Part shown: one piece after another, positions 1-64,000 of the stretch | Layout of the letters: each line of letters starts with the position of its first letter | Numbering within the stretch: position 1 is the stretch's first letter | DNA from: Brachyhypopomus gauderio | Taxonomy: Eukaryota; Chordata; Actinopteri; Gymnotiformes; Hypopomidae | Length of the DNA: 64,000 nt | Assembly (NCBI RefSeq): GCF_052324685.1 | Contig: NW_027506894.1 | Location: forward strand, 62,001 to 126,000 | Direction: 5' to 3' | The notes under the pieces: generated by a model | What the model was told of the DNA's origin: nothing | Database searches by the model: none | The model's input: the letters and a program-made list of their open reading frames with translations, nothing else | Translations under genes and position numbers: made by a program

Positions 1-1007
<1,007 letters not shown>

Positions 1008-1539
1008 CATGAATTTGTTTTCCTGTCTTTTCCTCTCCTTTTCCAGCCTGCTGTTTAGATCACAACATTTATCAGTGATGCAGTGATGCAATGCGACCAT
1101 GCTAATTTTCGCTAGCAATGATATGGGATTTCCTATATAACATTAGCATCAAGCTAATTGCGCCATATAATTTCTTAGCTTTTCAAACGCGAATTCAAAC
1201 GCGGAAACAGAAAGTGTTTGATTACAACAAATATTATATAGTATAGTATATGAAATATACAAAGAGCAAGATTCAAACATTTTTATTTATTTTTATTGTT
1301 TGACGGGACTCATTAGAGAAACTGCCGTCTCTACGTGCGATTGAATTGTAACTTTTGAAACACGAGTCTACAAATTTTCTGCCGTTTGTTGTAGTATCGG
1401 TAACATACAGTCTGCTTGTAACTTCAACTTTTTCGTGAAGTATCACGTTTGGTGTTTTGGTCATATGAGCTTGGGGGTGAGCCAGCTTGTGCTTTGGCAG
1501 GCGTATGAGCTGGGGATGAGCCGCTTCCACCGCATTACC
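1008..1539. other. No gene seen
   Basis: Moderately AT-rich sequence with short open frames only. A fragment of the left-edge minisatellite unit lies near 1250-1277. Nothing else was recognised. Confidence 0.6.
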
Positions 1540-1706
1540 AAGACAATGGGCGTTAATCCCTTCACAGCAGGGGAGTGGGCTACATGGACCCTACCAAGCC
1601 CTGTGAAATTTTTCGCTTCTCTAGGAGCTCTAGTGTAAAACGGCTCCCATTGTGGAGCCGGTTCCAATCGTTCTAGAGCCGGATCGTTCGCGAACGACAC
1701 ATCACT
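1540..1706. mobile_element. hAT-type element end (remnant)
   Basis: The segment ends with the palindromic motif gttcgcgaac inside gatcgttcgcgaacgacaca, the style of terminal inverted repeat found on many fish hAT elements. A related terminus occurs near 27860-27901 and 61700-61736. No partner terminus or transposase was found, so this is a one-ended remnant. Confidence 0.5.
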
Positions 1707-2578
1707 AAAAGGCAAGACCGACTGAAGCACCGAAGCACAGAAGCACCAGTTCACGCCAAGTGTCTGTGATCAATATCAACTGAAGGTACGTCTTAGTTTT
1801 TTTTTTTTTCAAAAATCGCTGCTTTGCCGGGAGTGTTTAATTATTTTATTATGAGTAGCATTCTGACGACAGGTTGTTGTCTGACACGTTGTGTTATAGT
1901 AGTTTTGGTTTCAAACGTGTTTTAGCCAGTTTATTTTAATCTGTTCATGGCGTTTTTTATCACATTATTTAATGGTTGTTTATTTTCAAAGCGCCCAATC
2001 TTAACGTCTTCACTCATGTTTCGTCCTGGAATTACAAGAGGCTCGTAATACAGGAGAACTGTTTAGTCAGACAGTTGTGAAACGAAGTAGTTTCAATTTC
2101 AAGCATTTTCAAGTACTTTAGCCTAAATTCCAGCACTTTTCAAACCTGAAACAAAAAGCAACATTAAAATTGGTCAGGTAAATGTTCCTTCCCGTTTTTG
2201 AGGGGTGTTTCTTTATAACTACCACATATAGTTACGGACAACACTGCAAAGAATGTGACGCGAGGTGTGCGGAGTCGCGCGCTACGGTCAGTCTCGAAAG
2301 TATAAACATAGTTAAAATGAGCACAGCCAGGCCAAGTGTTTAATTAACTTTAAATAAATACTTCTAATGTCTTTTTTTAGGTTGTACAGACAAACAGCAT
2401 TTTACAGAGTATACCTAACTTTTAGAAAAAACTGCAAGTTTTTGTGCTTTTATGTTGGCTATGTTGCTTTTGTGATGCTGAGCTCTAGCTATAAAAAGTT
2501 TGTGCTATTACCAGAAAAGAGCGCTTTTGTTTGTATTTTATTCTTTAACCTTATTTTTCTATTATTTACTTATGTTTT
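1707..2578. other. AT-rich, no gene seen
   Basis: Low-GC sequence with a poly-T tract near 1797-1810. The 82-residue frame around 2367-2615 is hydrophobic, lacks any recognised domain and runs into the adjacent hAT element, so it is not called as a gene. Confidence 0.5.
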
Positions 2579-2586
2579 ATTATTAT

Positions 2587-3334
2587 TAGGGATGCACCGA
2601 AATGAAAATTCTTAGCCGAAACCGAAAACCGAAAATGAGGAAACCAAGGCCGAAAGCCGAAAACCGAAACACCGAAATACATTATGCCAATTATTAGTAA
2701 CATTGGATTTATGGCTAACCTCACTAAAATCAAGGCATTGCTATTCAAAGAATAAATCAACTACAAAATTTGATTTGAAAATATTTATTTAGCACTGACA
2801 TTACAGTAATGCATATTATGAAATAAAATTAGTGGTGGGCCGTTAACAGCGATACCGCTGACAACGGCCGACCACTAATTAAATTAAACTCGCTTGCAGA
2901 CCGTTTTTATCTGAGAGGATAAATATATGTATTTTATACGAGTTAAATTTAATTATAACTGATTGGCCTGAAAGATAAATATAAATTCTCTCATAAAAAC
3001 GTGACGCGAGTTGCAACAACATTAAACAGCTCAGGTAAACACACTTCTGAGAAATGTCGTCTGCTCGGCAAAACATAACGGGGCTCAATGTGCTCTATTA
3101 GCCTACGAAATCCCTACGACAGAGAACGGCTGATCGTCTAAGGCAACGAGTTCCATAATTTTTGGTGTAATGTCCTTTTCCTTGGCGCCATCAATGGAAA
3201 TTTTTTTTGCTAGCTTTATCCAAATAAGCGCGTGCAGGTGGCGATTTTTGCTTGCGTCATCACAGCACACTGTTTCGGCCATGTTGTTTCGGTGATGAAA
3301 GTATTTCGGTGGCCGAATTTTCGGTGCATCCCTA
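2587..3334. mobile_element. Non-autonomous hAT element, complete
   Basis: The 748-bp element starts tagggatgcaccgaaa and ends with the inverted match ttttcggtgcatcccta. It is flanked by a perfect 8-bp target-site duplication, attattat, at 2579-2586 and 3335-3342. Eight-base duplications and this terminus are hAT hallmarks. No transposase frame is present, so it must have been mobilised in trans. A small foldback (2829-2880) sits inside it. Confidence 0.9.
2829..2880. repeat. Small foldback nested in hAT element
   Basis: About 20-bp arms, aattagtggtgggccgtt on the left and its near-perfect reverse complement on the right, enclose a short loop. The arm matches the terminus of the element beginning at 14930, so this may be a minimal derivative of that family. 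Confidence 0.65.
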
Positions 3335-3342
3335 ATTATTAT

Positions 3343-3769
3343 TTATTATTACTAAATGTTGAGAGAACACAGCCTTGCACAAAATGTTTGCACTATTATT
3401 ACTTGTACACGTGTTATCTAATTTTAGATTTCATCTATTGTTGAATAAACCTGCAAAATATTTGGAATTATTCTGGATTCATTACACAGTAAAAAACAAA
3501 ACAAATTAACATGCTGCTGTTCAGAGAGACATTACATTTCTGTATTTGAATCTTAATTTAGTGTGTTTCACATTGATATCAGGATATCCAACAATGTTAA
3601 AGTGTTGAAATGTAAATTAATTAGACCGGCAGCCTCCTTAAAACCAGTATCCTTTGCCAGTGTGGTAGTGTTTTTTCCATGTACGGAATGAGAGAATATA
3701 AAAATAAGTCAGATCTTTCCCTTTTGTTCATAGCTTGCTTTGACAAGCTCTAAAAGCAGACAGCAATCA
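3343..3769. other. No gene seen
   Basis: AT-rich sequence between a hAT element and an RTE remnant. No conserved frame or repeat was recognised. Confidence 0.5.
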
Positions 3770-4930
3770 GTGGAGTTCTTTCTGACCCTACCGGTACTTG
3801 TCCATCCTCAAAGCAAAGTTGGCATCTGTGGTGCTCTTTCTTGTCATGACACCCTGCTGCTCACAAATAGTTCCCTCTTGTCTAAGTCTAGCTTCTACAA
3901 TTTTCTCCCAGATCTTCAATGTGTGGCTCATCAACTTAATTCCATTGTAGTTGTTACAACTCTGTACATCACCCTTGTTCTTAAAAATGGGTACCAGCAC
4001 ACCTCTCCTCCATTCCTCTGGCATTTTCTCACTCTCAACCATACCATTGAATAGTTGAGACAAAGACCTCACTGCTATCTCTCCTAGAGATTTCCGTACC
4101 TCCACTGTTATGCCATCAGGTCCATCTGCCTTCCCTTCTTCATCCCATCCAAAACTTTCCAAACTCTACTCTTTGTTCCATTTCATTCTCTTCATTCATT
4201 AGCTCCTCAAAGTACTCCTTCCATCTTCTCATCACACTCTCCTCACTTGTTAAAACATTACCATTCCTATCCTTAACAAGTCTAACCCAGCGCCTTTAAC
4301 AGCTCCTCTATTAACTCTTTACCGCATTCCTTCCTTCTTCAGTTTCCACCATTTGGTCTTCTCTGGTTTGACGTTTTTTTTTTACATAATTCTACACACC
4401 ACCATACGATGCTATTTGGCCACGCTCTCTCCTGTCACAATCTTATAGTCTCCAATCTCTGTCATGTTTCGTCTTCTACACAGAATGTAGTCTACTTGTG
4501 TACTCCTCCCTCCACTCTCATAGGTCACCCTATGTTCCTTTTTGGAAATAAGTGTTGACTACAGCCATTTCCATCCTCTTGGCAGAATCCACCACTATCT
4601 GTCCTTCCTGGTTCCTTTCATTGAAACCAAACCTACCCATTGCTTCCTCATCATCTGTTTCCTTCACCATGTCCATATAGGTCTGTTACAATCACCACTC
4701 TCTCCTTACTGGGAATACTTTCACTTCATCTAGATCCTTCCAAAACTTCTCTTTTTCCTCTTCCTCATATCCAACCTGTGGAGCATAACCACTGGCAAAT
4801 TCAATGTCAGACCTTCTACTTCTATCTTCAGACACATCACCCTATCTACACTTGTTTCACCTCTACTATGTTCTTTGCTAACACCTCTTTCAAGACTAGT
4901 ATGTGCACACAAGATCAAGGCACCAGTATG
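3770..4930 (-). mobile_element. RTE-type LINE fragment (broken)
   Basis: On the minus strand, 4162-3788 encodes reverse-transcriptase sequence with the RTE-style motifs GPDGITVEV, MPEEWRRGVLVPIFKNKGD and CNNYNGIKLMSHTLKIWE. Further upstream on the same strand (about 4918-4730) lies endonuclease-region sequence including KIEVEGL. Frameshifts separate the pieces and both ends are missing. It is a dead non-LTR retrotransposon copy of the RTE clade. The clade call rests on family motifs known to me, not on a search. Confidence 0.82.
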
Positions 4931-5442
4931 AGTAATACTATTTCACTACTTAACTTGATAAACAGCTATGTTTTCTGGTTATGTATACAAACATTTGTAT
5001 GACTTTTAAATGGTCCCATGATGAGCTTATGTGCAGTCACTTTTGAAAGTTGTTCCACTTTAAGCAATCACAAACTCCAATAAAAGCCTGGTCAGAAATG
5101 GATGGGTTTACTTTAGAAACTGAATAATGGGGCAAGAACTCTACAGCTGCAAGCCCTGTAAAAATGTAGGTACGAGTCAAAACCATACACAGCTGCCAAA
5201 ATCAGGCCCAATTCTGACCAACATGCCTCGTATCTTCCTGGATGTCAAACAAAACTGTCTGATATTTGGGGTTATTGTGATTTCAGAATTGTTTTGCATT
5301 TTACATTACAATGTTATGCATTCTAAATTGATTACAAAGTGCACACGATGTCCCAGAATTACTATATAGCCTACAGGTTGCAGGTTAAAACAAACATTTG
5401 ATTTTCTCTTTTCACAGATGCAGCAGTGGGCACTGGTTTAAT
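4931..5442. other. No gene seen
   Basis: Unique-looking sequence between the RTE fragment and the solo LTR. The 80-residue frame at 5127-5369 shows no recognised domain. Confidence 0.5.
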
Positions 5443-5447
5443 GATGC

Positions 5448-5919
5448 TGTAATGATCTGTGTGAGGCAGAACAGGGAGGCGGACACAAATGCTGAGGAGA
5501 GCGAGATTTATTCTAAGGAATTCCAAAGACGTGGTCAAGGTAACAGGTGCGGGTCAAAACGGGCAGGCAATCCGGACATGAATTACAAACACAACTAGGA
5601 GGACTCACGGACCAGGCAGGAACACACGGAGATCATGGGGAAAACAACGAGACATGAAACGGAAAACTACGAACGTTAGAGATCACAAGGAACATGAATG
5701 CACAAAACAACCGATAACCAGACATAGGAAATACAAGGACTATAAATACACAGGACTAGACCAGGACCAGGTGACAACACTGATGACAAGGGCGTGGAAG
5801 ACAATGGGAAACCATAGAAACAGACAAGCTGGGCGGGACTAACCGGCAAGGAACTACAGACATGAGGAACAGGGAAACTGGAGTGACAGGTAGGAGAGGG
5901 GGCGTAGCCCTATGTGACA
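5448..5919 (-). mobile_element. Solo LTR with 5-bp target duplication
   Basis: The 472-bp segment has TG...CA ends (tgtaatgatctg to ctatgtgaca) and is flanked by gatgc at 5443-5447 and 5920-5924. On the minus strand it carries an AATAAA hexamer near 5510 and a TATTTATAG stretch near 5750, which suggests a promoter and poly(A) signal in that orientation. No internal retroelement sequence adjoins it, so it is a solo LTR left by recombination. Confidence 0.87.
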
Positions 5920-5924
5920 GATGC

Positions 5925-7440
5925 CTAACAAGATCATTGAGAGAAACTGCCATAATGTTCAAAACCTGGAGTTATGGAATTTTCTTCCTTCTGGATGTGT
6001 CCTAATACGACATCTTTTTTGATAAAGTTAATGATAAACTTTTATGTAGTGACAGCTAACAGTGAGTGAACTGGGACTGAACACAAGTGCACAGTGATAA
6101 TGAAATGATGTTGTTCTATGAGATATTTGATGTGATCGTTTCATATAGCTAGGTGCAATTCTTAAAATAATTTCAGCACCCTTACCATCTTACTGTTACT
6201 GTTGAAAATGCCTTAAACAACTGTGTGTAAGCCCTTTTATGATCTGTAACGATTATTGAAGTATTAGATTCTGTGATTGGCCCTTGTGCTTTGTATTAGC
6301 CAATTAAAAGTTCTCGTTGTAGAAGCATATTCAGTGTAGCTAAATTTTCCAAGTTGTTGATTTTCTACTGGGTGTGTAAATGAAACAAAGAAACATTTTT
6401 CCCAAGCAATCCTAATCTGAATCTTTTAATTGGCACGTACTGCTACAGTCCATACTACACAATACACTGAGAATGATATAAGATAACTAGTGCTGTTAGT
6501 TCACATTATTGTTTATATTTTAGAATCCCATTTAATATAAATCTTTTCAACCTCGAGAACATTGTAAAAATCCATAGTAACCATCTTTTTGTGTTTTTTT
6601 ATATATTTTTTAGAGTCAGTTCAGTTGTCATGATTGTTGAAGTTCAACTGTCAAAATAAAGAGATTGAGAGCTTTTATTATTTTATTGTTTTGGTTAATG
6701 TTTTTACATTGTTTTAAATGTTGTTTGTTAATTTATGTAAGTACACCATTCTTTTATCTGCTGAAATAAAAGGTAACTGTAAAATGTTCATGTAAGCTGG
6801 AATTTAATGACCAAAATAACCACAAAAATATTTACGTTTACAGAAATGTATTGCAATATTGGTAGTTTTAACAGAAACTTAAGATGTTAATACATCCCAA
6901 GCACCGTAAATTAATAGGAAAGAGTAGCATATTTATTGGACCATTGGATGTTAAATTAAACACATAACTTTTGAAACTACTTTTATATAGGGTTAAAAAT
7001 ATATAATTTTACATTATTTTTGTGTATTTAAAAAGCAGAATCCAATTATTTTAATGTTGAAATCTCATTGATAAACAGTACATTGTAAGAGTTTGTGCGT
7101 TGATCAACCAACATTTAACAGTTATCCACTGTAAGTGGATAGGATATGAACATATATTCACAGATTACCTCTGTACTTTGACAAGTTCATTTGTAGATCG
7201 TTTAAATAATACCATGAAGTAACCTAATTATGCTGTTATTTTAACATTCTAGCTGTGTTTTCTTACAATGAAAATTTGTAATTTTACTTAAATTTGGCTG
7301 TGAAATTACAAAGAATAAATACAGGGAAAATCTGTAATTTTACAGTAATTCATTGTTGAATTATGTGTGGTATTTTACTGTAATTTTACAGTAACTGTTT
7401 GGCAACTTTTGCTGCCGGACATGTTACCATTTTTTTACGA
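5925..7440. other. AT-rich, no gene seen
   Basis: Long low-GC stretch without a credible frame. Near 7330-7400 the motif ttactgtaattttacagtaa forms a local palindrome and could be a DNA-transposon end, but no matching partner was identified. Confidence 0.5.
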
Positions 7441-8977
7441 CTTTTTTTTTTACAGTGCACGCCCCGGTCGGTCACAGGGCCCTCACGCCCTAACCGGCCT
7501 TAGGCCGCTCAAGCCCCACTGCTGTGTGCGGACCGGGAGCACACAGCCCAACACACGTCACAGGTGTGGATGTGTGCAGGCCGCCACACTGGGGTGCGAC
7601 CACGGCTTCCACCGACCACCTCCCGAACCTACCTCTTCGCTCGGAACTGACCCCTGCCCTTTTCGCTAGGGGTCACCCCAGACTCCTGGGGAGGGAACCC
7701 CTCCCGGGGCCCCTCATCTCAAGGTGGACTCCTCCACCCAACCCAGGAGCGCCGGAGACCAGGGCTCTGGCAATGCGCATCAGGGACACGCTGGTCACCC
7801 CGAGCTCGAAGGGGAGGGTCTCCGCCTGGAGACCCCACTAGGTCTGGGAGTGCCGCAATCCACCACCAGGAGCGACCTGCAACACATCACACACACGCAC
7901 ACAGACATCATACAACACATAACGCGCACCTACGCTGACCATTGACCCCCCCCCCCCCCCCCCTTTGCCCAGGGGGGAGGGGACCCCTTCTTGGCATGAG
8001 GAGACACCCTGTCCGTACATCCCAGGCATCTTCTGCCTACTTAAAGGGTACAGGGGCTCCTCCTTGCTCAGGGGTCCCTCCCAACCGGTCAGGTCTCCTG
8101 ATGGAGTCGCGCCTTCTGAGCCACATGCCGTGGCTCAGGAACCCCATAGCTCCCCCCCAAAAACATATTTAGGGGAGGCCCCTCCGGGGAATCACAAAAC
8201 ACAAACACAACATATAACACACACACACACCTAAGATGCCCTCCGTGCCACACCCAGTGGCACGGGACCTCTAATGGGCCCCTCCCCACACACAGTGAAG
8301 AGGGGCGCAAGAGAGGAATTACATAAAACAAAGCACGCTACACTCTAGGACAAAACGAACACGCAAAGACAGAGAACACAAACAAACGGACAGGACCCAC
8401 CGATATGCGCGCTCTATGGAGCGCGACACGCCCACTCCAGCTCTCTCTCTCACCGTTTTCACAACGGGATCCGCAGATCTTTGGAGAGAGAGAGCTATCT
8501 CTGGCTCGCAGTCGCTCACCCCCGTCGAGGCGAAAGGAGCAGAGAGACTCTCGCGTCTCACGCGTTCCAGCGCGCAGCACGCATCGGTGGACCCGTCCAC
8601 ACACACACGAACACCACCAGCGAGACACACACAACAGCACACACACACTCGCTCAAGTCCGCGTCGTTATTCATACAAAACAAAACAACGTACACACACA
8701 TACACACATACACCGACGATAACGAACAACGGACGAGCGTACTGTGAGGTACCGGTGGTCTCGCTGGGTGAGAGCGGAGTCTACTGGTCCCCAGCTCTAG
8801 TCACCGCTGTGTGACTTACGGGTCTTACACAAACAACATTTAAACACGGCGGGACGAGTGGGGACAGACTCAACACACTCTCAGACAATACACAACAAAC
8901 ACACAGCACGAGACATGACCACGAACAAAGGCGAAAGTAAAGGAGACTGGCGGCTTCTGAAGGGTGGCTGGTTATTT
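7441..8977. other. GC-rich, CpG-containing stretch, unassigned
   Basis: Base composition changes abruptly at about 7455 from AT-rich to GC-rich, with a poly-C run near 7946-7963 and many CA-dinucleotide stretches. Overlapping frames on both strands (for example 8319-8648) are low-complexity and resemble no family I know. The block directly abuts the LTR-like repeat at 8978-9277, so it may be retroelement-derived, but this is inference. Confidence 0.4.
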
Positions 8978-9277
8978 TGTGACGGGCAAGGTGAGCAACT
9001 AAAAAGGAAGCGATCACGCCAAGTCTCAGGGAAATAGGATGGTTTAATAGAAAGTGTGCAAACCAAAAACCCGTGCATTGTTGGAAATGAAGGTTCCAAA
9101 TGAAGGAAATAATAACCAGCGGTCAACTGGTACAAAGACAAGACATATATAGACAAACAAACGACCCTCAGGTGAGACGGATCACGGGTCCCGCCCACCT
9201 GAGGGACGAACATCAACAGGACCGCTGCCGCTGTAACCGGGGGCGACCGGCAGGGGGCCCCCCCACAACGTAACACA
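8978..9277 (-). mobile_element. LTR-like dispersed repeat (copy 1, minus strand)
   Basis: On the minus strand the 300-bp unit starts TGTGTTACG, ends CCCGTCACA and carries ATTAAA upstream of its end, as an LTR would. Two relatives lie on the + strand at 24409-24688 and 58735-59017. No target-site duplication was recognised. Confidence 0.6.
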
Positions 9278-9437
9278 ATCACTGGATCGGATCTCATGTT
9301 CAATAATATTTCCTGAGAAATGTCAAGATAATATTCAGAAAATGTTGAAATACCTTCATATTTAACTTAATAATGTTGCAGTCATAATTTTTGTGAAACA
9401 ACCGTGTATTTACGTAGTTAATAAATAATAATTAAAA

Positions 9438-9542
9438 ACAGGGCTCTCAAGTCAAGGAGGTGTGGCGTGTGAGCGTGTGAAGACGGTCAAATGCGTGTGT
9501 CACACGCTCAATGCGTGAGACTTGAGAGCCCTAATTAAAAAG
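9438..9542. mobile_element. 105-bp foldback MITE, hAT-like
   Basis: Arms agggctctcaagtc (9440-9453) and gacttgagagccct (9529-9542) are exact inverted repeats. The element is flanked by the 8-bp duplication aattaaaa at 9430-9437 and 9543-9550. It lies inside copy A of the large duplication and has no counterpart at the matching place in copy A' (near 49730), so it probably inserted after the duplication. Confidence 0.8.
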
Positions 9543-9874
9543 TATATTTCATATCTACCTTTAAGTCCTATGTGACACTGGTATGTATAATTTTCTCTTC
9601 TTTTGTTATTCATATATTTTCTCAGATTTATTTTGGAGACTGCATACATTCTCACCGAATCACATTCAGGCGGAGGACCACCGGGCAAGTTTCTTAGCGC
9701 ATTTTGTGAGGTGGTGCAGCGTATCATGGGGGAAAATACACTCTGTGGAGTGGAGGGGGGTCAGGATCCTGCATTAATGAAATTCGAAAACATATCTCAA
9801 AGGTTTTAATCATTTATTTAGATTTGCACACAAACACTGTGATGCTAATTGTCACTTCAACATTATTGCATCCA

Positions 9875-11180
9875 TCAGTAATAAAGAAGCTGCTCATTCT
9901 CCCGACCCTGCTGGCTTGAGCGCAGATTCTCCATCTGCCCCTCCCTCTCTGACAGCGCTTCCAAACACCTCCAGTCATGAATGGCCGGAGGAAGAGTGAG
10001 CGTCTGAAGGACGTCTGGCAGAGGACTCACTCCCAAATGACATACAAGAACTGACAAGGCAGAAGTCAAAGTCAGAGATGATGTCCGGGTGGCACAAGTC
10101 ATGTTTCAAAGAGTTGGTTCAGGCCGCTTTCAGTGAAAATCCGAGTGTCAGGGGTTGACCCAGGCCATTTGGGTACAACATTTATGCTGGGTGCAATGAT
10201 CTTTATGTGAGTGCCATCAATTGCACCTACAACTCCTGGAAATCCAGCTATCTGCATAAACTGGGTTTGCTTCTGTTGGAAGACACAGGGTGTTGTTGGA
10301 AAGTCAATAAAACAGGTTACAATGTGTGGTGCTGTAAGTGCCATAATTGATTGCATGACGACTCGGCTAATTGTTGGTTGGGATGGTCCCAAATCATCAG
10401 CACTACACTGCTGCATTTTTCCTGTAGCAAGAAAACGAAGCATCAGCACTTTTAATTCAGCTGGGATGGTGTTGCTGCGTGTAGTTGAAGGTGAGATGAC
10501 ATCTCTCACCAAGTCAGTGACAAAGATGATTCCTGTTCTGTCCAGTCTATATCGTTTGATTAATTGAAAGTCATCAAACATTTCAAAGACATATGGCAAT
10601 GGTCAAGAGTCGATCCGCACCTCGAGCCCTTCGCGCTTCAAGTACGGCTCGGCTTGACCCGCCATCCATCAAGATTCATGGAAGACACGTGACAAGATGC
10701 TTCTCTGTCCTGGCTCCCAGATGGTGGAACGAACTTCCACTGGCTATCCGAACAGCGAACTCTCTCACAGTTTTCAAACGCAGACTGAAGACCCATCTCT
10801 TTGTAAAGCACTTATAAGCACTAATCTACTGAAGCATTGGTATAAATCGTAATTGCACTTTATCTCTGGGAACACTTGCTAATGTAGTCTTGTAGGTATT
10901 TCAGTCTTGCTAGGTATTGCTCTGTGTCTAATCTTATATTTGTTGTCTTCTTTCTAGGTATCAGCACTGGCAACTGTTTATGGCAGTGCTTGAGCTTGAG
11001 TAGTTTGGACTTAAACCTGTTTATACTAGACAGAGATGCATATTCTGTCTAAACACTTAGCACTTTTGTAAGTCGCTCTGGATAAGAGCGTCTGCTAAAT
11101 GCTGTAAATGTAAATGTAAACATTCTTCCTCTCTTGGAAGGTTCGCACGCGTCTCTGTCTTCTCGGCGACATCTCAGCCC
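9875..11180 (-). pseudogene. Harbinger-type nuclease (HARBI1-like), broken, copy A
   Basis: Minus-strand frames encode the DDE_Tnp_4-type nuclease of Harbinger transposons. The N-terminal part reads MFDDFQLIKRYRLDR (about 10578-10534) and the first catalytic Asp lies in GVVGAIDGTHIKI. A later WPGSTPDTRIF segment would hold the second. Compared with the second copy at 49745-50662, about 85 bp between these two blocks is deleted (near 10176). An L2 LINE end (10598-11118) interrupts the N-terminal region, and the C-terminal part continues in another frame at 10102-9875. It cannot make a full protein. No Myb-like partner gene was found nearby. Confidence 0.85.
10598..11118 (+). mobile_element. 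L2-type LINE 3' end inserted in Harbinger remnant
   Basis: The frame at 10593-10817 carries the reverse-transcriptase C-terminus motif SVLAPRWWNELPLAIR and FKRRLKTHLF, typical of fish L2 elements. It is followed by an untranslated region ending gtcgctctggataagagcg and a TGTAAA-type tail near 11118. The matching position in copy A' (about 50545) lacks it, so insertion came after the duplication or the element was lost there. Confidence 0.85.
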
Positions 11181-11921
11181 CCTGGTGGCAACTGGTGGTT
11201 TCACGGACACTGAGAAGCTGTTGAAATGACACTCAACTGCATGACCTGATCACAATAACGAGGAAGAAGCAGCACCTTTGATATGTGGCTTCAGTGTGTT
11301 TGCATACATTTGTCTATTTGAGCCTCTTTATGTATCACATGGAAACTGTTCACAGTGACTTTATTAACCAGATAGTAAAATGTCACAACCCCAATCCCCA
11401 GAACAGTTACTTTCTTTCCTCCAGTGAAATTAAACTTGTTTTTGAAATCATTGTCCTGAATAATAAATAAATATTTTTTTACATTTCTGTCCCACATCTT
11501 GTCTGTAAGCATTGTTTCCTGAACATAAGGAAGTGGTGAACGGTGGTTAATATTCCTCTAGAATACACGGGTGTCTCACACAGAACACACATTACAGCAC
11601 ATTTAGAAATACGAGTTATACTTTTTTTGGTTTTGAGTCAAATAATCCCAGATCATTCTAAAGTGTTAGATTAAAATATTAACTAATTTAAATGTTCTTT
11701 TAGTGTTACTCTCTCAGTAACAAATATGATATATTACACAATATCTAATGGTTTCTCTGTGTGTACATTTGCACATTCTTAGATCATCCATAGAGGTTTC
11801 TCTTTTGGCCTTGGTACAGCTTTACTGTAATTGGCTTTATGAGACTTTTTCTCTACTTTATTCTCAAATGCAGCTCTAGTTCAAAGCCTTTTTTACATCT
11901 TGACATATATGCATATGAGCT

Positions 11922-11953
11922 GGTGACATCACACCTCATCGTGTGATGTCACC
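11922..11953. promoter_or_regulatory. CRE-like palindrome upstream of lectin gene A
   Basis: A perfect inverted repeat has 13-bp arms, ggtgacatcacac and gtgtgatgtcacc, around the loop ctcatc. Each arm contains a TGACATCA/TGATGTCA octamer, one base from the bZIP (CRE/ATF) consensus TGACGTCA. It lies about 60 bp upstream of the first splice donor and is retained in copy A' (51369-51400) with one change. A role in transcription is inference. Confidence 0.5.
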
Positions 11954-11954
11954 A

Positions 11955-12014
11955 CGATGAGAGCTGTTGGGGATTTGAAAATTCTTCTCCATTCAACAAT
12001 AAACACCTCATCAG
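11955..12014 (+). other. Putative non-coding first exon, lectin gene A
   Basis: The segment ends in a good donor, CAG/GTAAGA, at 12014/12015. It would splice to an acceptor (tctgcag) ending at 12198, giving a second exon 12199-12313 that holds the start codon. The 5' limit (transcription start) is not visible; 11955 is a guess. The same arrangement occurs in copy A'. Confidence 0.5.
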
Positions 12015-12276
12015 GTAAGACTGTGTCCTTAGTTTACTAATTCTTTTATGTAGTTCATCAGTTATTAACCAGAAATTTATTTAACCATTTTTTATTTACT
12101 GCTATCTGTTTTTGCTGTATTTGCAATGTTTTTTTTTTACATGTTAAATGTTTGTAATCAGAGTGAACACATACAGTGTCTGGTGTGTATGTCTGCAGAT
12201 TAGATCACTATAGCCCCTCTGATATTTCAGCACTCAGGACTCCAACTCAGCACTAGTGTGAGTTTATGGAATTACC

Positions 12277-12313
12277 ATGGAAACCATCTCTGTGCTCCTC
12301 TCTCTACTGTTGG
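12277..12313 (+). CDS. Signal-peptide exon, lectin gene A
   Basis: The ATG at 12277 has an A at -3 and a G at +4 (accATGg) and opens METISVLLSLLLG, a short signal-peptide-like hydrophobic run. The donor is TTGG/GTAAAT, leaving phase 1, which matches the phase of every downstream CTLD exon. An upstream ATG at 12266 is in another frame and is not preferred. Confidence 0.75.
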
Positions 12314-15300
12314 GTAAATATTCACTAATAACCACTAGGCTCAAAACACCTGTTTGCTCTGAACATATTCAGTATGAATTTGTGATTCCTACGCATATTT
12401 GATTAATCAAATTATTATCTGGTGGAAAAAAATTATTTTCACAATGTCAAAGTGGTCTGGACACCAATTGTTTTCAGGTTCCAGTGTATGTTTTACAGTT
12501 CATTAACATAAATGTTATATTAATATTAATGTCGCTGTAACGTGGGGAAGAGGCACGACGAGGCATGTGTAACGAACAAGGCTGGGCAGGTAGGACGCAG
12601 ATGCAGAATTCAGAGGTTTAATATAAACGACTAACACAAAAGAGTATAATACATACAAAGACCAAAGATGACAAGCAAGATAACACAAAAAGACACAGAG
12701 AGCATGAACTAACTGAACAACAACCACTACACACGACTAGAACATTAGACTTAATCCTTTCACTGATAACATACAACGTTCAACTTACAAGCTACAATAA
12801 CCCACAACCACAGAGACCAAACACAGGACTTAAATGCACTGACTAAACAAGGAACACAACAAGACACACCTGAAAGTGATAACGAGGGGCAGAGAACACG
12901 GCAGGGGTGTGAAAACAGTGGCTGTGTTCGAAATAGACTACTACATACTGGATACTGCATACTGGACTCAGTATATACTGGATACTGCATACTGGTCCTC
13001 GTAGTAGTATGCAGTACAGTTTTCAGTATGCGACAAAAGCAAAGCACACTACGGGGTCACGTGAACGTAGCGTTGCATGATGGGATGCAGTACACCACAA
13101 AGATAGCTCTGTTCACGTACTGGAATATTTTGCGGAAGTAGTAGGTCATCCGGGTATGTTTCACGTACTGGAAATTTTCATTTTGGTCACATACTGCATA
13201 CTGGATACTGAGTACTGGGGCTCGATCAGTACGCCAGTAGTATGTAGTAGACTATTTCGAACACAGCCAGAGACAACTAGGAAATGTCAAAATAAAAGAC
13301 ACTCAAACACACAGAGAACAAAACAAAAGACAAGACTGACGGGGGAGGCAGGACCACACGACGAGGCACATTGCGGTGAAAACACACATTTTAATTAACA
13401 AAGACGGTGGAGACCAGCGCGAGTAGCATTAACATTAAAACACATACACACAGGCACGAGCTTTAGACAAAGACGATCACGAGACATTGTGCGAACGCAC
13501 ATTAAATAGATGAAGTACACAATCCCCAGTTGTAACAGTCAGAACTATACACTGATCACTGTTACACACTGATCACGAGACGAGACACAGGTGAGACAGA
13601 TGAACACGCTCACACACAACCCCACGGAGATACATATACGGTCATAACCAGACTCAGATGACATAAACACACGCCCAAAAGGAGGGGTCTGGAGCTGCTC
13701 CGTGACAGTTGCCATTTACTTATGAGAAGAATTTACGTTTTAACCAGTTACACCAGTTACAAGATGAAACTGAATATTTAAGTAGCAATAAATAAATAAA
13801 TGTAAAGACCATGCTGTTAAGTCGTACTGAGAGGCGGCGGACACAAGTATGATTGAGGGTTTATTTACAGGAAGGACACTGTCAACATTATCAACCTCTT
13901 TTAAACTCACCATGACAACACGGTGGGCATGACGACAGCGATGCATGACAAACAGACTTATAGGACTAACACCAAGACTATAAGATGAAGACAGAACTAC
14001 CAGAATATAACTTAACACACACAGTGAACACAGACAGATGATGTGAACAAGGCAGATACTCTACAGAAGGGATACACATAGACCAACTAAACACACTAGA
14101 CATACAACCAGACTAAACCAGGTACACACAGAAATACAGAAACCAGAACATAGAACAATGAGATCATAACCTTGAGCAGTGATAAATGACCTACACAGAC
14201 CTCACCAAGATTCATACACTGACCCACAAGACTCAACACTAGAGGTACAAACAAGACAGACAGAACAAGACACAAGGAGCAAAAACAGAGACATGACTGA
14301 CAGACAGGAGGAGCTAAACTGGAGACACAAACAAGACTGACAGATGTGGGCGGGGCTAGATGTGACATGTAAATAATGTAGTGAATTTTGACTAATAAGA
14401 TTTTTGCTTCCTCTTGTCATGTTTGGTTTCTACTTTCTCACAACCCACTACTTCCACTAACGGTGATGATCAATCCTGCCAAACTTACAATAAGAGATTT
14501 TAAGAGATAGATTTATTTCATTCACTGAAAAGCGAGACTTGTTTTTCTTCATGTATCTACTATTTTATAAATATTTCTTTGAGTGGTAGTTGAGTAATAT
14601 AAAACTTTACACTGTGCTATTTAAAAATGTCACTGTAATATAAAACTTTACACTGTAAGCTTTATTTAAAAACCTGATTGAGCACATGGCACCACTTACA
14701 AACAAGAAATATCAAACATACTAAAAAATACCCAACATAATTCTCCTCTCATGTGAACTGGTCCATGTGTACCATACAAGTCACATGCTGTGTGTTTCCT
14801 GTTCAGCTGAGCTGAAGGTTATGTGCACCCCTGTTCACCCCCCAGTTCAACTCCCAAATTCATCTGTCCACCAAAGTCTTCTGGCGTTGAACATCTTTCA
14901 GATGGAAAGGACAGAGGAAATGTTAATACTAGTGGTGGGCCGTTAACGGCGTTAACGGCTTTCGTTAATTTGATACTCTTATCGGGCGATATAAAAATTA
15001 TCGCCGTTAATCTATTCTTAAAGTTGGGTTGGGAACTGGGTCAAAATGGGTAAGCAAACTATGATGACTTTCAACTTGATAGTTTAGCTCGGCTGTATTC
15101 CTAACCAAATTGCACAGTAGGGGCGAGAACGAGTTTTCAAACCTGTGAATTACAAATCGTACGTGTGTTTACATGGATGCAGCCACAAAGTCGCCAGGTT
15201 TGCTTCATGGAAAATTCATTTTAGGAACGTAAAATGTTACCGGAGCGGATATAGGGGTAGATGTGAAGAACTGGGGTAGAACTGGGGTAGATGTGACAGG

Positions 15301-18300
15301 GCTGATGTAACGGGGTAGATGTAACGGGGTAGATATGAAGGACTGGGGTAGATGTAGCAGGGTAGACATGATGGGGTAAATGTGAAGGGTATTAACTAGG
15401 GGTGGGCATAGATAAATTTTTTTAATCTAGATTAATCTCACTGAAATCTTGAAATTAATCTACTATATTAAAATGGCTCATATGCGTGCTACCCAAGTAA
15501 TGACTAAAAGTCAGTTTTTGAGATGGGGTTTCTTAATACAGAGGGTGCATTAGACCAGGGGCTCATCTCCTGTTTCCAAAATGCATCAATGACTGCTTGA
15601 GAAAGCTGTTCTACTTTGATACTTGAAGAAAAAAAACATGCTCAATAAAATGTAGGCTACTCGTGTTCAACGGTTTATTCAGTTAAACATGAATTTGTAA
15701 GCCTACATACTGTAAATTAAAAGTGGTTGATAACATGTTAATTAAGCTAAACCAGGGCTTAATTTGTAAATCAAACGTTGCCGGAACGCATTTTAACCTG
15801 AGCGAGGGGGGGGGGGGGGGGGGGGGGGTGGTGGTTTGGCGAACGTAAGTAGTTGAGCGGGGGGGGGGGGGGGGGGGGGGTGGCGAACATAAAATGTACA
15901 CAGATTAAGTGTTATATCGCCGGTGGTTGGCGTCAGAGCTAGCGAACTAGTAACTCACGCAATGCGTGAGAGTTGGCAGCCCTGCGGACAACATAAAATG
16001 TTACCGGATCGAGGCAGACAGTTACCGGAACGCACGCTTCAAAATTAAAGAGTTCCCGGATCCTGTTCCGGCAGGATCCGGCTCAAATTAAGCCCTGAGC
16101 TAATCATGATATTTGAAATGTAAGCCAACATTTAGTACATTTAACCTCACGGATGTAATTTGGGGGGGACTTTTTCAAAAGTCGGTTTTGGTCCTCTTGT
16201 TGGAAAATGATTTTGAATAGAGCATAGCTGTGTTGATTAACTGCTAAGCATAATGTAAAGTGTTAACAATCAAATTGTACACCATGTTCCAAGAAAGATC
16301 TGACAGGCATATATTCTGAAAACTCGAGCAGCCTGTGTCAACAAAAGAAGACCTTAGTTTGCGAATGCACTTGACCTTTCGATACACTTGTGGTGAGCTC
16401 GCTGCACCTGGCTCTGGGCGAGTTTATTTTGGGCACACGCCAGAGATAAAGGTGTAGAGAGATGGAGGGTCGCAGAACATCGGTGTCGGGGAAGGGTGAG
16501 AGTTGAGATAGATGGGTGCACACAAACTTCTGTTGACAGAGGTGTTGCACAGACTGGGACCGGGGAGAAAGTGCGGGGGGGGGTTAACCTTTGTACTTAC
16601 CTGTGTTGCTCGGAAAATAACTGAAGAGAGCTGAAGAGAGAATTGGTATAAAAGGAGAGAGTTTGCCCAGTTCGAAGCTTCTTGCTCCGACTCTGCTATA
16701 TGACTTACTTGGCTTTAGTAGATTTAAGGCAATTAAGCCCTAGTGCACTAGAATACATTTGTACCACGTATACTCTATACTCTGATTAATCTGCATTTGG
16801 CTTTATACAATACAAGTTGGATACAAAAGAACTTTTGGTGTCAAGACTTTATTTGAATTGTCCACTCAACAACCTGTCGGTCCATCGGGGCAGTGTTGGG
16901 GCCCGTCTGGGTCAACGGACACTCTGCAGTTTTAACGGTTAAAAATAAATATTTAAATAGCGACGAATCTAGCGCTAGGACCTTGCATTCCTGACAGTTT
17001 CATATCAGACCAACATCACCCCATCACTGAGTCACTAAGAAGAGAAACTTTTCCAGTCTTTTCTGCTGCAGGTGGAAGTCGTCTCAGAACATTCCACATC
17101 ACAGGATATGAGAATCTGACTCAGTCTGAGGCTCAAACAGCTTGTAGAAGAAACTACACCGACCTCGTCACTGTGTACAGTGAGGAAGACAACAGTGTAC
17201 TGGCTAATCTGACTGAGGAGGCTGGATTATATGCTGCCTGGATTGGGCTCCAACGCAGTCAGCCCAGATGGTCTAATGGTGATGCAGTTACATTCAGAGA
17301 CTTAACACAAGACTGTGGGACATGGAGCTGCTGTGTTGCTGTGAAGGCTGAGGGTTCATGGGAGTGTGATAACTGCACACAGAAAAAGAATTTTATGTGT
17401 TATAAACAAGGTAAATACTTACTATAGAGGTTTCAACCATATTAAATACTATAATTATTGATGTCATCACCTTTAAGTCTAAACATATAATTAAGGATTG
17501 ATTTGTTAATTGTTTAATCACTGCAGATTCGTGCCACAGTTATCAGTTAGTGCTTGAGCCAATGTCCTGGTATGAAGCCCAGAGATACTGCAGGGAGAAA
17601 TACACTGATCTGGTCAGCATCAGAGATCAGGAGCAAAATGAAGAGGTGAATCTGAATGGGAAGATCAGCACCACCCCCTTCTGGATCGGCCTGCTGTGTG
17701 ATGACTGGGAGTGGACTGATGGAGGACTCTCCACCTACAGGAACTGGGGGACTGATCAGCCTCAGAGACCAGGAGACTGTACAAAACTGCAAAGAGGGAA
17801 ATGGATCTCAGTGTCATGTAATACTGGTTTTCCTGCTCTGTGCTACCACAGTAATGCCACAGGTATCACAACACACGCCCACAGCACTGGAGAACAATCC
17901 TGACAGTTTCATATCAGACCAACATCACCCCATCACTGAGCCACTAAGAAGAGAAACTTTTCCAGTCTTTTCTGCTGCAGGTGGAAGTCGTCTCAGAACA
18001 TTCAACATCACAGGATATGAGAATCTGACTCAGTCTGAGGCTCAGACAGCTTGTAGAAGAAACTACACCGACCTCATCACTGTGTACAGTGAGGAAGACA
18101 ACAGTGTACTGGCTAATCTGACTGAGGAGGCTGGATTATATGCTGCCTGGATTGGTCTCCAACGCAGTCAGCCCAGATGTAAATGGTCTAATGGTGATGC
18201 AGTTACATTCAGAAACTCAACACAACACTGTGGGACATGGAGCTGCTGTGCTGCTATGAAGGCTGAGGGTTCATGGGATTGTAATAACTGCACACAGAAA

Positions 18301-21300
18301 AAGAATTTTATGTGTTATAAACAAGGTAAATACTTACTATAGAGGTTTCAACCATATTAAATACTATAATTATTGATGTCATCACATTTAACTCTAAACA
18401 TATAATTAAGGATTGATTTGTTAATTGTTTAATCACTGCAGATTCGTGCCACAGTTATCAGTTAGTGCTTGAGCCAATGTCCTGGTATGAAGCCCAGAGA
18501 TACTGCAGGGAGAAATACACTGATCTGGTCAGCATCAGAGATCAGGAGCAAAATGAAGAGGTGAATCTGAATGGGAAGAACAGCACCACCCCCTTCTGGA
18601 TCGGCCTGCTGTGTGATGACTGGGAGTGGACTGATGGAGGTCTCTCCACCTACAGGAACTGGGAGACTGATCAGCCTCAGACAACAGGAGACTGTACAAC
18701 ACTGCTAGGAGGGAAATGGATCTCAGTGTCATGTAATACTGGTTTTCCTGCTCTGTGCTACCACAGTAATGCCACAGGTATCACAACACATGCCCACAGC
18801 ACTGGAGAACATTCCTTACAGTTTCTAATCAGACCATAGTATAACATCACCCCATCACTGAGTCACTAAGAAGAGAAACTTTTCCAGTATTTTCTGCTGC
18901 AGGTGGAAGTCGTCTCAGAACATTCCACATCACAGGATATCAGAATCTGACTCAGTTTGAGGCTCAGACAGCTTGTAGAAGAAACTACACCAACCTCGTC
19001 ACTGTGTACAGTGAGGAAGACAACAGTGTACTGGCTAATCTGACTGAGGAGGCTGGATTATATGCTGCCTGGATTGGTCTCCAACGCAGTCAGCCCAGAT
19101 GTAAATGGTCTAATGGTGATGCAGTTACATTCAGAAACTCAACACAACACTGTGGGACATGGAGCTGTTGTGCTGCTATGAAGGCTGAGGGTTCATGGGA
19201 TTGTAATAACTGCACACAGAAAAAGAATTTTATGTGTTATAAACAAGGTAAATACTTACTATAGAGGTTTCAACCATATTAAATACTATAATTATTGATG
19301 TCATCACCTTTAAGTCTAAACATATAATTAAGGATTGATTTGTTAATTGTTTAATCACTGCAGATTCGTGCCACAGTTATCAGTTAGTGCTTGAGCCAAT
19401 GTCCTGGTATGAAGCCCAGAGATACTGCAGGGAGAAATACACTGATCTGGTCAGCATCAGAGATCAGGAGCAAAATGAAGAGGTGAATCTGAATGGGAAG
19501 AACAGCACCACCCCCTTCTGGATCGGCCTGCTGTGTGATGACTGGGAGTGGACTGATGGAGGTCTCTCCACCTACAGGAACTGGGAGACTGATCAGCCTC
19601 AGACAACAGGAGACTGTACAACACTGCTAGGAGGGAAATGGATCTCAGTGTCATGTAATACTGGTTTTCCTGCTCTGTGCTACCACAGTAATGCCACAGG
19701 TATCACAACACATGCCCACAGCACTGGAGAACATTCCTTACAGTTTCTAATCAGACCATAGTATAACATCACCCCATCACTGAGTCACTAAGAAGAGAAA
19801 CTTTTCCAGTATTTTCTGCTGCAGGTGGAAGTCGTCTCAGAACATTCCACATCACAGGATATCAGAATCTGACTCAGTTTGAGGCTCAGACAGCTTGTAG
19901 AAGAAACTACACCAACCTCGTCACTGTGTACAGTGAGGAAGACAACAGTGTACTGGCTAATCTGACTGAGGAGGCTGGATTATATGCTGCCTGGATTGGT
20001 CTCCAACGCAGTCAGCCCAGATGTAAATGGTCTAATGGTGATGCAGTTACATTCAGAAACTCAACACAACACTGTGGGACATGGAGCTGTTGTGCTGCTA
20101 TGAAGGCTGAGGGTTCATGGGATTGTAATAACTGCACACAGAAAAAGAATTTTATGTGTTATAAACAAGGTAAATACTTACTATAGAGGTTTCAACCATA
20201 TTAAATACTATAATTATTGATGTCATCACCTTTAAGTCTAAACATATAATTAAGGATTGATTTGTTAATTGTTTAATCACTGCAGATTCGTGCCACAGTT
20301 ATCAGTTAGTGCTTGAGCCAATGTCCTGGTATGAAGCCCAGAGATACTGCAGGGAGAAATACACTGATCTGGTCAGCATCAGAGATCAGGAGCAAAATGA
20401 AGAGGTGAATCTGAATGGGAAGAACAGCACCACCCCCTTCTGGATCGGCCTGCTGTGTGATGACTGGGAGTGGACTGATGGAGGTCTCTCCACCTACAGG
20501 AACTGGGAGACTGATCAGTCTCAGAGAACAGGAGACTGTACAAAACTGCAAAGAGGGAAATGGATCTCAGTGTCATGTAATACTGGTTTTCCTGCTCTGT
20601 GCTACCACAGTAATGCCACAGGTATCACAACACATGCCCACAGCACTGGAGAACATTCCTGACAGTTTCTAATCAGACCATAGTATAACATCACCCCATC
20701 ACTGAGTCACTAAGAAGAGAAACTTTTCCAGTATTTTCTGCTCCAGGTGGAAATCGTCTCAGAACATTCTACATCATTGTGGATGAGAGTCTGACTCAGT
20801 CTGAGGCTCAGACAGCTTGTAGAAGAAACTACACCGACCTCGTCACTGTGTACAGTGAGGAAGACAACAGTGTACTGGCTAATCTGACTGAGGAGGCTGG
20901 ATTATATGCTGCCTGGATTGGGCTCCAACACAGTCGGCCCAGTTATAAATGGTCTAATGGTGATGCAGTTACATTCAGAAACTCAACACAACAGTGTGGG
21001 TCATTAAGCTGCTGTGCTACTATGATGGCTAATGGTTCATGGGAGAGTAATAACTGCACAGAGAAAAATCATTTTATGTGTTATAAACAAGGTAAAAACT
21101 TAATATAGATGTTTTAACAATATTACAAACTGTAATTATTGATATCATCACATTCAAAGATATAATTAATAATCGATTTTAATTTCATGTGCTATAAATA
21201 TGGTAACAACCTGACTGGAACTATTGATAAATTCCTTATTCATATCAACCTCATAACTTCAATTGCATAAACATAAATAAACCGTGTTTACCTTTGACCT

Positions 21301-22091
21301 CTACAGGTGTTATTAGAGCCATGTTCAGTTATCAGTTAGTGCTTGAGCCAATGTCCTGGTATGAAGCCCAGAGATACTGCAGGGAGAAATACACTGATCT
21401 GGTCAGCATCAGAGACCAGGAGCAAAATGAAGAGGTGAATCTGAATGGGAAGAACAGCACCACCCCCTTCTGGATCGGCCTGCTGTGTGATGACTGGGAG
21501 TGGGCTGATGGAGGTCTCTCCACCTACAGGAACTGGAGATCTCGTGTCCCTCAGCCATGTGATTGTGTAAAACTGATGAAGGATGAATGGTCTCCATCAG
21601 CGTGTAATGATCCTGCATCTGCTCTGTGCTACAGCAGTAAGTCATGATGTTACCAACACTAAAATGTTCTCTGCAGTCTAGATCAGTAGAATGAAGAAGT
21701 GTCTCTGGTGTTTGTGTCTCTGTCAGCATCCATCCATGTGAGTGAGGTCAGGATGATCTGGGAGAAAGCTCTGGACTACTGTCAGGAAGGTAACAGGTCT
21801 GGTCTCCTACGCATTGAGTCTGACCTCGACCAGAAAGAAGTGGAGTCTGAACTCAGAAGGAATAAAGTCCCTGGGCCTGTGTGGGTGGGGCTTAAACAGA
21901 GCCGACTCTTTGGGTTCTGGATTTGGTCCAATGGGATGGTTGTGGGATCTTGGACCAACTGGAAGGGAGGAAGACAGCCAGAACTTCCCCTGTCTCACCA
22001 GTGTGGCGCCATAGAAACACGAGATCAAGGCTACATGTGGATGGACATGAACTGTAGGAATGAACTCAGAGTTTTATGTGAAGTGAAATGA
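12277..22091 (+). CDS. Secreted C-type lectin with 11 tandem CTLDs (copy A)
   Basis: Predicted spliced gene. Exon 12277-12313 encodes a hydrophobic signal-peptide start (METISVLLSLLLG). CTLD exons follow at 17072-17410, 17527-17862, 17981-18325, 18442-18777, 18903-19247, 19364-19699, 19825-20169, 20286-20621, 20747-21091, 21307-21636 and 21727-22091 (stop TGA). All internal junctions are phase 1, have AG/GT sites and join into an open frame of about 1264 codons. Two domain types alternate: A (GSRLRTF... WSNG... CGTWSCC) and B (SCHSYQL... WIGLLCDDWEW). The last domain is distinct (GFWIWSNG... WMDMNC). No transmembrane segment is visible, so the product is probably secreted. C-type lectins bind glycans or proteins; the ligand is unknown. 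The layout recalls fish CLEC20A-like or mannose-receptor-like proteins, but orthology is unproven. The exon order rests on splice sites only; use of fewer exons, or more than one gene, is possible. Confidence 0.75.
12566..13358 (-). mobile_element. Nested LTR-like insertion, copy A only
   Basis: TG...CA-ended segment (tgtgtaacgaac to caggaccaca) inserted within the older LTR. The direct repeat cacgacgaggca lies at 12554-12565 and 13357-13368, overlapping the element end, so the exact duplication length is uncertain. The paralogous LTR in copy A' is uninterrupted here. On the minus strand it has LTR character. It carries its own nested MITE (12920-13268). Confidence 0.7.
12920..13268. mobile_element. 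MITE with about 30-bp terminal inverted repeats
   Basis: Starts ggctgtgttcgaaatag and ends with the inverted match ctatttcgaacacagcc. The interior is built of repeated actggatactgcatactg-like motifs. Total about 349 bp. A one-ended relative lies at about 35735-35850. It is nested two levels deep, inside an LTR inside another LTR. Confidence 0.8.
13775..14375. repeat. Dispersed repeat in lectin intron, shared by both copies
   Basis: A block ending gatgtgaca (about 14367) has many short minus-strand frames and resembles another LTR, but its left boundary and target duplication are unclear. Its counterpart is at about 52440-53035. Called only as a shared repeat-like block. Confidence 0.4.
14801..14929 (+). 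other. Possible skipped or lost stalk exon
   Basis: After an acceptor-like cctgttcag (ending 14805), an in-frame phase-1 stretch reads AELKVMCTPVHPPVQLPNSS and continues to about 14929. A convincing donor is not visible and an element (14930) cuts its downstream side. In copy A' the same stretch is extended by VHPP repeats. It may be an old linker exon or intronic sequence open by chance. Confidence 0.25.
14930..15243. mobile_element. hAT-like element end at inversion breakpoint
   Basis: Begins tagtggtgggccgttaacgg directly after gttaatac (14922-14929). The same octamer in inverted form (gtattaac, 15389-15396) precedes taggggtgggcatag, which matches the terminus. This is the pattern expected if a hAT-like element with an 8-bp duplication was split by a later inversion. 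Confidence 0.6.
15244..15396 (-). repeat. Inverted GGGGTAGATGTGA satellite segment
   Basis: A degenerate repeat of gggtagatgtga-type units. Copy A' holds the same segment in the opposite orientation (53669-53815, reading cttcacatctacccc). Both ends here abut transposon-like termini. Confidence 0.8.
15397..16989. mobile_element. Mobile-element patchwork in lectin intron, copy A only
   Basis: Begins with taggggtgggcatagat, contains two poly-G runs (about 15806-15828 and 15859-15880) and short motifs such as ttgagcgggg and atgcgtgagagttggcagccct that recur in fish DNA transposons. The end, near 16928-16972 (aatagcgacgaatctagc), resembles the element at 60346-60671. No transposase frame was found. 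Copy A' lacks this block. Confidence 0.55.
17072..17410 (+). CDS. Lectin A, CTLD exon A1
   Basis: Phase 1-1 exon of 339 bp. It is 6 bp shorter than other A-type exons because the codons before WSNG (CK or YK elsewhere) are missing, giving SQPRWSNG. Keeps the WIGL core and the terminal NC...C pattern. Confidence 0.78.
17527..17862 (+). CDS. Lectin A, CTLD exon B1
   Basis: 336 bp, phase 1-1. Reads DSCHSYQL, MSWYEAQRYCREKYTDL, FWIGLLCDDWEW and WISVSCNTGFPALCYH. Lacks EPN/QPD and WND calcium-site motifs of classical sugar-binding CTLDs. Confidence 0.8.
17981..18325 (+). CDS. Lectin A, CTLD exon A2
   Basis: 345 bp, phase 1-1. Contains six N-X-S/T sequons (NIT, NLT, NYT, NLT, NST, NCT) in about 115 residues. 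Differs from A3 and A4 in reading GYENLTQSEAQ and DLITVY. Confidence 0.8.
18442..18777 (+). CDS. Lectin A, CTLD exon B2
   Basis: 336 bp, phase 1-1, identical in translation to exon B3. First exon of the 922-bp unit that is repeated almost unchanged. Confidence 0.8.
18903..19247 (+). CDS. Lectin A, CTLD exon A3
   Basis: 345 bp, phase 1-1. Reads GYQNLTQFEAQ and NYTNLVTVY, changes shared only with A4, so A3 and A4 are sister copies. Confidence 0.8.
19364..19699 (+). CDS. Lectin A, CTLD exon B3
   Basis: 336 bp, phase 1-1, same translation as B2. Begins the second 922-bp unit. Confidence 0.8.
19825..20169 (+). CDS. Lectin A, CTLD exon A4
   Basis: 345 bp, phase 1-1, same translation as A3 as far as compared. 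Confidence 0.8.
20286..20621 (+). CDS. Lectin A, CTLD exon B4
   Basis: 336 bp, phase 1-1. Differs from B2/B3 near its end, with GDCTKLQRGKW as in B1 instead of GDCTTLLGGKW, which marks the edge of the recent duplication. Confidence 0.8.
20747..21091 (+). CDS. Lectin A, CTLD exon A5
   Basis: 345 bp, phase 1-1, a diverged A-type domain (NRLRTFYIIVDESLTQ, CGSLSCCATMMANGSW). Its closest match is the second A exon of copy A' (54913-55257), so these two are positional counterparts. Confidence 0.8.
21307..21636 (+). CDS. Lectin A, CTLD exon B5
   Basis: 330 bp, phase 1-1, following the acceptor tgacctctacag. Starts GVIRAMFSYQLV instead of DSCHSYQLV, so the extra N-terminal Cys is missing. Ends CVKLMKDEW...ALCYS before the donor AGCA/GTAAGT. 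Confidence 0.8.
21727..22091 (+). CDS. Lectin A, terminal CTLD exon with stop codon
   Basis: 365 bp ending in TGA. Reads IHVSEVRMIWEKALDYC, PVWVGLKQS, GFWIWSNG, GGRQPELPLSHQCG and YMWMDMNCRNELRVLCE. Of all domains in the gene it comes closest to a classical Ca-binding CTLD, with RQPE in place of QPD/EPN and WMDMNC in place of WND..C. No membrane segment follows. Confidence 0.82.
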
Positions 22092-22884
22092 TCTGACTGG
22101 TGCTCTTCAATCATTCAGGATATTTCACACACATGCCAACACACCACACGTTACAACTTGTTTCATAATCTACAGTGCTGCAATAACCACCCACCCTGCT
22201 TAATACAGTACACAGCAGATGTGAGTACACCCCGTAATATCACAGTCAAATTGTTAAAAAAAATTATAATTTCTTAATAATTGCATTATATCAAAGTTTG
22301 CAAACAGAGATTTTTCTCTTATGTACAATTTAAAAATAAATGATATAGAAAGCTTGCATTAAAAATACTGGCCCCAGTCTAGGAAAAGGAAATACACCTT
22401 TGACGACTGCCACACACCTTACAACATATGTTGGTATTGAAACAAAACAGAGTACAGTGGTTTTCCAATTAGCTGAACTGCATAAAAATGTTTATTAAGC
22501 AGCACAATGCGTCAAGGCTCCATGGGAAATAATTGCCGGAGGTGTTGAAAAATCAGACTGTAACACACAAAGACTGAAGAGGAAGACCTGTCCCTAGTTG
22601 AAGGTCAGTTGAAACAGTAATCACTGAACAAGCCAGAGATCCTCTAACTGTGACTGTGTAGGCTGTCCTCAAAACATTATGCCACAGACAACGCGCTATT
22701 TACACAGTCTAGATCTGGGAAACAGACAGGCCAGTGGGGCTGTCAGTGGAAGCACAGTGTCTGTGTCAGCTCAGACAGGGCAAAGGACATTGTGTAAAGT
22801 CAATCTGTGTGGACAGCATACAGGACAAAAACCTTTCATTGCCCATCACAACAAATATGCAAGATTAAACTTAGGGAATGGATG
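22092..22884. other. Lectin 3' flank, no other gene seen
   Basis: Probable 3' untranslated and flanking sequence, conserved in copy A' (56099-56904). Short frames only. Confidence 0.55.
22335..22340 (+). promoter_or_regulatory. Candidate poly(A) signal, lectin gene A
   Basis: AATAAA hexamer about 245 bp after the stop codon. The same hexamer follows lectin gene A' at 56336-56341. Confidence 0.4.
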
Positions 22885-23168
22885 GTCCCGCAAGAGAAGC
22901 ACAGTCCCGCACGGTCCTGACAGAGAAGCACAGTCCCCCATGGTCCTGACAGAGAAGCACAGTCCCGCATGGTCCTGACAGAGAAGCACAGTCCCGCATG
23001 GTCCTGACAGAGAAGCACAGTCCCACATGGTCCCGACAGAGAAGCACAGTCCCGCATGGTCCTGACAGAAAAGCACAGTCCCGCATGGTCCTGACAGAGA
23101 AGCACAGTCCCGCATGGTCCTGACAGAAAAGCACAGTCCCACATGGTCCCAACAGAGAAGCCCAGAGC
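22885..23168. repeat. 29-bp minisatellite (copy A)
   Basis: About ten units of a 29-bp repeat, gacagagaagcacagtcccg followed by catggtcct. Because 29 is not a multiple of 3 and the unit has no minus-strand stop, all three minus frames stay open. The predicted 117-151-residue proteins are artefacts. Copy A' has a longer array (56905-57330). Confidence 0.93.
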
Positions 23169-23572
23169 GGGGAGTGGGATGATATGGGGCTGAATGAGCA
23201 CAGAACGTATTGGGAAGAGGACATTTGAAGGTGAATACCATGAATTCCTCTGGATATTTGAACATTCTGGCTGACCAGATGATTCAGTCACCAGAACCTT
23301 CTCAGAAGAGGAATATTCCCACTTGATAATAATCCGAAACAGACAAAATCACACAGAGTTCCCAAAGAAAAAGTGGATATGATGGCGTGTCGGAGCGAGA
23401 CAGCAGTGCAGCAGAGAGCAGACATGGTGTCTGAAGAACCACACAGTATCTGTCACTAATAACAGCGGTGAATGGAGCACTGACCTGTGCTCTTGCTGAG
23501 TCCATACTGTAGGGCCTGTGTTTTTTATTGTAATGTGACCTAAATATGATGATCTGGCATTGACACTGCACA

Positions 23573-23834
23573 GGGGTTAGTGTTAGGGGTTAGGGTTAGA
23601 GTTAGGGGTTAGTGTTAGGGGTTAGTGTTAGAGTTAGGGGTTAGTGTTAGAGTTAGGGGTTAGTGTTAGAGTTAGGGGTTAGTGTTAGGGGTTAGTGTTA
23701 GAGTTAGGGGTTAGTGTTAGTGTTAGGGGTTAGTGTTAGAGTTAGGGGTTAGTGTTAGGGGTTAGTGTTAGGGTTAGGGGTTAGTGTTAGAGTTAGGGGT
23801 TAGTGTTAGAGTTAGGGGTTAGTGTTAGAGTTAT
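23573..23834. repeat. Interstitial telomere-like array (copy A)
   Basis: Degenerate array of TTAGGG-related units, mostly ttaggggttagtg and ttagagttagggg mixtures, about 262 bp. The exact TTAGGG hexamer recurs but is not perfectly tandem. Unique sequence continues on both sides, so this is interstitial. Copy A' carries a longer array. Confidence 0.92.
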
Positions 23835-24408
23835 GATGATCTAACTTTGATACACAGTGGTGCTTCGTTTGTTCTCTACATACTTATGTACATTTGCTTT
23901 TCTAACGCAGCCACTGTGTCACTATATTCTGAGCTCATGTTTTCACAACTCCAGTTTTTTATATCTTTCTGTTCTGGATTCCATGTTGAATAGCATTTTA
24001 TCTTCTATCATTAGCATATTGTTTAATCTACTGTTTTATATGCAAGCTTTGTGTTCTTTGAAAAGGTTACAATTAACAATTAAAAGTAAATTTGAAGTAA
24101 AAAAAAGTAAATCTGAAGTATTTCAATGAAAACTACATTTGCTGTAATGGAGATGCGGATACCCAGGGATCTTCACATCTGGAGCTCCAAAACGTTTTTC
24201 TCCAACACCACATCACATCAGCAGCACTTACACATGTAAAACCTCATCAGGTGACTCCACATGTCAGCTTCTAAATTTAAGGATTCACAATGATAAAGTA
24301 TGTGCATAGTCTCAGCATTTAAAACTGTATAAACCACCACTTTCTTTAAAAAAAAGATACATTTCAGATTCAAAACACAGACAGACTTTAAAAAAGTCAT
24401 TGGAACGA
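23835..24408. other. No gene seen
   Basis: AT-rich flank shared with copy A' (58163-58734). The 90-residue frame at 23857-24129 is not preserved as one uninterrupted frame in the paralogue and has no recognised domain. Confidence 0.5.
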
Positions 24409-24688
24409 CGGGCCCCCTACTGGTCGCCTCCGTCTACAGCGGCAGTTGTCCTGTTGTTGTTGTGTTCGTCCCTCGGGGGGGCAGAGCCTGTGATCCGTCT
24501 CACCTGAGGGTCGTTTGTTTGTCTATACATGTCTTGTCTTTATACCAGTTGACCGCTGATCATTATATCCTTCATTGGGATCATGTCACGGGTTTTTGGT
24601 TTGCGCACTATTTCAATTAAACCATCCATTTTCCCTGAGACTTGGCGTGATTGCTTCCATTTTATTTCGCTCACCCTGCCCATCACAA
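24409..24688 (+). mobile_element. LTR-like dispersed repeat (copy 2)
   Basis: Plus-strand relative of the repeat at 8978-9277, reading gtcgtttgtttgtctataca, ATTAAA and ending cccatcacaa. Its left end is shorter or diverged. It runs directly into the next MITE. The counterpart in copy A' is 58735-59017. Confidence 0.6.
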
Positions 24689-24893
24689 CAGTGAGGAAAA
24701 TAATTATTTGAACACCCTGCGACTTTGCAAGTTCTCCCACTTAGAAATCATGGAGGGGTCTGACATTTTCATCTTAGGTGCATCTCCACTGTGAGAGACA
24801 TCATCTAAAAAAAGTATCCGGAAATCACAATGTATAATTTTTTAATGATTTATTTGTGTCTTACTGCTGTTCAAATACGTATTTTCCTCACTG
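24689..24893. mobile_element. MITE with cagtgaggaaaata termini (copy A)
   Basis: Termini cagtgaggaaaataattatt and aatacgtattttcctcactg are inverted matches about 205 bp apart. The interior gcaagttctcccacttag is a common fish repeat sequence. Present in copy A' at 59018-59222, so it predates the duplication. Confidence 0.82.
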
Positions 24894-25816
24894 TAGCCTG
24901 TATGCAATAATATTAAATATGCAAAACTGCCAGTAGACTCATTGATATTACTGCCCTCAATAATGTATAATGTTCTTTTACTGCTGCAAGCACACCTATT
25001 CTTATGAAATGCTATATCTGCATGTTTTGTTTAACTTGTGTTAATTTTGTTGATATAATGAAGTTTGTATGAACTCTGCAATTACAATAAGTATGTGAGA
25101 TGACTTTGTGAGATGAAACAAAGTATTGTATTAATACGGTTAATGGACATTTTAACAGAAATTCAAATATTTGTCTGAATCACACAGACCAAAAACACTG
25201 GAAAAGAGTGATTCCTAACCTGTTTTTCAACTGAAGTGAAGACATTTTTCAATGCTCCTGTTAACACAATCCTTAATGTGTGTCCTTTATTCAAAAGATG
25301 AGAGCGATAAGAGTTTTGCATTTAATTACGTATCAAAGCGATAAAATGAAGCCAGTGGGAAAGAGGAAACTGATGATAAGCAAATAATATGCAAATGTTT
25401 CTCCAAGAAACAAGACCTGCTCACAGAGAGAATGTCACGGGGCCGAGGGCCATCAGAGGATTTGCATCATGCAAATCAGACATGAACCCGTCGAACACAC
25501 TGACATTATTTCTTACATATTTTGTACATCTTTCATATCTTACCTGGTTAAATTCAGCTGTCAAATCCTTTTTTTCTTAAAAAATTCTATAAATTATGCG
25601 AACATTTTTCCTTGTCTCACAACCGGAGCATATTCAGTGTAAGTTCTTGTTTTAAGTCTAAAGTGCGTCTCTCAGTGACGTCTGTGGCTGGTGTCTTCTG
25701 TTCAGATGTCTTCCACTTCTACACTGATGAAGATTTTATAGTACACAAGGAATAATCCCACCTCATTAGATACATCAAACTCTCTGGCCAACGTATAGGG
25801 ACTATTATTAGGGAAT
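24894..25816. other. No gene seen
   Basis: AT-rich sequence shared with copy A' (59223-60133) with very few differences. No conserved reading frame. Confidence 0.5.
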
Positions 25817-26182
25817 TTATTAAGGAGTTTTATAGGTGTGTGATTAGCGAATGTAGCCCATCTGATGGTATACACATTTATTAAGGAGTTTTATAGGTGT
25901 GTGATTAGTGAATGTAGCCCATCTGATGGTATACACATTTATTAAGGAGTTTTATAGGTGTGTGATTAGTGAATGTAGCCCATCTGATGGTATACACATT
26001 TATTAAGGAGTTTTATAGGTATGTGATTAGTGAATGTAGCCCATCTGATGGTATACACATTTATTAAGGAGTTTTATAGGTGTGTGATTAGTGAATGTTG
26101 CCCATCTGATGGTATACACATTTATTAAGGAGTTTTATAGGTGTGTGATTAGTGAATGTAGCCCATCTGATGGTATACACAA
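25817..26182. repeat. 61-bp minisatellite (copy A)
   Basis: Six tandem units of 61 bp beginning ttattaaggagttttatagg and ending ggtatacacat, with very few differences between units. Copy A' has four units, the last cut by a transposon. Confidence 0.93.
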
Positions 26183-26340
26183 TTTTATTAGCCATCTTCT
26201 ATCCTGTTCATCACAGGTCCTCTGACCACAGGAACGCTGTAATCTGTATATGAATGAGGTGAATTAGGTGGTCCACATGTACACACACACATAGTTGTTG
26301 TTGATGCGGTAACAAGGAATAGCAGGTTTTCTGGAGCTTT

Positions 26341-26610
26341 AGCATGTCTGTGTCAGTATTTAGCATGTCTGTGTCAGTATTCAGCATGTCTGTGTCAGTA
26401 TTCAGCATGTCTGTGTCAGCATGTAGCATGTCTGTGTCAGTATTTAGCATGTCTGTGTCAGCATGTAGCATGTCTGTGTCATGTAGCATGTCTGTGTCAG
26501 CATGTAGCATGTCTGTGTCAGTATTTAGCATGTCTGTGTCAGCATGTAGCATGTCTGTGTCAGTATTTAGCATGTCTGTGTCAGCATGTAGCATGTCTGT
26601 GTCTGTGTCT
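26341..26610. repeat. 21-bp minisatellite, copy A only
   Basis: About 13 units of agcatgtctgtgtcagtattt (variants with atgt in place of tatt). Being a multiple of 3 with no stop, it yields open frames on both strands (SMSVSVF and MLHADTD repeats), neither of which is credible protein. No counterpart was seen in copy A'. Confidence 0.9.
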
Positions 26611-26995
26611 TGTCTGCCATGCCAAAACTATCCATTGATGAAGAGTTGGAAGATTATCCACTGGGAACATTAGCAAAAGAGCAATCGTTTGAGACTACTC
26701 ACCTTCAAGGTGTTTCCAACAACAAACGTTTCTAATGAAGAGGCCAGCGTGTGTGTAATAGTAGGAAATGATTTGAAGTGGTAAAAAATGGTCAAACAAA
26801 CAAATATTCTACCAGACGCCGTTTTGATTAACCTTTTCATTATAATGTGGCACTATTTATTTGTACATCATTGTGTCGTGGGCGAGCTGAAGGATACGCC
26901 CTCTTATTGACACAGGAACTTACTGTTTTCCTTCGGGACCGTCCTCAGGGCCCGGATCAGTGCATAGCGCTTCGTCTAAGTCGTCTTGTACATCC
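26611..26995. other. No gene seen
   Basis: Flank between the minisatellite and the Gypsy fragment, not matched in copy A'. Nothing recognised. Confidence 0.4.
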
Positions 26996-26999
26996 CACC

Positions 27000-27160
27000 G
27001 GATGAGATTTTTTTTTTTTAAGAATACGTTCAGTTACTCCGTCACCCTGTGTTTTCTTGTGGATCTGAGATAGAGCGTCCGCCTTGGTATTCTTGAAACC
27101 GGGTCTGTAAAATACTGTGAACTGGAAGCGAGAAAAGAATAAAGCCCACCTTGCTTGTTG
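27000..27160 (-). mobile_element. Ty3/Gypsy RNase H fragment
   Basis: On the minus strand, from about 27158, the translation [20 protein letters not shown] followed by [13 protein letters not shown] matches the end of the Ty3/Gypsy RNase H domain (usual form RWALFF.RF...YRPGSKN.KADALSR). A poly-T tract interrupts the downstream side. No LTRs were tied to it. Copy A' lacks it. Confidence 0.8.
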
Positions 27161-27539
27161 TTGATTTAATACTTATAATATAATTTTATACATTTTGGGA
27201 TTTGGTCATGTAAAAAATCATAAAATATTTATTTTTTCCGCCGATTGAATTCCGCAGTCAACCAGCGAAAAAGTGATGACCCGCAAATTATTTTTCCCAT
27301 TAATATCTTATAAAGTCCCGTGAAAGAGTGAATTCACAAAAGCTGAAGTGCAAAGTGTCGCAGGATCACTGTAACATAATACAAAAAATAAGTATGAACT
27401 AACCTACAACTGAGTGCAAAATAAATATTAAATTAACAGCAACATTAAGATAAAAACTGTACATTCAGATGAAAATATCAACTTAAATGTGCAATCAAAA
27501 AGAAAATGTGAGTGTTGGCAGTGCAAACGTGAATCACCT

Positions 27540-27905
27540 CCTTAGCAACAGTTCTCTGGGTGACAGTACATTCAGTGAACAAATCAGAGAATGAACAAGA
27601 GCTTTCAGTTCATGAACGAATCAGAGAATGACCGAGAGCCCTCAGTACAGTTAACGAATCACTGAACAAATCACTGAGCATGCGCAGTTCCCTCGCAATG
27701 ACAGTCTCCGCCTCCAGATTCGCGGGTGAATCGGTGATTCACAGACCACACTGCAGTTCCTCTGCCGGCCTGCAGGGTCGCTGCTGAACTCAACTACTGA
27801 ACTGAAAAGGGAACGAATCAGCAGAGGAAGTGATTCGATTCAGTTAGTTCACTCAAATGTTTCGTTCATTTGAACGAATCGTTGGCGAACGACACAACAC
27901 TAGTG
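27540..27905. mobile_element. hAT-like remnant with gaacgaatc repeats
   Basis: Several gaacgaatca-type motifs lead to the terminus gttggcgaacgacacaac, like the hAT end at 1706. The right half (from 27706) is shared with copy A' (61541-61739); the left half is not. Confidence 0.55.
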
Positions 27906-28339
27906 GACCAGTCCATCGGTTTCGTCCGAAGAGAAAGTGTTTGGCGTGCTGGTGAGTCTACAGAACCTGTAGTGTTTGTAAAGATCGCTAAAACCATTAA
28001 TCTTCCAAAAACGGACCTGTGTGTAAGTGTGTTTATTACTGTTACAGATACTAAGTTGTAAACAGATGAATGAATGTTTAGGACGGTGGCGCGTATTGAA
28101 AACGTGAGTGGTGAAGTGGAAACAAACAAATGTTACAAAATGGCGGTAGGCCTCCCTGCATACTGTAACATGTGAATTCAATGTTATGGCAAATGGTGAG
28201 ATGTGGAATGCTTAAACCGGGTAAACAGAGACAGCAAACGGGAGTGTAAATGCAGTGATACTCGCACAGTAGGTCAGCTGAAGTTTTAAAAATGCCGGCA
28301 GATAGCTGCCTCTGCTGCTGTGCGCATGCGCGAATGACT

Positions 28340-28593
28340 GGGTGTTGTGCTGAGGGGACAAAACGGTGAAATAGGGGCAACAATTGTGGACCATGTTTTA
28401 CATGTAAGTCATGGTCTCACAATGGCTGAAGCTGGTCGTTGGGTGCAGCTGAATATTGGAAGAACAACTGTGTCTTCATACTTTTTCAACTCCTTTATTT
28501 CTTTACAAAAGCTCCTCCTCCCTGTACACACCTACCTGTTTGAAGAAGTAAATCTTGGAGTGACACACTAGTCTTTATTAATTCTGTGTTCAG
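28340..28593 (+). other. TRIM A upstream region and non-coding exon
   Basis: The donor ctgtgttcag/gtgagt at 28593/28594 ends a likely 5' untranslated exon. It is conserved at TRIM B (42726) and TRIM A' (62473). No TATA box is obvious and the 5' limit is unknown. Confidence 0.5.
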
Positions 28594-28809
28594 GTGAGTT
28601 ATAAATATTATGAGAACCTCTTAACTCTGGTATTTACTTCTTTCTGCCTTATTTCTGAAAGGAGTCTAAACTCCCTCAGCTGGATAAAGGACTACAGTGA
28701 CTGATTCTCTCCTGTGCTACTGTGTTTATTACAGAAGATCTAAAAGTCAAAGTGAAGTTTGTACAGAAGGAGACATTACAGAGAAACAGCACAGCAGCTG
28801 TTGGAGGAA

Positions 28810-31800
28810 ATGGCTGCTATAAACCCTCTGTCAGAAGAAGAGTTTTCATGTCCTGTGTGCTGTGACATCTTCAGGGATCCTGTTATACTGTCATGTAGCC
28901 ACAGTGTGTGTAAAACCTGTCTGCAGCAGTTCTGGGAAACCAAGGGATCTCAAGAATGTCCAGTTTGTAGGAGAAGATCTTCAAGAGATGATCCTCCCTG
29001 TAATCTTGCACTAAAGAACCTGTGTGAGTCTTTTCTAGCGAGCAGGAGTCAGAGATCTTCAGCAGGGTCTGAGGTGCTCTGCAGTCTGCACAATGAGAAA
29101 CGCAAACTCTTCTGTCTGGAGGACCTACAGCCTGTGTGTGTGGTGTGTCAGATTTCAAAGGCACATAAAACTCATGACTGCCTTCCAGTAGAGGAAGCTG
29201 TGTGTCACTTTAAGGTATGAAATGTGCACTAATGCTTTAACTGTAATGTTTTTCCAATGTTTACAATTATCTTGAAATATATGTTAGACAGGTTAGATTA
29301 AATGAGTCAGATGATGAGATTTCAGACAACTAAATCAGACCTTCATTCGCCGTGAAACTTAATATAGATAAAAATATTGATATACAATCTGCTACGATAT
29401 ATCAAACATCTCCATTTTATATTAAAAGGATGAAAAGGAATCAGTAATCACGCCATTGTGTTCAGTCGTTGTAATCTCCTATACAGATACAGTGATGAAT
29501 CCTGTAAGACTCACACTGTCCTCTACTAAACCCATATTTACAGAACAAATTCAAGACCACACTGGAGTCTCTACAACAGCATCTGAAGGTCTTGGAGGAA
29601 GATAAACAAGTCTGTGAGAAAACAGCAGCACACATTAAGGTGAAAGGTCACTCTGAGTTCTGAATGGTGCTGTGATCACTGTCCACGTACACCATAATGA
29701 AACACACACATTTGGACAGTTTATATTTCCTCATCATCTCGCATTCCAGTATCAGGCCCAGCACACAGAGAGGCAGATAAAGGAGGAGTTTGAGAAGATC
29801 CACCAGTTTCTAAGAGATGAAGAAGCAGCAAGAATAGCTGCATTGAAGGAGGAAGAGGAGCAGAAGAGCCACATGATGTGGAGGAAGATTATGAAGATGA
29901 GTGGAGAAATAGCATCTCTTTCAGATCAAATCAAATACACAGAGAAGGAGATGGAAGCTGAGAACATATCGTTCATACTAGTAAGAATCACTCAGTCTGT
30001 CTCTCACTTAGACATACGCTCAAAACATGTTAAATACACCAATGTAGAAGAAAAAGAAAATAAATCACTCTGACCACCATCTTTCACTAACTCTCTCTCT
30101 CACACACACACACACAAATGCACACAAAAAAGTAAAATGTTTTGACGTTTGTTTTTGTGTGTGTGTAAGGGTCTTTAGACACATTAATTTTATTATCACA
30201 TAATGAAAAGGCATATTTGACCCTCGTATAAAGAAAATGTCCCTGTTTCCTTCTCAGAATGTGTCGTCCACATTGAAATTGTAAGTGATCATTATTTCTG
30301 TTTGATCTCCATATTGTTACACATTGTGTTTGTGAAATTATTCTGATACATTCAGATCTTCAGTATGTGGTCTGTGTTATTTCAGAAATATGATATATGA
30401 AGAAGGTATTTAGAAATAAAAAATATATATTGATATTGACAATGTGCAAACATTTCAAAGACATATTGATGGATTTAATTAAGGATATTTCACATGTTAC
30501 TTTTAATGTTAAATACTTTGAATAAGATAAAAAATAATCTATTATATTTAATAATATAATATCTTTATACATTTCCAGTGTTGATCACACCCCAAAGGAA
30601 CATGAGATGGTGTCAGGAGCTCTGATCAATGTAGCAAAACATCTTTCCAACCTGAAGTTCAGAGTCTGGGAGAGAATGCAGAAGATTCTCCAGTACTGTG
30701 AGTTTTGGTGTTCTTTGATTAATTAGAGTAATTCTGTTCTCCTCACAATTAGAACTCTATAGAGAGAGAAACATTAACATTGTGTGTTTGGTACATGAAC
30801 TATTCCAGTATTAAAGGCTGTATTAGTATAAACAGTGAGGGGGACGACCAGTTGACTGCTGGTCTGAGGAGAGACAGTCAGTCCATGAGGAGATCTACAC
30901 CACCCACTCTCCACCTCTACACACCACCCACTCTCCACCTCTACACGCCACCCACTCTCCACCTCTACACGCCACCCACTCTCCACCTCTACACGCCACC
31001 CACTCTCCACCTCTACACGCCACCCACTCTCCACCTCTACACGCCACCCACTCTCCACCTCTACACGCCACCCACTCTCCACCTCTACACGCCACCCACT
31101 CTCCACCTCTACACCACACCACCCACTCTCTCCACCTCTACACACCACCCACTCTCCCTGGGACATCCCCACCTCCACCTGCTCCTCCATCCTGCCTCCT
31201 CCTCCATCCTGTAAATAATGAAGATACTAGGGGTCTATAGGAAGACCGGTACCCTGAGTCTGAGCTCCATGAATCTCCATCCCTGAGGGACCAAGCGTGT
31301 CAGCTGGGACTCTGCCTTGTCTCTGTGTCTGTCTCTGTCTGTCTCCCTGTCATAATCTTTGTGTCTGTGTATTTTCTTTTCTGCGTCCCTGTCACCGCCT
31401 TTGTTTCTGTGTTTGACTCTGTCTTTGGCCCTGTCTCCATCTTTGTATCTGTCCCAGTGTTGTCCTTTGAGTTTTTGTCCCACCCCCTCAAGTGGTGAAT
31501 GAAGCAACTTTCTTTACTCGTGTCTGCGTTATTCCGATACGTAAAGGAAACTTCCCCAAAGCTCTGTGATGAACAAAACAAAACGGTTGTTTATTCCAGG
31601 CTGTACATGCGATGAAATAAACTTAAAACAAAACTTTCAAACCATGGTTAGGTCGTTCCAAATATATGGTGCAGCACAAATCGTAACGCTAAACACGGTA
31701 AGAAAACTGTGTTGCTACCAGTATTCTCAAATACTCACTTCTCCCCTAAAGTCAACATGAGCTTCCCGCCCCGTCTCCACTTTGCTCTTAAAGAGACAGT

Positions 31801-33878
31801 GACCTAATTTCTTCACATAAACAAATGGAGACTGTTGACATTTATATTTACATATATTTACATCACCTCTGGCATCTTAATACTTTATTAAACAGCAATA
31901 TATACACATATGCACCTCTTCATAAAAAAGTTAATCAACAACACATTTACACACAATGCAAAGAAGGTCCTTATGTTTTGTCTCCTACACCACTGGTGTT
32001 AGTTACTCTGGGAGTAGCGCCCTTTAGTGGGGGAACTGTAACGGTATCTACCCACTAATGAGGGGACACACACACTTCAGTACACAGACACTAATAATCA
32101 GTGTTGGGAACGTTACTGTAAAAAAGTAATTAGTTACTCACTACTTGTTCAAAAAAGTAACCGAGTTAGTAACTGAATTACTTTATAATAAAAGTAACTC
32201 GTTACCAGGGAAATGAACTATTTGCATTACAGTTAAAAAAATGTTATATGCCAATGAATAAGGATTTTTTGAAAAAGCAGTTTTCACAGTCATTTGAAAT
32301 GAGTAGATCATGAAGGTGTTTTAACTTTTGATATTTATTGCACATCCACAGACCAGTGCAGGATAAAATCCTTTAAAATCCTAAATCTTTGAAAAAATAA
32401 AATAAGCAAAAGTAAAACAGTTACACTATATAAAGTGCATTTACATCTATCAAATTAAATTAAATTCTCTCAACCTGAGACAACTGGTTTGTTCACAACC
32501 GAAGTAAACTTAACAATAAAACCTCTATTCTTAATTCAATAAATCAAATACCCATTCTGGTAGACATTCAGGAATTTCAAGTATTTTCTTAAATAATGTT
32601 TATATCGCCACCTTGAAAATGCTCATTTTTTTTCGGCTTGCTCCTGACTCGCCATTTCTGCCTCTTCTCCGTTTGTGTCGTGTGTCACTGGTGTGCTTTG
32701 GCACGAGTGTAAAAACACTGGCTCTGATTGGCTACCATAATGCTGCTTTAGCCAATCGCTTACTGACTTGTTAAGTTAAACAGGTGTTACACCGAGAACT
32801 GTGATCTATCGAGATATGTTACTCTTCACTAGCCTGGGCAGCGGTCCGCACGGATTACTGTTAGTATGTCAATATATAGTAACGCACCACTTTTAATGAC
32901 CAGTAACGTCAATGGCGTTGTAACGACAGGAAAAGTAATTAATTATATTATCCTGTTACTGACAAAATGACACCGTTACCATAACCGCATTATTGGCAAC
33001 ATTGCTAATAATACATGCAGTGTGACAATCAGTGTAACAGTAACACTGCACTAGTTAAGTGTCACATGTGATACTCAAATAATGAATCCAAGACATGTAG
33101 AAATATATTAATGAATAAAACAGACACAATTTCAAGTGTCAAAACAACAAGCACACAAGTACTGCAGGGGTGTGTGGTGAACACACAACATCACCATCAC
33201 TTCCCTCTTATCAACCTACTGCAGCATTTCACTCAGAGTAAAGGGCCTGCAGTCTGTAGATGTGACCTCATCACATAAACACATGAAGAACATGATGATT
33301 CATTCTGTTCTCTCTCCTCAGACCCTGTTACTCTGGACCCCAACACTGCACATCCAAACCTCCACCTGTCTGATGATCTCACTACTGTAGAATGCAGATC
33401 ACAGCAATTACTGCTTCCTGATAATCCAGAGAGATTTGATGAGTGTGCGTGTGTCCTGGGCTCTGAGGGCTTTAAGTCAGGGACACACTGCTGGGATGTT
33501 GATGTTGGAGACAGTCATTCATGGGCACTGGGTGTAATTAGAGAGTCTGAATGTAGAAAGGGAGAGAGTATCTGGGATTCAGTGTGGAGTCTGGGCTACA
33601 ATCCGGGCACTTACTGGATACGCTGCCCAGGACAGACAGATCACTACTTCACACCTACAGAGGAACTGCAGAGGGTCAGAGTTCAGCTGGACTGGGACAG
33701 GGGGAAAGTGACATTCACTGATTTTCTAACCAGTTCACACCTGTGCACTATAACACACACTTTTACTCACACTGTTTTCCCTTTATTCTATAATTACAAT
33801 TACTTCGATAATGAAAGTTCCTCCCCTATGAGGATTTTACCAGCAAAGATATCAGTAACAGTGGAACAGCAAAGTTAG
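28810..33878 (+). CDS. TRIM E3 ubiquitin ligase, TRIM35-like (TRIM A)
   Basis: Spliced gene, about 476 residues. Coding exons: 28810-29214, 29544-29639 (96 bp), 29750-29980 (231 bp), 30258-30280 (23 bp), 30579-30697, 33322-33878. The 96/231/23-bp series is the classical TRIM exon plan. RING: C14, C17, C29, H31, C34, C37, C50, C53, all present. B-box 2: C91, H94, C102, D105, C110, C113, H119, H122, all present. A coiled coil (about 136-290) contains [12 protein letters not shown] and is followed by a PRY-SPRY domain ([19 protein letters not shown]). Start chosen at ATG 28810 because the upstream in-frame extension has no ATG before the exon 2 acceptor at 28734. The family attaches ubiquitin to targets, often in antiviral or inflammatory signalling; the target here is unknown. 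It resembles fish TRIM35/zinc-binding protein A33-like proteins. The last intron (2.6 kb) holds a minisatellite and a hAT element. Confidence 0.88.
30894..31160. repeat. 24-bp minisatellite in TRIM A intron
   Basis: About ten units of acccactctccacctctaca plus cgcc. Both strands are open because the unit is 24 bp (PTLHLYTP on +). It lies 0.2 kb after exon 30579-30697 and is intronic. Related arrays occur in the matching TRIM B intron (44958-45135 and 45463-45673). Confidence 0.92.
31161..32090. other. TRIM A intron, no gene seen
   Basis: Sequence after the minisatellite includes a block shared with TRIM B (atgaagatactaggggtcta at about 31218 and 45196) and a CT/GT-rich low-complexity stretch (31310-31450). 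Frames here are low-complexity. Confidence 0.5.
32099..33004. mobile_element. Non-autonomous hAT-like element in TRIM A intron
   Basis: Starts cagtgttgggaacgttact and ends ttggcaacattg, imperfect inverted termini, with a perfect 8-bp duplication ctaataat at 32091-32098 and 33005-33012. 906 bp and no transposase frame. TRIM B's matching intron has no element of this kind. Confidence 0.87.
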
Positions 33879-33879
33879 T

Positions 33880-33900
33880 GTTTGTGTATATATGTATGTA

Positions 33901-33933
<33 letters not shown>

Positions 33934-34008
33934 GTATATATATGTGTGTGTGTATATGTATGTGTGTGTGTGTGTGTATATATGTATATACATATATATT
34001 ACCCACAC
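33880..34008. repeat. TG/TA microsatellite after TRIM A
   Basis: Mixed (GT)n and (AT)n with tgtatgtatg interruptions, starting directly after the TRIM A stop codon. Confidence 0.85.
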
Positions 34009-34010
34009 AC

Positions 34011-35502
34011 ACACTGCCCAAGAGAGTTAAGGGTACACTAAAATAACATCCTAGATCTCAATTAATAGTGTAATATGTTTAGAACAAAATAACATAAAAT
34101 AATCAATGTAAATCAGTATTATTATCCCATGGAGGTCTGTATTTGGTATACTCAATGTCAAAGTGGAAAATCAAATGACTGATTCAGCGTCAGTGGAAAT
34201 TCCTCTAGACAAGTTCAAATGAGTCTCAGTAGTGTGTGTGGCCTCCACGTGCCTGTATGACCTCCCTACAACACCTGGACATGCTCCTGATGAGATGGTG
34301 GATGTTCTGCTGAGGAATCTCCTCCCAGACCTGGATTAAAGCATCAGTCACCTCCTGGACAGTCTGTGGTGCAACGTGGCGTTGGTGGATGATGTACCAG
34401 ACGTGCTCGATTGGATTCAGGTCTGGGGAACGGGCAGGTCAGTCCATAACATCAATGCCTTCATCATGCAGGAACTGCTGACACACTTCAGCCACATGAG
34501 ACCTAGCATTGTCATGCATCAGAAGGAACCCAGGGCCCACTGCACCAGCATATGGTCTCACAATGAGTTTGAGGATCTCATCCTGGTACCTAATGGTAGT
34601 CAGGGTACCTCTGGCTAGCACATGGAGGTCTGTGTGGCCCTCCAAAGAAATGCCTCCCCACATCGTTAATGACCCACTGCCAATCCGGTCATGCTGGAGG
34701 ATGTTGCAGACAGCAGAATGTTCTCTACAGCATCTCCAGACTCTATCATGTGCTCAGTGTGAACCTGCTCTCATCTGTGAAGAGCACAGGGCACCAATGG
34801 TGAATCTGCCAATCTTGGTGTTCTCTGGCAAATGCCAATCACCCTGCATGGTGTTGGGCTGTAAGCACAAGCCCCACATGTGGACGTCAGGCCCTCATAC
34901 CACCCTCATGGAGTCTTCCTGACAGTTTGAGCAAAAACATGGATATTGGTGGCCTGCTGGAGGTCATTTTGCAGGGCTCTGGCACTGCTCCTCCTGTTCC
35001 TCCTTACACAAAGGAGGAGTTAGTGGTCCTGCTGCTGGGTTGTTGCCCTCCTACGGCCCCCTCCATGTCTACCGGTATCTGCTCCATGCTCTGGACACTG
35101 TGCTGACAGACACAGCAAACCTTCTTGCCACAGCTCACATTGATGTGCCATCCTGGATGAGCTGCACTACCTGAGCAACTTCTGTGGATTGTAGACACCA
35201 CATCATGCTACATCTATGGTGAGAGAACTGACAAAATGCCAAAGTGACCAAAACATCAGCCAGAAAGGATGAGAACAGAGAAAAGGTCTGTGGTCTCCAC
35301 CTGCAGAACCTCCTTTATAGGGGGTGTCTTGCTATTTGCCTCTCATTTCTACCTGTTTTCAGTTCCATTTGCACAACAGCAGGTAAAATTTATTCACAAT
35401 CAGTGTTGTTTCCTAAATGAACAAGTTGGTTTCACAGAAGTGTGATTAATTTGGAGTTACATTGTGTTGTTAAAATGTTCTCTTTATTTTTTGAGCAGTG
35501 TA
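34011..35502 (-). mobile_element. Tc1-like transposon, both ends present, transposase dead
   Basis: Termini acactgcccaagagagttaa and ttattttttgagcagtgta are inverted relatives about 1.49 kb apart. The minus-strand transposase includes MWGGIS, LARGTLTTIRYQDEIL and HDNARSHVAEVCQQFL, which holds the second catalytic Asp. A TGA at about 34439 replaces the expected Trp before PARSPDLNPIEHVW, and the upstream half is frameshifted (35201-35004 is an N-terminal piece). It is a non-functional Tc1/mariner copy. Confidence 0.88.
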
Positions 35503-35734
35503 TATTAGAATACTTCAATACATGTTTTTTTATATTAGTATCCTAACATTAACTTATCCACACAATGCCGTTTTATTGTTTTAAACAAGTTTGTCATGAC
35601 ATTTTTAATGCCTGAATTGTCAGAGAGATTGATAGAGTGGATTTCAGTTTGTGAATATATGTGAGAATGTGGAACTGATACTGGTACTGACCAATATCTC
35701 TTACCATTATGTTAATAATGTTCAGCAGACCAAA

Positions 35735-35850
35735 GCTATGTTTGAAATGGCAAACTACATACTGTATACTGCACTCAGTATATACTGTATACTGCATACT
35801 GGTCCTCATAGTAGTATGTGGCATACTATCCAGGATGGGATAAACCATAC
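35735..35850. mobile_element. One-ended relative of the 12920 MITE
   Basis: Shares gaaatggcaaactacatact and repeated tatactgcatactg motifs with the MITE at 12920-13268 but has no right terminus. Confidence 0.6.
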
Positions 35851-36002
35851 TACTGGGTCACATGAAGGTATAAGGAACAGGAGTTTAATGTTAACACAAA
35901 ACACCCATGTAGACAGCTAAGAATAGCCTGCCACACATTCAGTTCTATGGGTATCCACACGCTAAATACCAGTAGCCCATAAAATAACTGATATTCAGGG
36001 GG

Positions 36003-36175
36003 AGGTGTAACGCGGGGAAGTGTACGCAGTGTGGGCTGTGACACAGCGTGGGCTGTAACACAGCGTGGGCTGTGACACAGCGTGGGGTGTGACACAGCGT
36101 GGGGTGTGACACAGCGTGGGGTGTGACACAGCGGGGGGTGTAACACAGTGGGAGGTATCACACAGGGGGAGGTGT
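36003..36175. repeat. 19-bp minisatellite
   Basis: About eight units of acacagcgtggggtgtgac-like sequence. Minus-strand frames (TLCHTPRCVTPHAVS) are artefacts. Confidence 0.88.
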
Positions 36176-36277
36176 GTGAATGTGTTCATTTGGTGTCTTT
36201 TTATTTGTGATTAGCTGATTTCCCAGTGTTCACCAGCAGATGGGTTCTCCTCTCTGATTCGTGGTCCTCTTGAGCAG

Positions 36278-37070
36278 CGGTCACCAACCACCGGGCCGCG
36301 GACCGGTAACGGTCGGTGGGTCATTTGGTACCGGGACACACAGAATTGTTATCATCAATGATCAGTGTCTGAGTGATGTTTTATTTTGAAAATTAAAAAA
36401 ATTGGGATTCTCTTCCCTATTACATCCGTCGGTGCGTCTGGTGAGTTTTATTTTTATGTGCTTTATATTTGTTTTTATGCCAGTCGTATCATTTACCTCG
36501 TATTTACCCCCCACACTTTAAAGACCGGTCTGTGAAAATATTGTCTGACGACTGGGAACAACGTACATTTTGTCATTCGATATATAAAACGGGCGGTACA
36601 TGCTGGTTTCCCCTCCAGCCTCTATCAGCTGGCGGAGTTCTGCAAAGAGGAGTTGACAAAAATCCCAAAAAGTAGATTTGAGACACCCGTTTTTGTTTAC
36701 AGAAGACGTTTGGTTGAAGTAATGGCTGTGAAAGGAGATGCCACAATGTACTATCTAAAAAAGTTCACATACTTTTCCACTTCGCAGGTTTTCAGTTTTT
36801 TGAGAGAGAAATTACTTTTGTTCAATAAATTATGAACACAGTAACACGCAGCGGCCGCTCTGGGTCCGACAAATGGTGCTTTTGTTTAGAAAGAAGTTTA
36901 GAAGGCGAGAGCTATATCTGACAGTCTCTGTGTGGGGGTAGGAGGAGGTAACCAAGATGACGACCTTCTGGGAGAGATTTGTTTGGTCGCCAATGCAGAT
37001 AAGCAGAATGAAGAATTTACCAAGGAGCTCGTCCTTGAGTGTTTGGGCACACAAACTCCTCTTAAGTCAG
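36278..37070. other. Possible hAT-type end and unassigned sequence
   Basis: Starts cagcggtcaccaaccaccgg, like vertebrate hAT (Charlie-type) termini, but the only second hit (cagcggtctcccaactg, about 37069) is in the same orientation. Short frames (36469-36675, 36653-36835) show no recognised domain. Confidence 0.35.
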
Positions 37071-37083
37071 CGGTCTCCCAACT

Positions 37084-39661
37084 GTGTTATTGTTTGTCGC
37101 TACTTCCAGGTTTTTTCCCGCTGTTAAGTGCAAGGGAACACCAGTGCTCATGTTCTACCCACGCCAGACCCTGTTACAGTGGAGAAATCACTCAGAAAAG
37201 CTCCAAGATGAAGTTCTGCAGACGCTACAAGAGCTCAGCCTGCTACGAGACCCAGGCCCGCAGACTGCGGCGTTGCCTGATGGCGGAGCCCGGCGGAAGT
37301 CTCATCGCAAGCGGTGCAATCGAAAGCGGAAGCGCGGTAAGAGAGCCGGGATCCGCGCGAGGCTAAAGGCTAACCCCAGCCGCCCGGCTGTACCGTCGCT
37401 GTTCCTCGCACACGTTTGCTCCCTACACACCGAACTGGAGCACATTCGGCTCCAGCGGACAACCCGGCGTGAGTTCCGAGACTGCTGTGTTTTAGTTTTC
37501 GTGGAGTCGCGGCTGAGCGACGACATCCCGGACAGCGCCGTTCAGCTAGCGGGGCTCACCGCCTTCAGAGCGGATAGGAGCGCGGCCCCGTCCGGGAAGA
37601 CCCGCGATGGTGGAGGCGTGTGTGTTTACATCAACACGGAGTGGTGCAGCGACGCTGTGGCTGTGGCCAGACACTGCTCTCCGCTGGTGGAGTTCCTGAT
37701 AGTCAGATGTAGACCTTTTTATTTACCACGAGAACTCTCCTCCGTGCTGATAGCCGCCGTGTACACGCCACCCAGCGCTGGTCCTGATGCTGAGGAGACA
37801 CTATGCGAACTGTACGGAGCCATCAGCGAGCTGCAACTCAAACACCCAGACGGACTGTTCATTATCGCCGGAGATTTCAACCATGCAAATCTCAAGTCAG
37901 TCCTCCCTCAATTCCATCAGCATGTGGACTTTGCAACGAGAGGAGCGAACACACTGGATCTTGTCTACACAAACATCCCCAGCGCGTACCGGGCGGAGCA
38001 GCGCTCCCACCTCGCGTTCTCGGACCGCATGTGTGTGTGTGGCTCACTCCAGCCTACACACCGCTCGCCAGACGCTCCAGACCAGTTCAGAAGCAGGTGA
38101 GAACCTGGCCGGCAGGAGCCGTCTCTGCCCTTCAGGACTGTTTTGAGCGCACCGCATGGGACATGTTCAGGGAGGCTGCAACTGAGGGCGACACAGTTAA
38201 CCTGGAGGAGTACACAGCATCAGTCACTGGCTACATCAGCAAGTGCATTGATGATGTTACTGTCTCCAGGACCATCACTATACACCCAAACCAGAAGCCG
38301 TGGATGACTGCTGAGGTACATGCGCTGCTGAGGACCCGCAACTCTGCCTTCAAAGCGGGTGATAAGGCGGCCCTGAGGACAGCAAGGGGCAAACTGTCAC
38401 GAGCCATCAGAGAGGCAAAGCACGCACATGCCCAGAGAATCCACAGCCACTTCAAAGACACTGGTGACACACGGCGCATGTGGCAGGGCATCCAGGCAAT
38501 CACCAACTACAGGACAACACCACCGTCCTGTGACTGTGATGCCTCCCTCCCTGATGCCCTGAATGACTTCTATGCACGGTTCGAGGCACAAAACGACACG
38601 TCGGCAAGGAAGACCACACCCAAGCCAGACGAGCAGGTGTTGTGTCTGTCTGCAGTGGATGTGAGGAGAACTCTGCGCAGAGTCAACCCAAAAAAAAAAG
38701 CTGCAGGTCCAGACAACATCCCCGGCAGGGTGCTCAGGGAATGTGCAGAACAACTGACGGACATTCTCACGGACATCTTCAACATCTCCCTGAGCAGCTC
38801 CACTGTCCCAACGTGCCTCAAGACCACCACCATCGTCCCCGTGCCACAGAAGTCCACAGTGTCCTGCCTCAACGACTACCGTCCCGTCGCACTCACCCCC
38901 ATCATCATGAAGTGCTTCGAGAGGCTAGTCATGAGGAACATTAAGACCCAGCTGCCCCCTTCACTAGACCCCCTGCAGTTTGCATATCGTCCCAACCGCT
39001 CCAAGGACGATGCCATCACCACCACCCTTCATCTCTCCCTCACCCACCTGGAGAAGAAGGACACCTTGCCAGAATGCTGTTCATAGACTTCAGTTCAGCA
39101 TTCAACACCATCGTCCCACGAAAACTCATTAGGAAACTAAGCCTGCTGGGCTTAAACACACCCCTCTGTAACTGGATCCTGGACTTCCTGACTGGGAGGC
39201 CCCAGTCAGTCCGGATCGGGAACAGCACCTCCAGCACCATCACACTGAACACCGGGGTCCCCCAGGGCTGTGTTCTGAGTCCTCTGCTGTTCACCCTGCT
39301 GACTCATGACTGTGTGGCAAAACACAGTTCAAACCACATTATTAAGTTCGCCGATGATACAACAGTGCTGGGTCTCATCAGCAAAGGCGACGAGTCAGCG
39401 TACAGAGAGGAGGTGCAGTGGCTGATAGACTGGTGTAAAGACAACAACCTTCACCTGAACGTAGACAAGACCAAGGAAATGGTTGTTGACTTCAGGAGAG
39501 CACGTCACTCTCACTCTCCGCTCAACACCGATGGGTCCTCTGTGGAGATCGTCAAGAGCACCAAGTTCCTTGGTGTCCACTTAGCGGAGAACCTCACCTG
39601 GACCCTGAACACCAGCAGAACACCAGCCAACACCAGTTCTACAGCCAAGAAAGCCCAGTAG
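37084..39661 (+). pseudogene. CR1/L2-like LINE ORF2, frameshifted and 3'-truncated
   Basis: Three consecutive frames make one broken polyprotein. 37084-38100 encodes an exonuclease-endonuclease-phosphatase domain ([11 protein letters not shown], then [12 protein letters not shown]). From about 38040 the frame shifts to the one ending at 39086, which holds the linker and reverse-transcriptase start ([41 protein letters not shown]). A second shift near 39070 leads to 39074-39661 ([26 protein letters not shown] and the catalytic box FADDTT). The sequence stops after [12 protein letters not shown]; the usual C-terminal part, 3' untranslated region and tail are absent. High GC relative to its surroundings fits a recent insertion. 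The clade is assigned by motif memory. Confidence 0.88.
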
Positions 39662-39669
39662 TAGTAGTA

Positions 39670-40010
39670 GATGTAAAAAAGGCGCAGAGTGTAGTGTTAA
39701 AAGTGCGAGGTGAAGGTCTCGTGGAGTGTTATCAACGAGGTGTTAATGAGTCCACAGCTTTTGGAAAGAAGCTGATTTTCAAACAGTTTGTCCGTGTGTG
39801 TGTGTGCTGGTCCACAGATGGCAGCATCTTGAAGAGAGAGTGTCCCAAGTGTGTGTGTGCAGCTGCAGTCTGCTGGAACGGATAGTGTCCATGTTGGAGA
39901 GATCAGGCCCACAATTTATTATGGAATCAAAACGTGGAGCCAGTAGTCACTCTTGCACTACTGTAGTATTTAGTTCTGTCACACACGGTGGTCACTGCCT
40001 ACAGCCAGGA
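39670..40010. other. No gene seen
   Basis: Sequence between the LINE remnant and the GTGA satellite. Short Cys-rich frames are not credible. Confidence 0.45.
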
Positions 40011-40192
40011 GTGAGTGGGTGAGTGAGTGGGTGAGTGAGTGGGTGAGTGAGTGGGTGAGTGAGTGGGTGAGTGAGTGGGTGAGTGAGTGGGTGAGTGGGT
40101 GAGTGAGTGGGTGAGTGAGTGGGTGGGTGAGTGGGTGGGTGGGTGGGTGAGTGTGTGGGTGAGTGAGTGAGTGAGTGAGTGGGTGCGTGCGT
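40011..40192. repeat. GTGA/GTGG tetranucleotide array
   Basis: About 180 bp of gtgagtgagtgggtga units, with minus-strand THSLTHSPTH frames as artefacts. Confidence 0.92.
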
Positions 40193-41174
40193 GCTTCGGT
40201 GTAGCCACAATTCGGGGAGCTCGGACACAGACGCTGGTGTTGACGCTCTGAAGGTGCTCGTTTATTGTGAAATAACGAACATACTACACATGGGGCTACA
40301 GATGCTCCATTTATACATAAACGTCACAAAAGCAGCGCAGCGTTAATGAGATAATGTATACTGATCTATACATAAAGAAAAGATCAGAGTTTATGCAAAC
40401 TGAAGAGTCATTAGAATGCAAAACAAACTCATTGAAGCACATCTCATGAGTACCGTGTTTACTGTTATTTATTAATCACCAGTTTAACCAAGTTGTCCCA
40501 GGTGATGAATAGCTATAAGAGTTACTTGTTTCTTGTCGTGACCAAAGTTATATTTTAATATATCTAACCCTGATTCAATTTATTCTTTTGACCTTTGTTT
40601 CTTCATACTGTATCAGAGTTCTATTATATGGTTGTGTATTAAAGATTAAATTGCAAATGACTATAATTTTGTAAGTTAAAGATCTGTTGCTGATTACAAC
40701 TTAAAGTGGTGATGAGGTCTTAAACATTTTTGGAAGGTCTTTAAAAAGTCTTAGAAGGGTATTGAATTTAATTTCAGTATTTCTGCATATTCATTATCCG
40801 AACCGCTTAATCCCGCTAGTCGGGGTCACGGGGGGCTGGAGCCAATCCCAGCAACTCCGGGCGAAGGCAGGGTACACCATGGGCAGGTCGCCAGTCCACC
40901 GCACGGCCTATTTCTGCATATACACTTTTGTATCTCACTTATATTAGTAAACAACCGACTCGTTACCTTCCGCCATTTTTTCTCTGCTCTGAACGCCTTG
41001 TAGCGGGACTATAGTTGTCTTGTAGTCCCGCTCCATAGTATTATCCCTTCATTGTACAGTATAATTCCTATCTGCATTCTGTGTTTCAGTCTAGCATTTT
41101 GTTGTCTTCTTTTTAATAAATATTAATTATCTTGCATTTTCGTCACCCACATTCGTCAAAGGTGACAAGCGTTA
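40193..41174. other. Repeat-derived flank, no gene seen
   Basis: Includes a common fish dispersed sequence at about 40790-40910 (ccgcttaatcccgctagtcg ... ggtcgccagtccaccgcac) and AT-rich sequence. No coding sequence was found. Confidence 0.5.
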
Positions 41175-41340
41175 CACTGCTGTCCAGTAGATGAAGCTGT
41201 GTGTGACTTTAAGGTATGAAATGTACACTACTGTTTTGGTTTAACTAATGTTTTCCCATATTTATGATTATCTTGAAATATATGTTAGAAAGATTAGAAT
41301 TTCACAGTGAAACAATATAAATAAAACATTGATACACAAC
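41175..41340 (+). pseudogene. Truncated TRIM remnant (exon end plus intron)
   Basis: 41175-41213 matches the last residues of the TRIM RING/B-box exon (CCPVDEAVCDFK) and ends in the same donor AAG/GTATGA. Intron-like sequence (attatcttgaaatatatgtt) matches the other TRIM copies to about 41300. Everything upstream and downstream is lost. It is closest to TRIM B, which reads [13 protein letters not shown]. Confidence 0.8.
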
Positions 41341-41749
41341 CATACCAACTCCACATAGTCACACACATATTCACCACACAGACACACACATACATCTCTC
41401 TCATACACACTCCACAGTATCAGTTTTGCAGTAAAGGTTATATTTTACTGCATTAGGAACATTACTGTAAATTGTAGCCTAACCCAAAAAATAATTACCG
41501 TAATTTCAACATAATTAGCCATGGTCCCATATGTGTAAAATACACATATACAAAAAAAGCCACACAAAGGGGAAAAAACAGGATACAAAACTGAACAGTC
41601 TTATGTCATGTCTAATCTAAACGGTCTTCAGCAGTTGGCCACATGTTTTCATCCACATCACATCTGATGTTGGCCCTTGCCATGCACCTGGGATAGAAAA
41701 ACTTGGTATGCCTTATTCACCCCTGGCTGTCTTCAGCTAAAATGTCTCT

Positions 41750-42410
41750 GCAGCTGGGATCCATTGCATCCAGGAGGGACATTTGGTCATGGGGTCGATG
41801 ATCATACGCGTTCCTCGGGGATTCCTCTGGGGGTTGTTGTGGGAGTATAGGGTACGGGGCCCTACCCTATCCAGTCCCTGTACAAACGGAGCAGGAGCTT
41901 GGTTCACATGGCTGGAAGTAAATCAAACTGGTTCCCGGTGTGAGTTGGACTCTGCCCTTTGTCACCGATTCTGTTCATAACCTTTATGTACAGAATTTCT
42001 CGGCTTGGCCAAGTGGCAGAGGGGGTTCAGTTTGGCTCTGTCTTAGAGATAAGATACGGAGCGCGGTCATCTGGGAAAGACTAGGAGTAGAATCACTGCT
42101 CCTCCATGTGGAGAGGAACCAGTTGATGTGGTTTGGGCATCTGGTCCAGATGCCACTTGGGCATGTCCAACTAGGAGGAGACCCCCCCCCCCCCCCCCCC
42201 CCCAAGACCCAGGACAAGCTGGAGAGATTGTATTCCTCCTGGGAACGCCTCTGTATTCCCCCAGAAGAGCTAGAAGAGGTGGCTGGGGAGAGGGAAACCT
42301 GGACCTCTTTGATTAGGCTACTGCCCCCATGACCCATGACGCAGATAAGCAGAGGAAAATGAATGGATGGATGAATGGATGGATGGATGGATGGATGGAT
42401 GGATGGATAC
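41750..42410 (+). mobile_element. Rex3/RTE-type LINE 3' end with internal deletion
   Basis: Reads LLWEYRVRGP in the reverse-transcriptase part, then, after an internal deletion, the C-terminal stretch ERLGVESLLLHVERNQLMWF plus GHL and PPEELEEVAGERETW. It ends gcagataagcagaggaaaatg followed by a GGAT tail (42358-42410), the typical RTE/Rex3 3' end. A poly-C run (42182-42203) disrupts the frame. Confidence 0.85.
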
Positions 42411-42942
42411 CAAAAACTAGTACCGGGTCCTAAAGCCCTGCAGATACCCCACAATACACAATTAGGTGCTTCCGTTACATAAATATTTACTTTAAATTGT
42501 TTTGTTGCACTCCTATGTAATGAGTAAATATAAAACCTGAAATCGAGTTAGTGGACGTTTCCCTGATTCAAGTACTTGATAGTAAACTGGCGCCATCTGG
42601 TGGAACAATAATAGTTTTTCACCTCCTTTATTTCTTTACTAAAGCTCCTCCTCCCTGTACACGCCTGCCTGTATGAGGAAGTAAATCTGGGAATGCCACA
42701 CGAGTCTTTATTAATTCTGCGTTCAGGTGAGTTATAAATATTATGAGAACCTCTTAACTCTGGTATTTACTTCTTTCTGCCTTATTTCTGAAAGGAGTCT
42801 AAACTCCCTCAGCTGGATAAAGGACTACAGTGACTGATTCTCTCCTGTGCTACTGTGTTTATTACAGAAGATCTAAAAGTGAAAGTGAAGTTTGTACAGA
42901 AGGAGACATTACAGAGAAACAGCACAGCAGCTGTTGGAGGAA

Positions 42943-47846
<4,904 letters not shown>

Positions 47847-47897
47847 TGTTGCCTTGAATTAATCTGCATACATGTAATAATGAACGTTGTATAATAT

Positions 47898-48715
47898 ACA
47901 GTCCCTGACATAAGTTCTGTCGCTTATCCATGTTTTGGAAACAAAAGCTTATAACCTGACTTTAAATTCATCTATTCGTTTTAGAAATGACTCATATGAG
48001 AGCTGAAACCCTCCCAAATGAGATTTAATTTACGAAAATAAATTTGCTTCACTGCAGAAATATTGATCATTTAATGAACACAGAAAGGTCAGATTTTGGC
48101 AAGACAAAAGTTGTCGCCCACAGAAAGTAAGGTGAAAATCAAACAAATAATTCACTTCATATACAAATATATGCTTCATAACACTGGTGAATGACATTGT
48201 GGTGCTATTAGAGCCATATTTAATATTTTGTGTGACTTCCATGAGCTTGAAGGACCTCATACATGCTGTTCGACAATGATTCATACAATAGCAAAGAATG
48301 CAGTCTTACATGCCTCCCAGAGTTCATCAAAATTCTTTGGTTTTGTCTTCCAAGCTTCCTCTTTCATCCTACCCCAAACATGCTCAATGATGTTCATGTC
48401 TGGTGACTGGGCTGGCCAGTCCTGGAGGACCTTGATCTTCTTCACCTTGAGGAACTTTGATGTAGAGATGGATGTATGAGATGGATCACTATCCTGCTGA
48501 AAAATTTGGCCCCTTTTATGATTGGGAATGTAAGATGTAGCTAATACTTCTTGATATTTTTAGACTATTGATATTGCCTTCCACCTTGCAAATGTTTCGC
48601 ACACCCCCATACTGAATGTAACCCCAGACCATGATCTTTCCACCACCAAACTTGACTGTTTTCTGGGTGAGTCTTGGATCCATACGGGCTCCAGTACTGT
48701 GGTGTAATACGGGCC
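47898..48715 (-). mobile_element. Tc1-like transposon, one end missing
   Basis: Left end starts acagtccctgac. On the minus strand it carries transposase motifs VKFGGGKIMVWGYI, a DSDPSHTS catalytic-Asp region and LQDWPAQSPDMNIIEHVWG. Frames are broken and the other terminus is missing. It is a different Tc1 family from the element at 34011-35502. Confidence 0.82.
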
Positions 48716-48747
48716 CAGGACATTTTTAATGCCTGAATTGTCAGACA

Positions 48748-48875
48748 GGGCCCATATTTATCAAACTTCTTAGAGTGGAATTTTGGACTTAAGTGCTGAA
48801 AAATTCTTAGATTTGCTCCTACTCACAGAGTTAAGTGTAAGTGCCAGTTATCAAAACTCTCAAGTATAAGAATCA
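48748..48875. mobile_element. Dispersed element end (copy 1)
   Basis: The segment from atttatcaaacttcttagag to agtataagaatc recurs at 60830-60957 with very few differences. Likely a shared DNA-transposon terminus; family not recognised. Confidence 0.6.
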
Positions 48876-49119
48876 CTCTTACTCTCCCGAAAAGTTAAGA
48901 CTGCTCCAGAGGACTCATAAGTCGTTAAGAGTTGCCACTAGGGGGCTGAGATGGCACTGAGAAAACAGAGACAAGCGATCCATCCTGGCCGGCCACCTCC
49001 TGCCTAACCGGATGCCTACACCATGATGGACATTATTACATATTTTTCGGTCTAAATTGACATTATTGCATCTTTTACATTCTGTCTACATTCTGTCTAT
49101 ATTGTTGTTGTTGTCATGG

Positions 49120-49337
49120 TGACCGGTGTCGGCCAGAGGATGATGGGTTCCCCCCCTGAGTCTTGGTTCCTCTCAAGGTTTCTTCCTCATGCAAAAAACT
49201 AGGGAGTTTTTCCTTGCCACTGTCGCCTTTGGCTTGCTCACTGGGGGCTAGGACTCGGCACTTGTAAAGCTGCTTTGGGACAACAACTGTTGTAAAAAGC
49301 GCTATATAAATAAAATTTGATTGATTGATTGATTGAA
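49120..49337 (+). mobile_element. LINE-like 3' end with ATTG tail
   Basis: Reads ctctcaaggtttcttcctca, ttttccttgccactgtcgcc and ends aaataaaatttgattgattg. Same family as 45885-46400 in the opposite orientation. Confidence 0.6.
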
Positions 49338-49739
49338 CCATCATTTTAGGTACATATTTCAGTTTTATAGATATATAAATATGCACAATGCACAAATATG
49401 CACAATAATTAGGCATCAAGATAAGCATGGGTTTAATTTTTTTTCTTCCTTTCATTTTTTTCGTGCAAGAGTGTAATATTCATGCTGCGATTTTCATACT
49501 TTAATTTTAAGCTTTGACGTCTGACTCGTCAGTTATTGTATGTCATTTGGGAGTGAGTCCTCTGCCAGACCTCCTTCAGACGCCCACTTTTCCTCCGGTC
49601 ATTCATGACTGGAGGAATGGCCGGAGGAAGAGGGATATAATAATTATTATATCTATATATCTATATATATAATGTTGCAGTCATAATTTTTGTGAAATAA
49701 CCGTATATTTACGTAGTTAATAAATAATAAATAAAATAT

Positions 49740-50662
49740 TTCTTTATTATCCATCAGTAATAAAGAAGCTGCTCGTGCTCCTGACCCTGCTGGCTTGAGC
49801 GCAGATTCTCCATCTGCCCCTCCCTCTCTGACAGCGTTTCCAAACACCTCCAGCCATGAATGACCGGAGGAAGAGTGAGCGTCTGAAGGACGTCTGGCAG
49901 AGGACTCACTCCCAAATGACATACAATAACTGACAAGGCAGAAGTCAAAGTCAGAGATGATGTCCAGGTGGCACAAGTCCTGTTTCAAAGAGTTGGTTCA
50001 GGCCGCTTTCAGTGAAAATCCAAGCATCATGGATTGACCCAGGCCATTTGGGTACAACATCTAATATGTTGTATTCTGCATCAAACACAACTTGAGTGTT
50101 GATGCTGTGGTACCTTTTCTGTTCACATAAACATCCTCATTAATGCTGGGAGCAATGATCTTTATGTGAGTGCCATCAATTGCACCTACAACTCCTGGAA
50201 ATCCAGCTATCTGCATAAACTGGGTTTGCTTCTGTTGGATGACACGGGGTGTTGTTGGAAAGTCAATAAAACGAGTCACAATGTGTGGCGCTGTAAGTGC
50301 CATAATTGTTTGCATGACGACTCGGCTAATTGTTGGTTGGGATGGTCCCAAATCATCAGCACTACACTGCTGCATTTTCCTGTAGCAAGAAAACGAAGCA
50401 TCAGCACTACTTTTAATTCAGCTGGGATGGCGTTGCTGCGTGTAGTTGAAGGTTAGATGACATCTCTCACCAAGTCAGTGACAATGATGATTCCTGCTCT
50501 GTCCAGTCTATATCGTTTGATTAATTGAAAGTCATCAAACATTTCCAAAACATTCTTCCTCTCTTGGAAGGTTCGCACGCGTCTCTGTCTTCTCAGTGCC
50601 ATCTCAGCCCCCTGGTGGCAACTGATGGTTTCACAGACACTAAGAAGCTGTTGAAATGACAC
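49740..50662 (-). pseudogene. Harbinger-type nuclease (HARBI1-like), broken, copy A'
   Basis: Paralogue of the remnant at 9875-11180. Minus-strand N-terminus MALRRQRRVRTFQERKN runs into MFDDFQLIKRYRLDR. Another frame (50375-50061) reads GVVGAIDGTHIKIIAPSINE up to VNRKG and then shifts out of frame; a third frame covers the C-terminus (49988 downwards). Unlike copy A it has no L2 insertion and keeps the segment deleted there, so the two copies decayed differently. Confidence 0.83.
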
Positions 50663-51368
50663 TCAACTGCATGACCTGATCACAGTAACGAGGAAGAAGC
50701 AGCACCTTTGATATGTGGCTTCAGTGTGTTTGCATACATTTGTCTATTTGAGCCTCTTTATGTATCACATGGAAACTATTCACAGTGACTTTATTAACCA
50801 GATAGTAAAATGTCACAACCCCAATCCCCAGAACAGTTACTTTCTTTCCTCCAGTGAAATTAAACTTGTTTTTGAAATCATTGTCCTGAATAATAAATAA
50901 AAATTTTTTCTTTTACATTTCTGTCCCACATCTTGTCTGTAAGCATTGTTTCCTGAACATAAGGAAGTGGTGATACACAAAGTGAACGGTGGGTAAAGAT
51001 TCCTCTAGGATACACGGGTGTCTCACACAGAACACACATTACAGCACATTTGGAAATACGAGTTACACTTTTTTTGGTTTTGAGTCAAATAATCCCAGAT
51101 CTTTCTAAAGGGTTAGATTGAAATATTAACTAATTTAAATGTTCTTTTAGTGTTACTCTCTCAGTAACAAATATGATATATTACACAATATCTAATGGTT
51201 TCTCTGTGTGTACATTTGCACATTCTTAGATCATCCATAGAGGTTTCTCTTTTGGCCTTGGTACAGCTTTACTGTAATTGGCTTTATGAGACTTTTTCTC
51301 TACTTTATTCTCAAATGCAGCTCTAGTTCAAAGCCTTTTTTACATCTTGACATATATGCATATGAGCT

Positions 51369-51400
51369 GGTGACATCACACCTCATCATGTGATGTCACC
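51369..51400. promoter_or_regulatory. CRE-like palindrome upstream of lectin gene A'
   Basis: Same inverted repeat as 11922-11953 with a single g-to-a change at the inner end of the right arm, leaving both TGACATCA/TGATGTCA octamers intact. Confidence 0.5.
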
Positions 51401-51723
51401 ACGATGAGAGCTGTTGGGGATTTGAAAATTCTTCTCCATTCAACAATAAACACCTCATCAGGTAAGACTGTGTCCTTAGTTTACTAATTCTTTTATGTAG
51501 TTCATCAGTTATTAACCAGAAATTTATTTAACCATTTTTTATTTACTGCTATCTGTTTTTGCTGTATTTGCAATGTTTTTTTTTTACATGTTAAATGTTT
51601 GTAATCAGAGTGAACACATAGAGTGTCTGGTGTGTATGTCTGCAGATTAGATCACTACAGCCCCTCTGATATTTCAGCACTCAGGACTCCAACTCAGCAC
51701 TAGTGTGAGTTTATGGAATTACC

Positions 51724-54700
51724 ATGGAAACCATCTCTGTGCTCCTCTCTCTACTGTTGGGTAAATATTCACTAATAATCACTAGGCTCAAAACACCTGT
51801 TTGCTCTGAACATATTCAGTATGAATTTGTGATTATTACGCATATTTGATTATTCAAATTTTTATCTGGTGGAAAAAATTATTTTCACAATGTCAAAGTG
51901 GTCTGGACACCAATTGTTTTCAGGTTCCAGTGTATGTTTTACAGTTCATTAACATAAATGTTATATTAATATTAATGTTGCTGTAACGTGGGGAAGAGGC
52001 ACGACGAGACACGTTGTGGTGAAAACACACTTTTAATTAACGAAGACGGTGGAGTCCAGCGCGAGTAGTGCACACAGCACTCTTAACATTAAAACACACA
52101 CACACAGGCACAAGCTTTAGACAAAGACGATCACGAGACATTGTGCGAACGCACATTAAATAGATGAAGTACACAATCCCCAGTTGTAACAGTCAGAACT
52201 ATACACTGATCACTGTTACACACTGATCACGAGACGAGACACAGGTGAGACGGATGAACACGCTCACACACAACCCCACGGAGATACATATACGGTCATA
52301 ACCAGACGCAGATGACATAAAAACACACGCCCAAAAGGAGGGGTCTGGAGCTGCTCCGTGACAGTTGCCTTTTACTTATGAGAAGAATTTATGTTTAACC
52401 AGTTACATGTCAACATATTGAAAGCTGAAACTGAATATTTAAGTAGCAATAAATAAATAAATGTAAAGACCATGCTGTTAAGTCGTACTGAGAGGCGGCG
52501 GACACAAGTGTGATTGAGGGTTTATTTACAGGAAGGACACTGTCAACATTATCAACCTCTTTTGAACTCACCATGACAACACGGTGGGCATGACGACAGC
52601 GAGGCATGACAAACAGACTTATAGGACTAACACCAAGACTATAAGATGAAGACAGAACTACCAGAATATACCTTAACACACACAGTGAACACAGACAGAT
52701 GATGTGAACAAGGCAGATACTCTACAGAAGGGATGCACATAGACCAACTAAACACACTAGACATACAACCAGACTAAACCAGGTACACACAGAAATTCAG
52801 AAACCAGAACGTAGAACAATGAGATCATAACCTTGAGCAGTGATAAATGACCTACACAGACCTCACCAAGATTCATACACCGACCCACGAGACTCAACAC
52901 TAGAGGTACAAACAAGACAGACAGAACGAGACACAAGGAGCAAAAACAGAGACATGACTGACAGATAGGAGGAGCTAAACTGGAGACACAAACAAGACTG
53001 ACAGATGTGGGCGGAGCTAGATGTGACACGTAAATAATGTAGTGAATTTAGACTAATAAGATTTTTGCTTCCTCTTGTCATATTTGGTTTCTACTTTCTC
53101 ACAACCCACTACTTCCACCAATGGTGAGGATCAATCCTGCCAAACTTACAATAAGAGATTTTAAGAGATAGATTTATTTCATTCACTGAAAAGCGAGACT
53201 TGTTTTTCTTCATGTATCTACTATTTTATAAATATTTCTTTGAGTGGTAGGATTGAGTAATATAAAACTTTACACTGTGCTATTTAAAAATGTCAATGTA
53301 ATATAAAACTTTACACTGTAAGCTTTATTTAAAAACCTGATTGAGCACATGGCACCACTTACAAACAAGAAATATCAAACATACTAAAAAATACCCAACA
53401 TAATTCTCCTCTCATGTGAACTGCTCCATGTGTACCATACAAGTCACATGCTGTGTGTTTCCTGTTCAGCTGAGCTGAAGGTTATGTGCACCCCTGTTCA
53501 CCCTGTTCACCCCCCTATTCACCCCCCAGTTCACCCCCCTGTTCACCCTGTTCACCCCCCTATTCACCCTCCAGTTCACCCCCCTGTTCGACTCCCAAAT
53601 TCATCTGTCCACCAAAGTCTTCTGGGGTTGAACATCTTTCAGATGGAAAGGACAGAGGAAATGTTAATACCCTTCACATTTACCCCATCACGTCTACCCT
53701 GCTACATCTACCCCAGCCCTTCACATCTACCCCATCACATCTACCCTGCTACATCTACCCCATTACATCTGCCCTGTCACATCTACCCCAGTCCTTCACA
53801 TCTACCCCTATAGCCTCATTACTGTTACTCAGTGCCATGTAATAATGTTGAATCTGATCTGTGCTACCACAGTAGTGCCACATCACAACACACGCCCACA
53901 GCACTGGAGAACATTCCTGACAGTTTCATATCAGACCAATATCACCCCATCACTGAGTCACTAAGAAGAGAAACTTTTCCAATCTTTTCTGCTGCAGGTG
54001 GAAGTCGTCTCAGAACATTCAACATCACAGGATATGAGAATCTGACTCAGTCTGAGGCTCAGACAGCTTGTAGAAGAAACTACACCGACCTCGTCACTGT
54101 GTACAGTGAGGAAGACAACAGTGTACTGGCTAATCTGACTGAGGAGGCTGGATTATATGCTGCCTGGATTGGGCTGTACCACAGTCAGCCCAGATATAAA
54201 TGGTCTAATGGTGATGCAGTTACATTCCGAGACTCAACACAAGACTGTGGGACATGGAGCTGCTGTGTTGCTATGAAGGCTGAGGGTTCATGGGAGACTG
54301 GTAACTGCACAGAGAAAAAGAATTTTATGTGTTATAAACAAGGTAAATACTTACTATAGAGGTTTCAACCATATTAAATACTATAATTATTGATGTCATC
54401 ACCTTTAAGTCTAAACATATAATTAAGGATTGATTTGTTAATTGTTTAATCACTGCAGATTCGTGCCACAGTTATCAGTTAGTGCTTGAGCCAATGTCCT
54501 GGTATGAAGCCCAGAGATACTGCAGGGAGAACTACACTGATCTGATCAGCATCAGAGATCAGGAGCAAAATGAAGAGGTGAATCTGAATGGGAAGAACAG
54601 CACCACCCCCTTCTGGATCGGCCTGCTGTGTGATGACTGGGAGTGGGCTGATGGAGGTCTCTCCACCTACAGGAACTGGGGGACTGATCAGCCTCAGACA

Positions 54701-56098
54701 ACAGGAGACTGTACAAAACTGCAAAGAGGGAAATGGATCTCAGTGTCCTGTAATACTGGTTTTCCTGCTCTGTGCTACCACAGTAATGCCACAGGTATCA
54801 CAACACACGCCCACAGCACTGGAGAACATTCCTGACAGTTTCATATCAGACCAATATCACCCCATCACTGAGTCACTAAGAAGAGAAACTTTTCCAGTCT
54901 TTTCTGCTGCAGGTGGAAGTCGTCTCAGAACATTCCACATCATTGTGGATGAGAGTCTGACTCAGTCTGAGGCTCAGACAGCTTGTAGAAGAAACTACAC
55001 CGACCTTGTCACTGTGTACAGTGAGGAAGACAACAGTGTACTGGCTAATCTGACTGAGATGGTGCATCCCAGTACTGCCTGGATTGGGCTGTACCACAGT
55101 CAGCCCAGTTATAAATGGTCTAATGGTGATGCAGTTACATTCAGAAACTCAACACAACAGTGTGGGACATGGAGCTGTTGTGTTGCTATGATGGCTAATG
55201 GTTCATGGGATTGTAATAACTGCACAGAGAAAAATCATTTTATGTGTTATAAACAAGGTAAATACTTACTATAGAGGTTTCAACAATATTACAAACTGTA
55301 ATTATTGATATCATCACATTCAAAGATTTACTTAAGAATCAATTTTAATTTCATGTGCTATAAATATGGTAACAACCTGACTGGAACTATTGATAAATTC
55401 CTTATTCATATCAACCTCATAACTTCAATTGCATAAACATAAATAAACCGTGTTTACCTTTGACCTCTACAGATGTTATTAGAGCCATGCTCAGCTCAGG
55501 CTGGGAGTGGGCTGATGGAGGTCTCTCCACCTACAGGAACTGGAGATCTTGTGTCCCTCAGCCATGTGATTGTGTAAAACTGATGAAGGATGAATGGTCT
55601 CCATCAGCGTGTAATGATCCTGCATCTGCTCTGTGCTACAGCAGTAAGTCATGATGTTACCAACACTAAAATGTTCTCTGCAGTCTAGATCAGTAGAATG
55701 AAGAAGTGTCTCTGGTGTTTGTGTCTCTGTCAGCGTCCATCCATGTGAGTGAGGTCAGGATGATCTGGGAGAAAGCTCTGGACTACTGTAAGGAAGGTCA
55801 CAGGTCTGGTCTCCTGCGCATTGAGTCTCACCTCGACCAGAAAGAAGTGGAGTCTGAACTCAGAAGGAATAACGTCTCTGGGCCTGTGTGGGTGGGGCTT
55901 AGACAGAGCCGACTCTTTGGGTTCTGGATTTGGTCCAATGGGATGGTTGTGGGATCTTGGACCAACTGGAAGGGAGGAAGACAGCCAGAACTTCCCCTGT
56001 CTCACCAGTGTGGCGCCATAGAAACAAGAGATCAAGGCTACATGTGGATGGACATGAACTGTAGGAATGAACTCAGAGTTTTATGTGAAGTGAAATGA
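51724..56098 (+). CDS. Secreted C-type lectin with 5 CTLDs, one truncated (copy A')
   Basis: Shorter paralogue of the 11-domain gene. Signal-peptide exon 51724-51760 encodes the same METISVLLSLLLG start. CTLD exons: A1' 53998-54342, B1' 54459-54794, A2' 54913-55257, B2' 55473-55643 (only 171 bp), terminal 55734-56098 (TGA). All junctions are phase 1 and join into about 432 codons. B2' has lost the N-terminal half of its CTLD in frame (from the SYQL start through FWIGLLCDD). The terminal CTLD keeps GGRQPE and WMDMNC. No transmembrane segment is visible, so secretion is predicted. Upstream, 53829-53880 is a dead remnant of another B exon. Expression and exon use are unproven. Confidence 0.72.
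51982..52363. mobile_element. Solo LTR, uninterrupted copy
   Basis: 382 bp, TGTAACGTGGGG to CTCCGTGACA, flanked by the 5-bp duplication gttgc at 51977-51981 and 52364-52368. Counterpart of the interrupted LTR at 12536-13707, so inserted before the segmental duplication. Confidence 0.88.
52440..53035. repeat. Dispersed repeat in lectin intron, copy A'
   Basis: Counterpart of 13775-14375, possibly another LTR (ends gatgtgacacg). Boundaries uncertain. Confidence 0.4.
53471..53668 (+). other. Possible stalk exon with VHPP repeat expansion
   Basis: After the acceptor-like cctgttcag, the phase-1 frame reads AELKVMCTPVHP and then repeated VHPPIHPPVHPP units from tandem ttcacccccctg repeats (about 53495-53590). 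Copy A has a single VHPPVQ. No clear donor is visible; it may be an intronic minisatellite that happens to be open. Confidence 0.25.
53669..53815 (+). repeat. ACATCTACCCC satellite, uninverted copy
   Basis: Degenerate units of cttcacatctacccc. Same segment as 15244-15396 but in the opposite orientation and directly joined to gttaatac on its left. Confidence 0.85.
53829..53880 (+). pseudogene. Remnant of a lost B-type CTLD exon
   Basis: The sequence ctcagtgccatgtaataatg and ctgtgctaccacagtagtgcc matches the last 50 bp of B exons (CNTGFPALCYHSNAT), but the donor has been deleted (ccacatcac instead of ccacaggtatcac). It shows that copy A' once had at least one more A+B pair. Confidence 0.78.
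53998..54342 (+). CDS. Lectin A', CTLD exon A1'
   Basis: 345 bp, phase 1-1, reading FNITGYENLTQSEAQ, GLYHSQPRYKWSNG and CGTWSCCVAMKAEG. Six sequons or near-sequons as in A2. Confidence 0.78.
54459..54794 (+). CDS. Lectin A', CTLD exon B1'
   Basis: 336 bp, phase 1-1. ENYTDLISIRD gives one extra sequon compared with the EKYTDL of other B exons. Confidence 0.78.
54913..55257 (+). CDS. Lectin A', CTLD exon A2'
   Basis: 345 bp, phase 1-1, reading FHIIVDESLTQ and EMVHPSTAWIGLYHSQPSYKW. EMVHPST replaces the EEAGLYA of other A domains, a local patch of divergence. Confidence 0.78.
55473..55643 (+). CDS. Lectin A', truncated CTLD exon B2'
   Basis: 171 bp, phase 1-1. Reads DVIRAMLSSGWEWADGG, jumping from the exon start to the second half of the domain. 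Relative to B5 of copy A an in-frame deletion of about 159 bp removed the first conserved Cys and the WIGL core. RSCVP replaces RSRVP, adding a Cys. Confidence 0.75.
55734..56098 (+). CDS. Lectin A', terminal CTLD exon with stop codon
   Basis: 365 bp ending in TGA, same motifs as 21727-22091, with a few substitutions (EGHRSG for EGNRSG, NNVSGP for NKVPGP, which creates an NVS sequon). Confidence 0.8.
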
Positions 56099-56904
56099 TC
56101 TGACTGGTGCTCTTCAATCATTCAGGATATTTCACACACATGCCAACACACCACACGTTACAACTTGTTTCATAATCTACAGTGCTGCAATAACCACCCC
56201 ACCCTGCTTAATACAGTACACAGCAGATGTGAGTACACCCCGTAATATCACAGTCAAATTGTTAAAAAAATTTCTTAATAATTGCATTATATCAAAGTTT
56301 GCAAACAGAGATTTTTCTCTTATGTACAATTTAAAAATAAATGATATAGAAAGCTTGCATTAAAAATACTGGCCCCAGTCTAGGAAAAGGAAATACACCT
56401 TTGACGACTGCCACACACCTTACAACATATGTTGGTATTGAAACAAAACAGAGTACATTGGTTTTCCAATTAGCTGAACTGCATAAAAATGTTTATTAAG
56501 CAGCACAATGTTGTCAGGTTTGCATGTCTATGTGCGTCAAGGCTCCATGGGAAATAATTGCCGGAGGTGTTGAAAAATCAGACTGTAAAACACAAAGACT
56601 GAAAAGGAAGAGCTGTCCCTAGAATGTCAGTTGAAACAGTAATCACTGAACAAGCCAGAGATCCTCTAACTGTGACTGTGTAGGCTGTCCTCAAAACATT
56701 ATGCCACAGACAACGTGCTACTTACACAGTCTAGCTCTGGGAAACAGACAGGCCAGTGGGGCTGTCAGTGGAAGCACAGTGTCTGTGTCAGCTCAGACAG
56801 GGCAAAGGACATTGTGTAAAGTCAATCTGTGTGGACAGCATACGAGACAAAAACCTTTCATTGCCCATCACAACAAATATGCAAGATTAAATTTAGGGAA
56901 TGGA
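56099..56904. other. Lectin A' 3' flank, no other gene seen
   Basis: Counterpart of 22092-22884, with candidate poly(A) signal AATAAA at 56336-56341. Confidence 0.55.
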
Positions 56905-57330
56905 TGGTCCCGCAAGAGAAGCACAGTCCCGCACGGTCCTGACAGAGAAGCACAGTCCCGCACGGTCCTGACAGAGCAGCACAGTCCCGCATGGTCCCGC
57001 AAGAGAAGCACAGTCCCGCACGGTCCTGACAGAGAAGCACAGTCCCGCACGGTCCTGACAGAGAAGCACAGTCCCAAATGGTCCTGACAGAGAAGCACAG
57101 TCCCAAATGGTCCTGACAGAGAAGCACAGTCCCGCACGGTCCTGACAGAGAAGCACAGTCCCAAATGGTCCTGACAGAGAAGCACAGTCCCAAATGGTCC
57201 TGACAGAGAAGCACAGTCCTGCATGGTCCTGACAGAGCAGCACAGTCCCGCATGGTCCTGACAGAGAAGCACAGTCCTGCATGGTCCTGACAGAGAAGCA
57301 CAGTCCTGCATGGTCCTGACAGAGAAGCCC
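56905..57330. repeat. 29-bp minisatellite (copy A')
   Basis: About 15 units of the gacagagaagcacagtcc repeat, with caaatggtcct, gcacggtcct and gcatggtcct variants. Longer than copy A. Minus-strand frames of up to 200 residues are artefacts. Confidence 0.93.
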
Positions 57331-57741
57331 AGAGCGGGGAGTGGGATGATATGGGGCTGAATGAGCACAGAACGTATTGGGAAGAGGACATTTGAAGGTG
57401 AATACCATGAATTCCTCTGGATATTTGAAAATTCTGGCTGACCAGATGACTCCCAGTCACCAGATCCTTCTCAGAAGAGGAATATTCTCACATGATAATA
57501 ATCCGAAACAGACAAAATCACACAGAGTTCCCAAAGAAAATGTGGATATGATGGTGTGTCGGAGAGAGACAGCAGTGCAGCAGAGAGCAGACATGGTGTC
57601 TGAAGAACCACACAGTATCTGTCACTAATAACAGCGGTGAATGGTGCACTGACCTGTGCTCTTGCTGAGTCCATACTGTAGGGCCCGTGTTTTTTATTGT
57701 AATGTGACCTAAATATGATGATCTGGCATTGACACTGCACA

Positions 57742-58162
57742 GGGGTTAGTGTTAGGGGTTAGTGTTAGGGGTTAGGGTTAGAGTTAGGGGTTAGTGTTAG
57801 GGGTTAGGGTTAGTGTTAGGGGTTAGTGTTATGGGTTAGGGTTAGTGTTAGAGTTAGGGGTTAGTGTTAGGGGTTTTGGGTTAGAGTTAGGGGTTAGGGT
57901 TAGTGTTAGAGTTAGGGGTTAGTGTTAGGGTTTAGTGTTAGAGTTAGGGGTTAGGGGTTAGTGTTAGAGTTAGGGGTTAGTGTTAGAGTTAGGGATTAGT
58001 GTTAGAGTTAGGGGTTAGTGTTAGAGTTAGGGGTTACAGTTAGGGGTTAGTGTTAGAGTTAGGGGTTACAGTTAGGGGTTAGTGTTAGAGTTAGGGGTTA
58101 GTGTTAGGGGTTAGTGTTAGGGTTAGGGGTTAGTGTTAGAGTTAGGGGTTAGTGTTAGAGTT
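57742..58162. repeat. Interstitial telomere-like array (copy A')
   Basis: About 420 bp of ttaggg-variant units, the same type as 23573-23834 but longer and with extra variants such as ttacagttagggg. Confidence 0.92.
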
Positions 58163-58734
58163 ATGATGATCTAACTTTGATACACAGTGGTGCTTCGTTT
58201 GTTCTCTACATACTTATGTACATTTGCTTTTCTAACGCAGCCACTGTGTCACTATATTCTGAGCTCATGTTTTCACAACTCCAGTTTTTAATATCTTTCT
58301 GTTCTGGATTCCATGTTGAATAGCATTTTATCTTCTATCATTAGCATATTGTTTAATCTACTGTTTTATATGTAAGCTTTGTGTTCTTTGAAAAGGTTAC
58401 AATTAACAATTAAAAGTAAATTTGAAGTTAAAAAAAAGTAAATCTGAAGTATTTCAATGAAAACTACATTTGCTGTAATGGAGATGCGGATACCCAGGGA
58501 TCTTCACATCTGGAGCTCCAAAACGTTTTTCTCCAACACCACATCACATCAGCAGCACTTACACATGTAAAACCTCATCAGGTGACTCCACATGTGAGCT
58601 TCTAAATTTAAGTATTCACAATGATAAAGTATGTGCATAGTCTCAGCATTTAAAACTGTAAACCACCACTTTCTTTAAAAAAAGATACATTTCAGATTCA
58701 AAACACAGACAGACTTTAAAAAAGTCATTGGAAC

Positions 58735-59017
58735 GACGGGCCCCCTACTGGTCGCCTCCGTCTACAGCGGCAGTTGTCCTGTTGTTGTTGTGTTCGTCCC
58801 TCGGGGGGGGCAGAGCCTGTGATCCGTCTCACCTGAGGGTCGTTTGTTTGTCTATACATGTCTTGTCTTTATACCAGTTGACCGCTGGTCATTATATCCT
58901 TCATTGGGATCATGTCACGGGTTTTTGGTTTGCGCACTATTTCAATTAAACCATCCATTTTCCCTGAGACTTGGCGTGATCGCTTCCATTTTATTTCGCT
59001 CACCCTGCCCATCACAA
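58735..59017 (+). mobile_element. LTR-like dispersed repeat (copy 3)
   Basis: Counterpart of 24409-24688, followed directly by the same MITE. Confidence 0.6.
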
Positions 59018-59222
59018 CAGTGAGGAAAATAAGTATTTGAACACCCTGCGACTTTGCAAGTTCTCCCACTTAGAAATCATGGAGGGGTCTGACATTTTCA
59101 TCTTAGGTGCATCTCCACTGTGAGAGACATCATCTAAAAAAAGTATCCGGAAATCACAATGTATAATTTTTTAATGATTTATTTGTGTCTTACTGCTGTT
59201 CAAATACGTATTTTCCTCACTG
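59018..59222. mobile_element. MITE with cagtgaggaaaata termini (copy A')
   Basis: Counterpart of 24689-24893, with the same inverted termini. Confidence 0.82.
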
Positions 59223-60133
59223 TAGCAATAATATTAAATATGCAAAACTGCCAGTAGACTCATTGACATTACTGCCCTCAATAATGTATAATGTTCTTTT
59301 ACTGCTGCAAGCACACCTATTCTTATGAAATGCTATATCTGCATGTTTTGTTTAACTTGTGTTAATTTTGTTGATATAATGAAGTTTGTATGAACTCTGC
59401 AATTACAATAAGTATGTGAGATGACTTTGTGAGATGAAACAAAGTATTGTATTAATACTGTTAATGGACATTTTAACAGAAATTCAAATATTTGTCTGAA
59501 TCACACAGACCAAAAACACTGGAAAAGAGTGATTCCTAACCTGTTTTTCAACTGAAGTGAAGACATTTTTCAATGCTCCTGTTAACACAATCCTTAATGT
59601 GTGTCCTTTATTCAAAAGATGAGAGCGATAAGAGTTTTGCATTTAATTACGTATCAAAGCGATAAAATGAAGCCAGTGGGAAAGAGGAAACTGATGATAT
59701 GCAAATAATATGCAAATGTTTCTCCAAGAAACAAGACCTGCTCACAGAGAGAATGTCACGGGGCCGAGGGCCATCAGAGGATTTGCATCATGCAAATCAG
59801 ACATGAACCCGTCGAACACACGGACATTATTTCTTACATATTTTGTACATCTTTCATATCTTACCTGGTTAAATTCAGCTGTCAAATCCTTTTTTTCTTA
59901 AAAAATTCTATAAATTATCCGAACATTTTTCCTTGTCTCACAACCAGAGCATATTCAGTGTAAGTTCTTGTTTTAAGTCTAAAGTGCGTCTCTCAGTGAC
60001 GTCTGTGGCTGGTGTCTTCTGTTCAGATGTCTTCCACTTCTACACTGATGAAGATTTATAGTACACAAGGAATAATCCCAACTCATTAGATACATCAAAC
60101 TCTCTGGCCAACGTATAGGGACTATTAGGGAAT
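59223..60133. other. No gene seen
   Basis: Counterpart of 24894-25816, AT-rich, no credible frame. Confidence 0.5.
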
Positions 60134-60345
60134 TTATTAAGGAGTTTTATAGGTGTGTGATTAGCGAATGTAGCCCATCTGATGGTATACACATTTATTA
60201 AGGAGTTTTATAGGTGTGTGATTAGTGAATGTAGCCCATCTGATGGTATACACATTTATTAAGGAGTTTTATAGGTGTGTGATTAGTGAATGTAGCCCAT
60301 CTGATGGTATACACATTTATTAAGGAGTTTTATAGGTGTGTGATA
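60134..60345. repeat. 61-bp minisatellite (copy A'), interrupted
   Basis: Three full units and a partial fourth of the 61-bp repeat. The fourth ends at the target duplication of an inserted element. Confidence 0.92.
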
Positions 60346-60671
60346 CCACGGACGTAGTTTTGGGGGGGGACGGGGGGGACATGTCCCCCCCACTTTTTCA
60401 AAAGCCGGTTTTGGTCCCCCCCAGTTTTTACAGTTAAAACCAAATATTTAAGTAGCGACGAAGTCATGTCCCCCCCACTTTTTAACGGTTAAAAAAACAA
60501 TATCCAAATAGCGACAAATCTAGCACTAGGACCATGCAGCTCCGAGCTCCCCCCCCCGCTCAACAATTTTTGTTCACAGCGCTCAACAATTTTCATTCAA
60601 CCCCCCCCCGCTCAACAGTTCGCCACCCCAGGTTGTGTCCCCCCCACTTATGAAATCAAAACTACGTCCAT
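60346..60671. mobile_element. Non-autonomous hAT-like element in minisatellite
   Basis: Starts ccacggacgtagttttg and ends with the inverted match aaaactacgtccat. The 8-bp duplication gtgtgata is perfect at 60338-60345 and 60672-60679. 326 bp, rich in C and G runs, no coding sequence. Related debris occurs at 16928-16972. Confidence 0.85.
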
Positions 60672-60829
60672 GTGTGATACACTGTAATCTGGATGTGAAT
60701 AGGTGGTCAACATGTAGACCAGCGTTTCTCAACCAGGGTGCCGTCAAAATATTCTGATGTGAAATAAAAAACTATAGTTTTAAAAATTGAATACGCTTAA
60801 AAAATCATTAAAATGTATTTCATATGACC

Positions 60830-60957
60830 AGGGCCCGTATTTATCAAACTTCTTAGAGTGGAATTTTGGACTTAAGTGCTGAAAAATTCTTAGATTTGCT
60901 CCTACTCACAGAGTTAAGTGTAAGTGCCAGTTATCAAAACTCTCAAGTATAAGAATC
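60830..60957. mobile_element. Dispersed element end (copy 2)
   Basis: Nearly identical to 48748-48875. It abuts a piggyBac transposase piece, but this may be coincidence. Confidence 0.6.
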
Positions 60958-61165
60958 CGTTGACCAGCCGACCTGCTTTCATCTTTCCCTAGATAGGGAA
61001 TGGCGTTCAACATATATTTTGTTTCAACATCAGCGGCCACCCAGAACTTAATCGCAAATGTATCGGGTTTATTGGCCACGTACTGAGTGAAACGACAGCG
61101 AGCTTTAGTTGGGAACAGTTGGTCATCAACAGTTGTTATCACCGGGCGTGTAAGAAGCAATACTG
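60958..61165 (-). pseudogene. piggyBac transposase fragment
   Basis: On the minus strand the frame ending near 60906 reads VDDQLFPTKARCRFTQYVAN and then IKFWVAADVETKYMLNAIPY followed by LGKDE, the DDE core region of piggyBac (PGBD-type) transposases. Only about 70 residues survive. Nothing similar was seen in copy A. Confidence 0.82.
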
Positions 61166-61169
61166 TTTT

Positions 61170-61540
61170 TCACAAATTTATAAAATATCTCCGAGATCAT
61201 GGCAAATTTCAAGCAAACTGTGTTGCTGTTCAAACGCCCAAGCAGAGTTTTCACTCAAACTGTGTAGCCGCGTCCCGACGAATTTATAGCTCGTGAATGC
61301 TATTGTGAATAAAGTGTTCATAACAGCACCGCCCATGCCATCATCTCAGTTTCGCTCGCAAAGGTATGCATTTACATACGTAACTTGCATTCTGCTTAAT
61401 TCTTTTGTAATGCCATACAGTCATACATAATGTATGTGTCTAACAGCTAGCCCTGGCGAAGAGGGATTATACCCGAGAGATAATTCCTTTGAGATATGAC
61501 TTGATAAGTAATTACCATTCGCAGAATTCCTGCAAACTAC
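61170..61540. other. No gene seen
   Basis: Sequence not matched in copy A, between the piggyBac piece and the start of the shared TRIM upstream block. Confidence 0.45.
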
Positions 61541-62473
61541 TCCGCCTCCAGATTCGCGGGTGATTCGGTGATTCACAGACCACACTGCAGTTCCCCTGCC
61601 GGCCTGCAGGGTCGCTGCTGAGCTCAACTACTGAACTGAAAAAGGAACGAATCAGCAGAGGAAGTGATTCGATTCAGTTCGTTCACTCAAATGTTTCGTT
61701 CATTTGAACGAATCGTTGGCGAACGACACAACACTAGTGGACCAGTCCATCGGTTTCGTCCGAAGAGAAAGTGTTTGGCGTGCTGGTGAGTCTACAGAAC
61801 CTGTAGTGTTTGTAAAGATCGCTAAAACCATTAATCTTCCAAAAACGGACCTGTGTGTAAGTGTGTTTATTACTGTTACAGATACTAATTTGTAAACAGA
61901 TGAATGAATGTTTAGGACGGTGGCGCGTATTGAAAACGTGAGTGGTGAAGTAGAAACAAACAAATGTTACAAAATGGCGGTAGGCCTCCCTGCATACTGT
62001 AACAAATGTGAATTCAATGTTATGGCAAATGGTGAGATGTGGAATGCTTAAACCGGGTAAACAGAGACAGCAAACTGGAGTGTAAATGCAGTGATACTCG
62101 CACAGTAGGTCAGCTGAAGTTTTAAAAATGCCGGCAGATAGCTGCGCGCATGCGCGAATGACTGGGTGTTATGCGCTTGCCTAAGCGTCACGTGGTGTGT
62201 GGTGTAGAGGGGGTGAGACTGGTGTAAGGCTGAGGGGACAAAACAGTGAAATAGGGGCAACAATTGTGGACCATGTTTTACATGTAAGTCATGGTCTCAC
62301 AATGGCTGAAGCTGGTCGTTGGGTGCAGCTGAATATTGGAAGAACAACTGTGTCTTCATACTTTTTCAACTCCTTTATTTCTTTACAAAAGCTCCTCCTC
62401 CCTGTACACACCTACCTGTTTGAAGAAGTAAATCTTGGAGTGACACACTAGTCTTTATTAATTCTGTGTTCAG
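61541..62473 (+). other. TRIM A' upstream region and non-coding exon
   Basis: Counterpart of 27706-28593, including the hAT-like terminus (61700-61736) and the non-coding exon donor ttcag/gtgag at 62473. An extra segment near 62170-62230 (cacgtggtgtgtggtgtaga) is absent from copy A. Confidence 0.55.
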
Positions 62474-62689
62474 GTGAGTTATAAATATTATGAGAACCTC
62501 TTAACTCTGGTATTTACTTCTTTCTGCCTTATTTCTGAAAGGAGTCTAAACTCCCTCAGCTGGATAAAGGACTACAGTGACTGATTCTCTCCTGTGCTAC
62601 TGTGTTTATTACAGAAGATCTAAAAGTGAAAGTGAAGTTTGTACAGAAGGAGACATTACAGAGAAACAGCACAGCAGCTGTTGGAGGAA

Positions 62690-63860
62690 ATGGCTGCTAT
62701 AAACCCTCTGTCAGAAGAAGAGTTTTCATGTCCTGTGTGCTGTGACATCTTCAGGGATCCTGTTATACTGTCATGTAGCCACAGTGTGTGTAAAACCTGT
62801 CTGCAGCAGTTCTGGGAAACCAAGGGATCTCAAGAATGTCCAGTTTGTAGGAGAAGATCTTCAAGAGACGATCCTCCCTGTAATCTTGCACTAAAGAACC
62901 TGTGTGAGTCTTTTCTAGCGAGCAGGAGTCAGAGATCTTCAGCAGGGTCTGAGGTGCTCTGCAGTCTGCACAATGAGAAACGCAAACTCTTCTGTCTGGA
63001 GGACCTACAGCCTGTGTGTGTGGTGTGTCAGATTTCAAAGGCACATAAAACTCATGACTGCCTTCCAGTAGAGGAAGCTGTGTGTCACTTTAAGGTATGA
63101 AATGTGCACTAATGCTTTAACTGTAATGTTTTTCCAATGTTTACAATTATCTTGAAATATATGTTAGACAGGTTAGATTAAATGAGTCAGATGATGAGAT
63201 TTCAGACAACTAAATCAGACCTTCATTCGCCGTGAAACTTAATATAGATAAAAATATTGATATACAATCTGCTACGATATATCAAACATCTCCATTTTAT
63301 ATTAAAAGGATGAAAAGGAATCAGTAATCACGCCATTGTGTTCAGTCGTTGTAATCTCCTATACAGATACAGTGATGAATCCTGTAAGACTCACACTGTC
63401 CTCTACTAAACCCATATTTACAGAACAAATTCAAGACCACACTGGAGTCTCTACAACAGCATCTGAAGGTCTTGGAGGAAGATAAACAAGTCTGTGAGAA
63501 AACAGCAGCACACATTAAGGTGAAAGGTCACTCTGAGTTCAGAATGGTGCTGTGATCACTGTCCACGTACACCATAATGAAACACACACATTTGGACAGT
63601 TTATATTTCCTCATCATCTCCCATTCCAGTATCAGGCCGAGCACACAGAGAGGCAGATAAAGGAGGAGTTTGAGAAGATCCACCAGTTTCTAAGAGATGA
63701 AGAAGCAGCAAGAATAGCTGCATTGAAGGAGGAAGAGGAGCAGAAGAGCCACATGATGTGGAGGAAGATTATGAAGATGAGTGGAGAAATAGCATCTCTT
63801 TCAGATCAAATCAAATACACAGAGAAGGAGATGGAAGCTGAGAACATATCGTTCATACTA
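62690..63860 (+). CDS. TRIM E3 ubiquitin ligase, 5' part (TRIM A'), cut by window end
   Basis: Coding exons visible: 62690-63094 (RING plus B-box 2), 63424-63519 and 63630-63860 (coiled coil). The 135-residue first coding exon translates identically to TRIM A, and exon 63630-63860 differs by one residue (YQAEHTERQ against YQAQHTERQ). All RING and B-box zinc ligands are present. The 23-bp exon, the 119-bp exon and the SPRY exon would lie beyond 64000, so completeness cannot be judged. Start chosen at ATG 62690 as in TRIM A. Confidence 0.87.
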
Positions 63861-64000
63861 GTAAGAATCACTCAGTCTGTCTCTCACTTAGACATACGCT
63901 CAAAACATGTTAAATACACCAATGTAGAAGAAAAAGAAAATAAATCACTCTGACCACCATCTTTCACTAACTCTCTCTCTCTCTCTCTCTCTCACACACA

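Follow-up and report, generated by a model that had tools for sequence, protein, structure and literature searches.

How does a gene come to encode eleven CTLDs, each on an exon of its own, when a close paralogue in the same stretch of DNA has five CTLD exons, and are such differences made in whole exon pairs? We followed this question in a window of 64,000 nucleotides from Brachyhypopomus gauderio (C50:62001-126000 of a 796.5 Mb assembly; positions below are those of the window) and in a census that covers that assembly. Very probably, the two genes belong to a ten-gene family, built of CTLD exons of the types A, B and C, that changes its number of A+B pairs by misaligned recombination. It is a clear but essentially familiar case of domain number changing by unequal recombination.

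The exon array of gene A

The array of gene A at 17072-22091 on the forward strand comprises 11 CTLD exons in the order A1 B1 A2 B2 A3 B3 A4 B4 A5 B5 C, that is, five A+B pairs and a terminal C exon (Table 1). The ten A/B exons are 330-345 nt long, all multiples of three, all in phase 1-1 and all with AG and GT at their borders; the signal exon (37 nt), which leaves its reading frame in phase 1, connects to A1. The complete model is open over 1264 codons and has one stop, the terminal one, which bears out both the 11 domains and the approximately 1264 codons that the initial annotation had proposed for this copy. Its statement that every CTLD exon is symmetric (phase 1-1) holds for the ten A/B exons and fails for the terminal C exon, which is not symmetric because it carries the stop codon. 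In a Pfam scan of seven exons of the window (five of gene A and two of the second copy, A'), all seven matched PF00059, six of them above the cut-off of 22.6 bits and the truncated B2' below it at 20.7. Most introns that separate the CTLD exons of gene A measure 116-125 nt; A5-B5 (215 nt) and B5-C (90 nt) are the exceptions. Separate genes with first exons of their own between the pairs are unlikely, because introns mostly of 116-125 nt are too short for them.

Successive A exons are spaced by 909, 922, 922 and 922 nt, units 3 and 4 show 7 differences in 922 positions, two A exons and two B exons are exact copies of each other (Table 1), and, when the array is shifted by 922 nt against itself, exact identity extends over as much as 1204 nt: a repeat structure far beyond chance. 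The core of B5 (21326-21536) is 99% identical to B2-B4, and its ends are divergent. At the place of the B-exon stub of sister genes, intron 1 of gene A contains approximately 2 kb of different sequence (14930-16985). This sequence is mostly missing from A', one stretch of about 150 nt matching A' in inverted orientation, and it gives the impression of inserted mobile elements.

Table 1. Exons of the two lectin-like genes in the window.
Feature	Gene	Position	Strand	Remark
Signal-peptide exon	A	12277..12313	+	phase 1 donor (METISVLLSLLLG)
A1 CTLD exon	A	17072..17410	+	
B1 CTLD exon	A	17527..17862	+	
A2 CTLD exon	A	17981..18325	+	extra pair
B2 CTLD exon	A	18442..18777	+	extra pair
A3 CTLD exon	A	18903..19247	+	extra pair; identical to A4
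B3 CTLD exon	A	19364..19699	+	extra pair; identical to B2
A4 CTLD exon	A	19825..20169	+	extra pair
B4 CTLD exon	A	20286..20621	+	extra pair
A5 CTLD exon	A	20747..21091	+	last-type A exon
B5 CTLD exon	A	21307..21636	+	last-type B exon
C CTLD exon	A	21727..22091	+	terminal, with stop codon
Signal-peptide exon	A'	51724..51760	+	
B-exon stub	A'	53828..53880	+	lost B exon
A1' CTLD exon	A'	53998..54342	+	
B1' CTLD exon	A'	54459..54794	+	
A2' CTLD exon	A'	54913..55257	+	last-type A exon
B2' CTLD exon	A'	55473..55643	+	half CTLD; 159 nt internal in-frame deletion relative to B5
C' CTLD exon	A'	55734..56098	+	terminal, with stop codon

Copy A' and its B-exon stub

Copy A' consists of a signal exon followed by A1' B1' A2' B2' C', and its model gives 532 codons instead of the approximately 432 first ascribed to it. 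The five domains with which it had been credited are present as five CTLD exons, of which four are whole and one is half. Its description as two pairs, one of them damaged, plus a terminal CTLD is correct in composition; the supposed damage is common to three other genes. The half-deleted B exon occurs in the same form in L009, L010 and L011, and it is thus an inherited form and not private damage of A'.

The stub of a further B exon, also reported for A', is real but again not private, as it is found in six of the seven C50/C93 genes (A' and L009-L013). The more diverged L014 and L017 carry an upstream intron with its own acceptor ahead of A1. In A' and L009-L011, upstream sequence similar to theirs continues into the 3'-terminal part of a B exon, followed by an intron of the B-to-A type and then by A1; L012 and L013 have the same stub and intron within the 180 bases compared. 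We infer that the ancestor of the C50/C93 cluster had at least three pairs, the first of which was lost by a deletion that left the stub. A tblastn search of the first introns of A, A', L014 and L017 for additional CTLD exons recovered the stub in A' alone (E 0.023), and the same search upstream of L015 gave one match (E 0.93).

A family of ten genes

In the whole assembly the lectin-like family amounts to ten genes with 22 A, 22 B and 10 C exons, all placed in gene models, and all ten models are open up to the terminal stop. The counts from the exon searches, in which all first-look candidates were scored, are lower bounds and equal those of the ten models: ten C exons at 68% identity or more (next at most 31%); 22 A exons at 68% or more (next at most 44%); and, among the B exons, 12 of the first type (at least 90%), six whole ones of the last type (77-78%, two of them hybrid) and four truncated ones (48%). 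The 231 bases around the signal exon of gene A match ten places genome-wide. One of these, L016, is incomplete and is located on the strand of L015, some 53 kb upstream of that gene; L015 itself is without a nearby signal exon, and a complete one is present in nine of the ten genes. A pattern search for relatives in viral contigs returned 35 pattern matches, none of which was confirmed.

Gene A has five pairs, eight genes (A', L009, L010, L011, L013, L014, L015 and L017) have two, and L012 has one, so that the number of CTLD exons per gene ranges from 3, in L012 only, to 11. Since two pairs are the common state (8 of 10 genes), gene A has gained about three pairs and L012 has undergone a loss; A' is by its pair number the common form of the family. 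A tree of the 12 first-type units joins units 2-4 of gene A with a support of 96, and units 3 and 4 with 100; the placement of unit 1 has a support of 28. Mean divergence among the seven C50/C93 copies is 0.9% over 600 nt of 5' flank (range 0.5-1.5%), which argues that the changes of pair number are recent. The proposal that domain number changed strongly among recent paralogues through symmetric pairs is therefore upheld, and the series of five, two and one pairs can now be polarised. The initial annotation went too far in saying that pairs are gained or lost "freely": gains and losses are indeed seen, but 8 of the 10 genes keep two pairs.

Traces of recombination

Two B exons are hybrids at diagnostic sites that were defined without them. 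The single B exon of L012 is of the first type at 16 of 16 sites in its 5' part, and in its 3' part it is of the last type at 49 of 54 sites (four neither, one first-type). B2 of L014 shows the same composition, with 16 of 16 first-type sites at the 5' side and 51 of 54 last-type sites at the 3' side (two neither, one first-type). Hybrids of this kind are what would be left by a crossover inside the near-identical B core. The reciprocal hybrid (last-type 5', first-type 3') was looked for in gene A and is absent; the gain in gene A thus probably used homology in the B-to-A introns and in the A exons.

The PHI test gave p=0.0005 for the A exons (20 unique sequences) and likewise for the B exons (17 sequences), p=0.001 for the last A exons (8 sequences), a weak signal for the C exons (p=0.04; 8 sequences), and no clear signal for the first A exons of the cluster (p=0.07; 7 sequences). 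A and B exons are thereby seen to recombine among units and genes.

In the mechanism that we propose, an A+B pair with its short introns would act as a repeat of approximately 0.92 kb in which each exon is in phase 1-1, and for this reason pairs could change in number without a break of the frame: misaligned recombination would add or remove whole pairs and keep the frame. A crossover within B would have yielded the single-pair gene L012 with its hybrid B exon, and an ancestral deletion that took out the older first pair would have produced the junction and the B stub of the cluster.

Sequence diversity and constraint

Divergence was compared among the C50/C93 genes A, A' and L009-L013. Their mean divergence is 2.9% over 400 nt of 3' flank (0 to 6.7%), 0.9-3.6% over six intron stretches, 2.0% in C, 2.6% in B1 and 3.0% in A1, the first A exons being no more diverged than their own introns (3.0% versus 3.4%). 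The last A exon reaches a mean of 7.4% and a maximum of 12.0% (six cluster genes); set against introns at 0.9-3.6% and other exons at 2.0-3.0%, it is the only exon clearly above its introns. On the tree of last A exons, those of L009-L011 join that of L014 at 92, whereas the 5' flanks unite all seven cluster genes, to the exclusion of L014 and L017, with a support of 99. This conflict points to exchange or to the retention of old lineages. When the exons are split at codon 48, pN/pS goes from 0.71 in the first part to 1.45 in the second for all A exons, from 0.62 to 1.86 for the first A exons of the cluster, and from 0.81 to 0.73 for its last A exons; the value of 0.73 in the second part of the latter speaks for the import of older sequence rather than for selection on new changes.

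Three further observations concern individual exons. The C exons of L014 and L017 start like the others and diverge after about codon 84, so as to be 18.6-20.3% different overall, an exon mosaic. The last A exon of L015 (A2) differs by 14-20% from the remaining A exons; its 3' part is unlike theirs and ends at a different donor. Gene A and L010 share 400 identical bases right after the stop, yet their C exons differ by 3.3%.

Pairwise pN/pS in the window, where both values are above zero, ranges from 0.55 (C) to 2.05. An omega grid was computed for 20 A exons (identical copies and A2 of L015 dropped), 17 B exons (identical and truncated ones dropped) and 8 C exons (L014 and L017 dropped), on trees that ignore recombination; its optimum lies at 1.2 for A, 1.0 for B and 0.5 for C, with gains in lnL over omega 1 of 0.7, 0 and 2.1, respectively. 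With gains of 0-2.1, positive selection across whole exons is not supported. Codons 92-116, the last 25 of the A exon, lie about where sugar-binding CTLDs carry WND; they contain 30 nonsynonymous and 0 synonymous distinct variant bases in 21 of the 22 A exons (one-sided p=0.005, two-sided 0.01, both uncorrected and for a region picked after inspection of the data). Not one of 212 distinct variant nucleotides, a set drawn from all 22 B exons, 21 of the 22 A exons and 8 of the 10 C exons, creates a stop, where 5.6% are expected at random (P=4.5e-6). Five Cys columns are invariant in all 22 A exons and in all 18 whole B exons (the four truncated ones dropped). We read this as a fold that is kept and a surface that evolves loosely or in a diversifying manner; the dN/dS near 1 in the A and B exons could also mean weak constraint. 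Behind a more far-reaching and rather unlikely reading stand the contrast between last A exons up to 12% apart and 5' flanks about 1% apart and the 30 of 30 protein-changing variant bases at codons 92-116: the family might be a diversification engine driven by recombination, in which gain and loss of pairs and the shuffling of A/B exons between genes would be so rapid that pair number and the faces of the A domains of a secreted recognition protein differ between individuals.

Alternative explanations

Units as similar as 3 and 4, with 7 differences in 922 positions, and an exact run of 1204 nt might be an assembly artefact, with 922-nt units duplicated or wrongly counted and a real pair number of gene A other than five. 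We regard this as very improbable, given that a 6-nt deletion is found in A1 only, that the introns preceding A1 and A2 differ by a 7-nt indel from the ones preceding A3-A5, that A2 and A3 differ by 6 of 345 and B3 and B4 by 5 of 336 nucleotides, and that the window lies inside a contig of 1.76 Mb. Assembly could also have left haplotypes unmerged, so that some of the ten genes would be alleles, the family smaller and the pair differences partly allelic. The 0.5-1.5% between C50 and C93 copies over the 600 nt of 5' flank is within the range of heterozygosity of some fish, and gene A and L010 are identical across 400 nt of 3' flank. These same two genes, however, differ by 1.1% in the 5' region and by 3.3% in the C exon, and no pair of genes is therefore closest throughout; in addition, the DNA downstream of L009 ceases to resemble the window from about 25.0 kb on (L023, counting matches of at least 250 nt). 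We consider unmerged haplotypes fairly unlikely. Were the C50/C93 copies alleles nevertheless, pair number would be polymorphic and the reading of pair gain and loss by misaligned recombination would be strengthened.

A relaxed and decaying family, with nonfunctional genes whose pair number drifts neutrally, would agree with the dN/dS near 1 in the A and B exons, with the absence of an adjoining signal exon at L015 and with the half-deleted B exon in four genes. It is unlikely in view of the ten models (of ten) that are open to the terminal stop, the 0 stops among 212 variant nucleotides (P=4.5e-6), the lengths of the exons in the window copies, which differ by multiples of three only, and the invariance of the scaffold cysteines. 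Somewhat more weight may be given, still with doubt, to exon skipping, by which transcripts of one locus would leave out symmetric cassettes and the genomic number of pairs would not equal the number of domains in the protein. As all A/B exons of gene A are in phase 1-1, any skip keeps the frame; the gtatca donor after the first-type B exons, to our judgement of weak consensus, is nevertheless the same in the genes compared. Misaligned recombination of whole pairs in a family of ten genes is the reading that we prefer to all of these.

Predicted protein

CTLDs that bind sugar in a calcium-dependent manner have EPN or QPD in their long loop, with WND ahead of the third cysteine. None of the motifs EPN, QPD, EPD, QPN and WND occurs in the 54 CTLD exons of the ten genes; sugar binding and "lectin valency" are thus unproven and are treated here as putative. 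A transmembrane segment was not found, as the 19-residue hydropathy after residue 30 peaks at 0.86 for gene A and at 1.32 across the family; in gene A the stop follows directly after the C CTLD, and 34 N-glycosylation sequons are present. Because the signal peptide is short, the product of gene A is only putatively secreted. Against a B exon, the PDB chains with the highest whole-chain scores over several CTLDs are PLA2R, FcRY (the yolk-sac IgY receptor) and DEC-205; FcRY, PLA2R and DEC-205 also come out best with an A exon. The predicted structure of the A domain has a mean pLDDT of 70.6 in the best of five models (45-57 in the others), while modelling of the B domain failed, with a mean of 41.4. 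Our best guess from these features is a secreted, multi-headed recognition or binding protein, in which the number of heads would scale with the number of pairs; its role might be in innate recognition, with the ligand bound outside the canonical calcium/sugar site.

Genomic neighbourhood

A large tandem segmental duplication (9863-34798 and about 49335 to beyond the end of the window; L022) is interrupted and mostly approximately 95-98% identical, extends at least 5 kb past the window end, and carries the lectin gene together with TRIM-type exons. RING and B-box coding exons of this type are found at 28756-29217, 42889-43350 and 62636-63097, and a PRY/SPRY exon at 33279-33875; the first two RING/B-box exons and the PRY/SPRY exon were identified by Pfam scan, and the third matches the first over 150 residues. 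TRIM-type exons in duplicated segments fit an immune-gene neighbourhood and prove nothing. A reverse transcriptase fragment (PF00078) lies at 38945-39658 between the two lectin copies, and a 29-nt minisatellite and a GTTAGG-type repeat lie downstream of the lectin genes (22884-23165, 56904-57332 and 23572-23833), the 29-nt array being longer at the second copy.

Comparison with known systems

With one, two and five cassettes and with scars of crossover and deletion, the ten genes form a natural series for the study of domain-number change, and the series is equally suited to asking whether domain number alters binding. Among published titles, in a search mostly outside the subscription literature, none was found that describes such a CTLD array. 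The mannose receptor family of group VI comprises MRC1, MRC2, PLA2R, DEC-205 and FcRY, which are type I transmembrane proteins with N-terminal ricin-type and fibronectin-II domains. The genes described here resemble them in having many CTLDs in a row and in their best PDB chains (PLA2R, FcRY and DEC-205); unlike them, they have no transmembrane segment that we could find, and they devote one exon to each CTLD and contain near-identical repeated pairs.

A closer likeness in build is offered by the fish group F1 of soluble dual-CTLD proteins, which are described as having CTLDs only and no transmembrane segment, as evolving fast, as first taken for fragments of mannose receptors, and as carrying two or three CTLDs, at least one of them with the calcium/sugar residues (Zelensky and Gready 2004, PMC514892). 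The present genes, too, are CTLD-only and without a transmembrane segment, their solubility being predicted from sequence. They differ from the group as there described in having 3 to 11 CTLD exons instead of two or three, and in that none has EPN, QPD or WND where at least one CTLD of F1 has the calcium/sugar residues. The family thus resembles group F1 in build and departs from two of its described features, a comparison made by description only.

The zinc-finger array of PRDM9 is a coding tandem array that changes its number of units by unequal exchange. Like it, the CTLD arrays consist of recent, homogeneous in-frame repeats with both change of number and exchange of sequence; unlike it, each of their units spans two exons with two introns and codes for two CTLDs. 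Should individuals differ in pair number, the family would be a vertebrate CTLD counterpart of such coding arrays shaped by unequal exchange.
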